A stretch of DNA of 64,000 bases from Halorientalis sp. IM1011 (GTDB lineage Archaea; Halobacteriota; Halobacteria; Halobacteriales; Haloarculaceae). The stretch is from contig NZ_CP019067.1 of NCBI RefSeq assembly GCF_001989615.1, positions 930,001 through 994,000 on the forward strand, given 5' to 3'. The notes under the pieces are model-generated. The model worked only from the letters and a program-made list of their open reading frames with translations, was not told the origin of the DNA and made no database searches. This document shows positions 1-64,000 of this stretch, piece after piece. Numbering within the stretch: position 1 is the first letter of the stretch; each line of letters opens with the position of its first letter. Both the position numbers and the translations under genes were made by a program.

Positions 1-68
1 ACCAGTCCTACGTAGTGGAGTGAGGATTTTCGCCCGCTCTTTTCCGGCTGGCGGACGAACACCGGGGC

Positions 69-500
69 GTGACACGGTTCGACGCCGACACCCCCGACGA
101 ACGCCGGGACCTGTACGCCGCGGCCGTCGAGGCGCACCGCGAACGGGAAAGCCCCTTCCTCACGATCGAACCGGAGCCGACGCCCGCCGAAGCGGCCGCG
201 GTTGAGGACGACGATCTACCCGAAGACGCACCGGAGCAGACGATTCCCTGGATCCAACTCGCCGAGGACACCGTGAACCTCGACTGCACGGACACGGAAC
301 TGGAGCGGCTGAAGAGCCTGCTGGACGAGTACCCGGCCTTTCGGATCGACGATCTGACGAGCCCGGAGGACGCCCACGGGACGAACGTCCGGATCACAGC
401 CCGTGCCGATCCGGAGCGGCTGGGGGACTTCTTCGACCGCGTGTTCCAGACGGTCTACGGCCGCGAGGAGGAGTACCGGTCCTGGGTCGTCGAGATCTGA
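69..500 (+). CDS. Conserved haloarchaeal hypothetical protein
   Basis: A 143-residue acidic soluble protein from a GTG start. I do not recognise the family. Residues about 25-75 are rich in Glu, Pro and Ala and look disordered. The C-terminal half has the look of a small alpha/beta fold, including an arginine-containing strand (NVRITARADPERLG) and a conserved-looking tail (YRSWVVEI). No membrane segment or cysteine motif is present. It ends 39 bp before the convergent rhodanese gene, so it is probably its own transcription unit. The start is the first in-frame candidate, and upstream sequence is cut off by the window edge, so a longer form is possible. Function unknown. Confidence 0.7.
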   Translation: MTRFDADTPDERRDLYAAAVEAHRERESPFLTIEPEPTPAEAAAVEDDDLPEDAPEQTIPWIQLAEDTVNLDCTDTELERLKSLLDEYPAFRIDDLTSPEDAHGTNVRITARADPERLGDFFDRVFQTVYGREEEYRSWVVEI

Positions 501-539
501 GCGTCTCGGCCCGCTCGTCGAGGACCGATCCGCCTCTTG

Positions 540-908
540 TCAGGGCAAGACGCGGCGAGCGAACGCGGCGAGGCGGTACAGCACCGTGTTTCGCTCGTAC
601 TGTCGCCACCCGGCGTAGCCGCCGGTGAGCGTGGTGGCGTCGTACCCCGCCGATTCGAGGTGGTTAGTGGCCGATCGGGCGACGACGCCGGCCTTACAGA
701 CCGTGACGATCTCGCCGTCCTCGGGGAGTTCGTCTAGGTGCGGATCGAGAGCCTCGACCTCCCCCTCCCGGAGGTCGTCGTACACCGGCGCGTTGTGACT
801 CCCCTCGATGTGGCCGTCCCGGTAGGCGTCCGCCGGTCTGATGTCAAGGACGAACACGTCCTCGGCGGCGCGTCGGTCGTCGAGTCGTCCCGGCCCGATC
901 GAACTCAT
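540..908 (-). CDS. Rhodanese-like domain protein
   Basis: A single-domain rhodanese of 122 residues. It has the N-terminal FVLDIRPADAYRDGHIEGS segment (Asp-Ile-Arg followed by the GHIxGS turn) and an active-site loop with the sulfur-carrying cysteine, VCKAGVVA at about residues 70-77. Rhodaneses transfer sulfane sulfur through a cysteine persulfide; the acceptor here is unknown. The start codon overlaps the stop of the upstream methyltransferase gene (bases 905-908), so the two genes are translationally coupled and probably one transcript. A second rhodanese with the same CKAG loop lies 750 bp away on the other strand. The C-terminal basic extension (about 20 residues) lies beyond the domain. 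Confidence 0.85.
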   Translation of the reverse strand: MSSIGPGRLDDRRAAEDVFVLDIRPADAYRDGHIEGSHNAPVYDDLREGEVEALDPHLDELPEDGEIVTVCKAGVVARSATNHLESAGYDATTLTGGYAGWRQYERNTVLYRLAAFARRVLP

Positions 909-1465
909 CGTCTCGTCCCGACGATCAGGAAGGTCTCCGGCCGCGTCGCCCGGAACTCGATCTCGAACCCGGCGTCTTCGAGCGCCGTAGCTGCCTCACG
1001 CTCGCTGAACCGTTCGGACAGCGGCGGGCCGTCTTCGCCAGTCCCGTCCGCCGACCAGTCGGCGACGACGAGGCGGCCACCGGAGGCGAGGACTCGCGCG
1101 AGTTCGGCGAGCGCTTCGTCGGTGGCGAACTCGTGATAAGTCATCGTCGAGACGGCCCGGTCGAGTTCGTCGTCGTCGAACGGGAGGTCCTCGATCCCCG
1201 AGGTGACGAGTTCGACGTTCTCGGGGACACCTTTCTCCCGGTAGTGGTCGTGCATCTCTTCCTGGATGTCGACCGCGTACACGCGGTCCGCGTGTGGCGC
1301 GATGTCGTCCGTGTAGAAGCCTGTCCCGCTCCCGAGATCGACCACCGTCTCCGCGCCCGTCAGGTCGAGTCCCCAGAGGAGTTCCTCGCGGGAGACTGAC
1401 TGATAGCGAGCCGCGGCGTCTTCGAGTTTCGCCGCCTTCCCCGCATCGAACGTGTGGTGTCCCAT
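905..1465 (-). CDS. Class I SAM-dependent methyltransferase
   Basis: A protein of about 186 residues with a Rossmann-fold methyltransferase core. Motif I is VVDLGSGTGFYTDDIA at about residues 39-54. An acidic strand end (VYAVDIQ) binds the SAM ribose, motif IV is DELDRAVSTMTYHEF, and there is a later LVVADWS strand. It matches the UbiE/COQ5-like Methyltransf_11 group; the substrate cannot be told. I chose the ATG at 1465 (MGHHTFDAGKAAKLE), because the longer in-frame extension lacks any domain and the HHTFDAGKA opening is typical for haloarchaeal members. It is followed by the coupled rhodanese gene, which hints at a sulfur- or metal-related substrate, but that is inference. Confidence 0.85.
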   Translation of the reverse strand: MGHHTFDAGKAAKLEDAAARYQSVSREELLWGLDLTGAETVVDLGSGTGFYTDDIAPHADRVYAVDIQEEMHDHYREKGVPENVELVTSGIEDLPFDDDELDRAVSTMTYHEFATDEALAELARVLASGGRLVVADWSADGTGEDGPPLSERFSEREAATALEDAGFEIEFRATRPETFLIVGTRR

Positions 1466-1657
1466 CGTCGGTAGTTGTGTATGTATCGTGAAGTAGCTGC
1501 TGGATCTCGACGATCTCTGTTCGGTTGCCACGGGTGGTCACTCCGTGGTGGGACCCGTCTGCAGATGGATCGCGTGGCCGCTATTCGTACCAGCCACGGC
1601 GTGTCTCCGTTCGTCTCGTTTCCAGCATGCTTATCACCGGCTCGATCTGTGATATTG

Positions 1658-2014
1658 ATGAATATGAGCAATACCGAGATCGAGGCTGCGGAGGTCGCGC
1701 GGCGACTCGAGACCGAGCAGACGAACGATCTCTTCGTTCTGGACGTCCGAACGGAACGCGACTACGCACGCCGGCGGATTCCCGGAAGTACGAACCTCCC
1801 GGTCTACGAGGATCTGCTGCGGTACGACTACTCGGGACTCGAACATCATCTCGACGACCTCCCCGGCGACGAGGAGATCGCGGTCGTCTGCAAGGCCGGT
1901 GTCACCTCCGCCCGGGCCGCCGAGTTCCTGCGGGCCCACGGCTTCGACGCGAAATCCGTCCGCGACGGAATGTCCGCCTGGGGACGTGTCGACCACGAAC
2001 TCCAGGCCGAGTAG
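1658..2014 (+). CDS. Rhodanese-like domain protein (second paralogue)
   Basis: A single rhodanese domain of about 118 residues with the FVLDVRTERDYARRRIPGS motif and the active-site loop VCKAGVTS. It is clearly related to the protein at 540-908, sharing the order IxGSxNxPVYxDL, then HLDxLPxDxEI, then VCKAG. In-frame ATG codons at 1658 and 1664 are both plausible starts; the upstream in-frame extension has no domain and was excluded. It is transcribed divergently from the methyltransferase-rhodanese pair, across an intergenic region of about 190 bp. Confidence 0.85.
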   Translation: MNMSNTEIEAAEVARRLETEQTNDLFVLDVRTERDYARRRIPGSTNLPVYEDLLRYDYSGLEHHLDDLPGDEEIAVVCKAGVTSARAAEFLRAHGFDAKSVRDGMSAWGRVDHELQAE

Positions 2015-2260
2015 GACGGCAGCGCAGGGATCACTCGGACGTCACGGCGGCCTCAGTCCATCTCTGCGGCGTAGTTTCGGGTCGACGACGAGTGTGGTGG
2101 CTTTTCTCGTCGCGAGCACGATCGACAGTGTCTGAATTTTCGGACTGGTCGGTCGTGGTGAATCCGCCGTTCACCGCCAGCGTTGGATTCGATCCGAACC
2201 GAAATGATCGCCCCGGCGAGTCGGCCCCGCGCTTTTCCGGTCCAACGTGGAACCGGACGT

Positions 2261-4024
2261 ATGACCGGGATCGAGGGGCAACTGTGGGCGTTGCTGGCGC
2301 TGTTCGGCATCGCCGCCGTCGTCAGCGTCATCGCAGCCCGGGACGCTCGCATCCAGTACACCATCGGGCTGGTCGTCACCGGCTTGCTCGTCGCCGCGGT
2401 CGGTCCACCGGTCCCCGATCCAATCACTTCCGAGTTCATCCTGCTGGTCTTGCTCCCGGCACTGATCTTCAGAGACGCCGTGACGATCGACGCCGGCGCA
2501 CTCCGTGCGAATCTCGCCCCCATCCTGTTGCTCGCGGTCGTCGGCTTCTGTTGTTCGATCGCACTGGTCGCGGTTGCCAGCCACGCCCTGCTTGGCTTCC
2601 CGCTCGCCGTCGCGATCCTGTTCGGTGCGATCCTCATGCCGACCGACCCCGTCTCCGTCGTGGCGATCTTCGAAGAACTCGACGTACCCGAACGCCTTAC
2701 CCTCCTCGTCGAGGGCGAGAGCCTCCTGAACGACGGGGTCGCGATCGTGGTGTACTCGACGGTACTGGGCGTCCTCGAAGCCCGAGCCGCCGGAGCCGGT
2801 CCCGCCCCGCTTTCCGACCCGGTCGAACTCCTCCTCGACGTGAGTGCGGGGATCGCCGTCGCGTTCGTGGGCGGTGTCGTCGTCGGGGCTGCTGCGGGGT
2901 ACCTCGCCGCGGCCGTCGTCGCTGCCGCCGACGACCAGCTCACGGCCGTGATCGTCTCGGTCCTGACCGCCTACGGCGTCTATCTCCTGCTCCACCAGTT
3001 CGGGGCCAGCGGTGTCATCGGTACCCTCGCGGCCGGGCTCGTCCTCGGGGCGGAGAACGGACACGCCGACATCGCCCCGGAGATTCACTTCTCGATCGGA
3101 TTCGCGTGGGATATCGTCGCCGTGCTGGCAAACACCATCGTCTTCGTGGCGATCGGCCTCATCACACCGGTCGACCTCCTCTTCGCCTACGTGCCGGCGA
3201 TCGCCGCCGTCATCGTCATCGCGTTCCTCGCCCGTGCGGTGGTCGTCTACCCGTTGCTCGAACTGTACAACTGGTGGCAGACGCAGTCGATACCGCACAC
3301 CTTCCAGCACGTCCTCGCGTGGTCGGGTATTCACGCCTCGGTCTCGGTCGCGCTGGCGCTTGACGCCCGCGAGCAACTCCCGGCCGCCCTCGCCGACGAG
3401 TTCACCGCGCTGCTGTTCGGCGTCGCCGCGTTCACGCTCGTCGTCAACGGGACGACCATGCCCCGCCTCGTCGCGTGGCTCGATCTGAGCCGGGACGATC
3501 CGCACCGACGGCTCTACGACGCTCTCGTCGGCAGACTCCACGGTGTCGACGCGGCCCTCGAAACCGCCGACAGTCTGCTCGAAGACGACGACATGCCCGA
3601 GAGCGTGTACGTCGAGATCACCGAGGCCTATCGGAACGAGCGGGCGACACTCGTCGATGCTACCGAACGGTTGCTGCGGGCGTATCCGGATCTCAAAGCT
3701 CACGAGCGCCGACGGAGCCAGCGCCGCGTCTTGCTGGCCGAACACGAGGCGATCAAGCGCGCGACCCAGCAAGCCGAGATTCGCGGCGACGTGGGCGAGC
3801 AATTGCTGGCCGACATCGAGCGAGATCTCGATCGCATCGTGACCGACGAGCGATCGTCTCACAGTCTCACAGCCACAGAGCAGCCACCGGACTGGCAGAC
3901 GTTGCTCGACGCAGTGTCAGTCGACCTCGATCTCGGGCTCGAGGACGGACGCGCGAGTCGGCATCGGGACGTCTTCGACCCGAACCACGAAGATGGGGGC
4001 GACGGCAACGGTGATTCACACTGA
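2261..4024 (+). CDS. NhaP-type Na+/H+ antiporter (CPA1 family)
   Basis: A 587-residue integral membrane protein with about 12 hydrophobic segments in residues 1-410. Family motifs are visible: MPTDPVSVVAIFEELDVPERL, containing the DP(V/T)S region, followed by VEGESLLNDGVAIV with the ion-binding ND pair characteristic of CPA1/NhaP exchangers. These exchange cytoplasmic Na+ for external H+, important for ion balance in halophiles. The last 170 residues form a hydrophilic, helical, Glu/Arg-rich cytoplasmic tail, likely regulatory. I chose the ATG at 2261 (MTGIEGQLWALLALFG) because the first membrane helix starts right after it. The gene is monocistronic as far as visible. Confidence 0.92.
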   Translation: MTGIEGQLWALLALFGIAAVVSVIAARDARIQYTIGLVVTGLLVAAVGPPVPDPITSEFILLVLLPALIFRDAVTIDAGALRANLAPILLLAVVGFCCSIALVAVASHALLGFPLAVAILFGAILMPTDPVSVVAIFEELDVPERLTLLVEGESLLNDGVAIVVYSTVLGVLEARAAGAGPAPLSDPVELLLDVSAGIAVAFVGGVVVGAAAGYLAAAVVAAADDQLTAVIVSVLTAYGVYLLLHQFGASGVIGTLAAGLVLGAENGHADIAPEIHFSIGFAWDIVAVLANTIVFVAIGLITPVDLLFAYVPAIAAVIVIAFLARAVVVYPLLELYNWWQTQSIPHTFQHVLAWSGIHASVSVALALDAREQLPAALADEFTALLFGVAAFTLVVNGTTMPRLVAWLDLSRDDPHRRLYDALVGRLHGVDAALETADSLLEDDDMPESVYVEITEAYRNERATLVDATERLLRAYPDLKAHERRRSQRRVLLAEHEAIKRATQQAEIRGDVGEQLLADIERDLDRIVTDERSSHSLTATEQPPDWQTLLDAVSVDLDLGLEDGRASRHRDVFDPNHEDGGDGNGDSH

Positions 4025-4102
4025 CAGTCGGCGGCACAGATCCATCCCCGGGTGCCACTGTCCCGGCGTGACCTCTTTGGACCTGCCCCCCTTGGACGGA
4101 GT

Positions 4103-5143
4103 ATGCGCGCAGCAGTGTTCCACGGGCCGGGCGACGTTCGAATCGAAGACGTACCGAAACCCGAACTGACCGAGCCGACGGACGCGCTCGTCCGGGTCAC
4201 CCACACCGCGATCTGTGGCTCCGACCTGTGGTTCTACAACGGCGACAGCGACCGCGAGCAGGGTTCCCGAGTCGGTCACGAACCGATGGGTATCGTCGAG
4301 GAAGTCGGCGACGACGTCCGAAGCGTCGAGCCCGGCGACCGCGTGTTCGCACCGTTCGTCATCAGTTGCGGCGAGTGTGAGTTCTGCCGGAAGGGCCTGC
4401 ACACATCCTGTGTAAACGGCGACTCCTGGAGCGGCGAGAACGGCGGCGCACAGGGCGAGTACGTCCGCGCACCGCACGCCGACGGGACGCTCGTCCGGGT
4501 CCCCGACCGGTACGCCGACGACGAAGACGCGCTCGAATCGCTCATGCCATTGACGGACGTGATGGGCACCGGTCACCACGCCGCCGTCAGCGCCGGCGTC
4601 GAACCCGGGAGTACCGCCGTAGTCGTCGGCGACGGCGCGGTCGGCCTCTGTGGCGTCCTCGCCGCCCGGCGACTGGGTGCTCGCCGGATCGTCGCCGTCG
4701 GCCACCACGAGGACCGCCTCGACCTCGCCGACGAGTTCGGCGCGACCGACACCGTGCTTGGCGGCGAGGGCGACGAGGTCGAACGCGTCCGCGAGGTTAC
4801 CGACGGCGGTGCCGATCACGTCATGGAGTGCGTCGGCGCGGCATCGGCGATGGACACCGCCGTCTCGGTCTGTCGCCCCGGTGGAACGGTCGGCTACGTC
4901 GGCGTCCCGCACGGCGTCGACGCCGCCGGACTGGAACTGTACGACTTCTTCGGCGACAACGTCACGCTCCGGGGTGGCGTCGCGCCGGTGCGAGCCTACG
5001 CCGAGGACCTGATGGCCGACGTACTCGGCGGGACGCTCGACCCCGCGCCGATCTTCACGAAGACGGTCGATCTGGAGGGCGTGCCGGAGGGGTACCAGGC
5101 GATGTCAGACCGCGAGGCACTGAAAGTACTTGTCAAGCCCTGA
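4103..5143 (+). CDS. Zinc-dependent alcohol dehydrogenase (MDR family)
   Basis: A 346-residue medium-chain dehydrogenase/reductase. The catalytic zinc site is CGSDLW, then GHEPMGIVEEVG (GHE box). The structural zinc cysteines lie in SCGECEFCRKGLHTSC, and the Rossmann NAD(P) site is VVVGDGAVGLCGVLAARRLG. It oxidises an alcohol or polyol with NAD(P)+; the substrate is not evident. The domain order resembles the glutathione-independent formaldehyde dehydrogenase and threonine dehydrogenase branch. The ATG at 4103 (MRAAVFHGPGDV) is the natural start. It lies upstream of a second MDR enzyme (5327-6340), separated by a small degenerate ORF. Confidence 0.92.
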   Translation: MRAAVFHGPGDVRIEDVPKPELTEPTDALVRVTHTAICGSDLWFYNGDSDREQGSRVGHEPMGIVEEVGDDVRSVEPGDRVFAPFVISCGECEFCRKGLHTSCVNGDSWSGENGGAQGEYVRAPHADGTLVRVPDRYADDEDALESLMPLTDVMGTGHHAAVSAGVEPGSTAVVVGDGAVGLCGVLAARRLGARRIVAVGHHEDRLDLADEFGATDTVLGGEGDEVERVREVTDGGADHVMECVGAASAMDTAVSVCRPGGTVGYVGVPHGVDAAGLELYDFFGDNVTLRGGVAPVRAYAEDLMADVLGGTLDPAPIFTKTVDLEGVPEGYQAMSDREALKVLVKP

Positions 5144-5159
5144 GAGTGGATACTAGACG

Positions 5160-5264
5160 CTAGCTCGGCTCCACGACCAGCGTCATCCGTCGCTCCCCGC
5201 GCTCGATGGTCACCGTCACATCCAGCGCGACCGCGAGGACGACCAGGCAAGCGCGACCAGCCAT
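5160..5264 (-). other. Small 34-codon ORF or gene-tail remnant
   Basis: On the minus strand, an ATG at 5264 opens 34 codons, including VVLAVALDVTVTIERGERR. A closely similar stretch (VVLAVALDVTMTTERGKRR) lies on the same strand at 9019-9111 without a start codon. The two copies share most bases over about 70 bp. They look like the C-terminal tail of a once larger gene, or a small dispersed gene. Both lie in gaps between metabolic genes. I do not know the parent family. Low confidence as an expressed gene. Confidence 0.3.
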
Positions 5265-5326
5265 GGTTTAAATTCCCTCAACGGTACGGCAATCACTACT
5301 TCTGGATGTCTCTCGGAGCGACTGAC

Positions 5327-6340
5327 ATGCAAGCAGCACGGTTCTACGGTTCGGGGACGGGGCTGGAAATCGAAACTGTGGACCGGCCGACGCCGGGGCC
5401 CGGTGAGGTACTCGTGGAGGTCGAGGCCTGTGGGATCTGCCACTCGGACCTCCACATTCTGGAGGGCGACGTTCCGATCTCGACGCCGCGGACGCTCGGT
5501 CACGAAGCGGCCGGCAGCGTCGCCGAGGTCGGGGCCGGGGTCGACAACGTCACCGAAGGTGAGTCCGTTGCCGTCCACGGCGCGTGGGGCTGTGGCCACT
5601 GTGACGTCTGTGCCCGTGGGGACACGCAACTCTGCAACGTGATGCTGTGGGAAGGCATCGGCCAGGATGGTGCGTACGCAGAGTACGTTCTGGTTCCCGA
5701 CGAACGATACGTCCTGCCGATCGGTGACCTGGACCCGGTACAAGCGGCTCCCCTGACCGACGCTGCGCTGACGCCGTACCGGGCGGTCAGTCGCGCTCGC
5801 GAGCACCTCTCCCCAGCGGACACGCTGACGATCATCGGGATCGGTGGTCTCGGACAGTACGCCGTCCAGTTCGCCGCGATGACGGGCGCACAGGTCGTCG
5901 CGGTCGATCTCGACGCGGCGAAACTCGACCTCGCCGAGGACCTGGGTGCCGACGTCACGATCGACGCCGCGACCGAAGACGTCCGGGACCGGATTCGCGC
6001 CGTGACCGATCGGCAGGGGGTCAGGGTCGCCATCGACTTCGTGGCCAACGAGGAGACGCTGCAGTGGTGTAGCAACACACTCGCGGCGCAGGGGCAGATG
6101 TTCGTCGTCGGACTGGGAGACGGCACCTTCGACGTCCAGTTCAATCCGTTGATCGGCAGCGAAGTCACGGCGACGAGCTGTTACTGGGGCAGTCTCCCCG
6201 AGCTCCGGGACGTACTCGGGATCGCTCGCCGCGGCAAGCTGGACGTCGGCGTCGAGACGGTCGGCTTTTCGGACCTGAACGACGTGCTCGAACGGCTCGA
6301 TCACGGCGATATCCACCGGCGGGCGGTGCTCACCCCCTGA
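5327..6340 (+). CDS. NAD(P)-dependent alcohol dehydrogenase (MDR family)
   Basis: A zinc-binding medium-chain alcohol dehydrogenase of about 337 residues. The catalytic zinc ligands are in CGICHSDLHIL and GHEAAG, and the structural zinc site is GCGHCDVCARGDTQLC. The cofactor site is IIGIGGLGQYAVQFAAMTG followed by VVAVDLD, whose acidic residue suggests NAD+. It is of the archaeal/Sulfolobus ADH type rather than the neighbouring polyol-like enzyme. Starts at 5306 and 5327 are both possible; MQAARFYGSG at 5327 matches the usual family beginning. A TATA-like GGTTTAAATT lies at about 5264-5273. Confidence 0.9.
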   Translation: MQAARFYGSGTGLEIETVDRPTPGPGEVLVEVEACGICHSDLHILEGDVPISTPRTLGHEAAGSVAEVGAGVDNVTEGESVAVHGAWGCGHCDVCARGDTQLCNVMLWEGIGQDGAYAEYVLVPDERYVLPIGDLDPVQAAPLTDAALTPYRAVSRAREHLSPADTLTIIGIGGLGQYAVQFAAMTGAQVVAVDLDAAKLDLAEDLGADVTIDAATEDVRDRIRAVTDRQGVRVAIDFVANEETLQWCSNTLAAQGQMFVVGLGDGTFDVQFNPLIGSEVTATSCYWGSLPELRDVLGIARRGKLDVGVETVGFSDLNDVLERLDHGDIHRRAVLTP

Positions 6341-6430
6341 GCGAGCGCCGTCGCGGCCGTACGGTACCGCTCGCGACCGGTTTTGACGGCATTCGGACCG
6401 CGGACGACGGGATGAGGATCGATCGGACGG

Positions 6431-6793
6431 TCAGTCGGTCGTCGCCTCCTCGCGACTGCCGCGAGCGGCGTAGCCGTCCAGAACGGCCTCACGGCGTGCC
6501 TGCCCCTCATCAGAGATCATCTCCGGGGTCCACTCCATCCCGTCGTCGGTTTCCACCGTGACCGACTCGACCGCCGGGAGCGGCTGGACCCGTTCCTCGA
6601 TCTCCTCGACGAAGTAGGGTACCTGATAGCAGACGGGCGAGGTCAGGCGCATGTCGACTTGGACGTGGCCGTCGTCGACGTCGATCGACTCGACGAGTCC
6701 CATCTCGACGATGTCGAGGTTCGAGCCGGTCGCCGCTGCACACGGATCCACGACGTCGTGGAGTCGCTCGCGGACCTGGTCGTCGATCGTCAC
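6431..6793 (-). CDS. MIP18-family metal-sulfur cluster assembly factor-like protein
   Basis: A 120-residue protein with the DUF59/MIP18 (PaaD/SufT-like) layout: an N-terminal helix (VRERLHDVVDPC), a beta strand segment IVEMGLVESIDVDDGHVQVDMRLTSPVC containing the conserved late cysteine, and a following helix (VEEIEERVQPLP) and strand (VESVTVE). Members help assemble or load Fe-S or other metal centres. The start overlaps the stop of the amidohydrolase gene by 4 bp (6790-6793), so it is translationally coupled and may mature that enzyme or a partner; this is inference. The tail is charged and probably disordered. Confidence 0.8.
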   Translation of the reverse strand: MTIDDQVRERLHDVVDPCAAATGSNLDIVEMGLVESIDVDDGHVQVDMRLTSPVCYQVPYFVEEIEERVQPLPAVESVTVETDDGMEWTPEMISDEGQARREAVLDGYAARGSREEATTD

Positions 6794-7887
6794 GCCACCA
6801 CCTCGAACGGCGTCGTCGAGAACGGCTCGGCGAGTTCGTCGTCGCGGTCGTCGTCCTCGATGTCGGACTGGAGCTCGTCGACGTCCAGCCCGTGGGCGTC
6901 GGCGAGGTTCCGGCCGAGGATGTCCCGCTTGTCGGCGTCGGTGATCTGGACAGTGCCGTTGGCCGTCTCCAGCTCGGGGAACTCGTACTCCCAGAACGCT
7001 TCGAGAAGCAGTTGCGGGTGGTACTGGGGTGTGCCACTTCCCCAGATGACCTTGTCGAGGACGTCCGCACCGCCGGCGTGGAGGAGTTCTTCCATCGACC
7101 CGACGAACCGCTCGGGATTCGTCGCGATGTCACCCGCCGTGATCTCAAGGTTGACGTACACGTTCGAGTGATTGGCGAGATGATAGCCGGTCTCCTTGGC
7201 CAGCCCCATGCCGCCGTGGACGATCTCGAAGTTGAGTTCGGGGAAACTGCTCGCCGCCTCGTCGACGTCGTCGACCAGGTAGGAGTCGATCGGCACGTTG
7301 CCGAACGGAACCGCCTTGTGGACGGCGACAACGTCGAGCCCCAGATCGACCGCGTGTTGCCACAGCGGGAAGGCCGATTTCGGATCGTCCATCTCGAAGC
7401 CGACGTGCTCGTCGTCGGCCCAGTACGAGGGGTACACCTTCATCCCGTGGGCGTCGAATCGCTCGACCTGGCGGGTGAGCTCGGCCTGCGGGTCGTCCAT
7501 CCCGATGACGTCTACGCTCGCGAGCGACGCGGCCCGGTTCGGGTGGCGGTCGATGAACTCCTCGGCCTTCCCGAGGGCGGTCAGCCCGTCATCGAAGATC
7601 GTGATCGTCTGGGGATGGAACACCGCGAAATCCACCTGGCTCTCGCGGAACAGCATGTTGCTCGTCACCGTCGAGTCCCAGTCGGTGAGGAACGTCTCCT
7701 CCGTCCGCCGGTACCGCTCCGGCATCGCCTTCTCCACGCCGAGCATCAGGTCGATCACACTCTGGGCGTGTTCCTCGATCGCGTAGTTCGACGGGTGCAG
7801 GTTGTAGGCGTGTGTGACCGCATCGGCCACGAACACGTCGTCGAGTGGAGCCATACGGGCCCACAGTTCGCTCGGCGACTTATCCAC
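6790..7887 (-). CDS. Amidohydrolase family protein (Amidohydro_2-like)
   Basis: A 365-residue TIM-barrel metal-dependent hydrolase or decarboxylase. Supporting motifs include VFVADAVTHAYN (an early metal-site His, in place of the usual DxHxH), the His in VAVHKAVPFG, FEIVHGGMGLAKETGYHL, and the late WGSGTPQYHP, where the family usually has an Asp. These follow the order of the ACMSD/amidohydrolase_2 group, which acts on aromatic carboxylates; the exact substrate is unknown. A GTG at 7887 is placed 22-28 bp after a TATA-like element, which favours a leaderless start there; an ATG at 7854 is the alternative. It is co-transcribed with the MIP18-like gene. Confidence 0.82.
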   Translation of the reverse strand: MDKSPSELWARMAPLDDVFVADAVTHAYNLHPSNYAIEEHAQSVIDLMLGVEKAMPERYRRTEETFLTDWDSTVTSNMLFRESQVDFAVFHPQTITIFDDGLTALGKAEEFIDRHPNRAASLASVDVIGMDDPQAELTRQVERFDAHGMKVYPSYWADDEHVGFEMDDPKSAFPLWQHAVDLGLDVVAVHKAVPFGNVPIDSYLVDDVDEAASSFPELNFEIVHGGMGLAKETGYHLANHSNVYVNLEITAGDIATNPERFVGSMEELLHAGGADVLDKVIWGSGTPQYHPQLLLEAFWEYEFPELETANGTVQITDADKRDILGRNLADAHGLDVDELQSDIEDDDRDDELAEPFSTTPFEVVA

Positions 7888-7908
7888 GTCGCCGTATGAG
7901 TAACCCCG

Positions 7909-7916
7909 TTTAAGTC
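7909..7916 (-). promoter_or_regulatory. TATA-like box of the amidohydrolase operon
   Basis: Read on the minus strand, GACTTAAACG forms an archaeal TATA-like element 22-29 bp upstream of the GTG at 7887. That is the spacing expected for a leaderless transcript. Confidence 0.45.
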
Positions 7917-8093
7917 AGTGATCTCCTCTGCAATAGCTGGTACGACTAGTCATATCGATGCGGGTGCCGGATTCACTCCCACCCGCAGTTCGGTCGACCG
8001 GTTGACTGTTCACATACTGTGTCGATCATTCGGCTGCAAGAGGGAGATTCTATCGACGCGAGCCTTGAAGGGCGCCGACATGAAAGCGGACGT

Positions 8094-8828
8094 ATGACAA
8101 CGCTCGACGGCGAGCGAATCATCGTGACGGGTGCGAGCCGCGGTCTCGGTCGGTCGATGGCCGAACGATTCTCCGAGGAGGGCGCCCGCGTCACACTGAC
8201 AGCACGGGACACGGAACGACTCCAGGCCGTCGCCGACGATCTGCCCGGCGAGACGTGCGTCGTTCCGGCGAACGTTCGTGACGCTGACGCCGTCGAACGG
8301 GTGATCGAGCGGACAGTCGAGTCGTTCGGCGGTGTCGACTCGCTAGTCAACAACGCCGGCGTGAGCCTCTTGGGTATGCAAAACTCCCGAAAGGAATTAG
8401 TTGATGTCACCGAGGACGAGTGGGATACCGTCCTCGAAGTCAACCTCAAGGGTGTGTTCCTGTTCACCCAGCAAGCCCTTCCCCACATGTACGACCAGGG
8501 TGCAGGCAACGTGATCAACGTCTCCTCGGGGCTCGGTCGGCAGGCGGCTCCGGGCGCAGGTGCGTACGTGAGTTCGAAGTGGGGTCTGGAAGGCTTGACT
8601 CGGGTGACAGCCCTCGAAGGAGCGGACCGCGGCGTCAACGCCAACGCTATCGACCCTGGTGGCCGGGTCGACACGGACATCTGGGCGCATTTGCCCGACG
8701 AGGAGCGCGAACAGATCCTCGACCCTGACGTGATGGACGAAGCCGCGGTACTGCTGGCTGCTCAGGGTCCGGACGGCATCTCCGGGGAGTCGATGGCGGC
8801 CGACGAGTGGGAAGCACGGCTCGGGTAA
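8094..8828 (+). CDS. SDR-family oxidoreductase
   Basis: A classical short-chain dehydrogenase/reductase of 244 residues. The cofactor motif GASRGLGRSMAERF is at about residues 13-26, the NNAG motif at about 89-92 (LVNNAGVSLLG), a structural Ser in NVSSGLGRQ, and the catalytic Tyr-Lys pair in AYVSSKWGLEGLTR. It reduces or oxidises a carbonyl/alcohol with NAD(P)H; the substrate is unknown. The later segment NAIDPGGRVDTDIW is the usual post-catalytic PG motif. The ATG at 8094 is used because it directly precedes the dehydrogenase fold. No operon partner is evident. Confidence 0.9.
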   Translation: MTTLDGERIIVTGASRGLGRSMAERFSEEGARVTLTARDTERLQAVADDLPGETCVVPANVRDADAVERVIERTVESFGGVDSLVNNAGVSLLGMQNSRKELVDVTEDEWDTVLEVNLKGVFLFTQQALPHMYDQGAGNVINVSSGLGRQAAPGAGAYVSSKWGLEGLTRVTALEGADRGVNANAIDPGGRVDTDIWAHLPDEEREQILDPDVMDEAAVLLAAQGPDGISGESMAADEWEARLG

Positions 8829-9018
8829 CAGACGGCTGAACAGATAGCCTGTTTCAGTACCTCTAGAACGCCGAAGTCGCCACAGACTGGGCAGCACAGG
8901 GCCCGCGGTTTGATGCCAGGAGTGAACCCGTCTCGGTGGGCCACTGGATGGTTGTCTGCATTGCATCGCCCGTGACGCTGGAGGTGCTGGGCAGGCACTG
9001 TGAGCGGATCGTCGTTTG

Positions 9019-9111
9019 TTACCCCGATCCGACGACGAACGTCACTCTTCGTTTCCCGCGCTCCGTCGTCATCGTCACGTCCAGCGCGACCGCGAGGACG
9101 ACACCGTCTAC
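9019..9111 (-). pseudogene. Remnant matching the small ORF at 5160-5264
   Basis: On the minus strand this open stretch (no start codon; bounded by a stop at 9112-9114 and ending at the TAA at 9019-9021) reads VVLAVALDVTMTTERGKRR, nearly the same as the ORF at 5160-5264. It sits in the 300-bp gap between the SDR gene and the hydrolase gene. The rest of that gap (8829-9018) shows no gene I can support; one minus-strand frame contains CCPVCGDFG, perhaps a decayed zinc-ribbon protein. Confidence 0.35.
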
Positions 9112-9131
9112 TCAGCCAGCAGTACTGTAGC

Positions 9132-9788
9132 TCAGAGTAGCTCTTCGATGAACGAATTGATCATACGAATTTCGTCGTCGTTGATTTCGTGACCGAGATC
9201 GTCGTAGAGCCGATTCTCCACGTCACCATTGATCTGCTCAAATATCCGCGCGGAAGTGCGAACCTGATCGACGGTAACGTAGGGATCATCCGCACTGCAG
9301 CCGAAGAAGACCTGCGTTCCATCGAGGTTGCCATCCGGCTCGCGGTCGGGTTCTGGCTCGAGGAGACGACCCGACAACACGACGAGGCCACCGTACCGAC
9401 GAGGGTTTCGGACAACGAATTCGCTCACGACGGACCCACCTTGTGAAAACCCGAGGAGAAGTGTGCGCTCAGGTGGGATACCGGCGTTGCCAGCTATCTC
9501 CATTGCACTCCTGATGCGATCGAACGCCGAGGACAGCCACGGTTCGTTCTTCTCGAACGAGGCCCCTAAATAGGGATACCACGAACTGTGGGCCGCCTTC
9601 GGCGCGAGATACATCACCCCGTGATGGAGGAACTCGTCGATGAGCCGGAGCATATACTGGGCCGAGGATCCCCGACCGTGGAGTAGAACCACGGCAACCT
9701 CAGCTGCCTGTGGCGGTGCGCCGGCCGTTTCGATTGGTTGGCCGGCGTGTGGCTCCGTGGGTGTGGCTGAGTCGGCATCCTCTCCCAT
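9132..9788 (-). CDS. Alpha/beta-hydrolase of the phospholipase/carboxylesterase family (MhqD-like)
   Basis: A 218-residue hydrolase. It has VVLLHGRGSSAQYML (oxyanion-hole HG motif), the nucleophile elbow LLLGFSQGGSVVSEF with catalytic Ser, the Asp region GCSADDPYV, and the late catalytic His in YDDLGHEIND. This fits the dienelactone hydrolase-like phospholipase/carboxylesterase family. Its start overlaps the stop of the upstream ring-cleaving dioxygenase (shared base 9788), so the two are translated together. In Bacillus the MhqD hydrolase and MhqO dioxygenase act in quinone and catechol detoxification; a similar role here is inferred from the pairing. Confidence 0.85.
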   Translation of the reverse strand: MGEDADSATPTEPHAGQPIETAGAPPQAAEVAVVLLHGRGSSAQYMLRLIDEFLHHGVMYLAPKAAHSSWYPYLGASFEKNEPWLSSAFDRIRSAMEIAGNAGIPPERTLLLGFSQGGSVVSEFVVRNPRRYGGLVVLSGRLLEPEPDREPDGNLDGTQVFFGCSADDPYVTVDQVRTSARIFEQINGDVENRLYDDLGHEINDDEIRMINSFIEELL

Positions 9789-10732
9789 CAATCTCTCTCC
9801 GTGGTCTGTGTACGTTCGAGTGGCTGCAGCTGACCTTCGATCATCTCCCGATCTTCTTCGAGCCACGGTGGGAGGAACAGTGAGTCGCCGAGAGTATCCA
9901 AATCGCTTTCGGCTGTGAGTCCCGGCTCTTCCGTGGCGAGTTCGAACAGGATCCCACCGGGTTCGCGGACGTACAGCGAGTGGAAGAAGTGCCGATCCTT
10001 CACCCGCGAGACATCGTAGCCTCGGTCCCGGAAGAGATCGTGCCACTCGTAGAGTTGCTCTTTCTCGGGGACGCGCACAGCGACGTGATGGATCGACCCT
10101 GCACCCTCGCGGCCGAACTCCACGTCTCGGTCGAGTACGTCGATGACGGTGGCACGATCGCCCGGCGCCTGGTACCGTACCCGATCGCCCTCCTGATCGA
10201 TGAGTTCGAACCCCAGTGTCTCCAGGACGCTTGCAGTAACGTACACACTCGTCGAGAGGAGGCTCACACCGTGGATACCCCGGATCGCGTGTGCTGACGG
10301 GACTGGTCCATCTACCCACGGTTCTACAGATGATGTGCCGGTGACGAGTTCGAGTTGGGTACCATCCGGGTCTGTGAACCGAAGTACCTGCTCCTCGAAT
10401 CGCTCAACCGGCCCCTCGACGTCGATGCCGTGGTCCGAAAGTCTGTCATGCCAGTACGAGACCGAGTTTGGAGGTATTACCAGGGCCGCAGTGCTGATCT
10501 GGGGTTTGCCAGGCCGCCCATCATCCTCTGCAGGATACGGGAAGAACGTCAGGACCGTTCCGGGCGAGCCCGTCTCGTCACCGTAGAAGAGGTGCCGCGT
10601 GAATTTCTCGTTGAAATTCACCGTCTGCTTGATCAGGCGGAGCCCGAGCACGCCCGTATAGAAATCGACGTTCTGCTGGGCATCTCGAACGATACCCGTG
10701 ATATGATGAATGCCGGGCGTATCAGTGAGCAT
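9788..10732 (-). CDS. Ring-cleaving dioxygenase (MhqO-like, vicinal oxygen chelate fold)
   Basis: A 314-residue protein built of two glyoxalase/VOC modules. The N-terminal module begins GIHHITGIVRDAQQNVDFY, with His as a metal ligand. The second module has HGVSLLSTSVYVTAS and IHHVAVRVPEKEQLYEWHD, and a final Glu ligand in GGILFELATEEPG. This is the arrangement of the MhqO group of extradiol-type dioxygenases that open hydroquinones. The ATG at 10732 follows a TATA-like box by 26-30 bp. The gene is coupled to the hydrolase gene, forming a two-gene detoxification-like operon. Substrate inferred only. Confidence 0.87.
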   Translation of the reverse strand: MLTDTPGIHHITGIVRDAQQNVDFYTGVLGLRLIKQTVNFNEKFTRHLFYGDETGSPGTVLTFFPYPAEDDGRPGKPQISTAALVIPPNSVSYWHDRLSDHGIDVEGPVERFEEQVLRFTDPDGTQLELVTGTSSVEPWVDGPVPSAHAIRGIHGVSLLSTSVYVTASVLETLGFELIDQEGDRVRYQAPGDRATVIDVLDRDVEFGREGAGSIHHVAVRVPEKEQLYEWHDLFRDRGYDVSRVKDRHFFHSLYVREPGGILFELATEEPGLTAESDLDTLGDSLFLPPWLEEDREMIEGQLQPLERTQTTERD

Positions 10733-10756
10733 CGATTGTCGTCTAGTCGGGTGGGA

Positions 10757-10764
10757 TCGTTAAG
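10757..10764 (-). promoter_or_regulatory. TATA-like box of the dioxygenase-hydrolase operon
   Basis: Minus-strand TTCTTAACGA lies 25-32 bp upstream of the ATG at 10732, the position of the archaeal TATA element for a leaderless message. Confidence 0.45.
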
Positions 10765-11443
10765 AACGACGCGGTCATTTAGCCCCCGTTCACCGAGTTC
10801 GCAATCGCCGACAGTCATCGATAGCGGTCCATTGGAGAAGCCGAGCAAATCATAATCGGGATCAATGGCTGAGAAGTGTGTCTGGGCGGTTTGGAAAGAG
10901 CTAGGGTAGTCGATGTGTCTCATAACCGGTTCTCACAGCCCGCAAGATAAGAGGGAAAGACCAAGAAGGAGAACTAGGACTGACTGGAGTGCAGCGTCGC
11001 GGATCCGAACCAGGCGATAGCAGGGCTGTACACCCGAGGGAACGCCCTGAAACAGCAGGGGATGACTGAAATATGAGAGATGGTTGGGACCCCGATTTTC
11101 ATAATCGGTTCATGTCGGGTGGTTCGGTCCGATTATGACTTTGGTTTGGGTGTCGATATTTCGGGTCCCCGTGCCCCGGATACGGTCGCCTGTGGGCTGC
11201 TCCACCTGCTCTGGCAACTACGGGGCAGTCGTCGTCTCACCTGTCGGGGGTCCATCCGTTTCATACGCTATTGTCACTCTATCTTGCGGAGCTATGACCT
11301 GATTATGGACACCCACTGAGTAGCTCAGGGAGACCAAACGACGTTCTCCGTGGCGACACGCTGTTCGTACTGATTATGATTCCAACGGACACGTCAGCCG
11401 AATCTGTGGACCGTCACTTCAACTTTAGGCGTGAACTCAGTTG
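10765..11443. other. Intergenic region without a supportable gene
   Basis: About 680 bp with no convincing coding sequence. It holds a 6-bp inverted repeat with a 5-bp loop (11092-11108, CCGATT/AATCGG). The sequence GATTATG occurs three times on the plus strand (near 11132, 11303 and 11374), and CATAATC, its complement, once near 11100. The spacing is irregular. It may mark the junction between the metabolic block and the accessory region. Confidence 0.4.
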
Positions 11444-12385
11444 TTAGGTAGCACGCCGGAGGGTCCCGGTAACAAACAGAGTGTTTTGCAGGGGTGGATC
11501 TACAAGCATCAGAGAACCGAGCTCGCATTCGCGGTCCGGGCCATCCGGTTCCGGATTATACATGAGTGTACTCACCTTTGAGAGTGGACGATACACATGC
11601 ACTTTGAGTGTCGTCGGTGGTGTCGGGAGGTCCTCGGCACGGGTCCCGTAGAGTGGATTGGTGCCGTGGCATCGGAGTTGGTGGAACTCACCGGGTGTAC
11701 CGAAGGTTGCTTCCGTGACGGGTTCGATCCGGTCGAGTGTCTGTCTATCGCCTTTGATGATGAGCTTGCGGAGAGGCCACATGGTCTGGACCTGCGGGAG
11801 TGACTCACCGAGTGTCTCGAACACTGTCTCAACGGGCCCGGGGCGAATAAGTGGGCCTAGCGAGAGCAAGCAGACTTTGAGGTTAAATGTACTCTCGTCC
11901 GAGTAGTCAGAGCGCGAAGCCTCGAGGATGGCCCAGCCGAACTCGGTCGGCCAACAACAGCTGCCAACGTGGTAGGGGTTCAGTTGCCGCTCGGTGGATG
12001 GTGACGGGAGGAACTCCTCGTCCACGGGATCGATCAGTGTTTCATAGAACTGGTCGGGTCCACGGCCGTAGGCCTGGACCTGGCCGTGTCGAACCCCGTA
12101 GTAACAGGACTGGGTGGGGTGCCAGTGCGCCTCGATCGCTTCGAGCGTGGTCGCGATAGCTCCAGGAGATGCCTCTGTCCTGACTGTACTCGTCATGAAG
12201 TGTGGACTCCCTCGTTCGATGGTCGGTATGGCCGACGTGGGACAGCAGACGAGCGTTCGGGTCGTATTCGTGTAGGTGAGGATTTGGTCGGGATCATCTG
12301 GTGTCGGCCATGTTGGGTCGTTCGAGTCAGTCCACGAGCAGTCCCGGGGGAGATGGATTACCGTGGTTGTGGGGTCCGTCGCCAT
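11444..12385 (-). CDS. Hypothetical haloarchaeal protein
   Basis: A 313-residue soluble protein of unknown function. It is rich in Pro, Thr and Asp. Several single Trp, His and Cys residues stand out (SCYYGVRHGQVQAYGRG and HVGSCCWPTEFGW). No transmembrane segment, nucleotide-binding motif or catalytic signature can be named. It has no tight operon partner; the next gene in the same direction (12458-12607) ends 72 bp upstream. It reads as a full-length gene with haloarchaeal codon use. Confidence 0.6.
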   Translation of the reverse strand: MATDPTTTVIHLPRDCSWTDSNDPTWPTPDDPDQILTYTNTTRTLVCCPTSAIPTIERGSPHFMTSTVRTEASPGAIATTLEAIEAHWHPTQSCYYGVRHGQVQAYGRGPDQFYETLIDPVDEEFLPSPSTERQLNPYHVGSCCWPTEFGWAILEASRSDYSDESTFNLKVCLLSLGPLIRPGPVETVFETLGESLPQVQTMWPLRKLIIKGDRQTLDRIEPVTEATFGTPGEFHQLRCHGTNPLYGTRAEDLPTPPTTLKVHVYRPLSKVSTLMYNPEPDGPDRECELGSLMLVDPPLQNTLFVTGTLRRAT

Positions 12386-12457
12386 CGGGCGATGGCTGGT
12401 CGTGCGATGCTCATAGGCATTGGACCATGCTTCCCCGGTGGTTTTTGTTGTTGGTTC

Positions 12458-12607
12458 CTAGTCCACTTCGTACCGTGCCACTTCTGAGGACCCACATACT
12501 GAGCAGTTCGTCGCTAGATCGCTGACACTCGAGCCACAGTGACGACACTCGCAGAATACACTAGATTCCCGCTGTCGTGTGACTGCTTGTTTTATCCGGT
12601 TGATCAT
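12458..12607 (-). CDS. Small zinc-ribbon protein (49 residues)
   Basis: A compact protein beginning MINRIKQAVTRQRE with two metal-binding knuckles, CECRHCG and CSVCGSSEV, and little else. The last three cysteine positions are spaced as in haloarchaeal zinc ribbons of about 50 residues, which often affect gene regulation or stress. I chose the internal ATG at 12607 because the upstream extension is not protein-like. Function unknown. Confidence 0.6.
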   Translation of the reverse strand: MINRIKQAVTRQRESSVFCECRHCGSSVSDLATNCSVCGSSEVARYEVD

Positions 12608-12841
12608 GGCTACCGATGTATGAGCAAGAACGGGGAAATAGGCAAGCCAGCCACACCGAAACTGAAAACCGCCGGACAGGACGGTGATCCGGAACTCTTC
12701 GTCAGCCAACTGTCTGACGCCCGGTTGCTCAGAATAGTGCCACCAACGACGCCTATCTGCGTTGTGCTGGCACTGGCATTGCGATGTCTCAAGACATCTC
12801 CGTTTCACCGGAAATTCGGTGTGTAATGATTTTCGGACAGG

Positions 12842-13045
12842 TCAGGCTTCTTCGAGAGTAACTCGATCCGAGTGCTCACTCATACCGTCTGTTGTTCCGT
12901 TGACCCTCTCCCCGACTTTTTCACAGTAATTCGCGGCCGCTTGCTGGGCTGTCTCACCTGTTCCAGTTGCGTCGACGCCACGTTGGGTGGCTGTCCATCG
13001 CTCGTCGATCTTCGTGAGTCGGATCGTTGTCCAGTAGTTGGACAT
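12842..13045 (-). CDS. Small HicB-like hypothetical protein
   Basis: A 67-residue protein. Its core, DERWTATQRGVDATGTGETAQQAAANYCEKV, has the strand-turn-helix pattern of the HicB-type fold (a strand pair followed by GxGxTxxxAxxN). No HicA-like toxin ORF is adjacent, so it is an orphan. Many haloarchaea carry such solitary small proteins. The tail is charged. Function not assignable. Confidence 0.5.
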   Translation of the reverse strand: MSNYWTTIRLTKIDERWTATQRGVDATGTGETAQQAAANYCEKVGERVNGTTDGMSEHSDRVTLEEA

Positions 13046-13139
13046 ACCTTTGCTGGCAGCGGTGCAGTATTAGCTCTTGCAGGGGTATTTCCGGAACTTC
13101 CGGGAAGCCACAAAGCCGCTTGATATACGGGACCATTCG

Positions 13140-13355
13140 TTACGTATGGATCGCGTGAATTCCGCATAGAGTTGCCTTTCGAGCACGGGGGATAGATTGC
13201 TCAGTACAGGGTGTAGATTCAACAATCACTCTTGTAGCGGTGGTTGTTGGTGGCGAATCCTTCCAGTTGTCTGAGTAGATCATTTCGGTTTGAGAATAAA
13301 GGCAGACACACCGGTCTGTCTCGCGGTCACACTTTGAGCAATTATTGTGGCCCAC
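13140..13355 (-). CDS. Possible small cysteine-rich protein
   Basis: From a GTG at 13355, 71 codons are open. The first 21 residues contain CSKCDRETDRCVC, a metal-binding-like knuckle, but the remaining residues are not obviously folded. It may be a real small zinc protein, or the start of a decayed one. No homology is recognised. Confidence 0.3.
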   Translation of the reverse strand: MGHNNCSKCDRETDRCVCLYSQTEMIYSDNWKDSPPTTTATRVIVESTPCTEQSIPRARKATLCGIHAIHT

Positions 13356-13415
13356 TCCCTACTGACAATCCTTTGCTATCAATATTCAACTGGGAATATT
13401 GACCGAATTGCGGAT

Positions 13416-13706
13416 TTACGGAGTTTCTTCAGCGGCAATCATATTTTCTCGCATGATTGTGTCCCAGACTTCTTCCCCGGTTTCTGTTACGCCGTATACA
13501 CGGCCTTTCCGCCGGTCCTCCGAAACAAGGAGTTCGACACAACCCTCTTGGTTCAGTGTTTGAAGCGCACGAGAGATGTGAGCAATGCCGAGATCGGCGT
13601 CGGATGCGATTCGTGACGGTGTTGCTGGCCCCTCGGCAAGATGCCGGAGGACTGCAATCCGGTATTGGGAACTCACTACGAGACTGACGGTATCCCAATT
13701 GGACAT
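13416..13706 (-). CDS. Winged-helix transcriptional regulator
   Basis: A 96-residue MarR/ArsR-type winged helix. The recognition region PSRIASDADLGIAHISRALQTLNQEGCVELL and the wing RRKGRVYGVTETGEEVW cover most of the protein. It probably binds DNA as a dimer; the target is unknown. Its promoter has a TATA-like box at 13733-13738. The divergent neighbour is the TrkA-C membrane protein gene, 284 bp away, which could be a target. Confidence 0.82.
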   Translation of the reverse strand: MSNWDTVSLVVSSQYRIAVLRHLAEGPATPSRIASDADLGIAHISRALQTLNQEGCVELLVSEDRRKGRVYGVTETGEEVWDTIMRENMIAAEETP

Positions 13707-13732
13707 AGTGAGTATTGCTACCGTGGCGATTT

Positions 13733-13738
13733 ACTTAA
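13733..13738 (-). promoter_or_regulatory. TATA-like box of the winged-helix gene
   Basis: Minus-strand ACTTAAGTAAAT lies 27-32 bp before the ATG at 13706, consistent with a leaderless archaeal promoter. Confidence 0.45.
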
Positions 13739-13989
13739 GTCGGCAGTGCCTATCTGAATAAGCCGGCATTAGGCTGAATCACTCGATGTTGGGTTTTGCG
13801 TGTTCGCCATCTGATACGAATAAGGACTCGGACTTCAGTTCATGTGTCGGGCTGGATAACTCCATCCACATGAGGGCGTCATAGAACGGGTCGCATACTT
13901 CCTTTATAACTACCTGGCGAACGGTCAGTACAGAGCGTGTACTTTCGCGTAGTGATGAAGTTTACAGAGATGGGATTGCTCCACTAGGT

Positions 13990-14748
13990 ATGGTTGCCAC
14001 GTACTCAATACTGTCACTACTGATCATCTTCGCGCTGTCGTTGTTGATTGTGCGTACCGGCTCGATTGCACTGGAAATGACGGGCCTTTCACCAGATGTG
14101 TCCTCCTTCCAAGCCACGTCGGCGTTCTCTGGAGCCGGATATACGACCGAAGAGGCAGAACAGGCTATCACCACCGTCGGCCGCCGCAAAACCGTAAAGG
14201 CGCTCATTCGGCTCGGCAGTATTGGACTCCTCGGTGCAATTTCGTCACTTATCCTTTCGTTCACGCGTGCTGGTGGCGACGACCTATTGAACTTACTGTA
14301 TATTCTCGGCGGTGCCGGTGTAATTATTCTGTTCGCACGGAGTCGGTGGTTCAACCGCCTTGTGACGCCGCTCATCGAGTGGGCGCTGAGTGAGACGACA
14401 GAGTTAGAGATCTCGGATTATGCCCAGTTACTCGGATTGCAACGCGAATATCGTGTAGCGGAAGTGGAAATCAGCGAGGGTGATTGGCTGGCAGAGGAGT
14501 CGATTTCTGAACTGGATTTACCACGCGAAGGGGTGTTGATACTCGGCATCCGTCGAGATGATTCATATATTGGTGCGCCACAACCAGATACGGAGACGAA
14601 ACCGGACGACACGCTCGTCCTCTACGGGAAACGAGACCGTCTCAAAGAATTGTCAGACCGGCTCAGAGGTGATGCAGCGGCTCGGGAAGATGCTGTTGAA
14701 GACCACGAGGAAACGCTCGAAGAGCAAAAACAACTTATTGAGGAATAA
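13990..14748 (+). CDS. Membrane protein with C-terminal TrkA-C (RCK_C) domain
   Basis: A 252-residue protein. Three hydrophobic segments are seen at about residues 4-22, 74-90 and 98-117. A cytosolic TrkA-C domain follows at about 145-215 (YRVAEVEISEGDWLAEESI, LPREGVLILGIRRDD, PDDTLVLYGKRDRLKEL). TrkA-C domains bind small ligands such as nucleotides and gate K+ or other ion transporters. No pore signature (TVGYG-like) is present, so it is probably a regulatory membrane subunit or a transporter of another class. The tail is a charged helix. It stands alone and is transcribed away from the winged-helix gene. Confidence 0.8.
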   Translation: MVATYSILSLLIIFALSLLIVRTGSIALEMTGLSPDVSSFQATSAFSGAGYTTEEAEQAITTVGRRKTVKALIRLGSIGLLGAISSLILSFTRAGGDDLLNLLYILGGAGVIILFARSRWFNRLVTPLIEWALSETTELEISDYAQLLGLQREYRVAEVEISEGDWLAEESISELDLPREGVLILGIRRDDSYIGAPQPDTETKPDDTLVLYGKRDRLKELSDRLRGDAAAREDAVEDHEETLEEQKQLIEE

Positions 14749-14836
14749 GCAGATACACTGAGCAGCTAATTCACCGGTAACAGCTTGAGACCAACCGTGA
14801 TCGAGTGCTGCATACACCCTCTACATCTAACTGACC

Positions 14837-17800
14837 CTATCCAGAATCAGTTTGCACCTGTCGCTGGAGCCACGTCATCGGATAGATTGCAGTGAGCCCG
14901 GGCTGGTCGATACGGAACTGCTGAGGCGGCGTAGTCGAACTGTAGGTCTTCTCGACGCGGGCGTCACCATCAGCGGGCTCATTGAGTGCTGCGAGGACAT
15001 CGTGGCCAGCGGACTGGCTCAGGACGACCCAGATGGCATCGTCGGGCTCACAGGCGGCCATCTTGTCGTAGTCCTCCGGGACAGCACGAGTGACATCGTG
15101 ATTGATCCGCTCGGCCTCGACAGCGACGACCACGTCACCGTTCTCGTCGAGGGTCACACAGTCGAGTCGTCGCTGTTCGAGATTCTCGACAGTGCTGTCA
15201 GCATCACTCCCCATGAAGGCGGCAGCGTCGGCACTCCCCTCACGGACCTCGTAATAGGTGACGACCTCGGCGTCCGGATACTCGGGATCGTCGACGCGCT
15301 CCTGTTGGAGCCACCGGGCACTCGCCTCGATCATCGCGACGTGCTGGCTGGACTCGTCGAGATCACCTTTCCCATGGCCGAAATCCACGCCCGCCTGGAA
15401 CTCCTCGTCGATCGCGTCACGGCCCGCTGCGGTCACCGAATAGTACCGCTGGGGATGGTCCCCGTCGTGGCGGAGCAAGCCGGCATCGAGGAGGTCGTCG
15501 ATTTCGTCCTGATCGATCCCGACGTCTTCCTTGAGGCGGATCATGCTGTCGTGGACGATATCGTACTCGATCGGATCGTACCGCCGCTGCTGGGCGTTGT
15601 GGACTGCCTGCAGGAAGGTGAGCTGTCGCGGTGACCACTTGCTCGCCCGGATCTCGTCGGGACTCAGCGTCACATTACAACTGGTGATCGGCACGTCGTC
15701 CAGGTCCACGCTGGCGAGATCGTGACAGCACTGGATCGCCGTCCGCATCCCGTCGGCCGTGGAATCGAATCGGCTGTCACAGGTCGTACAGACGAGCGCG
15801 TCACTGTCCTCGTCGTAGCGGACGAACGATGGCATCCGACTCGTCGAAGAGAGGATCGGTGGGACTTCGCCGTCCTCCACAGGGGACGACTCACCGTCAA
15901 TACCGCCCGCCCGTTCACTATCGGCTCCAGCAGTGACGGGTCCGTCCGCCGGCTGCCACGGATCGTCGTCTGTCGTCGCCCCTTCGGCTGGGCTCGAATC
16001 GGGATCGTCGATCGGCAGGCCGTAGTCCTGTTTCGTCCGATCGAGCAGGCCGTCGTGTGCGGTGGTGAAGCCAGCGCCAGGACCGCTATCCGTACGGTCA
16101 GGATGGCCTTCCGGACGGGGCAGTGATTCGGCGATAAATGGCCTCGGATTGCGACCCTGGAATTCTCCGAGGAGATCGACGAACCACTGTCCGGCTGAGA
16201 GTCCGCGCAGGCGGTTCGCCGTCGACTCTCGACCCATCGCGTCGGTGGCGAAGCGATGCGCGAGGTCGTGATCGACACCGACCGTGCCAGTGACGTACGT
16301 CCCGACGTTGTTCAACAGCTCCTGGTACAGGTCCGAATCGGTCGCTTCGAGCTGTCCGGGGAACTGCATGGCCAGGACCAGCGCACAGCCAAACGAACGA
16401 CTCTGGGCGAGGAGTTCGGCGAGCAAATCCCCGTTCGCAACGTCGGCGGCCTCCTCCAGATACACGGTGACCAGCGGGAGGTCGACATTGACGTTCCGTC
16501 GACGACGGCGACGAAGCGCAGACCAGAGGTTCGACAACAGGACGAGCGTCAGGCCGCGCTTGGCCTCGGACTGGAGCCGGCCAGTGTCGAAGAGAATGAC
16601 CACGTCGTCGTCGAGCCAATCGGCGAAATCGAAGGCAGGCTGGTCGGCCTCGATGCCGGTCGGTCGGTGATTGAACACACGGTTGAGATGGGGCGACGAG
16701 CTTACCTTATCGACACGATTGACCGCACCGTTCATGACTTTCCTGAATATCTCTGGATCGTCGTTCTCGACCGCCCCCCGGAGACGGTCTCGAAGGTCGG
16801 GGTTGCTAACTGCGGGCGGTGATTTACGACTCCTGAACCGTTCGAGTGCCTGTCGTATGCCCCGGTTGGTGACGACGTCACGCCCGTGGATCGGATCGTA
16901 CAGGGCCCGGAGCATGTCTCTGATCATATCCGTCGACCCGATGGCACGGTCGTACTGCTCGGCACCCATGAGCTGGCGGAGGATCTCCTGATAGTGGCCG
17001 ATCCGGTCCAGGACGGCGACGCTGCGGGGGACCCCAGCCTCGAGGTCGGGTTGGATATCGAAAAACGAGATGGCGGGCAGCCACTCTGCACAGTCGAAGT
17101 AGATGACGTCGTCCAGGTCCCCGAATCTGGCGTAGTGACAGCGGAGATACTCCTGGGTCATCCGACCACCCTTCGGATCGAAGATGATCTCGGGGCCGTC
17201 GGTCGCCTGGTGGTTCTCCAGGGCCGCGGTGATGAGACTCGTCGATTTGCCGGTCCCGGTCTGGCCGATCCAGCCGACGTTGCGGGTCTGCATCTCGGGT
17301 GGGAGAGCGATCGGCTCCGTTGTCGTCCCGTCACTGGTCACCGGTCGCCCCAGTACCAGACCATCAGTTCTGTAGGTGTCCAGCACGGATTCCGGCGGGA
17401 GTGGGATCGACGTCTGTGACTTGGGCACTGTTTCGAGTGCCCGCTGTGCGCCGGTGGGGAGGGCACTCCCGTCGAGCAGGCAGAAGTTCCCAACCTCCGT
17501 GGGATCGGCGACGATTCCCCGGCTCGTCGTCCGCGTGCCGGGGAGGTACGAACGAAGCGATCGGTCGTTCACCGGCACCACGGTGCGCTCGGCCAGGGCG
17601 TCGAAACAGTCCTGTGCATCCGAGCCAGTGTGTACCCTTCCGGTGATGTCGGCGGACGTGTAGCTCACGTCACCGAGTGCGCTGGAGAGACGTTCGATGG
17701 TACGAGCTGCTGTGGTTTCCTGGTCGGCGAACGCGACCGCCCGTGCGTTGACGACGAACGGGTGTCTGAGATCCTTCTCGGCGAGTTCGTCGATTCGCTG

Positions 17801-18508
17801 TTCGTCGGCGACCGTGAGCTTGATATCGTCCTCGTCGGGCTGGCCCACGAGCGCATTGATCAGCGTGCCGCTCAGCGTATCCTCACCGGTCTCGATCTCG
17901 CGCTGGCGAACTTCGGCCTCACCAGTTTTGTCGGGGAGCGGCTGGACGAGTGCCTGGTAGACCATCGGGACCGAACTGTTCGCCATCAGTTCGGCGATCG
18001 TGGCCAGCGGGACGTGGGCGTCGTCGGCGTCCTTGAAGTCGCCAAACGGCGTCAGCCGCGTCAGCCAGTCACGCTTGCGGTCAAGGTCGGCCTGGAAGTC
18101 GACCGCGGCCATCGAGCGGTCTTCGGTCTGGAGGTGGTCGGGGTGCCACTCCACGCGTTTGAACTCGTAGCTGTTGGGGACCAGCCCTCGACAGAGTGGC
18201 GTCACCTGGTCGAGTGCCTCGGCCGGGTCGATCCCGAGGTAGTAGTCGATCGCGGCGGTCTGGCCATCCGAGACCAGCAGCCACTCGATCGTCGGTCGTG
18301 GCGACGGTCGGAAGATGTCCAGCCAGCCGTCGTCGGTCTGCAGGTCGAGGCCGTGGAGTTGTCGTAGCGTCGAGGTCACCGTCCGGGCGGTGAGCGGATC
18401 CGTGGACGGTTGAATACGGAGGTAGGGACGGCCAGTGCTGGCGGGAACGGGCAGCTGTTCGGACGGCGTATCGCTATTGGGTGGCGGTGTCGTCACGCGT
18501 TTGATCAC
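14837..18508 (-). CDS. TraG/VirB4/HerA-type DNA-transfer ATPase
   Basis: A 1223-residue P-loop ATPase from a GTG start. Walker A is GWIGQTGTGKST at about residues 412-423, preceded by a conserved IALPPEMQTRNV segment. Walker B is LPLVTVYLEEAADV at about 675-690, followed by a QSRSFGCALVLAMQFPGQL sensor stretch. This is the layout of type IV secretion coupling and HerA-like motor proteins annotated on haloarchaeal plasmids and integrative elements. A Cys-rich knuckle (CTTCDSRFDS...CCHD, about residue 905) and a winged-helix-like part follow, and the last 150 residues resemble an endonuclease-like or transfer accessory fold. It lies alone; no other conjugation genes are visible in the window. 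Confidence 0.78.
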   Translation of the reverse strand: MIKRVTTPPPNSDTPSEQLPVPASTGRPYLRIQPSTDPLTARTVTSTLRQLHGLDLQTDDGWLDIFRPSPRPTIEWLLVSDGQTAAIDYYLGIDPAEALDQVTPLCRGLVPNSYEFKRVEWHPDHLQTEDRSMAAVDFQADLDRKRDWLTRLTPFGDFKDADDAHVPLATIAELMANSSVPMVYQALVQPLPDKTGEAEVRQREIETGEDTLSGTLINALVGQPDEDDIKLTVADEQRIDELAEKDLRHPFVVNARAVAFADQETTAARTIERLSSALGDVSYTSADITGRVHTGSDAQDCFDALAERTVVPVNDRSLRSYLPGTRTTSRGIVADPTEVGNFCLLDGSALPTGAQRALETVPKSQTSIPLPPESVLDTYRTDGLVLGRPVTSDGTTTEPIALPPEMQTRNVGWIGQTGTGKSTSLITAALENHQATDGPEIIFDPKGGRMTQEYLRCHYARFGDLDDVIYFDCAEWLPAISFFDIQPDLEAGVPRSVAVLDRIGHYQEILRQLMGAEQYDRAIGSTDMIRDMLRALYDPIHGRDVVTNRGIRQALERFRSRKSPPAVSNPDLRDRLRGAVENDDPEIFRKVMNGAVNRVDKVSSSPHLNRVFNHRPTGIEADQPAFDFADWLDDDVVILFDTGRLQSEAKRGLTLVLLSNLWSALRRRRRRNVNVDLPLVTVYLEEAADVANGDLLAELLAQSRSFGCALVLAMQFPGQLEATDSDLYQELLNNVGTYVTGTVGVDHDLAHRFATDAMGRESTANRLRGLSAGQWFVDLLGEFQGRNPRPFIAESLPRPEGHPDRTDSGPGAGFTTAHDGLLDRTKQDYGLPIDDPDSSPAEGATTDDDPWQPADGPVTAGADSERAGGIDGESSPVEDGEVPPILSSTSRMPSFVRYDEDSDALVCTTCDSRFDSTADGMRTAIQCCHDLASVDLDDVPITSCNVTLSPDEIRASKWSPRQLTFLQAVHNAQQRRYDPIEYDIVHDSMIRLKEDVGIDQDEIDDLLDAGLLRHDGDHPQRYYSVTAAGRDAIDEEFQAGVDFGHGKGDLDESSQHVAMIEASARWLQQERVDDPEYPDAEVVTYYEVREGSADAAAFMGSDADSTVENLEQRRLDCVTLDENGDVVVAVEAERINHDVTRAVPEDYDKMAACEPDDAIWVVLSQSAGHDVLAALNEPADGDARVEKTYSSTTPPQQFRIDQPGLTAIYPMTWLQRQVQTDSG

Positions 18509-18698
18509 CTACTGCGTGTATCTTCCGGTTCGGTGTCTGCGAAATAAATGTTAGTGAATTGGATGAACCGGTTGTTGGTCAGGGTTTCAGAGAACGGTTC
18601 TCATGCCTGGTCTCAGCTCTATTGATTCGGTCAGTACAGAAGGTCGGCTCAGTAATCCTCTCGTCAGTCACTGTGTCCAATCTGGGGTGGATCCTTCG

Positions 18699-19142
18699 TT
18701 AGCGCACTTCCTCATAGCGAGTGGTTTGGACTGACCCGCCTGATTCAAACGTCGTTTCAGAAGTGATCGAGATCGTGTCTCCCCCCTGTAGCTGGGCAGA
18801 TAGTGTCCCGGATAGCAGCTCCCTGCTCTCCCACTGCCTGGTCCATTCATCGGCAACCGCATCGACCACGAGACTGACGGTTGCTTCTGTAGGCTTGTAT
18901 GGGGACTCTGTTGGGAGATCCATGCCAATGCTGGTGAGGACATCGACTTGGCCGTCCTTCACTACAACATCGGGAATGAACACCGTCTGCCGAATCGCTG
19001 TCGGAACGCCATTCCACACCGATGACGACTTTATGTGTCGGCGTGTTCTGCTGTTCTCATCGTCTTTCCCCACAGCACGACAGCCGCTGAACCCCACGAC
19101 CGAAGTTGTACCTGCGACCTGGAGGAAGGTTCGCCGGTTCAT
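18699..19142 (-). CDS. Tat-exported lipoprotein, function unknown
   Basis: A 147-residue protein starting MNRRTFLQVAGTTSVVGFSGCR. It has the twin-arginine RRTFLQ motif and a lipobox ending in Cys at residue 21, so it is exported by Tat and anchored by lipid on the outer face of the membrane. The mature part is a short beta-rich domain (VVVKDGQVDVLTSIGMDL and VSLVVDAVADEW) without a recognised family. The gap of about 190 bp to the ATPase gene shows no gene. Confidence 0.7.
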   Translation of the reverse strand: MNRRTFLQVAGTTSVVGFSGCRAVGKDDENSRTRRHIKSSSVWNGVPTAIRQTVFIPDVVVKDGQVDVLTSIGMDLPTESPYKPTEATVSLVVDAVADEWTRQWESRELLSGTLSAQLQGGDTISITSETTFESGGSVQTTRYEEVR

Positions 19143-19288
19143 TGAATGGTTTGTTCTTGTTACTCAGGAATATGCTTTCCTCCGTGAGATTGCGGCAAAT
19201 GGACGGTACATTTAGCGGTCGGTAAGCACACGTATAGCTCATCGACTCTTCTGCCTACGCGGTCAGTACAGTTGAACAGACTACCGGC

Positions 19289-19504
19289 TTATCTTTCCTG
19301 AAGGCCTTCAAAAAAGAGCGAGAGTATCCAGTAGCCTGTTCCAAGTGTAACGATCACACCGATAATACCGATCAGGTAATCCCCTACCAGAAGTCTCCCT
19401 GCTAATTGGATAGCAAATATACCAACTATTCCGAGAAGCAGCCCTAAGAGCCCACGGTGAAGTGATGACGCTAATTGTTCAGTCTCGGATTCTGGGGAGG
19501 GCAT
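19289..19504 (-). CDS. Small two-helix membrane protein
   Basis: A 71-residue protein from ATG 19504 (MPSPESETEQLASS). Two hydrophobic segments, LLGLLLGIVGIFAIQLAG and IIGVIVTLGTGYWILSLFF, make it an integral membrane protein. The longer upstream reading lacks membrane character. Function unknown. Confidence 0.5.
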   Translation of the reverse strand: MPSPESETEQLASSLHRGLLGLLLGIVGIFAIQLAGRLLVGDYLIGIIGVIVTLGTGYWILSLFFEGLQER

Positions 19505-19780
19505 GTCAGTATAAATACCACACACGACTTGTTGAGCATTTCGGTGCTTGATCAAAGCTTCAATGAGCAATACGCACACTTACTGAGCAGGTAATCCATA
19601 CCCCGAAGTTTTGAAACTAATCACTTTGAGAACTGTTCTATGACACGCTGGGGTGTCGGTTGCACCGCGATGACGGATCTATCCAGGTGTACCGAGTGTT
19701 CCCGTGAACCGAATGTTAGGCCACGATCTTCCAGCGACGGTCCCGGCAGACCTATTCAACTGGCCCTCCCCTTCGAACCT

Positions 19781-21253
19781 ATGCGAAGATGGGCTCCCCT
19801 CGTTCTCGTCGCCCTTCTGGTCGTCCTCGCAGGCTGTGGGGGCACGACCGGCGTGGGGACGGACGGGACACCGGCGTCGACGACCGCACCGACTGATGGC
19901 GAACCGACAGCCGGGACAACTGACGACGGAACGACCACTGCGACTGGACAGGCCAGTGCAAATGGCTCGGTGTCAGTGCACTTCATCAACGTCGAGCAGG
20001 GGTCGAGTACGCTGATCGTCGGCCCCACGAACGAGACGATACTCATCGACAGTGGCGACTGGCGGGACGACGGGGAGGACGTCCTCGAGTATCTGCGGGC
20101 CAACGACATCGACCGGATCGACCATCTGGTTACGACCCACGCCGACGCCGACCACATCGGTGGGCACGCGGCAGTGATCGAGTACTTCGAGACCGAGGCT
20201 GACGGCGTCGGTGCCGTGTACGATCCCGGCATCACGTCGAGTAGCCAGACCTACGAGCGCTACCTCGACGCCGTCGAGGCCCACAACGTGACACTGTACG
20301 AGACGCGAGCTGGTGATGGGATTTCCTTCGATGGGGCATCGGTCGACGTACTCGCACCACCGGAGTCCTACGTCGCCAGTGGCGATCGTAACGAGAACAG
20401 TATCGTCCTTCGGGTGGCCCACGGCGGATCGAGTTTCCTGTTGCCCGGTGACGCCGGCCCCGAGGGTGAGGAGTATCTCGTCGACGAGTACGACTCGGCG
20501 CTGAACGTGTCAGTCCTGCAGGCGGGTCACCACGGCAGTGATACGAGTTCGAGTGCGGCGTTGCTTGATGCGGCCACGCCGCGGGTGGCGGTCATCTCCA
20601 GTGCCTACGACTCCCAGTACGGGCATCCCGACGAGGCCGTGCTGGAGCGGTTCGCGGCACGGTCGATCCAGACCTACTGGACGGCGACTCACGGCGACAT
20701 CGTCCTGACGAGCAACGGGACGGCGATTGCAGTCGCGACTCAGGAGACTGCACCGACATCGGCAGTGGAGTTGCGTGATGGTGACGCGGTTGCACCGGGA
20801 ACTGGCGGTGCCGTCCAGCAGCGGACGGTGTTCGAGGTCGGTGGTGAGGCTGATCCCATCGTGACCGACGGCGGCTCTGATACGCCGACGTCGACACCCA
20901 CGTCGACGCCTGGTGAGTCCAGTGCACTGGCGATTGCCACGATTCACGAGGAGCCTGCCGGTGACGAGTACGACAACCTGAACGACGAGTACGTCGTCTT
21001 CGAGAACAGTGGTGGCGAGGAACTGGATCTGTCGGGGTGGACTGTCTGGGATGCGGCCGATCACACCTACACGTTCCCATCCGGGTTCACGCTCGATGCC
21101 GGTGCCCAGGTGACGGTGCACACCGGGAGTGGACAGGACACTGAAACGGATCTCTACTGGGGGTCGGGCAGTCCGATCTGGAACAACGGCGGCGATACGG
21201 TTATCGTCCGGGACGATGCAGGTGAGCTCGTGATCGAGGAGGCGTACCCATGA
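19781..21253 (+). CDS. Secreted ComEC-type MBL-fold lipoprotein with lamin-tail domain
   Basis: A 490-residue lipoprotein: signal peptide MRRWAPLVLVALLVVLAGC with lipobox Cys, then a Thr/Ser/Gly-rich linker. The metallo-beta-lactamase core comes next, with VHFINVEQGSSTLIV, ETILIDSGDW, the metal motif TTHADADHIGGH (HxDxDH), and VLQAGHHGSDTS. This is the ComEC/Rec2 C-terminal MBL group, a predicted DNase or phosphodiesterase facing outside. After a Thr-rich linker, the last 110 residues are a lamin-tail domain (NDEYVVFENSGGEELDLSGW, FTLDAGAQVTVHTG). It overlaps the DUF3006 gene by 4 bp. It is probably involved in extracellular DNA processing, by inference. Confidence 0.85.
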   Translation: MRRWAPLVLVALLVVLAGCGGTTGVGTDGTPASTTAPTDGEPTAGTTDDGTTTATGQASANGSVSVHFINVEQGSSTLIVGPTNETILIDSGDWRDDGEDVLEYLRANDIDRIDHLVTTHADADHIGGHAAVIEYFETEADGVGAVYDPGITSSSQTYERYLDAVEAHNVTLYETRAGDGISFDGASVDVLAPPESYVASGDRNENSIVLRVAHGGSSFLLPGDAGPEGEEYLVDEYDSALNVSVLQAGHHGSDTSSSAALLDAATPRVAVISSAYDSQYGHPDEAVLERFAARSIQTYWTATHGDIVLTSNGTAIAVATQETAPTSAVELRDGDAVAPGTGGAVQQRTVFEVGGEADPIVTDGGSDTPTSTPTSTPGESSALAIATIHEEPAGDEYDNLNDEYVVFENSGGEELDLSGWTVWDAADHTYTFPSGFTLDAGAQVTVHTGSGQDTETDLYWGSGSPIWNNGGDTVIVRDDAGELVIEEAYP

Positions 21254-21540
21254 TCGACGATGGCACCTATACGGCGGTCCTGGACCGATTCGAGGACGAC
21301 CTCGCAGTGTTGCTGGTCGAAGGGGAGGAGGATCTGGTCGGGGAGTTGGTGGTGGAGCGGGAGGAGCTACCCGAGGATGGCCAGCACGTCGATGCGGTGG
21401 TGACCGTGGTTGTCGAGGATGGCGAGTTGGACGACGTGTGGTACGAGGAAGCGGAGACTGACGAGCGGAAAGAAAGTGTGCAGTCACGGTTTGATCGGCT
21501 GTCCGAACGGCCCCCGTCAGATGACGACGAGGAAGTGTGA
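21250..21540 (+). CDS. DUF3006 domain protein
   Basis: A 96-residue protein with the DUF3006 pattern IDDGTYTAVLDRFEDDLAVLLVEGEEDLVGELVVEREELPEDGQHVDAVV, ending in a charged tail. DUF3006 genes often accompany ComEC-like MBL proteins; the ATGA overlap with the upstream gene (21250-21253) shows they are translated together. Role unknown; perhaps a small OB-like partner. Confidence 0.8.
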   Translation: MIDDGTYTAVLDRFEDDLAVLLVEGEEDLVGELVVEREELPEDGQHVDAVVTVVVEDGELDDVWYEEAETDERKESVQSRFDRLSERPPSDDDEEV

Positions 21541-21683
21541 CGTCGGAGCGTCGCTGATACCGAAGTAGAGGAACTCTGGACTTGAGCGTAATTTTGTGAC
21601 GATTCGACGGCGCCGTGGTTACAGACATTCTGCCCTTGGTAACTATTTCCAAGGAGTGACGTTCATTCAGGACGCAATCTCAT

Positions 21684-22529
21684 GTGGATGTGACCAACCG
21701 CCGAACTCTCGGAGCGTGGTGGTTGTTAGCAATCTCTTTTATTGCTGTTTCTGTCGCTGCCAGTACTGTTCCAACGGGACTCCTATCGGGTGATGTGACT
21801 GAGGCACCCACACCACCGCCAGCAGACGAGACGCCAGTCGAGGAAGCGACGGGTGGGCCACCGGAGCAATCACCGACTGTCGAACAGACACAAGCTCAAA
21901 CACGCCCGGAACAGCCACCGCCTCAGGGAACCCATCCACCAGCAGAATCGCGGACATCACCAGAGCGAGATACGCGCGGCGACAGTCCTTCGACGAGTCC
22001 AACCCACAGTCCGGAGCGACAATCCCCCTCGAATCAGACACAGCTACCGGCATTCGCGAGCAACGTCACGCCGTTCGTTCTGCTCGTCACAGCAGTGAAT
22101 CTGGTTGCCCGCTTTTTCGGCTTACTCACAATCGCGATTACGGTCGTCTCCTCGTTGGGAACAATGAACTACAGTTTACCGTTTCTGGATACTGATTCAC
22201 CGGACAGGGTTATCCCTACACGGGGTGTTTGGTACTACTGTATTCTCCTGTCCATCGTCGTCTGGATACTCACATCCGGTGTCGTAGTCCTAAACCACTA
22301 CACTAACTGGTTTAGAATCCTCTCGTTCGCGCTTTTCCTGACGCTTTGTGTATTCTGGATCGTTCTTACACCGCTGGCTATTCGTCAAGATTTGAACAGC
22401 GTCCTCACGGATACGGTGACTACAACTGACCACCTCTACTGGGCAATCGCTAGTCTCGTCCCGATCGGTGGTCCGCTCGTGTATATCTGGGCGAGGAACA
22501 AGTGTATCGAAGTGGCTGAACGCTCGTAA
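21684..22529 (+). CDS. Membrane protein with disordered extracellular-type linker
   Basis: About 281 residues from a GTG (21684, or 21690). An N-terminal hydrophobic segment (LGAWWLLAISFIAVSVAAST) precedes about 100 residues rich in Pro, Thr, Gln and Glu, followed by four further hydrophobic stretches from residue 130 on. No catalytic or transport family is recognised. It does not overlap neighbours. Confidence 0.55.
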   Translation: MDVTNRRTLGAWWLLAISFIAVSVAASTVPTGLLSGDVTEAPTPPPADETPVEEATGGPPEQSPTVEQTQAQTRPEQPPPQGTHPPAESRTSPERDTRGDSPSTSPTHSPERQSPSNQTQLPAFASNVTPFVLLVTAVNLVARFFGLLTIAITVVSSLGTMNYSLPFLDTDSPDRVIPTRGVWYYCILLSIVVWILTSGVVVLNHYTNWFRILSFALFLTLCVFWIVLTPLAIRQDLNSVLTDTVTTTDHLYWAIASLVPIGGPLVYIWARNKCIEVAERS

Positions 22530-22633
22530 CCTGGATAAACGTACGGTGACCTAGCCTTTCTCGTGCAAGCTTTCGCAGGCGCGCTCGGCTCTTCGTCTGC
22601 TACCAGTGCCTTCGTCCTAACGTCGACGATCCA

Positions 22634-22944
22634 GTGGATATCCCCATTCCCTGTGATCTGCAGGTCGAGCGTGTCTCTCGAACGTCGGGACTCACCTCCA
22701 GTGCGGAGACCGACGAGGTGCTCGACGTGTGGGCGCGCTCATGCGAGCTGTCAGCGATCGCCTCGACGAGCATGTGTCGTTGCTGCGGATCGACTCGATC
22801 GTCTGGCAGGCGGGCCAGGTGATCGGCCGCCACGAACCCGATCGGGCGGCGGCTCGTGCCGAGCTGGTGTCACACTTCGAGACGGTCGGGCTGGAATCCG
22901 ATCCTGCTCGACGGCTCGCCGATGAACTGACGGTAGCGATGTGA
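22634..22944 (+). pseudogene. Truncated, frameshifted copy of the AGOG-type DNA glycosylase gene
   Basis: Two reading frames encode pieces that match the C-terminal 100 residues of the intact glycosylase at 58966-59823. 22634-22730 reads DIPIPCDLQVERVSRTSGLT. Then 22729-22944 reads VSLLRIDSIVWQAGQVIG in another frame, ending in the matching LADELTVAM tail. The catalytic Lys region is absent. This is a dead remnant of a duplicated gene. The next remnant (22957) is the continuation of the same lost cluster. Confidence 0.75.
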
Positions 22945-22956
22945 CAAGCTGGTAGT

Positions 22957-23058
22957 ATGAAATCAGCGTCACTGTGTGAGATCGGCCTCGTGAGTTGCGT
23001 CAAATCGAAGCGGGACGAGCCGGCCGTGCCCAAGGAGCTCTACACATCCGCCTATTTC
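22957..23058 (+). pseudogene. N-terminal remnant of a DUF6884-like gene
   Basis: The ATG at 22957 opens EIGLVSCVKSKRDEPAVPKELYTSAYF, the typical opening of DUF6884 proteins (LVSCVKSKR, LYxSxxF). After about 34 codons the frame drifts into unrelated sequence. The fragment lies 12 bp after the glycosylase remnant. The DUF number is from memory and should be checked. Confidence 0.6.
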
Positions 23059-23558
23059 CGTTTGTCTTCGCCCGTTCGCGCGTGCCATGTGTCGCTTTTC
23101 GCTTCGTTGTGCGGGGAGCCACGACCACTCCGCTCACTACACGGTCCCCCTCACCCGGTCAGTCTGTCAGGCTATGGGATGGGTAGGTGGTCGGTGTAAG
23201 GACCCAACCGTTGCACACAACGTGCAGTGTCGCAGCCCCCATCAGCGGCATGGCTGCTGGTCGTGGTCACGTTCTCGCTGACCGGTGGCACCGTCCATCG
23301 TGAATCGTTCGAAGGTAAGGATATCCGAGAATCGGTCGTATCTCCCAGTCGGTACTGCCCAGCGCGTCCAATTTCCCCTACCGAATGCCACAGGAACGGC
23401 GGGGGTGACTTTTGCATTGTAATTCCTGGCTCAGGCTTATGTGTGTGGATCCTCTATCTAGTAGTCCGAACGAGCAGCGTGACCAGAAATCAGTGGGCAA
23501 AGTCAGGCCGAAAAGCGTTTACCTGTTCCCAAACTGGTCGCGAACAAGAAATCACACT
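23059..23558. other. Gap after the pseudogenes
   Basis: About 500 bp with no supportable coding sequence. It presumably holds more decayed sequence from the lost DUF6884 gene and the promoter of the small gene at 23559. A T/A-rich stretch at 23505-23515 may contain its TATA element. Confidence 0.4.
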
Positions 23559-23663
23559 ATGACCCTCAGAGAAACCATCCAGTCTCTGGAAAGCGACCTG
23601 GATATGACCGACAGTACTCGAGTCGAGCAGATCGGCCGATCGGTTGCACATCTCCGCGACTAA
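23559..23663 (+). CDS. Small 34-residue hypothetical protein
   Basis: The ATG at 23559 encodes MTLRETIQSLESDLDMTDST, then RVEQIGRSVAHLRD, an amphipathic helical peptide. It could be a genuine small protein, since it ends 9 bp before the convergent Doc-like gene. No function can be assigned. Confidence 0.4.
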   Translation: MTLRETIQSLESDLDMTDSTRVEQIGRSVAHLRD

Positions 23664-23672
23664 TTTGCGCTT

Positions 23673-24539
23673 TTACTCCATCTTCTGAACCCGTTCTGCG
23701 AACTCCTGTTTCGTCACCGGTTTTCCCTCCTGTAGTTCTGGCGTCCCCGCCCGATCCAGCACCTCCTGGGCAAACTCAATACTTTGCCGATTATGGATTT
23801 GGGCGTATTCCGCGAGCGCATCCCAGTGATCCATCGTCAAATCGTAGTCGTTCAGGTGTATTCGCAGCCCATCTTTCCGTTCGACCACGGTACACCCTGC
23901 GTTCGAAAGGTGCCTGAACCGGGGAACGTTTCTGCGAACCGTCAAAAGCCGCTTTGAATCTTCGATATACTCATTGACCCACCCTTCCCAGTCGTACTCT
24001 TCTGTCGCAGTGGACGGCATATCGAATCCTCCAGAGATCGCCTCGAAATAGAGACTCAGCATTCCGAGTGCTGTTCTGTGGTTTGCATTTGGCAATGCAT
24101 GACGCAAGATCAGACCCGAGACCAATTCCCCACCCGCGATTGCCACTGACTCATCCCACGTGACTCGGTCCAGCGCTTCCGGGATCCGCGTAATCTCGAT
24201 CTCTTTGTACGCTGCAAGACGTTCGTCTTCCTGTTCGTATTTCTCCGCAGCGATAGATTCGAACAACCGCAATATCCGGGTCGTGATGATCTGATTCGCC
24301 CACTCCATGTCCGCGACTTCCTGTCGGAGTTCGTATTCAATATCCTCCGTCACGTCCGGGACTTCCCGTCCCCTGTACACCACGTATACTGTCTCATTCA
24401 ACTCACACTCCTCGATTCGCGTTATTTCATCAGCCTCGCACTGGGCTGCTCTCTTTTCTGCCTCTTCAAACTCATATGCCAGATAATCGATGGAGAGTCG
24501 GCTGTTCTCCGGGTGGTGGTACGCGACCCGTCCCGCCAT
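23673..24539 (-). CDS. Doc/Fic-like domain protein
   Basis: A 288-residue protein carrying ILRHALPNANHRTALGML at about residues 145-162. This matches the Doc/Fic active-site pattern (H-x-x-x-x-A-N-K/H-R-T-A-L), in which the His is catalytic and the Asn/Arg position nucleotide phosphates. In the Doc of phage P1 the corresponding domain phosphorylates EF-Tu. The usual Lys of ANKRTA is His here, a small change. It lacks the adjacent antitoxin seen in doc/phd pairs. The divergent neighbour is a PLD-ATPase gene 244 bp away. The ATG at 24539 is chosen because the N-terminal extension upstream is not protein-like. Confidence 0.72.
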   Translation of the reverse strand: MAGRVAYHHPENSRLSIDYLAYEFEEAEKRAAQCEADEITRIEECELNETVYVVYRGREVPDVTEDIEYELRQEVADMEWANQIITTRILRLFESIAAEKYEQEDERLAAYKEIEITRIPEALDRVTWDESVAIAGGELVSGLILRHALPNANHRTALGMLSLYFEAISGGFDMPSTATEEYDWEGWVNEYIEDSKRLLTVRRNVPRFRHLSNAGCTVVERKDGLRIHLNDYDLTMDHWDALAEYAQIHNRQSIEFAQEVLDRAGTPELQEGKPVTKQEFAERVQKME

Positions 24540-24783
24540 TGATGCTCGATTCCGTCGGGTGGTCCTAAATATTGTTGTGAAACACGCTCGATTCACGAGA
24601 CGGAGTGATCTTGTGTACCACGGCGCGTAGTGGGACCTCTCGACGGGGAGACCGAGAACTGATCGAGATTGTTGGTCACTGCTGTGTAGTGGATCTCTAT
24701 CAGTCGTATAGCGGATACGCCAGCTATGGAATCGAATGGTACATGGTAACAAGAATAATCCTGCGGTCTCTGGACCACCTACC

Positions 24784-26736
24784 ATGGAGCCACAGGAATC
24801 ATCTGCCGACATGCGATCGCTGTCACCGTTTGTCTCTCTTCGCAGCTACAGGGGTTTCGAGAAGTACCTGTCGTCAGCTAACCGGATGAAGGTCGTGAGT
24901 TACTGTACCTCTCCGCGGATGCTTCTCGAACTCTTCAACGAACATGACCTGGAAAAACTGGAGGTGATCGTTGGCGAGAAAACCGACTTTCGTGAGGAAA
25001 TCAAATCCGTCTCCGTCGCCCAGGAACTCGAACGATACAAGCGACGTGGGGACCTGTTGATCTATCTTTCACCCGACCGTGATATCCATGCGAAACTCTA
25101 TATTTTGCGATCCGACGGGGGAATCACGATCTTGACCGGCTCACCGAACTTCACCGATTCAGCGTGGACGAATCGGTATCAGGTCAACAACCTCGACGTA
25201 TTCAACTGCGCGCCAGAGTCCGAATGGCATCACCAGGCACTCGAACTCTACGATGAATACCTGGAGCTCTGTGATCCGGACCCGTTTCTGGAAGACCTGA
25301 CGGACGAACTCGATGCATCCGATGATCCACCTGAAGAGGTCATTGAGCGCTGGCTCACGGTAAGCGATGCAGAAGAGGACAACGAACTCAGGGAGTTTCA
25401 CGGTTCAATTTCTACCCAACTCGGCGAGTTCGGTACGTCGATCAATGCTGATGAGGTAATCCACGAATCGCTGCAGCAGTACTCCGATAGCACGCACTCG
25501 AAGATGCAGGATCTGTTCCAGCCCTTTGATATTACGCTCAATGATAGCCTTTTCCGGACATCGATCGGTGAATACGGGCGTGCCGTCAAGAGCAACTACG
25601 ATATTCCGAAGCTGTGGGTAACTGCTGATGGAGTGCACCTGCTTACTCCGAGTGGACGGCACCTCGAATTGACCGAGCCACCACCCAATCCACAGGCGGT
25701 CGATACGAGTCTCGCTAACATCGAAGCTTATCTTGAGACGGTCGACCAGGCGGAAACTGACGATGCAGCGGCCGCAAAAGCGCACATGTACGAGGGGTTG
25801 TTGTACTTTCTCTGGGCCCCGTTTGTCAACCAGTATGCCAAGGCGTTCGGGGCAGGGCAGGTCGGTGACGTTGAAAAGAGCGTGCCGTTTCTCTACATCC
25901 ATGGTGAACCAAATGCCGGGAAGGGAACATTCCTGGAGTTCGCGCTCCGGCTCATTTCGGACAATTCTGTCGTCAGCCCGATCGATGGTGCAACCGTCGG
26001 AAGTCGGACGCCGAACAAAGTTCGCGAACCGGTGACGGCATTTCCCGTTGCATTCGACGACGTCGAGCGACAGACGTTCGGTCGGTTGGGACGCCTCCGG
26101 AATTACTGGGACAACTGGAACGGCAAACCATACCCGGCGATCATCATTACGAGCAACGAGAACAAGCCCAACGAGTGGTTCCTCCAGCGGGCAAAGATGC
26201 TCCATTTCAAGCTGATGTTTACTGGGCGATCGACAGCTCGGATGCGAATGCGAGAAATCGTCGAAGCCGATAATCCATTCTACAAGTGGTTCACACACCA
26301 GTATCTGCGACGCGATATCGAGATGGCGGATCTGGTCGACGAGGAGACCGACCGTGATGACATTCTGGCAGTCGTCCGGGACACGGTCATGGACCTGTAC
26401 GAGTATGCCGACCGTTCGCTACCGGCGTATTTCCCTGAACAACCAGCTGAATGGGAGCACGACGTCGGTCGACAGCGCTGGCACGAAGCGATTGATAACG
26501 AGTATCTCGTGTTCCAGCGCCGTAACGACAGACTCGTTGCCCTGTTTGACGATGATATCGCCTCCTATGAAATCGACAACGCGTACCTCCGGAACCTCCC
26601 TCGGCACATCCGAGCCCGGCGCACCCACAACGAAATCTGGATTACGTCCGTCGACGCCTTCGAGCGCTGGCTGCAACGGGACGTGGACGAGGCGGGTGGG
26701 TTCCTTGACAGGCTTCGCACTACGTGGTTCGACTAA
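24784..26736 (+). CDS. PLD-like nuclease fused to an SF3-type P-loop ATPase
   Basis: About 650 residues. The N-terminal 170 residues hold one phospholipase D/HKD-type site: HAKLYILRSDGG at about residue 102, then ILTGSPNFTDSAW. Such domains can act as nucleases as dimers. A helical middle follows. The C-terminal half is a P-loop NTPase with Walker A GEPNAGKGTF at about 374-383, Walker B FPVAFDDVE at about 419-427 and an arginine-rich sensor-like stretch FKLMFTGRSTARMRMRE. It resembles superfamily 3/viral-type helicases. Starts at 24784 and 24811 are possible. It is divergent from the Doc-like gene; as a pair they may form a defence or abortive-infection module (inference). Confidence 0.75.
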   Translation: MEPQESSADMRSLSPFVSLRSYRGFEKYLSSANRMKVVSYCTSPRMLLELFNEHDLEKLEVIVGEKTDFREEIKSVSVAQELERYKRRGDLLIYLSPDRDIHAKLYILRSDGGITILTGSPNFTDSAWTNRYQVNNLDVFNCAPESEWHHQALELYDEYLELCDPDPFLEDLTDELDASDDPPEEVIERWLTVSDAEEDNELREFHGSISTQLGEFGTSINADEVIHESLQQYSDSTHSKMQDLFQPFDITLNDSLFRTSIGEYGRAVKSNYDIPKLWVTADGVHLLTPSGRHLELTEPPPNPQAVDTSLANIEAYLETVDQAETDDAAAAKAHMYEGLLYFLWAPFVNQYAKAFGAGQVGDVEKSVPFLYIHGEPNAGKGTFLEFALRLISDNSVVSPIDGATVGSRTPNKVREPVTAFPVAFDDVERQTFGRLGRLRNYWDNWNGKPYPAIIITSNENKPNEWFLQRAKMLHFKLMFTGRSTARMRMREIVEADNPFYKWFTHQYLRRDIEMADLVDEETDRDDILAVVRDTVMDLYEYADRSLPAYFPEQPAEWEHDVGRQRWHEAIDNEYLVFQRRNDRLVALFDDDIASYEIDNAYLRNLPRHIRARRTHNEIWITSVDAFERWLQRDVDEAGGFLDRLRTTWFD

Positions 26737-26750
26737 GTCAGGTAGCTGTT

Positions 26751-27257
26751 CTAGGCAGGTTTGTCGACGTCCACGTCGATCGATACTGAGACAGTATCCG
26801 CATCAGGTTCCTGGTCAGTCTTGGTTCGATATTCGACCAGCAGGCTGATTTCGAGGAGCGTTTCAAGCCCGTCAATACCTACTGCGGTGTGTATAAACCG
26901 GAATGGGCAGGTAAGTCGATACAGGTGACTCAACGCTTCGTCCTCTGCTGTGAAGTCCTCGGGGAAGTCCCCATCGGCCAGATCACCAAGTAAAGCCGTC
27001 CGATTGTCGAACTCGTCCCAGCGATTGAGCTGGCAGAAATCGGCGAATGCGTGGCGGACTGTTTCATGGAGTCGGTCATGGTAGCCATCCGGTGGTCTTC
27101 GGTTCCCGTCGATCGCTTCCTGTATATGGCCGCGGTCAGCGATACTCAGGAACCCCTCCGAGAGATCCCTCATGTCGCGCTGTAACTGTGTGCCGCAGTT
27201 CGAGCAGTATTTTGCCGATGGGAGTTCCGTATTCCCGCAGTCGTCACAGACTGTCAT
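26751..27257 (-). CDS. Zinc-ribbon hypothetical protein
   Basis: A 168-residue protein with an N-terminal zinc ribbon: CDDCGNTELPSAKYCSNCG (two CxxC knuckles). A helical domain follows (RGHIQEAIDGNRRPPDGYHD and LHETVRHAFADFCQLNRW), and a beta-rich acidic tail. No catalytic motif. It converges with the PLD-ATPase gene, ending 14 bp from its stop. Confidence 0.7.
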   Translation of the reverse strand: MTVCDDCGNTELPSAKYCSNCGTQLQRDMRDLSEGFLSIADRGHIQEAIDGNRRPPDGYHDRLHETVRHAFADFCQLNRWDEFDNRTALLGDLADGDFPEDFTAEDEALSHLYRLTCPFRFIHTAVGIDGLETLLEISLLVEYRTKTDQEPDADTVSVSIDVDVDKPA

Positions 27258-27267
27258 AGATTCACTG

Positions 27268-27477
27268 TCACAGGTATCCTATTGATTCCTGATGACCGTT
27301 CAGTAAGGAGTAGGTCCCTGTTTTCGGGTCCATGACCGTCCAGAGATACTCGAAACACAGGTGGTTGATCTCGATGCCGAGTTCGTTCTCTGATGGCCAG
27401 AAGACTGCTGTCGCGTTCGCGACCGATCTTGACTTTACCGGACCAGTAGCGAGATCATAGTCGATGTCTGAAACCAC
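27268..27477 (-). CDS. Short hypothetical protein
   Basis: A GTG at 27477 opens 69 codons with an ordinary globular composition (VFWPSENELGIEINHLCFEYLW). It starts just upstream of the zinc-ribbon gene on the same strand, leaving 10 bp between them, so the two could be an operon. No family recognised. Confidence 0.4.
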   Translation of the reverse strand: MVSDIDYDLATGPVKSRSVANATAVFWPSENELGIEINHLCFEYLWTVMDPKTGTYSLLNGHQESIGYL

Positions 27478-28212
27478 CCCCGAAAGCCCTCGGTCGCTCT
27501 ACATCCCGCGACCACGCGGGACTGCGTCTCGATTGCTCCCGTTCGCTCCGCTCACGGGAACCCCGCTGTGCGCCTCGTGCCTGCGGTGCTTGCGGGGTCG
27601 GGGGACGTTCACGGCGCTTCGCCCCGTGAGCTCGGGAGACGCCGTCTCCCGGTGGTCGAGGCGGCCTCGCCCTTTCTGAGTCCGCCAGGACGGCGGATGA
27701 TTCGCCGAGCGATGGAAGCGGTTGTACAGTGGTTCGTGACGGCCCGCACCGCTCGCCGCGTGCCGCCCTCGCTTCGCTCGCGACCGACCATTCCGGGCAT
27801 GCGGCGAGCAAGCTCGCCGTTCCGGGCTAAAGTAAATCTGGTCTCGACGCCAGCATTAAGCGCGTTTTCGGTTGCGCCCCTCGCGGGCTTTCGCGTTCCA
27901 GCGCTTTGGGCCGTTCCGCGCGGCGAGCCACACCCCGGCTCGCCGTGCTCACGACCGTCGCCCTGGACACGGACCCGCAGTCCGGGCCGGACGCGAGAAA
28001 CGGCTTAAAGCTGGCCGCTCGCTCCGGGCGGGTCGGCGCGCGGTGCTGGTTGGGTGGCCGCCCTATGGCGCGCTCTCGCTCGCGCCCCAAGGGGCGCTCG
28101 CGAAGGCGCGAGCGAGAGCGCGCAGATGGTACTGTCGGTCGTTGTCGTCGGAAAACCGCGATGGTGGAGCATCGCGGTGGCGGCGCGTGAGCGCCTTCGG
28201 AGAGTTACTCCA
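27478..28212. other. GC-rich intergenic region with many inverted repeats
   Basis: About 730 bp with no convincing gene. Open frames here in several directions are Arg/Ser/Pro-rich and not protein-like. The region is filled with short palindromes, for example CCCGCG/CGCGGG at about 27508-27523, and ends in a very long perfect hairpin at 28068-28123. It separates the PLD/zinc-ribbon genes from the OB-fold gene at 28213. A plasmid replication or regulatory origin is conceivable but unsupported. Confidence 0.55.
28068..28123. repeat. Perfect 19-bp inverted repeat (hairpin)
   Basis: The 19 bases at 28068-28086 are the exact reverse complement of those at 28105-28123, with an 18-base spacer. The spacer and left arm contain a nested second palindrome (GCGCCCC/GGGGCGC, 28082-28097), so two alternative structures compete. 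It sits 90 bp upstream of the OB-fold gene. As DNA it could extrude a cruciform; as RNA it would be a very stable stem. Confidence 0.8.
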
Positions 28213-29067
28213 ATGACTTCTAGAAAGACAGTCGTAGATAAGGATTTGGTCGATGCACAGAACGCGAAGTACGCGGACGAGATGCAGTACGCAGTCGAAG
28301 ACGAGCCTGAGCTCCGGGCGACGGTGGAACTGGAGTCCCAGGCAAAGGTGGACACCAACCACCCCGATGCACGCCCGGAAGGGATGACGCTCGAAGGCGA
28401 GGAGACGCACCTGGCGCGGAAAATGGAAAAGAGACGGACACGCCAGCGGCTGGATCGCCGGCAACAGTCGAACCGGGAGCGACGGTCTCGTGACGTGGCC
28501 AGTCGGAGGAGTCGTAAGCGACGGCAGGAGTTCGAGGAACGCGCGGCGAGTGTGGCTCCATCACAGGGGTCAAGCGATCCCCGAGAGCTGTGTTCCCAGA
28601 CGGAACTGGCGACGATCAACGAGCAGGCGGCCCGGCTGGTCGAAGAGGTCGACGGGTGGTCACGAGCAGCCATCGCGCGGCGGCTGGCGGCGCGGGTCGT
28701 CGACGGTGCCGACATCTCACGGGCAGTGTTGGACGTGGTCGAGGGCTGTCAGCGCGAGCCAGGGACGGTGGTTCCGATCGCGGCCGTTCCCGAGGTGGAT
28801 CGAGCGACAGTGAGCATCAGTGGGACGATCGAGGTGTTGTGGAACGCAGACAGTCCGGCGATCAGTCAGGTCGGGTTGATCGAAGACGAAAGCGGCCGTA
28901 CGAGGTTCACCAGTTGGGTAAAGTCCAGAATGCCCATCGTTCAGGAAGGTGACCGGGTCGTGTTCCGGAATGTAGCCAAGAACTGGTACCAGGGTCGATG
29001 TTCGGTGGCTCTGACAGGGCAGAGTCACATCCACTTCCCGGATCGCGACCGATGGACTGACCAGTAG
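28213..29067 (+). CDS. OB-fold nucleic-acid-binding protein
   Basis: A 284-residue protein. Residues about 75-115 are a highly basic Arg-rich helix (LDRRQQSNRERRSRDVASRR), which likely contacts nucleic acid. The C-terminal 110 residues show an OB-fold pattern related to haloarchaeal RPA/SSB-like proteins: VSISGTIEVLWNADSPAISQ, GLIEDESGRTRFTSW, VQEGDRVVFRN and a final strand pair. It is probably a single-strand DNA-binding or replication accessory protein. I chose the ATG at 28213; upstream sequence is the palindromic region. It is a solitary gene. Confidence 0.72.
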   Translation: MTSRKTVVDKDLVDAQNAKYADEMQYAVEDEPELRATVELESQAKVDTNHPDARPEGMTLEGEETHLARKMEKRRTRQRLDRRQQSNRERRSRDVASRRSRKRRQEFEERAASVAPSQGSSDPRELCSQTELATINEQAARLVEEVDGWSRAAIARRLAARVVDGADISRAVLDVVEGCQREPGTVVPIAAVPEVDRATVSISGTIEVLWNADSPAISQVGLIEDESGRTRFTSWVKSRMPIVQEGDRVVFRNVAKNWYQGRCSVALTGQSHIHFPDRDRWTDQ

Positions 29068-29235
29068 GCCACAGGCTCCCCGGTTTTCTTTTCTCGTGCC
29101 ACCTCAACCTACCCCGCCGCCCCACCCACCGCTCCGTGCTCGCTTCGCTGCGCGCGCAGCCACAACCTTGGAAGCCTTTCTGAAATTCATTCCTAAAATC
29201 GGGGGAATGAGCGGTCGAACGGGTGGGTTTGTCTC

Positions 29236-29259
29236 ACCCAACGAGGGGTGCGGTTGTGT
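29236..29259 (+). promoter_or_regulatory. 5' hairpin element, copy 1
   Basis: A stem of 6 pairs with one mismatch (29236-29242 with 29253-29259) around the loop GAGGGGTGCG, preceded by GTTTGTC and ending 19 bp before the ATG at 29278. It has the same layout as eight other copies in this window (T-run, stem, GGGTG loop, then about 20 bp to the start), with the weakest stem. Confidence 0.5.
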
Positions 29260-29277
29260 CCACACTCGGAGCTACGC

Positions 29278-30411
29278 ATGAAAGTCGAAGGAGACTATAT
29301 GTGCGACATCTGCGGCGAATCGTTCGATACGAACGTCGAGATTGCAAGCCACATGGCAGGTCACAAGCGATCCATCACACCTGACCATATCAGCGAGGAA
29401 CTCAGACGTATCGCCGAGCAGAAAGGCCGACCACCAAAGCAACCCGAAGTTGAGGAGGAGACGGATTTCACTGCTGGTGCGGTACAATCAACGTTCGGAA
29501 GTTGGAGAGAAGGACTACTGGAAGCGGGGCTTGAACCACTTGATCACTCGTACTCGAGAGAGGAGCTAATCGACGAGTTACGGCGCGTAGCCGAGAAGCT
29601 CGGTCACTCTCCGTCAACAATGGAAATGAAGAAACATGGGGAGGTATATCCAGCTACGGTAAAACGGCAATTTGGATCGTGGAATACCGGACTCGACGCT
29701 GCAAGGCTGTCGACGACGAAATCGACCAAGGTCACTCCTCAAGAAGTAATCACAGCAATTCAGGCACTTGCTGACGACCTTGGGCGGCCACCGACCGCCT
29801 ACGAAATGGATGACCTAGGAGAGCATGCAACAAAAGTCGCCCAACAGCGCTTCGGCAGTTGGAACGCTGCACTTCAGGAGGCAGGCTTTGACCCTCATAA
29901 GCGGCGAAATATACCTGAAGAGGAGTTACTGAAGGAGCTCACTCAACTCTGTGATGATTTGGGTCACGTACCCTCAACTGTTGAAATGCGAGAACATGGA
30001 GAGAACACTATCTACCCGTACATCCGGCGGTATGGATCATGGAAGCAGGCCGTGGAGGCGGCTGGGATGGAATATCGCGGCTATCCAAGCGGACCTGATC
30101 ATCCTACTTGGAAAGGTGGCTACGGGGATATTTCGTATGGGCCAAATTGGTACAAGCAGCGCAAACGTGCGCTAGAACGGGACGGATTTGAGTGCCAGAT
30201 GCCGGACTGTTCCATCGACCGTGAGACCCACCGCGAGCTCTGGGACCGTGACCTAAACGTCCATCACATTACGCCGCTTGACACATTCATCGATGCCGAC
30301 GGTGTCCTTGACTACGAACGGTCGAATCGACTTGAGAACTTGGTCACGCTCTGTCGGCGCCATCATATGCTGTGGGAGCAGTTCGCTCCGCTCCAACCCG
30401 ATATCCGCTAA
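29278..30411 (+). CDS. HNH endonuclease with homing-associated repeats and N-terminal zinc finger
   Basis: A 377-residue protein. A C2H2-type finger starts it (CDICGESFDTNVEIASHMAG). Then come four repeats of about 55 residues ending in FGSW or YGSW (for example VKRQFGSWNTGLDAA and AQQRFGSWNAALQEAG), the homing endonuclease-associated repeat that binds DNA. The last 100 residues are an HNH nuclease: CQMPDC, LNVHHITPLD, and the closing NRLENLVTLCRRHH. It would bind a long DNA site through the repeats and nick or cut it. There is no intron or intein context visible, so it is a free-standing homing or accessory endonuclease. A GGGTG-loop hairpin precedes it. Confidence 0.85.
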   Translation: MKVEGDYMCDICGESFDTNVEIASHMAGHKRSITPDHISEELRRIAEQKGRPPKQPEVEEETDFTAGAVQSTFGSWREGLLEAGLEPLDHSYSREELIDELRRVAEKLGHSPSTMEMKKHGEVYPATVKRQFGSWNTGLDAARLSTTKSTKVTPQEVITAIQALADDLGRPPTAYEMDDLGEHATKVAQQRFGSWNAALQEAGFDPHKRRNIPEEELLKELTQLCDDLGHVPSTVEMREHGENTIYPYIRRYGSWKQAVEAAGMEYRGYPSGPDHPTWKGGYGDISYGPNWYKQRKRALERDGFECQMPDCSIDRETHRELWDRDLNVHHITPLDTFIDADGVLDYERSNRLENLVTLCRRHHMLWEQFAPLQPDIR

Positions 30412-30433
30412 CCGGTCCCGGTGGTATTTCTTG

Positions 30434-30456
30434 CTCCCGGCGATGGGTGGCGGGGA
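30434..30456 (+). promoter_or_regulatory. 5' hairpin element, copy 2
   Basis: CTCCCG pairs with CGGGGA-type sequence (30436-30439 with 30451-30454 at least) around the loop GCGATGGGTGG, preceded by the T-rich TATTTCTTG. It is about 50 bp before the GTG at 30505, a longer spacing than the others. Confidence 0.45.
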
Positions 30457-30504
30457 CACCCGCTCCCCCATCGACTTTGACTAAAGACACGACACTCACG
30501 ACCC

Positions 30505-30690
30505 GTGAACGGCTTCGCATTCACCCCCGCGAAGCCCGCCGGACAAACCGACTCGCCAATCGTGGAAGCACAGTCAGACGCTGCGATAGACGCTTGGAAC
30601 GACCTGCCGCCGACAGCCCTTCGGGAGTGTCCCATGTGTGGGAAGGTCAGGCTTCCAGAGCGGATTCAAGAGCACCGGTGTGATAGTTAA
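30505..30690 (+). CDS. Small zinc-finger-like protein
   Basis: 61 residues from a GTG. The C-terminal 20 residues carry CPMCGKVRLPERIQEHRC, a C2HC-type finger. The N-terminus is unstructured. It may be a small plasmid-type regulatory protein. It is preceded by the hairpin element at 30434-30456, which supports it being a real gene. Confidence 0.5.
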   Translation: MNGFAFTPAKPAGQTDSPIVEAQSDAAIDAWNDLPPTALRECPMCGKVRLPERIQEHRCDS

Positions 30691-30803
30691 TAGCTCCGGC
30701 ATTTCATATGTGGATTGAATCTGATTCGTCAACAGCGTCTATCACTAACGTTGTAGCAGAGGCAATGCTTAAGCGGCTATAAGCCAAAAAACAAACATAT
30801 AAG

Positions 30804-32168
30804 ATGGAAGATCCGGGGGGCGACAACGGAGACAGAATCGCAGAAGAGGAACTGAAGAGGGAGATCAATAGAAGGCTGAATGACCTCGATATCAAATATC
30901 TACGTGACATCTGCGACCGTTCCGCCAATCCTGTTGAAGAATACTTTGTAGGTTTAGCCTCAAAAGCAGGTTCCCCTTCGGATATCGACTACCTTGTCTC
31001 CACGTATCCGAATGCTGCCCAACGATTTATCGAACTACACGACATGTATTTCCAACCCGGCGAAGTCGCAAAATCAGGTATTATCGACGCGTTGTCCCCA
31101 AGGCACTACGATCGGGATACGCTGAACAAACCCGGCATATTCGACTCATTCGAAAGGCTTCTTCTGGTGTCGATGGCCGTTTTCTACGATCCAGTCAACG
31201 ATACTCTCTCTACTGATTTCGATATCATGGTTGGACGGGCACAGATCCGTCATGAACGGACTGACGGCCGCTATCGATTCAACACTTCACTCCCGTTCGA
31301 CGAGTCTGATGAAATAGAGAGCAGAATCAACCAGTTTCTACAGCGGCAAAACCAAGAAGGTGAGACCATCCCAGCGTGGAGTGGAATAACCGAATCGGGG
31401 TTCTGGGTGAAACTGTTTAGACGCCGTAACCGGCAGAGCGTATACAAATTTGAAGAGTCACCTTCTGGCCCACCTAGCGTGCCCAAGGTAACCACCGAAT
31501 CTAGATACCCGGTGAAGACCTTTGCAGCCGAAGTGAAGGAAATAGAAGATGGGGTGGAGATACATACCTTTGACAATCTGAACCATAGCGGTATGAAGAA
31601 GCTGTTCAAGAAGCTTCTAAAAACAGTGGCCAATGACCCTGACGCGTTTGAAGGCTGGGATCGAGTTCAATCGACTAACGCTAAGAAATTGGTAGATACA
31701 CTTGTTGACTCAGCCGAAAATGCGGTTGAGGAGGACGAGGAGGACGTGGATGTCGCCGGGGATTTGCAAGACGGAATGGATAAGATCGTGGAGGATACAG
31801 AATCCGAGCTTGATGATGAAGACGAAGAGGACCAAATCGTAAAACAGCAGCTAGAGAACGGGAGCCCGACCTTTGTTGGATTCAACATTGAGAACGATCA
31901 GGCGACCGGTATCGAACAGTTCCGGGTCCGGTCAGAAGGACCATTCGCTGAATTCGGGGGGCAGATAGAGGAGTTCAACGAGGCTACACGGTCGCTTCTC
32001 CGCGAAGCCGATAAAGAGAACATCAGACTGGCTTTTAGAATGGATTCACCTGAAGAAGACCGTCCGAACTTCTTCACAACTGGCTACGGGGACTGGGATG
32101 ACTTCCGTGGAGTAAGTCAAGACGTCTACGACACGTTACAGCGGCTTTTCGATGACTATGATGAATAG
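30804..32168 (+). CDS. Unknown acidic protein, first gene of a nuclease cluster
   Basis: A 454-residue protein without a recognised family. Residues about 305-350 are an extended Glu/Asp-rich acidic tract. Repeating patterns of large hydrophobics alternate with charged helices, and an aromatic-rich segment (FFTTGYGDWDDFRG) lies near the C-terminus. The gene overlaps the next one by 11 bp, so the two are translated together. Together with the following two genes it forms a cluster including two PD-(D/E)XK-like nucleases and lies beside other defence-like genes; a defence role is inferred from context only. The lower GC and different codon choice set it apart from the flanks. Confidence 0.7.
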   Translation: MEDPGGDNGDRIAEEELKREINRRLNDLDIKYLRDICDRSANPVEEYFVGLASKAGSPSDIDYLVSTYPNAAQRFIELHDMYFQPGEVAKSGIIDALSPRHYDRDTLNKPGIFDSFERLLLVSMAVFYDPVNDTLSTDFDIMVGRAQIRHERTDGRYRFNTSLPFDESDEIESRINQFLQRQNQEGETIPAWSGITESGFWVKLFRRRNRQSVYKFEESPSGPPSVPKVTTESRYPVKTFAAEVKEIEDGVEIHTFDNLNHSGMKKLFKKLLKTVANDPDAFEGWDRVQSTNAKKLVDTLVDSAENAVEEDEEDVDVAGDLQDGMDKIVEDTESELDDEDEEDQIVKQQLENGSPTFVGFNIENDQATGIEQFRVRSEGPFAEFGGQIEEFNEATRSLLREADKENIRLAFRMDSPEEDRPNFFTTGYGDWDDFRGVSQDVYDTLQRLFDDYDE

Positions 32169-33633
32169 TGGTGTTCTGAAAGACTTGAGTTCGGTGCTCC
32201 GGTCAAACCCGGAGAGGATTGATTCTGCGGACTTACCAGAGCAGCTTCTGGATACAGAATATGTATCTGAGAAACCAATACCGGAGTCACATACCTGCCC
32301 TACGTGTGGCGGTGAAGCGGCTCTCTACGATTCAGGGGATTCGGATGACTTGTTTAGACTGGTCTGCCTCGAATCCCATGAACACGAGACAACAGTCACA
32401 AAGAAAGAGTTGACACAGTATGAAGTCGAACTTGCTCCACTACTCGAGGACATCGCAGATACCGCTGGGCTCACATCTACTGGTGACGTGGCGAATTTAT
32501 TCCCTGAGTTTGCCGTTCAACGAACTGAGGAAGACGTCTTGGTTTGTCTAATTGGATCCGCGAAGAACTACGATAACTCGGTTCAATCAGCGGTTAATTA
32601 CATTCTCGAGAATCAGGTACCTGCGTTCATCGTTACTCCGAGACAGTCGGTTGAGGAATTGCATTACCTGATTGAACCCTACGCGGTCGTTGGTATCATT
32701 CAAGCGTTGACCTTGAATAGGTTCTCCGACGAGGACTTTGTCCAAGAAACCACAGTATCGTTGACATCAGAGTACGAGCACAAGCAGACTCTTTTTGACG
32801 AACAGAAGATTGGGAAAGACGACGTACGGTGGAAGTTAGAGGATCATCCGTCTCTCATCAAAAGCAAGCTTTCCACGCTGCGGACTCTCCGTGAGAACAG
32901 TAAGCACGAGCGGAACGGGATTGGCCGAACGGTCTGGACTGAATTTGAGAAGGTGTGCAAGGCGGCTTTCGCCTATCTAGACTTCGAACTGGAGGTTGGG
33001 CAGGGAGGTGTCGACAATGAGGGCAGCGAGGTAGCGGATGCAGTAATCGGGTATCCTCCTATGGAGATCCCGGACCGGGTAGAGCTCTCACGGCTGCACG
33101 GAGTTGTAGATGCTAAATCGGCTTCTCAAGTGGATTTCGACGGTGAAGCAGTCTCAAAGCAGCTGGACTACTTTGACGAAATCAAAGGTGACAAGCTCTA
33201 CCAGTCCTTCACGAAGCTCCATCTCTTCGTTGTCTTCGACTTTGATGCTGAGAAAGTGCTTGACTGGTATGAAACCGCTAAACTGCATTACCCTGATCAG
33301 ACGGGTATGGTGGTGCTGACCGCTGATGCTCTTCGGTCAATGGTGGATTTGAATCAGTCGCCACTGGCACTTTCAGCGGTTAACCGAGGAGAATTTGATA
33401 CGCGGCACGTGTTCAGGTATTTCTTTGACCCAAAGCTGTATACACGGCCTGAGTTCGTTGACGTAGCCGAATTACTTGATTTATCTGAGTGGAGTGGGAC
33501 GGAGCCGGAGACTCAGCACCGGTATCAGGCCGAGGATGAGCTGCTGATTGTGACCCAAGAGATGGTTCTAGAGTGGATTGATGGCATACATTCTAAGCAG
33601 CACGACACAGACTCGCTGTTCCAAGTGGAGTAG
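32158..33633 (+). CDS. PD-(D/E)XK restriction-endonuclease-like protein
   Basis: About 491 residues. A zinc ribbon-like start (HTCPTCGGEAALYDSG) is followed by a middle domain with repeated FIVTPRQSVEELHYLIEP-type segments. The nuclease core is at about residues 265-330: WTEFEKVCKAAFAYLDFELE, SEVADAVIGYP and LHGVVDAKSAS, with the D, (D)xK pattern of Mrr/PD-(D/E)XK enzymes. It is coupled by overlap with the upstream gene. ATG codons at 32152, 32158 and 32161 are all possible. Confidence 0.7.
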   Translation: MMNSGVLKDLSSVLRSNPERIDSADLPEQLLDTEYVSEKPIPESHTCPTCGGEAALYDSGDSDDLFRLVCLESHEHETTVTKKELTQYEVELAPLLEDIADTAGLTSTGDVANLFPEFAVQRTEEDVLVCLIGSAKNYDNSVQSAVNYILENQVPAFIVTPRQSVEELHYLIEPYAVVGIIQALTLNRFSDEDFVQETTVSLTSEYEHKQTLFDEQKIGKDDVRWKLEDHPSLIKSKLSTLRTLRENSKHERNGIGRTVWTEFEKVCKAAFAYLDFELEVGQGGVDNEGSEVADAVIGYPPMEIPDRVELSRLHGVVDAKSASQVDFDGEAVSKQLDYFDEIKGDKLYQSFTKLHLFVVFDFDAEKVLDWYETAKLHYPDQTGMVVLTADALRSMVDLNQSPLALSAVNRGEFDTRHVFRYFFDPKLYTRPEFVDVAELLDLSEWSGTEPETQHRYQAEDELLIVTQEMVLEWIDGIHSKQHDTDSLFQVE

Positions 33634-33777
33634 CTGAACTGAGTTTACTGCGGTTCAACTACTTTTATGCATCCAGGGCATTCGACCTATGTACTCTGTG
33701 AAACGTCTTCTTTCTCGTATTCAAGCAGAAGACGTCCTCGGGTGATCCCACTGCGTCATTCGCGGCAGCAGAGCGGA

Positions 33778-33786
33778 TTTTATATC
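33778..33786 (+). promoter_or_regulatory. TATA-like box before the 33812 gene
   Basis: ATTTTATATCTG lies about 26-34 bp before the ATG at 33812, a suitable position for an archaeal TATA element. It indicates that this gene also has its own promoter, separate from the two upstream genes. Confidence 0.45.
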
Positions 33787-33811
33787 TGCAGGATATGAAA
33801 GACGAGACAAG

Positions 33812-35479
33812 ATGCCGTGCAAGGACTGCGGCCAGCTACTCATACGAAAAGAAGACAGCAAATCACTGTTCTGTCCTCGCTGCCGTGGTCTACCAGTAGA
33901 ATCTCAGAAAGTAGTGAATGCGAAGGTGAACTGGTTGACCAAGGACTTCTTCACCGACGAGGCTATTCTCAGAGTTCTACAGGACTACAGCAAGGTCAAC
34001 CTCATCTACAACCTTTTCAAACGGCTGAACCAGATGTCCTATGGTTTCTACAACGAACTGAAGCAAGGTATCCCTGTCTCTGAATTCGGCTACCTGGCTT
34101 ACGTTCTGAAGCAGATCTATGGACTGGAAGACTTCGGCGATGAACGAGTTGAAGATCGCCCCGAGAGCACCGAAGAGATTGAAACCGTTATAGATGCGTA
34201 TTCAGAACTGATTTTCCGACTCCGACATGCCCGAAACCAGTTCACAGTCTGCATCCGTAAAGACGAGTTCACCAGGCGGTTCGAGAACTTTGCTTCTGAC
34301 TACAACCGCTTCCAGTCAGAGTATGGGCTATGTTTCAGCCGTTGTCTGAATAGCGTAATCTGCAACGACATGGATGCATTCGATGATTTCAGCTACGTAG
34401 CCGATGTTCTGCGGGCGGTCGATAAGACCGAAGCTGGCGAAGAACAGACATCACGGGAGTTCGGGGACGCCTGGTATCAAGTGATTGAGCAGCTGCGGTT
34501 TATGGCTGGATCGGATGATATGGTTGGTCCGACCTACTATACCAAGTTTCCCGAAGACGTCACCATCTTCGATTTGAAGGAATTCTTGGACCGGTTGGAC
34601 AGCCTGTTCAGTGAGGAACCAGCGAGGAAACTCCGAGAAGAAGCATGGGTAGCTCCGCTCAGAAAGCGAAGGGTTGAAAGCTGCGGTCAGAAAGCATTCG
34701 GAGATGACTGGGATCAGGTGAGAGATAGGATAATTCTCAGTGAGGATAACTTGGACGCCCACCCACTACTCTTTGAACTAGACTTCAGGGCAAAAAAAGA
34801 GCTGCCAGGCAATCGTCGTCCAAGCTATGTTCCTAAGAAGCAGATCTACTATCCACGCTATTTCTCCCAGTTGCTACAGTTCCAGATTTTTCCGCTGCTA
34901 CGTAACGGCGATATCGCTGAGTCAGGGCATCAAATCTTGTCTGAACTTGCCGGCGACAGAGGCACGGAACGGGAGCGAAACCTCTACGATTTCCTCACTG
35001 ACCACGGAATCGAATGCTACCATGGAGCGGAAACACAGAAGAACAAGAACGAGGTGGACCTGATATGCGTCCGTGACGGTTGCCTCCAGATTATCGAAGT
35101 GAAGTATCTGATGCCGCCGATCCGAATCAACGACCCGGATGGCATCAGAGAACTGAATGAGAAGTTTGACCGGCTTATCTTCAACGAGGTAAACGAGAAT
35201 ACCAGCCGGGAGCCAGAGGGTAAGCCATTCCCTGAGAAAGTGGAGGGTTGGAAGGGTCTTGAATCAGGAGAGGAGTTCCGTTCGCAGGTCAGTGGTGACG
35301 GGGGGTATCAGCAGCAAGAGGTCCCGGAGAGCTGGAACGATCTGGATGTCGAGATGCTTGTGGTGTCGAACGTGGTGCCGTCGTACATAAAGAAGCAGGG
35401 CGTCCGGTTCATTACCGACTTAGAGCTCTACCAAATGGTAGAGCATGGAGAGGACGTGTTCTACGATATCCATAGCTAA
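33812..35479 (+). CDS. Zinc-ribbon plus PD-(D/E)XK nuclease-like protein
   Basis: A 555-residue protein. It starts with a CxxC...CPRC zinc ribbon (MPCKDCGQLLIRKED, LFCPRCRG). A long helical part with many aromatic residues follows. The C-terminal 200 residues contain a nuclease-like site: ERERNLYDFLTDHGIECYHG, NEVDLICVRDGCLQIIEVKY (D...xVK), and then helices, resembling type II restriction or Holliday-junction-type folds. The Lys of the IIEVK strand is intact, so it is possibly active. Gene content and GC are as for its two neighbours upstream. I cannot name a known system. Confidence 0.65.
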   Translation: MPCKDCGQLLIRKEDSKSLFCPRCRGLPVESQKVVNAKVNWLTKDFFTDEAILRVLQDYSKVNLIYNLFKRLNQMSYGFYNELKQGIPVSEFGYLAYVLKQIYGLEDFGDERVEDRPESTEEIETVIDAYSELIFRLRHARNQFTVCIRKDEFTRRFENFASDYNRFQSEYGLCFSRCLNSVICNDMDAFDDFSYVADVLRAVDKTEAGEEQTSREFGDAWYQVIEQLRFMAGSDDMVGPTYYTKFPEDVTIFDLKEFLDRLDSLFSEEPARKLREEAWVAPLRKRRVESCGQKAFGDDWDQVRDRIILSEDNLDAHPLLFELDFRAKKELPGNRRPSYVPKKQIYYPRYFSQLLQFQIFPLLRNGDIAESGHQILSELAGDRGTERERNLYDFLTDHGIECYHGAETQKNKNEVDLICVRDGCLQIIEVKYLMPPIRINDPDGIRELNEKFDRLIFNEVNENTSREPEGKPFPEKVEGWKGLESGEEFRSQVSGDGGYQQQEVPESWNDLDVEMLVVSNVVPSYIKKQGVRFITDLELYQMVEHGEDVFYDIHS

Positions 35480-35579
35480 ACCCTGTGAAATCCGGGTTAT
35501 TTTACGCTCTAAGCATCGCCAGAGTATCATGTTTTAACCAAGCATAGATGACATTTAAGTCAAGGATCTTCAACGGTTT

Positions 35580-35912
35580 GTGGAAACCGGAGCCACGGAG
35601 AAGCAAGAAATCGATTTCAAACGAGAACTCAACCCGCGGGACAACGGCCACAAAGAAAAATTCTTGGCTGAGGTCACTTTCTTCGCTAACACCACTGGCG
35701 GGGATCTAATCATTGTCGTGCCTAACTCAGAAGACGTCGTCGGCGACAAAATCGACAAGGGCGTCTACACGCCGTCGACCGCGAGACAGTACCTGAAACG
35801 GAAGCTGGCCGAGCAAGTCGGGGACCGACAGGAGGTGCTCATTCAGACCGGGGAATCCCTCTTCGAAAAGGGGACCCCGGACCATTCCCAGTTCGATCTG
35901 CTTCGTGGCAGC
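35580..35912 (+). pseudogene. Chimeric remnant: AlbA_2 (Schlafen-like) start joined to a DUF6735-like end
   Basis: Residues 1-45 (EIDFKRELNPRDNGHKEKF and LAEVTFFANTTGGDLIIVV) match the AlbA_2/Schlafen-like DNA-binding domain, including the FANTxGG signature. From about 35725 the frame reads DVVGDKIDKGVYTPSTARQY, matching the DUF6735-like protein at 57265 (DVVGDMIDRGVFTPAIATEY). So two unrelated genes have recombined near 35727. The join is in frame. The start is a GTG with a TATA-like TTTAAG 22-27 bp upstream. No sensible natural end follows before the hairpin element, so it is probably inactive. Confidence 0.6.
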
Positions 35913-35924
35913 TGCTGTTTTTCT

Positions 35925-35946
35925 GGGGCCGGAATGGGTGAGCCCC
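35925..35946 (+). promoter_or_regulatory. 5' hairpin element, copy 3
   Basis: GGGGC (35925-35929) pairs with GCCCC (35942-35946) around a loop containing AATGGGTG. It is preceded by TGTTTTTC and lies 19 bp before the ATG at 35966. Confidence 0.55.
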
Positions 35947-35965
35947 GCCATAGGCTCGCGATTCG

Positions 35966-36349
35966 ATGGCCTCAGAGGACGACCTGTTACACGACTGTGA
36001 GTTGGACCCCGAGGCGATCCTCGGAACGTACACTTCGGAAGACGCCCTGTTCACCAACGAGACGGAATCCCCGTTGAACGTGTTGACCGACAAGACACCG
36101 GCACATTCGCAAGCCACCGTCGAGGAAGCGAAGGGGTTCGCTGCGAGTATCGACACGGAGACGCCCCAGATCGCACTGCCCGCATCCGACGAGTCGCAGG
36201 TCGAAACACAGAGCAAGCCCTACATGGCGGCCGCGTTCTTCCACTTCAAGGCCACAGGCTCGCTCGAACGTCACCGCGCCTACCACGCCGCCTACGAGGC
36301 GGACGCGTTCGCCGTCGACTTCGAGGCCGACTACGAATCGGGCGACTAA
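35966..36349 (+). CDS. Hypothetical haloarchaeal plasmid-type protein
   Basis: A 127-residue acidic protein from ATG 35966, with a disordered N-terminal part and a C-terminal helical segment (AAFFHFKATGSLERHRAYHA). No recognised domain. It starts 19 bp after a hairpin element. Confidence 0.6.
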   Translation: MASEDDLLHDCELDPEAILGTYTSEDALFTNETESPLNVLTDKTPAHSQATVEEAKGFAASIDTETPQIALPASDESQVETQSKPYMAAAFFHFKATGSLERHRAYHAAYEADAFAVDFEADYESGD

Positions 36350-36411
36350 CGATCACTGTCGAACGAACGGACGAATCCTGAGAGTCCACTGTCACGAGGA
36401 GAGTTTTTCGA

Positions 36412-36434
36412 GCGCCGGCGATGGGTGCCGGCGC
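36412..36434 (+). promoter_or_regulatory. 5' hairpin element, copy 4
   Basis: A perfect 8-bp stem GCGCCGGC/GCCGGCGC (36412-36419 and 36427-36434) around the loop GATGGGT, preceded by GAGTTTTTCGA. It ends 24 bp before the ATG at 36459. Confidence 0.65.
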
Positions 36435-36458
36435 AGCTGGAGCGAGCAACGACACCCG

Positions 36459-36977
36459 ATGCGTCGGCGTTTCGAGGTGTTCAAGATGCATATGGTGATT
36501 TACGCACTCGTAGAGGCATCGACGCACGACGACGCTTTGGCCACTGGAAAGACGGTATTCGACCGCCTGGTCGGCGCGGACCCACACGCTGGCGCCGTCT
36601 TCGATTATTACGTCTGTTTCGACCAGGAAGACACGTCTGTCGCAGGCAAGGCGCGATGGGGCGAGCTCCCTGCAGCGGTTCCTGTCGACTCCGATGACGG
36701 CCAGGGCCTGCTCGAGCGTGGCTGGGAGGCGACGAAGGAGGAGTTCGAGCGCAATCTCGATCGGGTGAAGGAAGCCCTCGACGAGCTCTCCGACGAGGAG
36801 ATCATGCGCGACGAGGGCCTCGCCCGGCACGCCTTCCACCAGGTCGGTGCGTACGACGGCCCGACGATCTTCCTGTACACCGAGCACGCGACTGGCATTC
36901 GCCACCGTAAGCAGCTGGATCGACTTCTCGAGGAGAGTGAGTATCTCTGGATCGTGCCCGCTGACGTCCACTTCTGA
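36459..36977 (+). CDS. Hypothetical haloarchaeal protein
   Basis: A 172-residue soluble protein. It reads as a mixed alpha/beta fold (HMVIYALVEASTHDDALAT, AVFDYYVCFDQEDTSVAGKA, and a tail YLWIVPADVHF). No family is assigned. The ATG at 36459 is supported by the usual hairpin-to-start distance; ATG 36486 would remove the first residues. The next gene starts 3 bp after its stop, forming an operon. Confidence 0.65.
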   Translation: MRRRFEVFKMHMVIYALVEASTHDDALATGKTVFDRLVGADPHAGAVFDYYVCFDQEDTSVAGKARWGELPAAVPVDSDDGQGLLERGWEATKEEFERNLDRVKEALDELSDEEIMRDEGLARHAFHQVGAYDGPTIFLYTEHATGIRHRKQLDRLLEESEYLWIVPADVHF

Positions 36978-36980
36978 CCA

Positions 36981-37346
36981 ATGCCCAGGATCACTAACTG
37001 GCGACGTGAGAGGCGCTCGCCGGCACTCGCGTATCGGAACACCGAGACCGATGCACGAGCCATCCTGCATCGAGCGCCGGACTCCTACCGGTACAAGTGG
37101 CGTGGGACAATCCTCGTCGACGGCTACCCGGTCTGGTCACGAGGGTACGAGACGAAGGACGAGAAGTCGTTCCGTGACAAGCTCCGAGAGCGGCCAGCAC
37201 CCAAGCTCGCATGCCCCGAGTGTCCGAGCGACGACGTCCTCGTTGGCGAGAAGTCAGCAGACGGGGCGAAGGTCCAGCGGTGGTACGACTGTCCGGACTG
37301 TGGGTACGAAGCCCCCTCACGCATCGTCTACGGCACTGAACGGTGA
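36981..37346 (+). CDS. Zinc-ribbon hypothetical protein
   Basis: 121 residues. An N-terminal basic part (RITNWRRERRSPALAYRNTE) and a strand-rich region (KWRGTILVDGYPVWSRGYET) precede a zinc ribbon (CPECPSDDVLVGEKS, then YDCPDCGYE). It is a typical small haloarchaeal accessory protein, co-transcribed with the gene upstream. Confidence 0.65.
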   Translation: MPRITNWRRERRSPALAYRNTETDARAILHRAPDSYRYKWRGTILVDGYPVWSRGYETKDEKSFRDKLRERPAPKLACPECPSDDVLVGEKSADGAKVQRWYDCPDCGYEAPSRIVYGTER

Positions 37347-37375
37347 GAGGGTGAGCGCTGGGCGCTGTTTTTTGT

Positions 37376-37398
37376 CCGGGCACGAGGGGGTAGCCCGG
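37376..37398 (+). promoter_or_regulatory. 5' hairpin element, copy 5
   Basis: CCGGGC/GCCCGG stem (37376-37381 and 37393-37398) around a loop with GAGGGGGTA, preceded by CTGTTTTTTG. It ends 21 bp before the ATG at 37420. Confidence 0.6.
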
Positions 37399-37419
37399 TA
37401 TGACCGGGTTGGGCAAACA

Positions 37420-37815
37420 ATGAGTCTCGAAATACTTGACCGACACAGTGAGGCACTGTTCGACTTCCTCTGGTGCCCCGTCTGCGGTCAGGAGGTGTTC
37501 ACCCACATCCCCTTCGAGGGGGTGTTCTGCAAGAACTGCAACACGCAGGTCGAACTTCAGGAGTCCCGAGAGACACGCGGCTACGAGGAGGCCGTGCTCG
37601 CCTGCTTCGATACCGACACGACGTGGAACCTTCACATCGACGAGAAGCTTCGTCGCGATCTTCCAGATGGGTCGGCACGCGTGAAGGTCTTCGGCGCACC
37701 GGACGACTACGAGGTCGACTGGTGGAGTCCGGAGCCGGGTGAGGACTGGGAACCTGTCGAGCGCGGAGAGTTCGACGACGTCGAGGAACCCGACGAAGTG
37801 TCCCATCTAGCGTAG
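37420..37815 (+). CDS. Zinc-ribbon hypothetical protein
   Basis: A 131-residue protein. It has a short N-terminal helix, a zinc ribbon (CPVCGQEVFTHIPFEG and FCKNCNTQVELQ), and an acidic strand-rich remainder. It has the look of a plasmid-type protein. No function known. Confidence 0.65.
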   Translation: MSLEILDRHSEALFDFLWCPVCGQEVFTHIPFEGVFCKNCNTQVELQESRETRGYEEAVLACFDTDTTWNLHIDEKLRRDLPDGSARVKVFGAPDDYEVDWWSPEPGEDWEPVERGEFDDVEEPDEVSHLA

Positions 37816-37878
37816 TCAGCTGTTGAATCCTTCATAGGCCACTGGTACTCGAGTATTGCTCTGAATCGTCGCAATCAA

Positions 37879-37887
37879 CTTTTTAAT
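37879..37887 (+). promoter_or_regulatory. TATA-like box before the GIY-YIG-like gene
   Basis: ACTTTTTAATCG places a TATA-like element about 23-31 bp before the ATG at 37910, fitting a leaderless message. Confidence 0.5.
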
Positions 37888-37909
37888 CGTCTGTTGTGTC
37901 CTCCCAGCA

Positions 37910-39304
37910 ATGACGAATAGACAATCGAAAGAGGATGTCTGGGAGGAGTGGGTGCGGAGGACAATTCTCGCAGATATCCAGTCGGCTGCAACCCCGGACC
38001 CGGTACCAATGGTCGACGACAGCGGCTCGGAATTGTCGATGGCCGACGAGTACGATACGTACCGTCTGGGTCGAGGGAGTGGTGACTATCTGTACATGTT
38101 GTATCTCCTTGAGGAATCCGCAGACGGACCCCAAGATGTGATCCCGGTGTACATCGGTGAAACGAGCAACGTCGCGAGTCGACTGATGAACCACTTCAGA
38201 AAGCTCCGGGACGCCCTCCCCATTTCGGAGTGGGAAGACGATGGGTCATGGGGCAGTTACGGGAAGTATGATCACATTGCGACCGTCTACGAACGATCGG
38301 CTTCACAGCTATACGCATGGGTGGTCAACGTTGACGACCTGGAGGTAGGTCCGTACGGGTACCCGACGTACCGACACGAACTCGAGGGGAAGATGGTCGG
38401 TCTCGTTCACTCGCTCCCACGGTTCGATCGCGTCTTCGCCAATCGCGACTTCGTTCCGAACCGCGTTCCTCACGAGATGGGCCAAGTGGGGCCCGAATGG
38501 GTCGACGACGAAAACGAACCATCGAACGAAGAACCAGCACGTCTCGCTGAACTCCCCGATGAGAAGGTGACTGGGGAGAGTAAGACCGAACTGTGGTACG
38601 AGTGGGTCGAAAAAACCATCTGTCGAGACATCAACGATTCCGAAGAGACAGATCCGATACCGCTCTTCGAGACTGACGACGACCTCGTTGTCGAGACGAA
38701 GACTCTCGGCTCCTCGGCAGTGCTCAAGCGAAGCGACGCCATTGACGAACGGATCCGTCGAGAGGGCAAACGATGTGTGCACAGTGACGGTGTGAGATCT
38801 GGAGAGAGTGGATTACTCTATGTCATGTTTCAACTCAACTCCGAGAATCCCTCCCCAACGGATGTCGTCCCACGGTACATCGGCAAAGCAGAGGCATACG
38901 GAAAAAAGAACGAACTGAGTGCAAACTTCGAGGAGATAGCGAAAGACCGGAGCGGAACTCGGAGCTTCGCTCGGTGGGGCGACGGGAATTATTGGCACGT
39001 AGGTGAGCTGTCGGAGACAGTATTCGGCGAGACGTCGAAGAAACTCAGTTGGGCGAGCGAACTCTTCGAACAGGGGACGCGCCAGCTTGAACAGCAGACG
39101 TACCTGTGGATCCGCGCGTGGGACCCGGATACGTATCCAGGGCCGTACGGCTATCCAGCATACCTCGCAGAAGTCGAGCCGCTACTGGTCGGACTCGCAT
39201 ACGAGGCGTGGCCCGATTACCTACTCAATCACAACGAAGTCCCAGGTGACGCACCCGCGAACAGTCGCGAGTTTGAATTTCGCCCCGTCGAGGACTGTCA
39301 CTGA
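37910..39304 (+). CDS. Tandem GIY-YIG-like nuclease protein
   Basis: A 464-residue protein made of two related halves. Each starts with a (K/E)xxxWxEWV..TI..DI helix (residues 8-23 and 225-241) followed by a DP(V/I)P segment. Each then carries a GIY-YIG-like core: LYMLYLLEESADGPQDVIPV, YIGETSNVASRL (YIG 81-83, Arg91), and ELEGKMVGL (Glu157/159) in the first half. The second half has LLYVMFQLN, YIGKAEAYGKK (YIG 323-325, no clear Arg) and LAEVEPLLVGL. Each half also ends with PYGYPTYxxxLE-like text. So the first domain is probably catalytic and the second perhaps degenerate. The gene sits 440 bp upstream of the MORC-Dam-Dpt operon, on the same strand. Confidence 0.65.
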   Translation: MTNRQSKEDVWEEWVRRTILADIQSAATPDPVPMVDDSGSELSMADEYDTYRLGRGSGDYLYMLYLLEESADGPQDVIPVYIGETSNVASRLMNHFRKLRDALPISEWEDDGSWGSYGKYDHIATVYERSASQLYAWVVNVDDLEVGPYGYPTYRHELEGKMVGLVHSLPRFDRVFANRDFVPNRVPHEMGQVGPEWVDDENEPSNEEPARLAELPDEKVTGESKTELWYEWVEKTICRDINDSEETDPIPLFETDDDLVVETKTLGSSAVLKRSDAIDERIRREGKRCVHSDGVRSGESGLLYVMFQLNSENPSPTDVVPRYIGKAEAYGKKNELSANFEEIAKDRSGTRSFARWGDGNYWHVGELSETVFGETSKKLSWASELFEQGTRQLEQQTYLWIRAWDPDTYPGPYGYPAYLAEVEPLLVGLAYEAWPDYLLNHNEVPGDAPANSREFEFRPVEDCH

Positions 39305-39746
39305 CGGCCTTCCCGAATCTTACGGCAAACACCTATCCGCTGATGGTCCTTTTTACCATGATAGCTTTCTTAAGTGCAGAGCTGTTTCCCCTCTACCATC
39401 TCTACAGGCGAACTTACTGAATGGAGGCTCTTTATTCAGAAGTTCAGTTTAGAAAAATTGGGGTTTCATGGAGGCAGTTTATCGCTCCTAGATAAGCAGC
39501 TTCTACTTGTTGTTGGTGCGCCCGCCATGCGCGCCACCGTACACCTGATGGTTATGATTGATGTCGACAAGAAGCCAACTAGGATTCATCGAAACATTTC
39601 TGCTAATTAGTGTCTTTCGACAGAACCGGATTTTTTATTTCAATAGAGGTCGTTGATATTTAATAAATTATTGACATAAGGACTGAGTCGGCCTCACCAC
39701 CTTGCTACCCGGAACTTTTAAACTAGTGTCGATCCCGATAAACACT
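39305..39746. other. Intergenic region upstream of the MORC-Dam-Dpt operon
   Basis: About 440 bp, AT-rich in its second half. I see no supportable coding sequence. A strong TATA-like element (AACTTTTAAACTAG) lies at about 39713-39726, 21-34 bp before the ATG at 39747, consistent with a leaderless operon promoter. Confidence 0.5.
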
Positions 39747-41609
39747 ATGTCCCAGTTCTACCAGGATGCTACCCCTGACCATGCTCAACTCCTCCCCACA
39801 AAGGATACTCTCACTGCGCTCAAGTCTGATGTCACGCTTGAATCGGCCATCCTAGAATTGTGTGATAATTCACTTGATGCATGGAAACGCTCCAGCAATC
39901 GAACGACATCTACACAAATCGAAATTGAAGTCAATGAGGGCAGAGATCAAACGGAACTGGTCATTCGAGACACCGCGGGTGGCATTCCTCGAGAAGATGC
40001 CGCAATGCTCTTTGGACTCGGCAAAACTGCAAAGAACGAGGTCCCTGGTGCAATTGGTACGTTCGGTGTGGGGGCAAAAAAGAGTTTAGTGAACTTGGGC
40101 CTCCCATTTCATATTGTCTCACGACACGAGTCCGCAGATATCGGTTGGACCTACCGTATTACCGAAGAGTGGTTTGAGGATGATGAGGATTGGACGGTGC
40201 CGGTCCATGATGCAGAGGACATTCCACCGGGAACAACTGAGATCCACATTGAGGATCTCAACTACAACTGGAGCGAAGAAACTGCTGAAGGACTCCGCGA
40301 CCGTCTGGGCAGGGCTTATAACCTCTTTCTGAGCGAAGAGATGCAAAAAATCCGAGGTACAGACTATGAGCTGAATATTACTGTCGATGGCCAGTCGGTC
40401 GAACCAGAGGGCATGCCTGACTGGTCCTATCCTCCATTCGATGGACTTCATGCTCGCCGATATGAGAACATCGAATTGGATATCGAAGAGTTCGATGAGG
40501 TTGTCCACCTACATATTACGGTTGGACTATTGACGAAGAAAGACAACCAGAAGGCCGGCACGGATATCTATTGTCAGGAGCGAAAAGTTGCGGGCCGACT
40601 TCGGGATGATCAGGGCGGGTTTGGGACTGGCAAAGATCGACTTGGCAATTTCAACCCTCGCCACCAACGTCTTAAGGTGATCGTTGAATTAGAAACTGAG
40701 GGCGACGGCCAAGCACTGCCATGGGACACACAGAAGTCCTCAATCGACAGGCACAATCCGCTAATGCGCGGGACCGATCATTGTCGCGGAGTCTACAACT
40801 GGCTCCGGAGAACGGTCCAGGCATACTTCGATATGGATGCAGATCGAGTTCCACGTGCCTTCTTGGAGCCATATGGCGCAGATCATCCCGCGGCAGCAAA
40901 CGGGGGAAAGCCAGAAGTCCACGACTATTCTGGCCGGTCGCATGTGACAAATGAACACCGTCCAGATACGGACATACCGAAAGTCAAATTGGTGACGCAA
41001 AAGGCGCAGTCAGATGCTACTTTGCTGATCTCCCGTGAGAATGCTATTGACAGCGGCCTGGTCGATGCATACAATATTCAGCTCGAACATGAGAGTGACC
41101 GAAACCGCGAGAACCTGACTCAGGTTACCTCGGAGCCACCTGAAGAGGCAATCAAACACCCACACGAAATAGCGAATCAAATTGGTGAACTGGCAAACCG
41201 CCACTATGACTATGGGGTCTATCACCCTGATGAGTTGGAAGACTGGGAGGCTGCTCGCTACAATTCATTCATGGAGCGACACGGTAAACAGGATCTGAGA
41301 ATCGTTGATGAACTTTCCGAAGATCTCCCGGCCTCTCGGGCTGAATTGTCTGTAGCAGACAGGAGTCAGGCCGCGACTGAACATGGCGCTGCCGTCTATA
41401 CGGCTAAAGAACTTGAGGACGACTCAAAAACAAGTGAGGACGCCGAGATTTTCTTGGTATTAGGTGGCGATGGCGAGGATGAACGGGGGTCTAAAGTAGT
41501 GGACACTACGCGTCGCGAGCTAATTAGTCAACTTGATATCGACCATTCAGCATCTGATGAAGTCCTCTGGGAAGAATTGAAACAACGGCTCAATGATACG
41601 CTGAACTGA
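39747..41609 (+). CDS. MORC-like GHKL-type ATPase
   Basis: A 620-residue protein with a GHKL ATPase head: the N-box ELCDNSLDAWKR (residues 37-48), the G1 motif IRDTAGGIPRED (73-84), and the lid/G2 motif IGTFGVGAKKSLVNLG (103-118). The Bergerat-fold sequence order fits MutL/MORC/Hsp90-like ATPases. Past residue 200 there are strand-rich parts (VHLHITVGLLTKKDNQKAG and IYCQERKVAGR) that resemble the S5-type transducer domain. MORC-like ATPases have been described in prokaryotic restriction-modification loci. A separate DNA methyltransferase follows 45 bp downstream. The start is ATG 39747 (MSQFYQDATP). Confidence 0.8.
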   Translation: MSQFYQDATPDHAQLLPTKDTLTALKSDVTLESAILELCDNSLDAWKRSSNRTTSTQIEIEVNEGRDQTELVIRDTAGGIPREDAAMLFGLGKTAKNEVPGAIGTFGVGAKKSLVNLGLPFHIVSRHESADIGWTYRITEEWFEDDEDWTVPVHDAEDIPPGTTEIHIEDLNYNWSEETAEGLRDRLGRAYNLFLSEEMQKIRGTDYELNITVDGQSVEPEGMPDWSYPPFDGLHARRYENIELDIEEFDEVVHLHITVGLLTKKDNQKAGTDIYCQERKVAGRLRDDQGGFGTGKDRLGNFNPRHQRLKVIVELETEGDGQALPWDTQKSSIDRHNPLMRGTDHCRGVYNWLRRTVQAYFDMDADRVPRAFLEPYGADHPAAANGGKPEVHDYSGRSHVTNEHRPDTDIPKVKLVTQKAQSDATLLISRENAIDSGLVDAYNIQLEHESDRNRENLTQVTSEPPEEAIKHPHEIANQIGELANRHYDYGVYHPDELEDWEAARYNSFMERHGKQDLRIVDELSEDLPASRAELSVADRSQAATEHGAAVYTAKELEDDSKTSEDAEIFLVLGGDGEDERGSKVVDTTRRELISQLDIDHSASDEVLWEELKQRLNDTLN

Positions 41610-41654
41610 AGACCGGACGACTTTATAGATACCGTCTTCATTTGAATATCACGA

Positions 41655-42563
41655 ATGGCAGACCCGATCTTGCGTTGGGCTGGCGGGAAACGCCAGATTA
41701 TCGACGACATAGTCACTAGGCTCCCACCCTCAAGAGACTATAATGACTATTACGAGCCGTTCTTTGGTGGTGGTGCTGTCTTCTTTGAACTGAAGCCGAG
41801 CAACGCGTTCATTAACGACATCAATGAGACGCTGATGGACTTCTATGAGCTGTTCAAAAATAATCTAGACTATATAATTAGAGAAAATAAGAAGCTGGAC
41901 GATGCCCTCAATCGCTATAGCACACTTGACGCAAAGAAAGAATTCTATTATACCCGTAGAAGAGAGTTCAACGAGTTGCAGAACGGATGTTGTGAGGATG
42001 AACTGCGGGAGGCAGTTCTCTTTCTCTTCTTGAATCGGACGTGTTTCAATGGTCTCTACCGCACCAACGAGAAGGGTGACTTCAATGTCCCAATGAAAAA
42101 GAAGGTTATCCTGACCGAATCAATCGAAGAAAAGCTTAAAGAAGGGCACAAGGTTTTACAAAATGCGGAGATAACATCACAAGACTTCGAATATATCGAG
42201 GAAGAAGTCGAAGAAGGGGACCTAATTTTCCTGGATCCACCATACATAAGCAATTCTGACGCACGCTACTTTAACCAGTACAGCACCGGTGGATTTGGGA
42301 GAGATCGACAAATTGATGTCCGAGATCTCGCTCTAAAACTTCATCATCGGGGTGCGTATGTGATGATTACGAACTCTGATGAAGCCGAAGATCTGTACCG
42401 CAGCGATGGCGAGTTCATGGAAAACTTCAGAATGATGGAACTCGAAGCTGCTCGGTCAATCAACAGCGACTCGTCTCAGCGCTCGCAAATTGGAGCTACT
42501 GATATTATTGTCACGAATTCGCCACAATTCTGGGAACAAAGAGAATTTGATGCTTACAGATAA
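41655..42563 (+). CDS. Dam/D12-class DNA N6-adenine methyltransferase
   Basis: A 302-residue methyltransferase with the D12 order of motifs: RWAGGKRQIIDDIV (residues 7-20), EPFFGGGAVFFEL (34-46, SAM site), and DPPY at 194-197, in LIFLDPPYISNSDARYF. It transfers a methyl group from SAM to the N6 of adenine in a specific DNA sequence; the sequence is unknown. Genes of this kind usually protect host DNA next to a restriction partner. Here it lies between the MORC-like ATPase and the DptF-like gene, all in the same direction. The start codon at 41655 is preceded by AT-rich sequence. Confidence 0.9.
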   Translation: MADPILRWAGGKRQIIDDIVTRLPPSRDYNDYYEPFFGGGAVFFELKPSNAFINDINETLMDFYELFKNNLDYIIRENKKLDDALNRYSTLDAKKEFYYTRRREFNELQNGCCEDELREAVLFLFLNRTCFNGLYRTNEKGDFNVPMKKKVILTESIEEKLKEGHKVLQNAEITSQDFEYIEEEVEEGDLIFLDPPYISNSDARYFNQYSTGGFGRDRQIDVRDLALKLHHRGAYVMITNSDEAEDLYRSDGEFMENFRMMELEAARSINSDSSQRSQIGATDIIVTNSPQFWEQREFDAYR

Positions 42564-42724
42564 TCAAAGCAAAATTCATTCTATGTAGTAATATATTGGA
42601 TACTTAGCATCCAGCACCCGTAGTCTGAACCAGAATCAAATTCGAAGCTCGGTTGCGTTGTGGGGTGCCTGCTATGGCAAAGGTTTATTTTATGCTACGC
42701 AACATATCAAGTCAACCGACGCCA

Positions 42725-44446
42725 ATGTCACTAACGAAATCAAGTGATTCTCTTTATGACTTATTGTATGCCTGTCAACGGGGCCAGCGAGTGGCAATCG
42801 TTGGCGGCCATACTGACGAAGATACCCTCCGTGAGGGGTTGTACGTGGAACAAGATCAGGATGAAAACATTGCTGATTTTTTTGATAATGAGTACGAGAA
42901 CGATGGGCGACTGCTGATACTAACCGGGAGTGCTGGTGACGGCAAGAGTGCCTTGCTAGCCCGTGGCTATGAGAAGGCTAAAGGAAACATTCCAGAAGAG
43001 CGCGTTAAGATGGACGCGACAGAGGCACGACGACGGGACGAGAATTATTCTGACAGACTCACCTCTTTTTTTGACACAATCGAATCTGACATTCAGTCCG
43101 AGTCCGGGCCAAGAAGTGCGATTGCTATCAACTACGGTCTTGCCATCGACTATTTCCAGCGGAAAGGGATGGCAGACACATTTGATGAGATCTGGGGTGC
43201 AATAGATGAATCACAGAATGAACTTTTCTACGAGTCGACCGAGCACAATATTTCCGTACTCAATTTGAGCCATCGCGAAACATACGAGACTGCCCCTGAG
43301 TCGTTGGGTGAGGGGTTAGTTTACGACCTGATTGATCGGTTTGATCCAATGAACGAAAATAGCCCGTTCACAGAGGCTTATGAACGAGAAAAGTCAGAGT
43401 GTCCTGCCGGCGATGACTGCCCACTTCAATACAACATCCGGCAACTCTCGACCACATCAGTCAAAAGGCAACTCGCACGGTTGTTTGCAGGCTGGAGTGT
43501 GGTCACAGGTTCGTATCTGAATCCACGGACCATCATTGACAATATCGCCTCGCTCCTCCTCCCAAAATCCCAGCCTCACGATCGGGATCATGAGGTCTGT
43601 CCTATCGGAGCTGCATTAGAGAATGGGACCACAACTGCTCACCCAGAGGACCTCATATGGAATGCGACATTCGATACACTGGGGACAAACAATCGGAATG
43701 AAGCCAGTAAGATTGATCCCGCAAGTCACACAACATTTGCCATTGATCAACAAGCGTTGGAGTGGGCAACTGGAGCTAACGGGACCGAAGAGGCACTACC
43801 CTCGCTTCCAGCCGTTGAGTTTGACGAGTCAGTCGAACGCGTTCGTACAGTGTTGCGAAAGCAATACCTGAACATGGGTGACGGGAAGACTATCCTTGAC
43901 AAGCCAACATTTCAAGAGTTTGCTGCCGCACTGACGTACTTCAATAACGGTAGGCCGCAAGAACATGTAAGCCGGACACAGGAATTACTCAGTACTGTTC
44001 AGAAGGCTCTAGGTGGCTGGACCGGCCGGCAGAGAGGCGATGGCCTGGTTGAGTTCATTGACGCAAAGCGGTCCGCATCATATCGATATCTCTCGGACTG
44101 GGAACAGCCCGAGTTTGATGCCGATAAGTGCGCTGAGGAGACCGAATCGCTAGCCGTTCCTGGACGTCTCAAACTAATGGCTGAGCCGTCGAGCAGCGAA
44201 GAGCCACTCATTCCGATCCCGATCTCATTCAATATCTATCAGCTGCTGACACAGGTGAGTGAAGGGTATACCCCCAATGCAACCGACCTTAATCAGTCGC
44301 ATGCTATCAGGGTGCTCCACTCACGCTTGGAAGACTTCACGAACAAACGAGAAAAGGTGGTCGTAGAGGGACGGTCAAATGAAACAAAAGTGACTATCGA
44401 GGACGACAATCTTGCGCTGCGAATATCTCGGGAGGGTAGCAAATGA
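42725..44446 (+). CDS. DptF-like P-loop ATPase
   Basis: About 573 residues. Walker A is ILTGSAGDGKSALLA (GSAGDGKS at 68-75). A cysteine pair in CPAGDDCPLQYN at about 234-240 and the C-terminal FNIYQLLTQVSEGYTPNATD match features of the DNA phosphorothioation-dependent restriction protein DptF as I know the family. DptF works with DptG and DptH. The start is chosen at ATG 42725, after a T/A-rich stretch; ATG 42674 and 42692 are alternatives. The gene overlaps the next by 4 bp (ATGA), so translation is coupled. The assignment rests on motifs and gene order, not a search. Confidence 0.65.
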   Translation: MSLTKSSDSLYDLLYACQRGQRVAIVGGHTDEDTLREGLYVEQDQDENIADFFDNEYENDGRLLILTGSAGDGKSALLARGYEKAKGNIPEERVKMDATEARRRDENYSDRLTSFFDTIESDIQSESGPRSAIAINYGLAIDYFQRKGMADTFDEIWGAIDESQNELFYESTEHNISVLNLSHRETYETAPESLGEGLVYDLIDRFDPMNENSPFTEAYEREKSECPAGDDCPLQYNIRQLSTTSVKRQLARLFAGWSVVTGSYLNPRTIIDNIASLLLPKSQPHDRDHEVCPIGAALENGTTTAHPEDLIWNATFDTLGTNNRNEASKIDPASHTTFAIDQQALEWATGANGTEEALPSLPAVEFDESVERVRTVLRKQYLNMGDGKTILDKPTFQEFAAALTYFNNGRPQEHVSRTQELLSTVQKALGGWTGRQRGDGLVEFIDAKRSASYRYLSDWEQPEFDADKCAEETESLAVPGRLKLMAEPSSSEEPLIPIPISFNIYQLLTQVSEGYTPNATDLNQSHAIRVLHSRLEDFTNKREKVVVEGRSNETKVTIEDDNLALRISREGSK

Positions 44447-45897
44447 CATATAGTGGATTTGGATTCGTTCCAGAATTCGATTCTGCACCTGGCCGAACAA
44501 ATCAGCGCGCGTACTTCCCGGTATCAATATCCGCGACAGTCCGAGAAGCAACATTCTCCGAGACACTATCCGGAATCTTAGATGCCGCTCCCAGCCACGA
44601 AATTGCTGATTTGGAGAAGTCATTCAAAGACCTGCCAGCACTGGACGGCGATGACGAGACAGCCGAAGAGTTGTGGAATGCTTTCACCTCTGGATATGGT
44701 GTCTCAGCTAAAGGATTTGGTCGAAAAAACGATGAAGCGGACTACCTTGTGCCATTCAATCACGCTGTAGCGTCAGCAATTGAGATCGACCAACGTCGCT
44801 GGTCTCGCCTCTATTGGCTACTGATGACTGATCCAGGGGATGGTGTCGTTGAGGATCTCCACTCAGAATTCGTTGAGGGTCTCTTCGATATGGATATATC
44901 AAACCTTCTAGAGGAAATTGTTATTAGCGGGATCGAGAATCTAGAGGGTGTTGAATTGGCGTCAGATGCTACTGAAATTCTCTCCAACCAGACGCCGATT
45001 GAGATTGATCCGCTCGTACCGGGGTGTGCGGAAGCATTTCGCGAGGATCTCAAGGCTTGGCTCAATGTCCGAGAATCTGAATCTGCCTCCCGGTGGATGC
45101 TTGGACTGCGCGATATCCTCAACTACCACTATATGATGTATGTCATTCAAACCGCCTACACTCTCCAAGAGGAATACGAGACGATCAAAGATGGGCCACC
45201 GTATGAATACTCATTTGACATCATCCCAGTGCCGTTTGGGTTAGCGAGTGAAACTGCATCCGAATCCAGAGAATTCGTGGATGCCTGGAAAGGTGATGGT
45301 CTATCGAGGGCCCTGTACGACTCCTGGGGGCGGCTTGCGGTACTAAATCACGTAGTGAGCGTTGCGATGGACTCCGGAAATCAGATTGACGCAAAACCAT
45401 ACACACTCTCGGAAGCACTTGAAGCCTTCCCAGATGAACTCCAACAGGACGTCATCGATCGGTTACTCGATGAATTCCCTGATGATCAACGACCTGACGT
45501 CGACTCGGATCTGGGAGACGTAGCGATCAGGTTCACACACTCAGTTCGCCGATACTACGAAAACATGGGTAAGACACCGTCATCACAAACTGCCTATTCG
45601 GCAGGCGAGAACTCGGTTCGCGATCTTGGAACAGGTGCAGAACGACAATTTATAGAGCGACGTCGGGGTGTCGGAACGATTCTCCGACTGGACAGAGGCA
45701 GTCTTCGGCTGTTTGCTCGGCTCTTTGACGCTCGAAAGCAACGGGGTCATATAGACGAGTTCTGGGAGTATATGCGAGGGCGAGGAATTAGATTTGACCG
45801 CCGGTCAAAAGAAGAGGTAATCTCACAATTAGAGGCAATGGGACTGCTGCAGAAGCAAAGCGACAGTGGGGAGGCAATGTATGTCGAGACCCTTTGA
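44443..45897 (+). CDS. DptG-like protein
   Basis: A 484-residue largely helical protein lacking a nucleotide-binding motif. Near its end it reads GIRFDRRSKEEVISQLEAMG, followed by the tail SDSGEAMYVETL. That ending closely matches the C-terminal signature of DptG (RKSxxxxxxxFE..N..E.KSDSGxAxYV), and the position between a DptF-like and a DptH-like gene fits dptFGH order. It overlaps both neighbours by 4 and 17 bp. A supporting search is needed, but the tail and synteny together are good evidence. Confidence 0.65.
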   Translation: MTYSGFGFVPEFDSAPGRTNQRAYFPVSISATVREATFSETLSGILDAAPSHEIADLEKSFKDLPALDGDDETAEELWNAFTSGYGVSAKGFGRKNDEADYLVPFNHAVASAIEIDQRRWSRLYWLLMTDPGDGVVEDLHSEFVEGLFDMDISNLLEEIVISGIENLEGVELASDATEILSNQTPIEIDPLVPGCAEAFREDLKAWLNVRESESASRWMLGLRDILNYHYMMYVIQTAYTLQEEYETIKDGPPYEYSFDIIPVPFGLASETASESREFVDAWKGDGLSRALYDSWGRLAVLNHVVSVAMDSGNQIDAKPYTLSEALEAFPDELQQDVIDRLLDEFPDDQRPDVDSDLGDVAIRFTHSVRRYYENMGKTPSSQTAYSAGENSVRDLGTGAERQFIERRRGVGTILRLDRGSLRLFARLFDARKQRGHIDEFWEYMRGRGIRFDRRSKEEVISQLEAMGLLQKQSDSGEAMYVETL

Positions 45898-48800
45898 GCA
45901 GAACGTCGCTCGATGGTTCTATGAACAGATGCCGGAACTGGATCCCCAGTCGGGAGACCGGTATGCAGGGAAGCTCCCAGACCCGAAAACGGCGGAAAAA
46001 ATCACCGAGTCTATTCTTGAAAACTCCGAGGGGATGGTTAGATTTCAGACTGTAGAGTACGAGGGTGAACAACAGGATGTTCCGGTTATTGATGTCGATG
46101 GTACGTCAGTAATCGTCGTTTCTGTGCGGAGAGAGGGCGATGCTGTGAGTCGTGAGTTTGAGGTATCCCGATCGTATGCCACAACGTTACGGAACATTAT
46201 CGCCGAGGGAGAAGATGACCTCGCCGATAATGCTCTCGTCATGATTTATGAGTCCGGTGTGGCCATTGAAACGCTTGAGACCACCCACCTTCTCTTTGCA
46301 CACAACGAACAGCTCCCCCTAACCGACTTCCAAGAACGGATACTTGGAAGCAAAGAAAAGCTGTCTGACCCCGGGCAGGCGCTTATCGAGATCGTTGAAT
46401 CGCGGCTTGAACTTCCAGATGACCCATTAGACAACCTGGATCCGCTCCGCACGTACTGTGGCATCTATGATGCCTGTATGCGTTCTGATGGGGATGCAAT
46501 GCCCAGTCTCATTCCGAAGATCGGAACATATCTGACAGAAACTGCCTTTGATGAAGAATGGTTTGACAAGACAAACAGCAAGTCTGAACTCAAAAGCCAG
46601 GCTGAACAGATTTTGGACCGTAATCAAGAGCATGCAGAGCGGATTGCGGACGCCAAGAGTGTCACAAAGGATGAGGAAACAGAACTGAAAGCCTACTACA
46701 CAGAGGACTTTATCGAAATAGTAGTCAGCAGGTCAAACTGGCGAACAATAACTCGGTCTGACGCAGCTGACGGAGAGGTCAGTACTACGGGTGGTGGTAG
46801 TTCTACGGGGGCAAGCACTGGAAAAAGTGGTCAAACCACGAGTAGCTCAGGTACGTCTGAGACTGGAACAGGTCGAGATCCGGAATTCGAGGATATAACC
46901 GTCGAACAAGACTTGGTTCGAATCTACGGAGCTGGCAGTCAGGCTGAGGGTGACCGGAATGTCATCATTGGGATGGACACTGGAACCCTCTCAGCGACGA
47001 TTGAGTATGACATCGATATCTCAGGAGAGCCAGTGAAGCTGACTGATGGAGCCGGCAATGAGCGCGATGATTGGGAGCAACAAAACAATGAGCTAAAAGT
47101 CTCATTGTCGGGACTCGATACGGATGCGCCACAGTTCTACCGCCTGGAAGTATATATCGGACACAAGACGAAGGGCGGAACACCGCAGAATCAATTCAAT
47201 TTTGCACTCATCCCTGAGTCGCTGTTCCACACGCTGCCGACTGGTGACAAGACGTTCGGTGTTGATGTTGATGAGGAGTCTCTGACAGCATTTGACGAGG
47301 AATTGATCGAGCTTACGCCGCCGGAAGCGGATGAGAGTGACAACCCAGAAACGGTTGAAATTACTGAAGAAACTCATCATAAGGCGGATCTGCATGCTTT
47401 GCTCCGGCCCAAACCACTACCAGGCGGCAGACGGGTTCGGTGTAAGCTTACACTTCCATCGGGCACACCTGTACCGCTCAATATTGACTTCATTTCTGAG
47501 GTAGATGAGCCAACACAGGAAGAAGTCCAGTTCCCACTGTCCTTCGCCGCACTGATGTCACCGACAGACTGGGCTGGGGATGATTCCCTAGAAATCGATT
47601 CTGCTGTCGTCACCAATATTGACACAGGCGAATTCCACTCGCCGACCCGCGGCCGGATTGAAATCCCTGACCCTGATCGGAAACTTCTCGCTTTAGAACA
47701 AGGAATTGTGCAGAAGGGGACGATCGCCCCTCGTGAGACAGCGCAAGTCGATGTCGGGCTCGGAGTCGTTCCTGATGATGTCGAACTCGAGAATATCGCT
47801 CCAGATCTCATCAGTGCATATACGGCATTGCTCGAGCACTTCGATCAACGTGATACAATACCATCGACAGACATCTGGGATCAGGAAACGCAGGACCATG
47901 TTGCAGATGTCTTGGAGAACTATTCGAAGGCGATCCAGGCGATAGAGGCAGGAAGGACAACCCCACAATTCAATCCATATCGTCGGCTCGGCACGATTCA
48001 GTCGACGTCCGCGAATGTCGTCTGGTTGACCCCTTTTCATCCCCTGATGTTGGCATATGGGCTGCGGGTAGCAGGATGGCGCGATGAACTGTTGGAGGCT
48101 GGAATGACTGATGGATTTAGATTTAGCCGGTTCCGGTCGCTGTTCAACCCTGTTGGATTCTCACCGTTCAGGTGGAGCCAAAGCGACGGTGGGAATATCC
48201 TTTCGGGGCACACGATGGAAAACAACCACCTCTGGGCTTCTTATGCCCCAATCGCGGGTCCGGGTTCGGACACTCCGAACTATATTGCTGACGTAATCTC
48301 CGATAAATTGGAAGCATTCGCCAGAGCGTTCCCGCTCCTATTCAAACTGCATGAGGACCGAACGCTCAACATTAATCTGGTGAATATGGGGGACCTTGGG
48401 CCGGTAATTGAGGGCCTATATGACTTCTTCAAATACGTCAATGAACACCCAGAGCTGAATCTCCCGCAAGTCAATCTACAGATCTACGGCGGTCCAAATG
48501 AGGGCCGGACGCTCGAGCGGTTCTTTGCAACTGATAGTGGGGACTCGCCACTTCGAGAGCAGTTGGGCGGCTCCTCAGACACAGATGAGATCCTGGAAAA
48601 GCTAGACCGGCGTGTGAGCTATGTTCGAGCTGATTCTAAATTCAACGAAGACACACAGCGATCCGCGCATCTCACCCTTTTCCGCGGCATTCTGGAAGAA
48701 CAGCCGGGCGCCGTTGAAACTGCGAGCTTCCCTAGAGCAACACGGCTGAATGGACTTCTACCCCGAGACCAAATCCAAGTTGAGTCTGCAGGGAGTGAAA

Positions 48801-51634
48801 TAGTCTCTCGCTCAGGGGCTGCGTTCGATCCTAAAGAGGGCGGTATTCTTGGTGAGATCGGTGCCGCTATCAATACATTAGAAGCGAGCATGCGTGACAG
48901 TGAGTTCAACTACGGTCGGACACTCAGCAAAGTGGTTACAACTGGTGGGCGATCAAATCTGCCGAACATTTGGAACCAATCCCTTTGGGTCCTTCACGTC
49001 GAGCCGAAAGTGGATCTCAGCTTCTACATCAATTCTACTTCCCAGTCGTCGGACATTTCGGATGAGGCCTTGATGATCCACTACAGTGATCAATATGACG
49101 CTGCCTCCCCCGGATTCGATATCATCACGACAACGGACAAGCGTGATCCATATATTAAGACTCTTGAACGAGAGTTAGAGGCAACTCCGGGTCTGGATGA
49201 ACTCGACCCGGAATCCGTGCTTACGCGTTTGGTTGCTATCGACGGGGAGCTAGCCTTAGATCTCCAAAGCGCAGAAAACAACACCGTCATGGAACTACTC
49301 GGTTTGGTTGGGGGACTGGCAGTCAGCGGAGAGTTGCTTGCTCGGGAGTTGCCAGAGTACGAGTGGATCCCAATCAGTTTAGACGAATTTGCTCGCCACG
49401 ATCGCAAATATCGTGGTGGAAACGAGGGCCTGCTCCAGTACTTCGGTGAGGGAGCAGCATCGGATGACCTGTGCTTCGTGGGTGTCCCGAAAGACGCTGA
49501 GTCCGGAGATCTCAATCTCTATCTGTGGATTGTCGAGACAAAAGGCGGAACATCGGGTATCTCGAAAGGAGTCGAGCAGGTCAAAGGAGCAAAAGAGAAC
49601 CTCAAAGAGCTGTTTGACCCGGACAAGGACTATGCTGACACCGAGGTTCTCCGGAGTGAATTTGGCGATATCATCCTGCAGATCGCGCGTAGACTGTATC
49701 ATTACGGGGTAATCTCCGAGACGCGGCTACAGACAATCGAACAGCATACAGACCCTCTAGTTGACGGTGAATACTCTATCAACCTGTTAGAGGACAGCCA
49801 ACGGAGAATTGGAGAAGTTATTCGAATTCAACGAGACATTGCGCTGCCCGCTCTTGAGACTCAGGATGGTGTTCGTGTTCTCAAACTACCGGCGGATGTG
49901 TTATCACTTATTAATAGCGAAAATCTTAGTGAGAATTCGATCCACCCGGATCTGAAAGCTGAGAAAGTCTCATTCGAGACGCCGGCAAGTGCACAAGAGA
50001 CAGAGACAACTGAGGCCGAGACAGCGGCTGTGGAAGAGGCAGAGACAAGTGTGGCCGAGGCTGAGAATTCTGAACAGGCAGAAACTGCTGAGCCTTCGTC
50101 AACGATCGCTGAGGGTGCAGAACCGACTCAAAATACCTCTTCAGGCTCGGAAGAGACAGAGGAAGCAACGACTGAGTCAGCAAGCTCAACTGGCTCAGAC
50201 GCCCAAACTGAGCAATCCGAAAAACAACCGGAGCGAGTAGAGGATTCCGGGACAACAAGCGGACAGGAGTCTGAGACTGACACTGCTGCAGCTGAGAAAC
50301 AGAGCGAACAGCAAGAGGAAAAAGAGTCGACTGACAGCAGCGACACTGAAGAAGCATCAGCATCTATTCAGAGTCAGAACTCCGAAGATGATGAGGGAGA
50401 CTCTGACAGTAAAGTAGATGATGATACGTCAGAAGCTTCGGACACACATGCGGCAGACGCACGTGGCACAAGAGCCTACTCGTGGACATCGAGTGACAGA
50501 CAGCAATTGATCGAAACCTTGGACCCGAGCCCTGAACAAGAGCTATCCATAGACGTAACACGGCTCACGACCGATCTAAAGGAGCAATTCGAATCGTTAG
50601 GGGTCGATATCTACGAACCGAACCCTGCCGATGTGTCAGTCGGTCCGCGAAAAATCGGCGTGAATATTCGACCGAAGTCGGGACAGAAAGTCGACAGTAT
50701 AATCAATGTTCTGAACTCGGTGAGTGTGCATATCCAAGCATCTGGTTCTGTCACTGGTGTTGCTAATCCCGCGGAAGGAGCAATCCGCTTGGAAATCCCA
50801 CATGGGGAACCGCGAGATATCCACCTTCGTGAGGGACTGGAGGCATCGGCTGAGTCGTTCAATGAACCACTTCATATTCCACTTGGAGTGACCACAGAGA
50901 ACGAACACAAGACGATCGACCTACTTGAGGAACATCATGCACTGGTTGGTGGTGCTACAGGCTCTGGTAAGTCGAATTTCCTCGCATCTGTGATTTGCAG
51001 TCTCGCCGTCAACTACTCTCCAGACCTAGTCAAAATGAGTCTACTCGATCCCAAAGGGATTGACTTTGGTCGATTTGAGCCCCTACCGCAGGTAGATACC
51101 TATCTAGACACAGGCGAACAGTGTGTTGAGTACCTGGAAGGACTACTTGAATCTGAGCTGGAGGATCGACGTGACTTGCTACAGGAAATGGGCGCTTCAT
51201 CGGTGCAAGAATATAACCAACTTGCAGAATCCCGAGACATCGATCGGATACCATATCGTGTTATCATTATTGACGAATACGCTGATCTGATTATGGCCCT
51301 GTCGGATACTCAGCAGGAGTTCGAGGATGCAGTCGGGCGACTTGCACAGATCGGACGGGCACTGGGGTACTCTATTTTGCTCGCGACCCAACGGCCGGAT
51401 GCAAATATTGTGTCCGGCAATATCAAGACGAATTTCAACTGTCGAATTAGCTTTGAATTGCCTTCCAACACCGACTCTCGAGTGATCCTTGATCAACCGG
51501 GCGCAGAAGATCTGGAGGGGGCAGGAGACATGATTGCTTTGACATCAGCTGGTGATGAACACCATCTACAGTCATATTTACTTCGTCCCGAGGATGCTCT
51601 TACTATCAGGGCACACATCACCAGTGACGACTAG
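45881..51634 (+). CDS. DptH-like FtsK/HerA-type DNA translocase with nuclease-like domain
   Basis: A 1917-residue protein. A large N-terminal region without known motifs is followed by a PD-(D/E)XK-like site at about 1195-1221 (SDDLCFV and LYLWIVETKGGTSG, Glu1219 and Lys1221). Then comes a low-complexity linker rich in Glu, Thr, Ser and Ala (about residues 1367-1530). Last is an FtsK-type motor with Walker A GGATGSGKSN (1690-1699), Walker B VIIIDEYADL (1794-1803) and QIGRALGYSILLATQRPDAN. This order is as in DptH, the helicase-nuclease of Dnd-dependent restriction. It starts inside dptG-like, at ATG 45881. The long acidic linker would suit a halophilic protein. Confidence 0.72.
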   Translation: MSRPFEQNVARWFYEQMPELDPQSGDRYAGKLPDPKTAEKITESILENSEGMVRFQTVEYEGEQQDVPVIDVDGTSVIVVSVRREGDAVSREFEVSRSYATTLRNIIAEGEDDLADNALVMIYESGVAIETLETTHLLFAHNEQLPLTDFQERILGSKEKLSDPGQALIEIVESRLELPDDPLDNLDPLRTYCGIYDACMRSDGDAMPSLIPKIGTYLTETAFDEEWFDKTNSKSELKSQAEQILDRNQEHAERIADAKSVTKDEETELKAYYTEDFIEIVVSRSNWRTITRSDAADGEVSTTGGGSSTGASTGKSGQTTSSSGTSETGTGRDPEFEDITVEQDLVRIYGAGSQAEGDRNVIIGMDTGTLSATIEYDIDISGEPVKLTDGAGNERDDWEQQNNELKVSLSGLDTDAPQFYRLEVYIGHKTKGGTPQNQFNFALIPESLFHTLPTGDKTFGVDVDEESLTAFDEELIELTPPEADESDNPETVEITEETHHKADLHALLRPKPLPGGRRVRCKLTLPSGTPVPLNIDFISEVDEPTQEEVQFPLSFAALMSPTDWAGDDSLEIDSAVVTNIDTGEFHSPTRGRIEIPDPDRKLLALEQGIVQKGTIAPRETAQVDVGLGVVPDDVELENIAPDLISAYTALLEHFDQRDTIPSTDIWDQETQDHVADVLENYSKAIQAIEAGRTTPQFNPYRRLGTIQSTSANVVWLTPFHPLMLAYGLRVAGWRDELLEAGMTDGFRFSRFRSLFNPVGFSPFRWSQSDGGNILSGHTMENNHLWASYAPIAGPGSDTPNYIADVISDKLEAFARAFPLLFKLHEDRTLNINLVNMGDLGPVIEGLYDFFKYVNEHPELNLPQVNLQIYGGPNEGRTLERFFATDSGDSPLREQLGGSSDTDEILEKLDRRVSYVRADSKFNEDTQRSAHLTLFRGILEEQPGAVETASFPRATRLNGLLPRDQIQVESAGSEIVSRSGAAFDPKEGGILGEIGAAINTLEASMRDSEFNYGRTLSKVVTTGGRSNLPNIWNQSLWVLHVEPKVDLSFYINSTSQSSDISDEALMIHYSDQYDAASPGFDIITTTDKRDPYIKTLERELEATPGLDELDPESVLTRLVAIDGELALDLQSAENNTVMELLGLVGGLAVSGELLARELPEYEWIPISLDEFARHDRKYRGGNEGLLQYFGEGAASDDLCFVGVPKDAESGDLNLYLWIVETKGGTSGISKGVEQVKGAKENLKELFDPDKDYADTEVLRSEFGDIILQIARRLYHYGVISETRLQTIEQHTDPLVDGEYSINLLEDSQRRIGEVIRIQRDIALPALETQDGVRVLKLPADVLSLINSENLSENSIHPDLKAEKVSFETPASAQETETTEAETAAVEEAETSVAEAENSEQAETAEPSSTIAEGAEPTQNTSSGSEETEEATTESASSTGSDAQTEQSEKQPERVEDSGTTSGQESETDTAAAEKQSEQQEEKESTDSSDTEEASASIQSQNSEDDEGDSDSKVDDDTSEASDTHAADARGTRAYSWTSSDRQQLIETLDPSPEQELSIDVTRLTTDLKEQFESLGVDIYEPNPADVSVGPRKIGVNIRPKSGQKVDSIINVLNSVSVHIQASGSVTGVANPAEGAIRLEIPHGEPRDIHLREGLEASAESFNEPLHIPLGVTTENEHKTIDLLEEHHALVGGATGSGKSNFLASVICSLAVNYSPDLVKMSLLDPKGIDFGRFEPLPQVDTYLDTGEQCVEYLEGLLESELEDRRDLLQEMGASSVQEYNQLAESRDIDRIPYRVIIIDEYADLIMALSDTQQEFEDAVGRLAQIGRALGYSILLATQRPDANIVSGNIKTNFNCRISFELPSNTDSRVILDQPGAEDLEGAGDMIALTSAGDEHHLQSYLLRPEDALTIRAHITSDD

Positions 51635-51784
51635 TCATCTGGATTAAGTTTCAGTATAAACTTACACAAAGGAAGGTGTGGTTCACGGATGGATACGAAT
51701 TAACTCACTGGGAGCCGAAAGTCAGCTCTGTGGATCTTCTGGTTACTTGCGGCCTCCCAATCTCCACCACCCCGAAGCCGATCC

Positions 51785-52620
51785 AATGGGACGATCACCT
51801 ACGATGAGTTGATCGGTCTGCGCCAGCACGAAATCTACGCCGAGGATCACGGTCATTCCCAAGTCTATGACAACTGGCGGCTGGAGATCCTGCGGCGGTG
51901 TCTACCTGATAGCTACGACGAGGAACGCCGTCTTCTGTACATGGCGACGATTCGAGCGAAAAATCACGTCGTCTACGCCGGCCGGGACTCCCCCAACACG
52001 TTCCTCGAAGAACTCGACGTCACAATAGAGAGTACGAACCAGCATTATCAGAGACGTCTCGGCCTGCACATGAACAGACAACCCTCGGTGCCACTATTCC
52101 TACACCAGATGGTCCAGTCGGTGAGACTCCCCACACGCTGATGCAAGGCGATGTCTTCGAGGATGTCACTGAGGGCCGAGGGACGGACTTCGGGACACAG
52201 ATCCATGATTTCGCTGAAGCGTACGCACTGGGCGACTCGGCCGACGCTGGCAGGGAAGCTGACTATACGCACGTCCGGAATCTGATCGACTCGCTCGATG
52301 GCGAGCTACTGGTTGAGGAGGTGGCGTTTCTCCCGCTTACCGTCGATGACGAGCGCGTGACGATCTCCGGCGTCGTTGACCTCATCCACGTGCTGCCGGG
52401 GCGTATCGAGATCATCGATTACAAGACCGATCGTGGCCGTCACGCCCAGGCGGAGTACGGGAAGCAACTAAGTGTCTACTATCACGTGGCGTCTGCCTGG
52501 TATCCGGACCGAACCGTCACGACCAGTATCTTCTACACTGCTGAGGGCGAGCGCGTCGATATCGAGCCGGTTACGCATGAGGATCTAATGGACCTGGTCC
52601 GACCAGTAATAGAGGAATAA
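51785..52620 (+). pseudogene. Frameshifted 3' fragment of a UvrD/RecB-type helicase-nuclease
   Basis: The first part (frame at 51785) reads GTITYDELIGLRQHEIYAED and DEERRLLYMATIRAKNHVVY, the motif VI region of UvrD-family helicases (RRLLYVAxTRAK). A frame change near 52050-52090 follows, and 52141-52620 reads GRGTDFGTQIHDFAEAYALG and RVTISGVVDLIHVLPGRIEI with IDYKTDRGRH, a RecB-type PD-(D/E)XK nuclease with the DYKTD lysine. The N-terminal helicase domains are missing. So it is a 5'-truncated and frameshifted remnant. It lies between the Dpt-like operon and the SMC-like pair. Confidence 0.75.
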
Positions 52621-52701
52621 ACCCCGTACATCAGTGAATTATTTTAGATTCAGGGGGCTCGGTTCTATGCGCTTCAATATAGTTAACTCTCCGATACATT
52701 A

Positions 52702-52986
52702 ATGAATTCACCAGTACCCAATTTTTCTATGTCAGAAGGTCAGGGAGAAGACCAGAGACTTGGAGGAGATGTATCAGATGATGAGCTAGATATAGACCTT
52801 GCAGCTCAAGAAAATGGGGACGTAGAAGATCAGATTGCTAGCGCATTCATATTCAAGGTAATGCAATCTGATGTTGATGTGGACATGGCCGATGTCATGA
52901 ATGGGCTTCTCCATAAGGATGATTTCGGTGGAGAAGATCTCATTGTTGAATGCATTGAGGAGGAAATGTTGGACGATGAAGATTAA
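52702..52986 (+). CDS. Small acidic protein linked to the SMC-like gene
   Basis: A 94-residue, very acidic protein (about a third Asp/Glu) with a helical core (QIASAFIFKVMQSDVDVDMA). No family is known. It overlaps the following SMC-like gene by 11 bp (52976-52986), so the two are translationally coupled. It is likely its partner, for example a DNA mimic or regulator, by inference. A TATA-like CAATATAG lies about 30 bp before the start; an internal ATG at 52729 is an alternative. Confidence 0.6.
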   Translation: MNSPVPNFSMSEGQGEDQRLGGDVSDDELDIDLAAQENGDVEDQIASAFIFKVMQSDVDVDMADVMNGLLHKDDFGGEDLIVECIEEEMLDDED

Positions 52987-55462
52987 TAGCCTCACTATAT
53001 CAAACTTCCGAGGTATCAATGGTGAGTTCGAACTAGAACCTAAAACAGAGAACGTTGTAATCGTTGGTCCGAACGGATCCGGAAAGAGCTCGGTGATCGC
53101 CGCGATTGATTTTCTTCTTACTGGTTCTATTAGGGAGTTATCGGGTGAAGGGTCTCAATCGTTGACTGAAACCCGTCACGGGCCCCACATCGATTCGGAT
53201 CCAACCGATGCCTGGGTTGAAGGCGAGTTTATGTTAAATGGAGACAGTCTAACTGTTCGCCGAAGTGTTTCAGATCGAACTAATCCATCCATCGGCAGGG
53301 ATGATGACGATGAGGAAGAATTTGGTGAGGATTTTGAATCAGTGACGCGTGCGGCGGAAAGAGGGCTACATTTGTTATCCCGGGATGAAATTCTCGATTT
53401 TATTACCGCTCAGGCTGGAAGTCGATCCGAAAGCATTCGATCCCTTCTCGACCTTCAAAATGTTCAATCTAGAAGGCTTGCCTTAGATAATGCAGCTGGC
53501 TATTTTGAGAATGAAGCTAACAGATTAGAACGTGAGGCAGATCGTCTCCGTGAGGACCTTTATACTGCTCTTGAATCAGAATCAGATAGTGATGATTCTG
53601 TTCTTCAACTTGTTAACGATCTCCGTGAGGACCTCGGTGGCAATGAACTCACAAATTTAGATGAGCAATTTGATTCGGATATCGATTCGCCCTCACGACG
53701 CGTCATTGCTTCCCCGCTTTTGCGATCAGATGGCCGACAGCGAATCGAGGAACTCCAAGAATGGTTCGATACCGATGTGGAGGATTTTCTCGAAGCAGAC
53801 GAAGCTTATCGTGAACAGTGGAATGAGATCGATATAGAGGGTGAGGCCCGCCGTGATCTGAAACGACAACGTCTCGTGGAACTAGGAAAGGAGGCCATCG
53901 ATGACGACGCCGAACGTTGTCCTCTATGTCTTAATGAGTGGGACCCGGAAGAGCTCCGTGAAAATCTTTCTGAACGTCTTGAGGAGGCAGAAGAACTACA
54001 AAAGAAACTTGATGAGTTAGAAGAACGTCGCGATGCGGCTCAACAATCATTGACTGATGTACGTGTTGTTGCCGAATCTCTACATGAGACCTTAACTGGA
54101 GTGGACGAATTCGATGGGGAACCACTGGAGGAATTCGTCGAATTGGTTCAGGATTGGGAAGATGCCTATAATCAAGACCTCCTTTCTAAGCCCCCTAAAG
54201 ACGAAATGACGAAGGACGATCGTGACGCATTGCTACGACCCGATGATCTTCAGTCGATGCTTGAAGAGTTAGACCAACATATTTCATCGGGACCTGAGTT
54301 AGATGAGCTGGAGTCAGCGTGGTCAAACCTTCAGGCGGCAAATCAGCGATATGACGAGATGCATTCTAACAGTCGAAACGCCGCTGAGTATCGACGAGTC
54401 GCTCAAGATGTCAGGACTACACACCAGAAATTCGTCGAGGCCCGTGATTCCGTTCTAAACCGAATCTACGACGAAATCGAAGATAAGTTTGAGAGATACT
54501 ATACGACTATTCATACCGATGAGACAGACTTTGGCGCTGGATTAGATCCTACTGAGACTGGACTTGAAATGGAGGTTGAATTCTACGATCGTGGCCAACA
54601 TCCGCCCCATGCCCTACATAGCGAGGGTCATCAAGATAGTATGGGGATCTGCCTTTACTTCGCTCTCTATGATTGGCTTCAAGAGCAGGAAGAAATATCG
54701 ATCATGATGCTTGACGACGTCGTCATGTCAATAGACTCTGAGCATCGGCGGCCTCTAGCCAGGCTAATGGCCTCAGAGATTGCAGAGGATCACCAACTGT
54801 TCATCACAACTCATGATGATCTCTGGCACCGCCACCTTCGTTCTTCTGGTGTAGTCAACTCCAATGGGGTAGTTCAATTCTCAGATTGGAACATCGAGGA
54901 TGGGCCGAAAATAATTGATCGGCCAGAAATGGAGTGGGAGACGATTGAGGAAGAGCTCAATGATGGGAACGTTTCAATTGCGGCCCATCAGACACGACGC
55001 ATGGCTGAGTGGTTCCTGCGTGAAGCATGCGATCGTTTGGATGGAAAAGTACCATTCAAAGCAAATAGTCAGTGGAATTTAGGTGACTTCCAGCAGGGTG
55101 TTATATCAAGATACAAGTCCTTGGTGAAGAGCGCGAAGGCTTCGGCGGATTCATGGAATCGGGATATGAGGGTAAGCCACTTTGAGGAGCTTGACAATAA
55201 GATGACTGAAATCAGTGAGCGTATTTCACATGATGGTGCTGCTCTTAACCCGAATGTCCACTGGAATGAAACGGAGTCTGAATTCGCTAATTGTACGCCA
55301 GGAGAATTGAGGCCCGCAATCAATGTCTATAGGGAACTATATGAGATGTTATGGTGCAATGAGTGTGATTCCTGTCTTCGTGTGGTCAAAGACGGACATA
55401 CAGATGATAGTGTTAAATGTAATTGCTCCTCAGTCAATTGGAATCTACGAATGAACGATTAA
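52976..55462 (+). CDS. SMC/Rad50-like ABC-type ATPase
   Basis: An 828-residue protein: Walker A VGPNGSGKSSVIAAIDF (GPNGSGKSS at 31-39), coiled-coil-rich middle with a zinc-hook-like CPLC (315-318), signature-like HSEGHQDSMG (548-557), and Walker B IMMLDDVVMSID (576-587) followed by the FITTHDDLWH switch. This is the RecF/SMC/Rad50 type as in many defence ATPases (Lamassu LmuB-like, DndD, AAA_23). Its last 200 residues are unusual, with CNECDSC and VKCNCSS near the end, perhaps a second zinc site. It is coupled to the small acidic gene. No nuclease subunit follows, so its action is not clear. Confidence 0.75.
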   Translation: MKINSLTISNFRGINGEFELEPKTENVVIVGPNGSGKSSVIAAIDFLLTGSIRELSGEGSQSLTETRHGPHIDSDPTDAWVEGEFMLNGDSLTVRRSVSDRTNPSIGRDDDDEEEFGEDFESVTRAAERGLHLLSRDEILDFITAQAGSRSESIRSLLDLQNVQSRRLALDNAAGYFENEANRLEREADRLREDLYTALESESDSDDSVLQLVNDLREDLGGNELTNLDEQFDSDIDSPSRRVIASPLLRSDGRQRIEELQEWFDTDVEDFLEADEAYREQWNEIDIEGEARRDLKRQRLVELGKEAIDDDAERCPLCLNEWDPEELRENLSERLEEAEELQKKLDELEERRDAAQQSLTDVRVVAESLHETLTGVDEFDGEPLEEFVELVQDWEDAYNQDLLSKPPKDEMTKDDRDALLRPDDLQSMLEELDQHISSGPELDELESAWSNLQAANQRYDEMHSNSRNAAEYRRVAQDVRTTHQKFVEARDSVLNRIYDEIEDKFERYYTTIHTDETDFGAGLDPTETGLEMEVEFYDRGQHPPHALHSEGHQDSMGICLYFALYDWLQEQEEISIMMLDDVVMSIDSEHRRPLARLMASEIAEDHQLFITTHDDLWHRHLRSSGVVNSNGVVQFSDWNIEDGPKIIDRPEMEWETIEEELNDGNVSIAAHQTRRMAEWFLREACDRLDGKVPFKANSQWNLGDFQQGVISRYKSLVKSAKASADSWNRDMRVSHFEELDNKMTEISERISHDGAALNPNVHWNETESEFANCTPGELRPAINVYRELYEMLWCNECDSCLRVVKDGHTDDSVKCNCSSVNWNLRMND

Positions 55463-55602
55463 TCGAACATCAGCCACGTCCAATATTCACCCAAACATGT
55501 ATATGAACTAAAATGATATCTCCTCTTAATGCGGCTGTCCTCTGCGGGAGATTTGTCGAAATATTATTTACTCAATACCACTGATATTCGTCTCTCACAA
55601 GA

Positions 55603-56187
55603 ATGGCGAGTAAACGACGTGGGATACTGTACCTGATTACTGGACTCGTCGCTGCAGGGGCTAGGTTCGGAGATGAGGCGGCCACAATGCTCGCCCGCGG
55701 TAGTGACGAAATCATTGAGGCTGGTTCTAGGAGCGGTGATGATGTGGCCCGAGGTGGCGATGAGAGTGGGTCCGTCATTGATGACGCCGCCAACAAGGGG
55801 AAGAGAGTAGTCCGGCAACACCGGATTGAGACAGCCCTTGAGAACCAGACAGTATCAGAGACGTTCGAGATACCGTCTGGCTATTATGCTGGCTTTTCGG
55901 CCCGGGCCAATCAGCGAGCAGAACTATCCTATGAATTCGAGACAGTGGCCAATGAGACTATAGATGTCTTGCTTCTTGGTCCTAGTGAGTTTAAGAGGTA
56001 TGACGATGGTGGCGACATTGAATCCAGTCCACTTACCGATGTTCTGCTTGACCAAACTGGGTCTCGGACCACTGAATTAGAGCCATACTCCCAACGTTAT
56101 TTGATATTCGACAATACGGCAGCCTCTCTTGCAGACGCTGATGAGCAGGTCACGGTTACAGCAACTGTCACGTTTTCGCTCGTGTGA
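55603..56187 (+). CDS. Hypothetical beta-sandwich membrane-associated protein
   Basis: 194 residues. A hydrophobic start (GILYLITGLVAAGARF) may anchor it in the membrane, followed by a charged repeat-like stretch. A C-terminal beta-rich domain (ETFEIPSGYYAGFSARANQR and YLIFDNT) resembles the GOLD/emp24-like surface domains of haloarchaea. I cannot assign a function. It is separate from the SMC pair by 140 bp. Confidence 0.5.
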   Translation: MASKRRGILYLITGLVAAGARFGDEAATMLARGSDEIIEAGSRSGDDVARGGDESGSVIDDAANKGKRVVRQHRIETALENQTVSETFEIPSGYYAGFSARANQRAELSYEFETVANETIDVLLLGPSEFKRYDDGGDIESSPLTDVLLDQTGSRTTELEPYSQRYLIFDNTAASLADADEQVTVTATVTFSLV

Positions 56188-56298
56188 GTGGAGGGTTATA
56201 CAGATCAGTCCCAGATGTAGCCTCAAGAACCACCTATCTCCTACCTTTCATCCAGTTGTTGGAACAGTGCTGATGTGAAAATCTGGACACAGTCAAAC

Positions 56299-57162
56299 TT
56301 ACTCACCTAACTCCCGAAGCAATTCTTCGGCCACGGATGTCGTCACGTAGTAGGTGTGCTTGCGGTGGGTCTCGTCTTTGGGCTTCAGCTTACGCTCGCT
56401 GCCTTTGATCGTACTTCCCTCGTAGGTAGTCACCAGTCCCACACGCCGAAGCGCACGGTAGAGATGGCGGACGTACTCGAAGTCCATAGCCAGTTCCTCA
56501 GCGGTCATCCGCGGGTAGTCGGGACCACCACGAGCCAACCGCTTCGCGATAGTCTGTCCATCCGGCAGGTGCCGGAGGATGTTCTTCTTCCCCTCTCGTT
56601 CTGCCAGAAACCGCAAGAGATGATCGCCCTCCCGCGAGAGCCGGTAGTAGGTGTGGTGCTGGCGGACCTCGTCGGCTTGCTTGGCCTTCACGCGGCGTTG
56701 CTTGACGGTCCCCGACTCGACGCGCTCCAGAAGGCCGGCCGTCTCCATTTTCTCACACAGCGCTTCGACCTGTTTCCGTTCGGCATCGAGGTGACCGGCC
56801 ATCGACCGCGGATAGTTCCCCTCGACCGTGTCGAGGTGATATAGTATCCGATAGGCCACCGGATCGGCCGGCAGTGGTGCGAGCTGGCCGACGACGGCCT
56901 GTTGCTGTTCGAGTTCGGCTTCCAACTCTTTCACCTGCTCGTAGCGCTGCTGGGCGTTGGCCGCTGGGTCCTGGTCGAGATCCAGCACCACTTCGATGGC
57001 CTCACCCTGTGGGGTCTCCAGTGTGACCGTGAGTTCGCCTTCCTCCCAGTGGTCGCCGGATTCGTTGCGCGCCTGCTGGAGTACCTCCTCGACCGTTTGA
57101 TAGCGAGTCATGATCGTGTCGGCTTCCAGCCGGAGGCGCTCGATCTCGGCCTCGGAGACCAT
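56299..57162 (-). CDS. DUF2250-like winged-helix protein
   Basis: A 287-residue protein. An acidic coiled-coil part (QRYEQVKELEAELEQQQAVV) comes first. Then two winged-helix-like segments: VAYRILYHLDTVEGNYPRSM with LDAERKQVEALCEKMETAGL (DUF2250-like), and a second one (ELAMDFEYVRHLYRALRRVG). A wing HKHTYYVTTS ends it. It is probably a DNA-binding regulator found on haloarchaeal plasmids. It is divergent from the DUF6735-like gene, 102 bp apart. Confidence 0.65.
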   Translation of the reverse strand: MVSEAEIERLRLEADTIMTRYQTVEEVLQQARNESGDHWEEGELTVTLETPQGEAIEVVLDLDQDPAANAQQRYEQVKELEAELEQQQAVVGQLAPLPADPVAYRILYHLDTVEGNYPRSMAGHLDAERKQVEALCEKMETAGLLERVESGTVKQRRVKAKQADEVRQHHTYYRLSREGDHLLRFLAEREGKKNILRHLPDGQTIAKRLARGGPDYPRMTAEELAMDFEYVRHLYRALRRVGLVTTYEGSTIKGSERKLKPKDETHRKHTYYVTTSVAEELLRELGE

Positions 57163-57215
57163 CCTGGCTCTCAGTACACCCCTCGCCCGCTTGAACCCAC
57201 CGCGTCGGTCTGTTT

Positions 57216-57242
57216 ATCGCCCCCGAAGGGGTGCGGGGCGAT
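57216..57242 (+). promoter_or_regulatory. 5' hairpin element, copy 6
   Basis: A perfect 8-bp stem ATCGCCCC/GGGGCGAT (57216-57223 and 57235-57242) around a loop with GAAGGGGTGC, preceded by CTGTTT. It ends 22 bp before the ATG at 57265. Confidence 0.7.
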
Positions 57243-57264
57243 CACCCGTCCCGCGTGATTCGAA

Positions 57265-57927
57265 ATGGGACACAGAGCACTCGTCGCATACGAACGACCG
57301 GATAGCCTGTACAACCTGCATTACTCCCACTGGGGTGCAAGCGACCTCAGACTGAAACACGCCATCACACCCGAGACACCGTTCGGGGAGGCGTCATCCA
57401 CGGACGGGACGGTGGCACTGTTCGAGGCACTCACCGAGGCCTACGACGAGGAGGGCGCAAGCCACCACGTCGGTGAGGGCTCACTGGGGACGGCACAGGT
57501 CGACCGCGACCCGCTGGCAGTCGCGGTCACGCGCGAGGAAATCTGCAATCACTATCTGGACTATCTCCACCACGAAGCGTTCTACGAGGTTCCCACTGAC
57601 TTCGACGTGGCCGCGTACCGCACGTTCTGGTTCGGCCTGGAGTACGACTGCGAGACCATCGACCAGAGTTCGACGGTCGGCAACGGAGCGCTGGCGACGG
57701 TTCGCTGGTTCGACGGCCACCCTGTCGGTGATGGGTTCATCCGCGGGGAGTTCCGGGCGCTGAAAGACGTTGTCGGCGACATGATCGACCGTGGTGTGTT
57801 CACACCCGCGATCGCCACCGAGTACATGCAGGCGAAACTGGCCGACTGGCTCACCGAGGAACAGGATCTCCTTGTCTACACACCGGGGGCATCCGAAACG
57901 GTCCCCGAAACCGACCACTACCTGTAG
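57265..57927 (+). CDS. DUF6735-like haloarchaeal protein
   Basis: A 220-residue acidic protein starting MGHRALVAYERPDSLYNLHY, a start found in the haloarchaeal family I recall as DUF6735. It is a mixed alpha/beta fold without known catalytic residues. It follows a hairpin element and lies divergent from the DUF2250-like regulator. A homologous tail fragment is fused to another gene at 35727-35900. Confidence 0.7.
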   Translation: MGHRALVAYERPDSLYNLHYSHWGASDLRLKHAITPETPFGEASSTDGTVALFEALTEAYDEEGASHHVGEGSLGTAQVDRDPLAVAVTREEICNHYLDYLHHEAFYEVPTDFDVAAYRTFWFGLEYDCETIDQSSTVGNGALATVRWFDGHPVGDGFIRGEFRALKDVVGDMIDRGVFTPAIATEYMQAKLADWLTEEQDLLVYTPGASETVPETDHYL

Positions 57928-57933
57928 CCGTAG

Positions 57934-58767
57934 TCACGATCCAAGCGTGCCGGCTGGCCTGTCGGAAGTGGCGATGTCGTCGGGGTCGATATCCACGGCT
58001 GTCTCCCGAAGCAGGTAACTGAACGCCCGCGCGGTCCGGCGGCCGATCTCGGTGGGGACGACACGCTTCGTGCGGCCGACTGACTCGATCTCGATATACT
58101 CATGCTCCACAAGCGGATCGAGGATGTGACTGTCCAGCCGCCGGTAGTACCCTTTCTCTGTCTCGCCAGTGTACGCCGCGGCGAATGGCAAGTCGTTTGC
58201 TTTGCCGAACGCGATGAGATCGTCTTTCCGGACGTTGTAGGTGTACGGGCCGTCTTCGCACCGCCGGTATTCACGAGTCAGGTACGCCAGCACGGCGACC
58301 TGCTGGGGGTCCGGGCCCTCCATAGGATACCGGGGTAACTCAGCGGCGAACTCCATGCCGTGGCCGACCGGCTCTGTACCGGAGGCGTACTCCTCGGCGC
58401 GGACGTAATATGGTACGGCAGTACCCGTCACCATGCAGGCGATCATCCCGGCGATACCCGTGATCGTCGACCCGCTGGCGAGGTTTACGTACACCTGGTT
58501 GTCCTGGTCAGCATACTGGACGATCTGGTCGGCGATGACTGCCATACTCTCATAGAGGTCGAATAGATCACAGTCGACCACCTCGACGGCGATCCCTGCA
58601 GCCTCGAGATCGGCCAGCACGTCCTCGTGGTATGCTGGCCGAGTGATGTCCTCGGCGATAAAATCAAGCAGCACGACGCGGTCGGCCCGGTACTCGACCG
58701 CTGGCTCGACGATGCGGTCGTACTCGAACCCGAGCGGTGCGATGTGGACCCGCTCGCTAACGTCCAT
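57934..58767 (-). CDS. HFX_2341-type CARF-like regulator with winged helix
   Basis: A 277-residue protein. Residues 1-130 form a CARF/Rossmann-like domain: VHIAPLGFEYDRIVEPAVEY, ADRVVLLDF, VEVVDCDLFDLYE and NLASGSTITGIAG, the last being the ligand-binding loop. A winged helix follows (VRKDDLIAFGKANDLPF to RVVPTEIGRRTARAF). CARF domains bind cyclic oligoadenylates or other nucleotides in CRISPR type III signalling. No CRISPR array or cas gene is in this window, so a chromosomal regulatory role is more likely. Its stop lies 6 bp from the convergent DUF6735-like gene. Confidence 0.75.
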   Translation of the reverse strand: MDVSERVHIAPLGFEYDRIVEPAVEYRADRVVLLDFIAEDITRPAYHEDVLADLEAAGIAVEVVDCDLFDLYESMAVIADQIVQYADQDNQVYVNLASGSTITGIAGMIACMVTGTAVPYYVRAEEYASGTEPVGHGMEFAAELPRYPMEGPDPQQVAVLAYLTREYRRCEDGPYTYNVRKDDLIAFGKANDLPFAAAYTGETEKGYYRRLDSHILDPLVEHEYIEIESVGRTKRVVPTEIGRRTARAFSYLLRETAVDIDPDDIATSDRPAGTLGS

Positions 58768-58965
58768 GCCGACACTGTCGGCCCCAGAGTAGCTTGATAG
58801 TAACGATAGTAACGTACTAACATTCTCCTCTCCACTCTCCCGGGTTGTCCCTGTGGTTCGCGCAGACTACCCAGCGGCCCCAGTTCACGGCCTGAGGCAG
58901 TCAGTGCGTCGACGGTCGGCGCTGCTCACACGCGAACCATCGCCACCATCACGTACTCACAACAC

Positions 58966-59823
58966 ATGACAGTCCCGTACACTAACTTGAACGAGACACG
59001 TATCTACTCGGTCGCCGAGGCCATCGTTGCCCTTGGCTACGATGGCATTGCCGCGTTCGATCGTGCCGAACCGGAGTACGAGACGCTCCAGACGCTGTAC
59101 GACCGCTTCGATTCGGCGGAGCACGTGAAGCTACTGGCCCTCTGTGCGGCAACCCAGGACTATCAGCTCAACGGTGACGCCCAGGCGTTCTGGCGGGCGC
59201 TCGACCGGACGGTCCGGGAGTACGAGACGCTCGACTCCGCACAGACTGTCCGGGACGTTCTCGGCGACTTCATGGCCGCCGACGTGAACGCGCGGTTGAA
59301 CGACCAGAAGCGCGACCGGCTGATTCGCCTGTTCGAGAACGGGTTCGACGAGTGGTTCCTCGATACGCACGAGTCGGCCGCTCCCATCGAGGTCTGGGAG
59401 CGTCTCGCTGCCGACATGGAGACGCGCAAGCGGGCCAAGACCGTCGTGTTCGCGATGAAGGTCTACGACATTGCTCACCTCGTTCGCCACGGTGAGTATC
59501 TGGAGTTCCCCTCGGACATCCCGATTCCCTGTGACTTGCAGGTCGAACGCGTCGCACAGACGGCCGGTCTCACGGAGCGCGACGACGCCGAGACCGTAAT
59601 GGGTGGGTGGGCCCACGTCATGGAGACGATCAGTGCCCGCCTCGGCCGGCACGTCTCCTTGCTCCGAATCGATTCGATCGTCTGGCAGGCCGGCCAGATC
59701 ATCGGCAATCACGAACCCAATCGGACGTCCGCTCGCGAGGCACTTGTTGACCACTTCGAACACGTCGGCATCCCGGCCGACGATGCAGACTACCTGGCTC
59801 GTGAACTGACCGCCGAGATGTAA
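58966..59823 (+). CDS. AGOG-type N-glycosylase/DNA lyase (8-oxoguanine)
   Basis: A 285-residue helical protein of the archaeal AGOG family. The catalytic Lys region is KRAKTVVFAMKVYDIA (about residues 147-162), and the catalytic Asp is in DIPIPCDLQVERVAQTAGL. The C-terminus has VSLLRIDSIVWQAGQIIG. It removes 8-oxoguanine from DNA and cleaves the strand as part of base excision repair. The start ATG 58966 is preceded by AC-rich sequence. A decayed second copy lies at 22634-22944. The residue roles are family knowledge as I recall it. Confidence 0.82.
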   Translation: MTVPYTNLNETRIYSVAEAIVALGYDGIAAFDRAEPEYETLQTLYDRFDSAEHVKLLALCAATQDYQLNGDAQAFWRALDRTVREYETLDSAQTVRDVLGDFMAADVNARLNDQKRDRLIRLFENGFDEWFLDTHESAAPIEVWERLAADMETRKRAKTVVFAMKVYDIAHLVRHGEYLEFPSDIPIPCDLQVERVAQTAGLTERDDAETVMGGWAHVMETISARLGRHVSLLRIDSIVWQAGQIIGNHEPNRTSAREALVDHFEHVGIPADDADYLARELTAEM

Positions 59824-60018
59824 GGCCAGGTCGATTCGAGACTTTTGGGATCTGCAACGATGGGGGCGTCATACCCTAAACCGCACATGTCTTGGATAGG
59901 GATTTGCGGCCGCGAACAACACTGATAGAACGTCGGTTCACTCCTCAGTGAGACACCTGCGAAGGCTGCCAACTGATCGAAGCGTGACTCCTGTCGTGCG
60001 TTCGTGGTAGTATTGTTT

Positions 60019-60045
60019 GTGGCCCCGGGAAGGGTGCGGGGCCAC
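60019..60045 (+). promoter_or_regulatory. 5' hairpin element, copy 7
   Basis: A perfect 8-bp stem GTGGCCCC/GGGGCCAC (60019-60026 and 60038-60045) around the loop GGGAAGGGTGC, preceded by ATTGTTT. It ends 24 bp before the ATG at 60070. The region from here through the start is nearly identical to copy 9 at 63785 (about 50 bp). Confidence 0.7.
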
Positions 60046-60069
60046 ACGGAGTGGTCGCGCTGATTCGAG

Positions 60070-61008
60070 ATGGCGACTAGTGACAACACGACATTCGACG
60101 ACCGCGAGACGCGTGACGAGCAGATGCGAGCGACCATCGACGAGTGGGTCGAAGACCTCACCGATCTCGTCGACGAAGCACAGGCCAGCGCGGAGTTCCA
60201 GGAGTGGCTGGATGTCAAGAGCCGCTTCCACGACTACTCGCATCGCAATACACTGCTCATCAAACAGCAATGTCCAGAGGCGACCAAGGTCGCGGGTTAC
60301 CGAACGTGGCAAGAGGAGTTCGACAGGCACGTCCAGGAGGGCGAGTCGGCGATCTGGATCTGGGCACCGATCATCACGACGCGGTGCCCGGAGTGTGAGA
60401 ACGCGCCAAGCTACCACGGAGAATCGGACTGTGAGTACGACGAGACACCACCGGAGGAGTGGGACCAGGGGCTGGTCGGGTTCAAGCCCGCACCAGTGTT
60501 CGACGTCTCCCAGACCGAGGGTGAGCCGCTTCCCGAACTCGATACTGAGACGTACGGCGATGGAAGCGAGCTAGTCGACGCACTACAGTCGGCTGCACTC
60601 ACTCTCGATGTGGAGGTCCAGATCGTGGCTGAGTCCGACTGGTCCCATCCGGGTGCCAAGGGTGTCTGTAGTCAGTCAGGAGGGGACCAGCTCCCGGTAG
60701 TGAAGGCAAAGAACAGAGCGAACGATGCGGATCTGGCGACGACACTGATCCACGAGTACGCCCACGCGTTGCTCCATTTCCAGGTGGCCGACGACAGCGA
60801 ACGGGCGAAACGCGAGGTCGAAGCCGAAGCGGTGGCGTACGTCGTCGGTCGGTACTTCGGACTCGATACGCGTAACGCGGCGTTCTACCTGGCGGCGTGG
60901 GCTGAGGACAATACTGAGACGATCACTGATCGCCTGCAGCGGATCAGTACGACGGCAACGACAGTTATCGACGCAGTCAACGACCAACTGGGGGACTACA
61001 CAACGTAG
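60070..61008 (+). CDS. ArdC-like antirestriction / zinc metallopeptidase protein
   Basis: A 312-residue protein. The N-terminal part is the ArdC-type ssDNA-binding domain (SRFHDYSHRNTLLIKQQCPE, VAGYRTWQEEF, and IWAPIITTRCPEC, with a Cys pair). The second half is an IrrE/ArdC-like zinc peptidase with the HExxH site LIHEYAHALLHF and the third ligand region EVEAEAVAYVVG. ArdC proteins protect plasmid DNA against restriction during conjugation. It sits within an island that itself carries restriction-like systems. A hairpin element precedes it. Confidence 0.85.
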   Translation: MATSDNTTFDDRETRDEQMRATIDEWVEDLTDLVDEAQASAEFQEWLDVKSRFHDYSHRNTLLIKQQCPEATKVAGYRTWQEEFDRHVQEGESAIWIWAPIITTRCPECENAPSYHGESDCEYDETPPEEWDQGLVGFKPAPVFDVSQTEGEPLPELDTETYGDGSELVDALQSAALTLDVEVQIVAESDWSHPGAKGVCSQSGGDQLPVVKAKNRANDADLATTLIHEYAHALLHFQVADDSERAKREVEAEAVAYVVGRYFGLDTRNAAFYLAAWAEDNTETITDRLQRISTTATTVIDAVNDQLGDYTT

Positions 61009-61209
61009 CATCGGCTACCTGTCTATCGTCTCTTAGATTCGAGTACACCATTCACAGGATGTTATGGAACCGTTCCCTGGGAGATTGATTTCGGGACGTC
61101 TGGGAATGTATCTCCTGCACAGTGTGACTGCATATATTGCCCCTGCCGAGTACTGAAACCGCCGATACCCCCAGCCGTCTGAGACACGCCCTCTTAAACT
61201 GGATGCGAA

Positions 61210-61395
61210 TTACCCTGCATCTACAGAGCGTTTGAGCGCTTTGAGACCGAGATAGACGACTGCGCCTACGAAAAGTCCCTCTATTGCTGCATTGGCCACA
61301 GTCGATTCGATGAACGTCAGCTGTACTAATTGAGTGACTGCTGTCCCGAGCAACGCAAAAATGCCGGCAGCGACCGCCATTTTGAGTGTATCCAT
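61210..61395 (-). CDS. Small two-helix membrane protein
   Basis: A 61-residue protein with two hydrophobic segments (MAVAAGIFALLGTAVTQLVQ and AAIEGLFVGAVVYLGLKAL) and a short basic loop at the end. It is probably a membrane-embedded small accessory protein. No family is known. Confidence 0.55.
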   Translation of the reverse strand: MDTLKMAVAAGIFALLGTAVTQLVQLTFIESTVANAAIEGLFVGAVVYLGLKALKRSVDAG

Positions 61396-61596
61396 TTTCA
61401 GCCTCTGATTGGAACCGTTTTCGTGATGAATAGAACTCGTGATATTTTTACCGCTTGTATCTATCCCTGCCGACTACACTCTCTGTACTGATCGGATTGA
61501 GGGGCGACGGATCGGTATGAGAACCGTTGTATGACTTCTCCAGCATCCAGCTACATATCCATCCTAATCAGCTCTCAGCGACTGTGTTTTTGTCTC

Positions 61597-61614
61597 CCCT
61601 CCATGGGCGGAGGG
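61597..61614 (+). promoter_or_regulatory. 5' hairpin element, copy 8
   Basis: A 6-bp stem CCCTCC/GGAGGG (61597-61602 and 61609-61614) around the loop ATGGGC, preceded by TGTGTTTTTGTC. It ends 20 bp before the ATG at 61635. The loop has GGGC instead of GGGTG. Confidence 0.6.
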
Positions 61615-61634
61615 AGCAATACCCTCAAGAAACG

Positions 61635-62213
61635 ATGAGTTCGGAGCTACCCGAATCCACGACCGATACCACACACGCACAGACAACACCAGACACATCG
61701 GTGCCGACGCTGTCGGTTGTCGCAACCGGTCCTGCGACGTTCACCCGACAGGTGAGCACTGATGAGGCAGCGAGCATTCTCGCGGAACACGACAGTGTTA
61801 GCCTGCACATCGAACGGGAGATCCGGTCGGCTGACGCGTTCGAGACAGTCGTCGATCCCACGTTCAGGGGTAGTGGACCAACAGTCTGCGAGCCCGTAAT
61901 CATCGACGGTCTCCTCGCGGAACACGCGATGGACGGTTACCAGCGTGACGGTGATATCGACGACTGGTCGATAGAACTCACTGGAACGGCCACTGACTGG
62001 AAGCAACTGAGTCTCGACCTCGTACCCGATCTCCATCGGTGCGACACGGACGAAGCAGCCGCAGTTACGCGACTGTGGAAACTCGCAGCGGATGGCCTCA
62101 CGAACGATGGGGCCATTCTGGCCGCGCTCGATCTCGTCGATCAATACGAGATCGAGACCCATCGGGACAGGCTTACTGAATTGCTTACTGCCTTGGAGGC
62201 TGCGGAGGAATAA
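61635..62213 (+). CDS. Hypothetical haloarchaeal plasmid-type protein
   Basis: A 192-residue acidic protein. A Thr-rich start precedes an alpha/beta region (VSLHIEREIRSADAFETVVD) and a C-terminal helical part (AVTRLWKLAADGLTNDGAIL). No family is recognised. It is preceded by a hairpin element; the start ATG 61635 is supported by its distance of 20 bp. Confidence 0.6.
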   Translation: MSSELPESTTDTTHAQTTPDTSVPTLSVVATGPATFTRQVSTDEAASILAEHDSVSLHIEREIRSADAFETVVDPTFRGSGPTVCEPVIIDGLLAEHAMDGYQRDGDIDDWSIELTGTATDWKQLSLDLVPDLHRCDTDEAAAVTRLWKLAADGLTNDGAILAALDLVDQYEIETHRDRLTELLTALEAAEE

Positions 62214-62259
62214 CTAACCCTGGAGAATTATAGAATTTATCTAAAAATTGTGCACGGGA

Positions 62260-62463
62260 TTACCTGGGCTTCCCGACGTTCTGACAACGGGGACACTTCA
62301 CCTTCGTGGAACTGAGAATACCACCACTATCAACCAAACCTCGTTCCTTCAAACATTGGTCATGGATGTACGCCCCGCAGTCTGCACATTTCTGCCCATT
62401 CTTTCCTGAGACTTTTCCACCACACAGTTCACATTGACCGGTTTCGGAACTGAGTATGCCCAT
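62260..62463 (-). CDS. Small C1/PHD-like zinc-finger protein
   Basis: A 67-residue protein with eight possible metal ligands: CELCGGKVSGKNGQKCADCG, then HDQC and CPRC. The pattern CxxC...CxxC...HxxC...CxxC is that of a cross-brace C1/RING/PHD type finger, unusual in archaea. It may bind protein or lipid. It lies 67 bp from the IS element. Confidence 0.6.
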   Translation of the reverse strand: MGILSSETGQCELCGGKVSGKNGQKCADCGAYIHDQCLKERGLVDSGGILSSTKVKCPRCQNVGKPR

Positions 62464-62529
62464 TGGTGCCTAACACCACATAGAAAATAATCTATGGATG
62501 GTCTAAAGAGTGCTATGACCACTCTGTAA

Positions 62530-62537
62530 GGTCTATT
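62530..62537. repeat. 8-bp target-site duplication, left copy
   Basis: GGTCTATT directly abuts the left inverted repeat of the IS element and is repeated exactly at its right end (63476-63483). Confidence 0.85.
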
Positions 62538-63475
62538 GGCTGTGGTGAATCGCCAGACGTAGCGTAATTTCACTGTTTCACCGCCTGCGTGATGTTGTAA
62601 ACCGCACACATCAGGACGAGTTCTCGGAATTCACCGTACCAAGTTCGCGCACGCACGGCGTCGCCGAGCGTGCGCTTGATCGTCGAGAAGACGGTTTCAC
62701 ACATCGCTCGTTGACGGTATCGAGGCCCATCGATCCGCGCGTTGTGCGCGTGATCGATGGGCCGGAACTCACGATGCTTGATTAGCGGTCTTACGCCTTC
62801 TTCGCGGAGTTTTTCGCGCAAATCCATCCAGTCATAGCCCTTGTCGGCAGCGAGGCTGGCAAGGTCGCCCGCGTTGCGGAGGGCGACCTGCCAGCCGAGC
62901 TGTGTGTCGTGGCGTTTCTCAGTCGTACAGTGAACATCCAGAATTGCTTGAGTTTCTGTATCGACGAGAGCAGTTGTTTTGAGCGTTTGAACACGGTAAT
63001 TCGTCCGACGGCAGTAGTGCTTGCTCGCGTTTTCGCGGTCGAAGAACGTCGCGTCGATCGCGGCGTGACCGGATGGGTCGTGCAGCTGCGCCGAGAGGCG
63101 CAGCAGCACTCGCCAGAGTGCTGTCTTGATCCTATCAAACCACTTCACTAACGTCGAATGATGCGGGAGATCGGCCGCTTTGAGGTCGATCTCCCCGAGA
63201 ATATGTGGCATCTCACTCAGCAGATCCAACGCTTCTCGGTAGGACTTCTCCAAGTAAACCCGCAGACAATGCAGCGATACGACGGCATAATCGGCGAAGC
63301 CGCCACCCCCTTCGGGGGCGGCGACTTCGCCTCGCCCACCAACAGCATTTTTAGCTAACTGAACGACTTTGCTTGTGAAGCGGGAGATCTTAGACATGAA
63401 TCATCGACGGTTTCCCGCTTCAACTTCCTAGTTCTAACGGTCGAATCCGACGCAGTCCTGCGATTCACCAGTGCC
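62538..63475. mobile_element. IS5-family insertion sequence (938 bp)
   Basis: The element is bounded by imperfect terminal inverted repeats of about 21 bp: 62538-62558 and the reverse complement of 63455-63475 share the core TGGTGAATCGC. Exact 8-bp direct repeats (GGTCTATT) flank it, which proves insertion by transposition. The single gene is a complete transposase. The copy appears intact and thus recently active. No interrupted gene can be reconstructed from the flanks. Confidence 0.88.
62570..63397 (-). CDS. IS5-family transposase
   Basis: A 275-residue transposase with a DDE site: AAIDATFFDRENASKHY (first Asp), SLAADKGYDWMDLREKL (second Asp), and QRAMCETVFSTIKRTLG with the catalytic Glu. 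The N-terminal half has the helical DNA-binding region with LPHHSTLVKWFDRIK. It fills the IS at 62538-63475. The reading frame is complete, with no frameshift. The exact IS subgroup is not assigned. Confidence 0.9.
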   Translation of the reverse strand: MSKISRFTSKVVQLAKNAVGGRGEVAAPEGGGGFADYAVVSLHCLRVYLEKSYREALDLLSEMPHILGEIDLKAADLPHHSTLVKWFDRIKTALWRVLLRLSAQLHDPSGHAAIDATFFDRENASKHYCRRTNYRVQTLKTTALVDTETQAILDVHCTTEKRHDTQLGWQVALRNAGDLASLAADKGYDWMDLREKLREEGVRPLIKHREFRPIDHAHNARIDGPRYRQRAMCETVFSTIKRTLGDAVRARTWYGEFRELVLMCAVYNITQAVKQ

Positions 63476-63483
63476 GGTCTATT
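63476..63483. repeat. 8-bp target-site duplication, right copy
   Basis: GGTCTATT, the exact direct repeat of 62530-62537, directly outside the right terminal inverted repeat. Confidence 0.85.
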
Positions 63484-63784
63484 CAATATCTCGCTACAGG
63501 ACCCATTCTAGAACTCTATCTATCGATACGGAGCAAATTCAAACATTTATAATTCAGATACTTTTGGCGTACGAGATTCACACCCTCTATTCAGCATACC
63601 ATCTTTGACAGACACCAGGTATCTGTCTGAGGAGTCCCCTTATTCTGCCATACTGAGTGATTGTGGATTCAGGTTGACTCGGTTCCATAATACCATGGCT
63701 CCACCAATTCTCAGAATAGTCACCTCCAGTCCTAACCGTCTCGGGTACGTTCTCGATTGATTGCAGTCGCGTGGTGGTTTGTTT
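63484..63784. other. Intergenic region before the TFB gene
   Basis: About 300 bp without a supportable coding sequence, AT-rich in places. It lies between the IS insertion and the hairpin element of the TFB gene. Confidence 0.45.
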
Positions 63785-63810
63785 GTGGCCCCTGAGGGGT
63801 GCGGGGCCAC
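63785..63810 (+). promoter_or_regulatory. 5' hairpin element, copy 9
   Basis: A perfect 8-bp stem GTGGCCCC/GGGGCCAC (63785-63792 and 63803-63810) around the loop TGAGGGGTGC, preceded by GGTTTGTTT. It ends 24 bp before the ATG at 63835. Confidence 0.7.
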
Positions 63811-63834
63811 ACGCAGTGGTCGCGCTGATTCGAG

Positions 63835-64000
63835 ATGGCAACGAGAGACATCTCCACGGACGGATTCGACGAGGAAACGACTGGCGAACTATCGACCACG
63901 GACTGTCCGGAGTGTCCCGGCACACTCGTCACGGACGGGGGCGAAACGCGCTGTGAATCCTGTGGGTTGGTGATCGAGGCGGCGCGCCTCGACCGGCGCG
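63835..64000 (+). CDS. Transcription initiation factor TFB (partial, N-terminus)
   Basis: The reading frame starts at ATG 63835 and runs off the window. The visible 55 residues hold an N-terminal extension and a zinc ribbon, CPECPGTLVTDGGETRCESC, followed by GLVIEAARLDRR, the start of the B-finger region. This is the archaeal TFB layout (CxxC then CxxCG). TFB recruits RNA polymerase to TBP-bound promoters; haloarchaea encode many TFBs with separate targets. The two cyclin folds lie outside the window. Confidence 0.82.
   Translation, partial: MATRDISTDGFDEETTGELSTTDCPECPGTLVTDGGETRCESCGLVIEAARLDRR

Follow-up and report, generated by a model that had tools for sequence, protein, structure and literature searches.

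The window, i.e. the whole stretch of 64,000 nucleotides from Halorientalis sp. IM1011 analysed here, harbours two divergent genes for which a joint role in defence had originally been predicted, and a third, very short gene on the other side of the first. The first gene (23673-24539, reverse strand), a candidate toxin, encodes a Doc-like protein of 288 amino acids with the motif H147-A-L-P-N151-A-N153-H154-R155; read from 24539 it spans exactly 288 residues, of which residues 147-158 are HALPNANHRTAL. Its neighbour on the forward strand (24784-26736; 650 residues from the best ATG at 24784) encodes a PLD/ATPase protein containing HAKLYILRSDGG, GSPNFTDSAW, GEPNAGKGTF and FDDVE. Both reading frames, and every motif quoted in the original prediction, were found in their place, and both are genuine genes: they are beyond chance because relatives occur in 152 and 100, respectively, of 391 haloarchaeal genomes and because the motif residues are invariant. 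The third gene (23559-23663, forward strand, 34 codons) encodes the microprotein MTLRETIQSLESDLDMTDSTRVEQIGRSVAHLRD, a candidate antitoxin, and converges with the Doc-like gene, with 9 nt between the two stops.

A diverged Doc-fold protein

The Doc-like protein goes largely unrecognised by sequence profiles. A Pfam scan returned 0 matches for it, the Doc model TIGR01550 stayed below its cut-off of 38.65 (13.7 bits, E 0.053), and the 'Doc-like toxin' phrog_577 was sub-threshold (E 0.17). Similarly, the Fic family of Pfam (PF02661) picks up only 2 of 33 members (best E 0.0021), and a search of the organism's own genome with it revealed four Fic proteins at other loci and none here, the Doc-like protein being too diverged for this model. 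The AlphaFold model (pLDDT 90.1) has P1 Doc (3dd7, 3kh2, 3k33) as its top structural matches, with Z 9.1-9.7 and superpositions of 2.4-2.7 Å over 113-115 of 122-124 residues (2.4 Å over 113 of 122 for the match with Z 9.7), compared to Z 6.3-6.5 for FICD and Fic-1 and Z 3.5 or less for unrelated chains. Foldseek alone found nothing for this model within E 0.001; it was a second aligner that brought out the fold. As modelled, the 288-residue protein is a Doc-fold protein, in agreement with the Doc/Fic-like identity first assigned to it, and model and alignment place the Doc fold at residues 84-265, preceded by a beta-rich N-terminal extension (residues ~1-75).

The catalytic loop of Fic/Doc proteins has the consensus HxFx(D/N)(A/G)N(K/G)R, from which the Doc-like protein retains H, N, N and R, with F replaced by L and K/G by H. 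The motif residues, on whose conservation the original prediction depended, are invariant (H147, N151, N153, H154 and R155 in 33 aligned members), and across relatives the motif reads H-x-(L/M)-x-N-x-N-H-R, with M or L at the third position in a distant clade. H154 and N151 occupy the positions of K73 and D70 of P1 Doc, and with these swaps the chemistry of the Doc-like protein may differ or be lost. A TATA-like TATTTA (24566-24571, reverse strand), 27-32 nt before the start codon, was spotted by eye and is weak evidence for a promoter; as a group, Doc-like upstream regions are near background in this respect (a TATA-like box in 7 of 32, versus 11.7% of shuffled sequences).

An independent AgaP-like neighbour

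The predicted union of an HKD-type PLD site with a P-loop ATPase is borne out by the motifs. An N-terminal single-HKD PLD nuclease domain (HxK at residues 102-104, GSxN at 119-122) is followed by a C-terminal P-loop ATPase with SF3-like motifs (GEPNAGKG at 374-381, FPVAFDDVE, and TSN at 456-458). The PLD residues H102, K104, S120 and N122 are invariant in 12 aligned members, including one from Natrinema pellirubrum, to which the window protein is 33% identical over ~700 columns and whose motif numbering (H105, GSxN 157-160) is that published for AgaP, the Argonaute-associated PLD nuclease that belongs to APAP, an Argonaute system of haloarchaea (PMC11442185). Judged by its sequence, the window protein is a homologue of the AgaP family, which makes defence a fair reading of this gene by itself. 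A Piwi search of the whole genome gave no match, i.e. neither an Argonaute nor a long-A Argonaute operon; among 20 AgaP-like relatives, 11 adjoin a Piwi-family gene, and the nearest one (51%) sits in a Mre11-Rad50-NurA-HerA gene run.

The defence reading is a fair one for this gene alone, and it is not supported for the two genes as a joint set. Co-occurrence elsewhere, whose absence the original prediction had named as a refutation, was not seen: AgaP relatives occur in the flanks of 0 of 109 Doc loci, and neither Doc nor the microprotein lies within 8 kb of any of 20 AgaP loci. The closest AgaP relatives (G011, G241, G082 and G140) belong to genomes without any Doc relative, and the locus of Natronomonas gomsonensis (L065), whose Doc is the closest relative (64%), has no AgaP gene but does have homologous DNA beyond. 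The AgaP-like gene is an independent neighbour of the Doc cassette; the Doc-like gene has its real partner on the opposite flank.

The convergent microprotein gene

The original prediction had noted that a usual Phd-type antitoxin is missing. Indeed, no Phd/YefM-type antitoxin upstream in one operon was found among the seven window proteins scanned; what had been overlooked is the convergent 34-codon gene. This small gene is under protein-coding selection: pN/pS is 0.30 in frame versus 1.36-1.99 in four other frames, silent change is frequent (pS 0.56), the length is exactly 34 or 36 codons, and 181 of 187 matches start with ATG or GTG. In the family alignments S19, G26, A30, L32 and D34 are conserved. 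Many relatives possess TTTATAC-like boxes ~28-36 nt 5' of the start, and a TATA-like box occurs in 85 of 112 upstream regions versus 8.9% of shuffled ones, a count that ignores the shared ancestry of the loci; the window copy, judged by eye, has a TATA-like TTTACC (23518-23523, forward strand) 36-41 nt before the start.

Searches of the microprotein against Pfam, PHROGs and PDB yielded chance-level matches only. A ribbon-helix-helix identity was dropped, its sole support being one match with E 0.15. A resemblance to the tail of Phd was likewise rejected: the family profile scores -1.1 bits, with 1952 of 2715 scored shuffles equally good. The window copy is suggestive by eye (7 of 1000 shuffles as good), and of the 16 copies compared only three others reach 32-58 of 1000 shuffles. 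In annotated plasmid records containing the open reading frame, it is without any annotated feature (9 of 9); for example, plasmid pHS3 of H. salinarum R1 carries the pair as OE_RS13105 and an unannotated frame at 250221-250325.

Obligate pairing, asymmetric loss and cassette-like boundaries

A convergent gene of 34-36 codons is present at all 103 distinct full-length Doc loci, all sources pooled, beside all 30 best Doc-like relatives and at 81 of 81 Doc-like loci including the window; these three samples overlap. The two genes lie close together on convergent strands at every locus examined, with stops mostly 0-10 nt apart and overlapping at some loci. When only the 34-residue form is used to build the profile, the microprotein is recovered at 134 of the 141 loci that have full-length Doc. 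The remaining seven belong to the distant Doc clade, which is ruled out as an exception by a 36-residue convergent form spotted by eye; this form was added by hand to a second profile, so that the profile match at those seven loci exists by construction. The Doc-like gene is thus obligately linked with a small protein partner.

The reverse dependence is looser. Ranked by microprotein score alone, 9 of the 29 usable best-scoring microprotein loci are devoid of an intact Doc, whereas the microprotein is absent at none of 103 loci with an intact full-length Doc. Fisher's test for this asymmetry gives P 4e-7, or ~0.01 once the eightfold shorter target is corrected for, a value that is only moderately significant and comes from loci that are related, not independent. 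Solo intact microprotein genes occur in several contexts, beside broken or absent Doc, and could have a second job. At three loci the microprotein is convergent with AbiEii across a 5 nt gap; of the seven loci at which AbiEii replaces Doc and traces of the small gene are left, five have it in degenerate form. In Halolamina, AbiEi is placed upstream of Doc, and together with the AbiEii loci this suggests that toxin genes swap between loci.

Across 655 locus pairs, DNA similarity breaks off upstream of both genes, the median distance from the start being 53 nt for Doc and 43 nt for the microprotein. These boundaries, the scattered distribution of the pair and its plasmid locations (60 records) suit a selfish module. 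Among viral contigs no relatives of either the Doc-like or the PLD/ATPase protein were found.

Interpretation

The observations on which our interpretation is based are the obligate convergent pairing, the coding selection, the promoter-like element, the Doc fold with its motif, the cassette-like boundaries and the repeated loss of Doc from loci where the microprotein gene persists. In our view the Doc-like gene probably forms, together with the convergent gene of 34 codons, a single mobile toxin-antitoxin cassette of two genes, the microprotein neutralising a Doc-fold transferase.

P1 Doc transfers phosphate to EF-Tu. The toxicity, direct binding, chemistry, target and addiction that we infer for the pair would come about as follows. 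With the P1 Doc fold and a counterpart of its catalytic loop, the 288-residue protein would most likely use an NTP to transfer phosphate or a nucleotide to a host protein, of which the archaeal elongation factor aEF1A is a possible candidate, and growth would halt. The microprotein, expressed from the opposite strand under a promoter of its own, would most likely bind the enzyme directly as one long helix and block its activity. In this it would resemble Phd's C-terminal tail or the inhibitory helices found in other Fic proteins, but it has no DNA-binding domain. Upon loss of the cassette, the long-lived enzyme would be freed from its short-lived inhibitor (addiction).

Among the alternatives, we regard it as unlikely, if not negligibly so, that the Doc-fold enzyme is non-toxic, with the microprotein serving it as substrate, cofactor or activator in a regulatory or defence module. 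Obligate pairing would suit any two-part machine, and microproteins that occur solo could have an independent function; however, Doc decays while the microprotein survives, and the microprotein decays where AbiEii has replaced Doc, as one would expect if the enzyme cannot be retained by itself, and the plasmid sites, scattered distribution and boundaries speak for a selfish module instead. Less probable still is that the antitoxin is an RNA in type I-like fashion, the convergent transcript acting as antisense on the Doc-like mRNA at its 3' end and the small reading frame being incidental. With stops so close or overlapping, the transcripts of both genes would run into each other at the 3' ends, and reviews describe convergent antisense RNAs as a usual type I layout; but the small gene is conserved as a protein, in substitution pattern, fixed length and start codon alike, and an antisense RNA would not keep amino acids.

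Type VII pairs, in which a nucleotide-transferring enzyme serves as antitoxin, offer a precedent for the reverse polarity, with the 34-residue peptide as a toxin inactivated through modification by the Doc-fold enzyme, and very short toxins exist. We nevertheless give this reading very little credence, since a lethal peptide could not be maintained on its own, and it is the microprotein that is frequently found without an intact partner and full-length Doc that never is. Equally improbable is a joint abortive-infection set made up of the Doc-like gene and the PLD/ATPase gene. They are adjacent and divergent in the window, and as the AgaP of N. pellirubrum is toxic without its Argonaute (PMC11442185) and no Piwi is present here, something else may restrain the AgaP-like protein; against this stand the complete lack of co-occurrence in both directions and the N. 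gomsonensis locus, where the AgaP gene is missing despite homologous DNA beyond.

More tentatively, the toxin-antitoxin cassette may represent a widespread haloarchaeal class, a generalisation to which we would give slightly less than even chances: a Doc-fold toxin held by a stand-alone helical microprotein of 34-36 residues, encoded tail-to-tail from its own promoter, without DNA-binding part, operon or autoregulation, with a weak toxin promoter and a strong antitoxin promoter converging such that read-through from either could silence the other. As far as open-licence PMC papers cover the literature, no publication on such a pair was found. If the reading is true, roughly two-fifths of the haloarchaeal genomes sampled harbour a toxin-antitoxin system that has gone unrecognised and whose second gene annotation has missed; a protein antitoxin can be pared down to a single helix encoded tail-to-tail with its toxin; haloarchaeal genetics gains a ready addiction and counter-selection module; and the target of a Doc in archaea becomes directly testable with the pair on pHS3 of the laboratory strain H. 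salinarum R1. It would also be a warning that calling toxin-antitoxin systems from co-directional neighbours overlooks convergent pairs.

Comparison with known systems

The pair shares with P1 Phd-Doc the Doc fold and a small protein partner, and the P1 loop HxFxDANKR corresponds to HxLPNANHR here. The Doc-like protein, however, has 288 residues with an N-terminal beta domain where P1 Doc has 126, and its motif departs from that of P1 by F to L, D to N and K to H; compared with Phd, the microprotein is only 34-36 residues long, convergent, equipped with its own promoter and without a DNA-binding domain or detectable Phd similarity. Classical protein antitoxins are co-transcribed with their toxin and autoregulating. 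The genes of such type II systems form one operon, whereas those described here are convergent at every locus. With the class I Fic toxin-antitoxins VbhT-VbhA and FicT-FicA the cassette shares the Fic fold superfamily and, as proposed here, a small helical inhibitor, but its gene order is convergent; of the class I inhibitory motif (S/T)xxxE(G/N), the microprotein alignments have a conserved S19 and no conserved E at +4. AbiE (AbiEi-AbiEii, type IV), whose AbiEii is a nucleotidyltransferase, is touched by the microprotein's convergent position beside AbiEii; AbiEii, however, has its own partner in AbiEi, and the microprotein has decayed at most AbiEii loci retaining a trace. Finally, the separate PLD/ATPase neighbour keeps the HxK and GSxN residues of AgaP in the APAP system (PMC11442185), but it resides in a genome without Argonaute, and the distance from the H of its HxK to the start of GSxN is 17 residues, as against ~50 in AgaP.

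The Doc-like protein and its relatives

Both open reading frames of the original prediction, together with every motif quoted for them, were found in the window, a part of contig 1 in a 3.78 Mb haloarchaeal genome. The Doc-like gene (23673-24539, minus strand) encodes 288 residues that match 0 Pfam families, Doc models giving near-matches that all fall under the cut-off. The Doc-like motif is conserved, as had been anticipated: H147, N151, N153, H154 and R155 are invariant across 33 aligned members of the family (its proteins hereafter Doc), and a distant clade retains these residues as HPMPNTNHRT, HPMPNANHRS or HPLLNANHRT. AlphaFold models the protein with high confidence (mean pLDDT 90.1, pTM 0.87), and residues 84-265 of the model compare with three P1 Doc structures at Z scores of 9.1-9.7, versus 6.3-6.5 for FICD and Fic-1 and at most 3.5 for chains of other folds; residues 1-75 are modelled as an additional beta-rich domain. 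Of 391 haloarchaeal genomes, 152 have a relative, as do 60 plasmid records. In a phylum-wide sample, matches were found in 31 of 392 genomes, 30 of them from the window's own order, the sole match beyond it (G682) being weak and partial (E 2.9e-6).

A convergent microprotein gene accompanies Doc

Convergent with the Doc-like gene, at a stop-to-stop distance of 9 nt, lies a 34-codon ORF (23559-23663, plus strand). Such a microprotein ORF stands beside Doc in 30/30 best relatives, in all 81 loci of a named-genome scan (window included) and, with all sources pooled and de-duplicated, at 103/103 distinct loci with a full-length Doc (more than 250 profile positions). Before de-duplication, the profile of the 34-residue form alone found it in 134 of 141 full-length Doc loci; the remaining seven belong to the distant clade, where the convergent ORF has 36 codons. 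Across the pooled loci the orientation is convergent without exception, with gaps between stops of mostly 0-10 nt. No annotated feature covers the ORF in nine of nine annotated plasmid records, although the plasmid gene table used is incomplete.

Judged by its substitutions, the ORF is a protein gene: silent changes are frequent and replacements rare, with a pN/pS of 0.30 in frame versus 1.36-1.99 in four other frames (112 distinct 34-codon sequences, 73 proteins, 2202 pairs). One antisense frame reaches 0.41, as expected if wobble positions are shared with the coding frame. Such amino-acid conservation is not expected of an antisense RNA. Among 187 hits the start is ATG in 177 and GTG in 4. 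A TATA-like box lies 18-50 nt 5' of the start in 85 of 112 cases (8.9% in shuffled upstreams), and in only 7 of 32 Doc upstreams (shuffled, 11.7%). The product is modelled as a single helix spanning residues 3-33 (pLDDT 81.6).

Loss of partners and mobility of the pair

When loci are ranked on the microprotein score alone, the top 30 comprise 20 with full-length Doc, one cut at a contig end and nine without an intact Doc; of these nine, six hold Doc fragments, two nothing and one an AbiEii-like gene, identified from its sequence and neighbour, with no search match bearing that name. A further 24 loci, chosen for having no Doc listed alongside, yielded fragments in 7 and none in 17. Five Docs are interrupted by a frameshift or an internal stop yet have a full-length microprotein match beside them, and at one locus both genes are broken. 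Conversely, none of the 103 distinct loci has a full-length Doc without the microprotein. This asymmetry (0/103 versus 9/29; Fisher P 4e-7) has to be read against the eightfold smaller target that the small gene presents; corrected for length, 4.6 microprotein losses would be expected and P(0) is ~0.01, a rough value, the loci being related. In an AbiEii lineage the microprotein adjoins AbiEii in place of Doc (gap 5 nt), and among 30 AbiEii loci fetched it is intact in 2, decayed in 5 (one at only E 0.14) and absent from 23. On these sequence comparisons, the microprotein appears to be retained where Doc is present and tends to decay where Doc is gone, the pattern expected of an antitoxin. A peptide that was itself toxic could not survive as a solo gene.

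Both genes travel together, as indicated by the correlation between Doc and microprotein distances (r 0.95, 48 loci; 2000 permutations reach 0.22 at most). In 655 locus pairs with 75-95% identity over Doc, the median endpoint of DNA similarity is 53 nt ahead of the Doc start on one side and 43 nt ahead of the microprotein start on the other; like those of a cassette, its edges fall just beyond both promoter regions. At L194, only 27 nt separate a solo microprotein gene from a PadR-like gene of a type that precedes Doc on certain plasmids, as though Doc had been excised from between them.

AbiEii-like genes convergent with a Doc-type microprotein were seen, and in Halolamina an AbiEi gene lies immediately upstream of Doc (L155, L210, L211, L217-L224 and L276 for both observations together); toxin genes appear to have been swapped between AbiE and Doc loci. 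In five genomes (L161, L170, L198, L204, L212) an intact solo microprotein gene adjoins the same helicase/nuclease-like gene, and four of these loci share a 387-425-residue protein opposite the microprotein, at Doc's place.

The AgaP-family neighbour

The original prediction had joined the Doc-like gene to the facing PLD/ATPase gene (24784-26736, plus strand; 650 aa in the best reading) as one defence set. This pairing is not borne out: an AgaP relative occurs in the flanks of 0/109 Doc loci (flanks of 1.5-6 kb, some loci being the same place counted twice), and neither Doc nor the microprotein in the 8 kb flanks of 20 AgaP loci. Moreover, in Natronomonas gomsonensis, whose Doc is 64% identical to the Doc-like protein, the homologue of window 27.7-29.2 kb lies ~0.9 kb from the Doc start, versus 3.2 kb in the window, and the AgaP gene is missing from between them. 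Without co-occurrence elsewhere, the two genes are most likely chance neighbours in a stretch where defence genes abound.

PLD/ATPase relatives were found in 100 of 391 genomes. Twenty of their neighbourhoods, with families assigned by clustering with Pfam-identified members, contain Argonaute (Piwi) in 11, Mre11 in 7, Rad50 in 5, and NurA and HerA in 4. In the Natrinema pellirubrum member, H105, GSDD (at 119) and GSPN (at 157) agree with the residue numbering published for AgaP of the APAP system (PMC11442185), a protein described there as toxic in the absence of its Argonaute; the main text of that paper never mentions Mre11. As no Piwi match was found in the window's genome, the window's AgaP-family protein is, by sequence search, an orphan. 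Its nearest relative (51% identity, G011) belongs to a run of Mre11, Rad50, NurA and HerA genes that lacks Argonaute. The orphan observation covers 24784-26736 and loci L248-L267.

Elsewhere in the window (41655-51634), DndF-, DndG- and DndH-like genes come after one for a D12-class adenine methyltransferase (PF02086), apparently a Dnd-type restriction part coupled to an adenine methylase. Downstream, 52901-55462 (~47-48% GC) encodes an SMC/RecF-like ATPase that matches LmuB and mad3. An HNH nuclease of 387 residues (29248-30411) carries four homing-endonuclease-associated HNH_repeat units and a C2H2-like N-terminal finger.

Proposed mechanism and comparison with P1 Doc

Past the sequence evidence, every step of the mechanism is one that we infer. 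P1 Doc phosphorylates EF-Tu. Given the same fold and loop, the Doc-like protein would likely transfer phosphate or a nucleotide to a host protein, with aEF1A the foremost candidate target, and the microprotein would probably bind as a helix and block the catalytic loop. That loop reads HIFNDANKRTAL in P1 Doc (from the phage record) and HALPNANHRTAL in the Doc-like protein, which bears histidine where P1 Doc has lysine; the P1 Doc chains (122-124 residues) align to residues 84-266 of the Doc-like protein only.

Follow-up and report, generated by a model that had tools for sequence, protein, structure and literature searches.

DptFGH (DndFGH), the restriction module of Salmonella Cerro 87 and E. 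coli B7A, has been described elsewhere as a nickase and translocase (PMC11662687). In Salmonella, loss of the mark while FGH is present damages the cell (PMC12707154), which argues that an active FGH needs a mark or another brake. Rakesh, Aravind and Krishnan (2024) reported DndFGH without dnd genes in many archaea and argued that DndFGH is a standalone system (PMC10853773); the main text of that article mentions neither MORC nor a neighbouring active Dam gene. In SspABCD-SspFGH, as in the locus described here, an FGH-type restriction module is tied to a modification module other than Dnd, but the mark is still phosphorothioate (PMC8092258). A further system, PbeABCD or CxC-ABC-DndE (PMC6459918, PMC10853773), resembles this locus in being archaeal, in having its phosphorothioate at GATC in the haloarchaea studied and in having base methyltransferases as neighbours. 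Such methyltransferases stand beside PbeAC lacking dnd in 155 of 320 instances, and cytosine methylases beside CxC cores (PMC6459918, PMC10853773); for solitary PbeAC, Xiong et al. suggested methyltransferase coupling (PMC6459918). Finally, MORC-type ATPases have been known in restriction systems since 2008 (Iyer 2008, PMC2292703). Those MORC and paraMORC proteins share with ours the GHKL and S5 ATPase architecture in a restriction-modification context, but lie mainly with SF2 helicases and nucleases, whereas the MORC-like protein described here lies with Dam and DptFGH.

We analysed a 64-kb window (C1:930001-994000) of a 3.78 Mb haloarchaeal genome that is 99.99% complete. Five genes lie on its plus strand at 39747-51634, and their lengths and positions, re-read from the sequence, agree with the initial annotation. 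A GHKL/MORC-like ATPase (620 aa; 39747-41609) is followed after 45 bp by a Dam-family N6-adenine DNA methyltransferase (302 aa; 41655-42563) and, beyond a spacer of 161 bp (42564-42724), by the P-loop protein DptF (DndF; 573 aa; 42725-44446), DptG (DndG; 484 aa; 44443-45897) and DptH (DndH; 1917 aa; 45881-51634). As previously described, the last three stand in the order F-G-H and overlap by 4 bp (DptF/DptG) and 17 bp (DptG/DptH). The block consists of two modules, MORC-Dam and FGH, which corrects the earlier view of a single operon; at another locus (L031) the spacer between the modules is about as long (164 bp). Immediately before the MORC start is a conserved block (39708-39746, plus strand) with a predicted promoter-like box, TTTAA[A/G]CTAGT. 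The left edges of the matches to two other genomes fall at 39708 (G063) and 39705 (G143), and the sequence further upstream is unrelated. Rfam and tRNA searches of the window gave no match.

Profile searches upheld the identities proposed for all three FGH proteins, and for DptG a fold match did so too. DptF scores 83 bits against TIGR03238 (cut-off 50) and 9e-36 against the PADLOC DndF profile. Its Walker A motif, strand-2 Asp, Walker-B Asn and lid Arg are invariant in 27 sequences, that of the window included; the P-loop and these three residues form the P-loop kinase-like signature given for DptF by Rakesh et al. (PMC10853773). A comparison of DptF with the PDB gave no informative match. 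DptG, a protein assigned to a winged-helix family (PMC10853773), scores 63 bits against TIGR03236 (cut-off 20), and the sole significant PDB match of its AlphaFold2 model (pLDDT 86, pTM 0.90) is the DndG structure 7exx (E 8e-10). DptH reaches 219 bits against TIGR03237, which is under the full-length cut-off of 621, and matches PADLOC DndH (7e-87) and SspH (2.6e-39); its core aligns with eight other DptH proteins. In the DptFGH family the N-terminal domains of DptH include an inactive Dam domain with a nested TRD, and for this part the comparison was one of sequence alignability. The putative PD-(D/E)xK nuclease motif of DptH (SDD...E-x-K; 49460-49543) is invariant in 9/9 aligned DptH proteins, with S1199-D1200-D1201, E1224, K1226 and Q1238 numbered on a 1922-aa reading. 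The C-terminus carries an FtsK-type DNA translocase domain (50864-51520; PF01580 1.8e-30; PDB FtsK 2ius 2e-34). The cassette therefore shares with the DptFGH of Salmonella and E. coli the gene order, the overlaps, the nucleotide-site signature of DptF, the DptG fold, and the nuclease and HerA/FtsK motor of DptH. The difference is that FGH as described there has no inbuilt modification module (PMC10853773), whereas the FGH of the cassette was co-transferred with MORC-Dam.

The Dam protein (TIGR00571 236 bits, cut-off 115) contains a D12 methyltransferase domain with an intact DPPY motif. Dam, DptF and DptH alike retain their catalytic residues. The GATC recognition hairpin is also preserved (N120, L122, R124 and P134 of EcoDam), and the cassette enzyme is predicted to recognise GATC. 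Since the nearest solved structures, DpnM (2.9e-42) and EcoDam (1.7e-28), are both GATC methyltransferases, the obvious candidate for a self mark would be 6mA in that sequence. Nuclease profiles found nothing between MORC and FGH, and by profile search and alignment the sole nuclease motif of the cassette is that of DptH; a type II restriction-modification system differs in having a cognate endonuclease, which the cassette lacks beside Dam.

The first protein of the cassette matches PF13589 (GHKL ATPase) at 6e-13 and retains the motifs ELCDN, RDxxGG, GTFGVGAKKS and LPWDTQKSSID, all invariant in an alignment of seven haloarchaeal homologues (51-88% identity); the GHKL motifs and the S5-domain lysine are in place. 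The MORC-specific S5 motif GhXhhpXXRhl fits in part, as in GTDIYCQERKV of the window G, I, Y, R and V agree and two hydrophobic positions do not. Because of the partial fit, 'MORC-like' is the safer name. An AlphaFold2 model of this protein, built from 3 sequences, was discarded (pLDDT 34). By sequence, the protein has no match in the PDB, and no relatives were found in viral contigs or in phage records. A different pair, consisting of a short MORC-like ATPase (440-448 aa) and a protein of ~315 aa, which in L076 is a Methyltransf_35 protein (PF20553), was seen at L076:13494-15763, L052:12515-14793 and L054:13476-15779; its immediate neighbours are Dnd phosphorothioation systems, of the FGH as well as the Pbe type.

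The cassette lies in a region (window about 30000-56000) whose GC content, about 0.50, is lower than that of the first 8 kb (about 0.65) or of the sequence past 56 kb (0.60). This region is probably an island of foreign DNA that extends beyond the cassette. Upstream of the cassette it contains two ORFs of 454 and 493 aa (30804-33633), a 555 aa protein with weak similarity to Hjc-like nucleases (33812-35479) and a weakly GIY-YIG-like protein of 464 aa (37910-39304). Downstream, a remnant of an AddA/UvrD-like helicase-nuclease (51809-52620; PDDEXK_1 1e-10) is weakly similar to a protein of 1223 aa whose gene is convergent with MORC-Dam in G143 (L032:10831-14502), and a RecF/SMC-like ATPase follows at 52901-55462 (LmuB 2.8e-29, mad3 1e-23). 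Elsewhere in the window are a TrwB/TraD-like coupling protein (14837-18508) and a weakly ArdC-like anti-restriction protein (60070-61005), which are probably traces of a conjugative element.

That the five genes form a unit is indicated by a single unbroken DNA match of 11.9 kb (85% identity) to a genome of another family, G063. The match covers window 39708-51622: it opens 39 bp ahead of the MORC start, ends 12 bp short of the DptH stop and has unrelated flanks. As this interfamily match spans exactly the five genes, the arrangement is more than chance, and the block is one mobile unit that has been transferred as such between archaeal families; ordinary methylation may then replace the sulfur self mark. 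In G143 the match is to MORC-Dam alone (39705-42538) and in Natronomonas gomsonensis to FGH alone, so two separable modules were joined.

Among 391 haloarchaeal genomes there are seven close homologues of the MORC protein, each with Dam beside it, and FGH or a remnant of it broken by IS elements adjoins four of the seven pairs, in two orientations. FGH is in line with MORC-Dam in the source genome (G000) and in G063, whereas on a plasmid of Natronorubrum aibiense (G292) it is divergent from a Dam-MORC-Dam arrangement; on pHTIA of Halorhabdus tiamatea (G078), remnants of DptF and of the DptH C-terminus, left by deletion and IS elements, are divergent from MORC-Dam. The overlap between genomes with FGH and genomes with MORC-Dam, counting three intact cases in the 391 genomes, has P = 3.5e-5, but the source genome and G063 represent one recent event, so independent associations are few. 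MORC-Dam occurs without FGH in G143, G199 and G329. It lies beside PbeA and PbeC genes in G329 and G078, and beside a PbeA-like gene in G199, where PbeC is on another contig; none of G329, G078 and G199 has DndC. Thus, MORC-Dam adjoins two restriction modules that were first described with phosphorothioation, FGH and Pbe. Several haloarchaea (L033, L034, L036, L050, L051) also have McrBC-type genes in the vicinity of MORC-Dam, of FGH or of longer MORC proteins.

To place FGH more widely, 85,000 genomes were scanned with the DptH core, which yielded 78 FGH loci, drawn from haloarchaea, Bacillota, Bacteroidota and one spirochaete; because the scan demanded the SDDL motif, this sample is not random. 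Within 10 kb, dndC or dndE is present at 54/78 loci and absent from 24/78. A base methyltransferase within the same distance was found at 0/54 loci with dnd and 6/24 without (Fisher P = 5e-4; 0.004 for loci with good flanks only), so that in this sample dnd genes and base methyltransferases exclude each other as neighbours of FGH. The six loci belong to three lineages and pair a C5 methyltransferase with a MutH/Sau3AI-family nuclease (four loci) or a Vsr nuclease (two). In the DptH tree, 4/6 group together as a single Bacillota clade spanning four genera, where the C5 gene is kept beside FGH but its placement varies, and the spirochaete and Halorubellus cases fall separately from it. A further 'C5' match (L073) was dropped as weak and distant. 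On a Priestia megaterium plasmid, Dam and AlwI accompany FGH. These Sau3AI-like (C5 and MutH) and AlwI systems resemble the cassette in that a base methyltransferase replaces dnd and GATC-type sites are expected, but they bring a nuclease of their own, which MORC-Dam does not. In Halorubellus salinus (G238; L072:7958-12106), a 1382 aa DptH without FtsK/HerA adjoins a MutH-like nuclease and two C5 methyltransferases. Another locus (L060, G385:C2) has an FGH-like set in which F and H are split over several frames, with a Dam gene elsewhere in the genome.

As families, MutH/Sau3AI enzymes, AlwI and Dam have GATC or GGATC as their target. Haloarchaeal phosphorothioate is placed at GpsATC (PMC6459918), and these loci hint that a GATC-type site is kept while the chemistry of the mark changes. 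However, phosphorothioate in the Salmonella DptFGH system is at GAAC/GTTC (PMC4507180), so this is not a rule.

The best explanation of the locus as a whole, and one that we would cautiously call probable, is a methylation-coupled DptFGH cassette: a single mobile, restriction-modification-like unit in which base methylation would replace phosphorothioation. This reading draws on the gene identities and intact catalytic motifs, the absence of dnd genes, the co-transfer of the block, the recurrence of MORC-Dam alongside FGH and the mutual exclusion of dnd and base methyltransferases. Dam would methylate host GATC, its predicted site, as the self mark. By analogy with what is known for other DndFGH complexes, we infer that DptFGH would scan DNA by means of DptG and the DNA-binding parts of DptH, move by its FtsK motor and, through the PD-(D/E)xK domain of DptH, nick or cut DNA without the mark. 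The MORC-like ATPase, which travels with Dam, is most likely a DNA clamp tied to it, closing on DNA in an ATP-dependent manner and either helping Dam to keep the mark or coupling the mark to FGH. This is the weakest step of the proposal because the structure model was unusable.

Points against the coupled cassette are FGH without Dam in relatives, MORC-Dam without FGH, the gap of 161 bp, the frequency of Dam in haloarchaea (95/391 genomes), the small number of independent associations and the argument of Rakesh et al. for a standalone DndFGH. For example, the close relatives Natronomonas gomsonensis (65% identity) and Haloarcula amylovorans have FGH with neither Dam nor any other base methyltransferase within 10 kb, and the genome of the former has no Dam match at all. 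Such cases suit the main rival, which we regard as possible but clearly the less probable account: two independent defence modules travel together in the island, DptFGH would stand alone and answer to signals that do not come from host marking, and MORC-Dam would be either a system apart or an orphan methyltransferase that has partners of its own. A standalone DndFGH has been proposed (PMC10853773), MORC-Dam also lies beside PbeA/PbeC and McrBC, each module is found without the other with 161 bp between them here, and the low-GC island has other defence-like genes; however, independence sits poorly with the transfer of exactly five genes together, with adjacency that recurs in two orientations and extends to a decayed copy, and with the finding that dnd and base methyltransferases exclude each other at FGH loci.

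It is quite unlikely that the methyl mark is itself the trigger, with MORC or FGH attacking a wrong methylation pattern in a type IV-like or abortive response and Dam setting the expected pattern. Winged-helix domains can read 6mA in GATC, as in DpnI (PMC11037411), DptG belongs to a winged-helix family (PMC10853773) and three genomes have McrBC genes close to MORC-Dam, but the cassette Dam would methylate host GATC, and G6mATC would then be a dangerous trigger.

The initial annotation had found no dnd gene in the 64-kb window, and this holds for the near-complete genome: the whole 3.78 Mb gave no DndC at E 0.01, no DndD/PbeC-class protein (the best ABC match, 5e-11, is at SMC/Rad50 level) and no DndE, although the control for the DndE search was also silent and that negative is therefore weak on its own. 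At default E, the PbeC profile was too broad (389/391 genomes, an SMC/Rad50 background), so the analysis was restricted to matches above about 650 bits. DndC is present in 18/391 haloarchaeal genomes and in none of the sampled DptF-positive ones. The earlier proposal that Dam occupies the place of the modification genes is supported. That FGH here depends on phosphorothioate from genes elsewhere or from a diverged pathway is most improbable, and we rejected it: DptFGH was defined with phosphorothioate systems and the genome encodes one PAPS-reductase-family protein, but this 354 aa protein has no DndC match and looks like a housekeeping enzyme, and DndC, DndD/PbeC-class and DndE matches are missing.

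With regard to other systems, PADLOC listed no Pbe match (PbeA helicase, PbeC ABC ATPase) among the five cassette proteins and no match to BREX or DISARM (PglZ/BrxX, Drm proteins). The full mad1-8 set of MADS is absent, the likeness being confined to a mad8-like FtsK domain and the mad3-like similarity of the neighbouring SMC-like gene. PbeABCD, previously named as the closest comparator, fails on homology, because FGH is unrelated to Pbe and the cassette has no PbeA, PbeC or PbeD; the comparison remains apt in that MORC-Dam lies beside PbeA/PbeC in other haloarchaea. FGH without dnd and MORC in restriction systems had both been published (PMC10853773, PMC2292703). A search of the open-access literature found no report of the five-gene form, of base methylation coupled to DndFGH or of MORC-Dam as a module.

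A broader proposition, which we advance tentatively and consider doubtful as yet, is that DptFGH is an engine not tied to one mark chemistry and repeatedly recruited to GATC-type modifications (sulfur; 6mA via MORC-Dam or Dam-AlwI; 5mC via C5 enzymes with a MutH- or Vsr-type nuclease), and that MORC-Dam is a portable self-marking module for FGH or Pbe, its MORC clamp linking mark to attack. There is dispute over how a DndFGH that lacks dnd distinguishes self from invader, and the cassette, its relatives and the C5/MutH loci offer a simple answer in which the mark is swapped and the engine kept. If this is true, self-marking and attack would be separately exchangeable, even between backbone and base chemistry, and the annotation of every FGH as 'phosphorothioation-dependent' would mislead. 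Furthermore, MORC ATPases would then have a defined setting in prokaryotes, adjacent to the mark.
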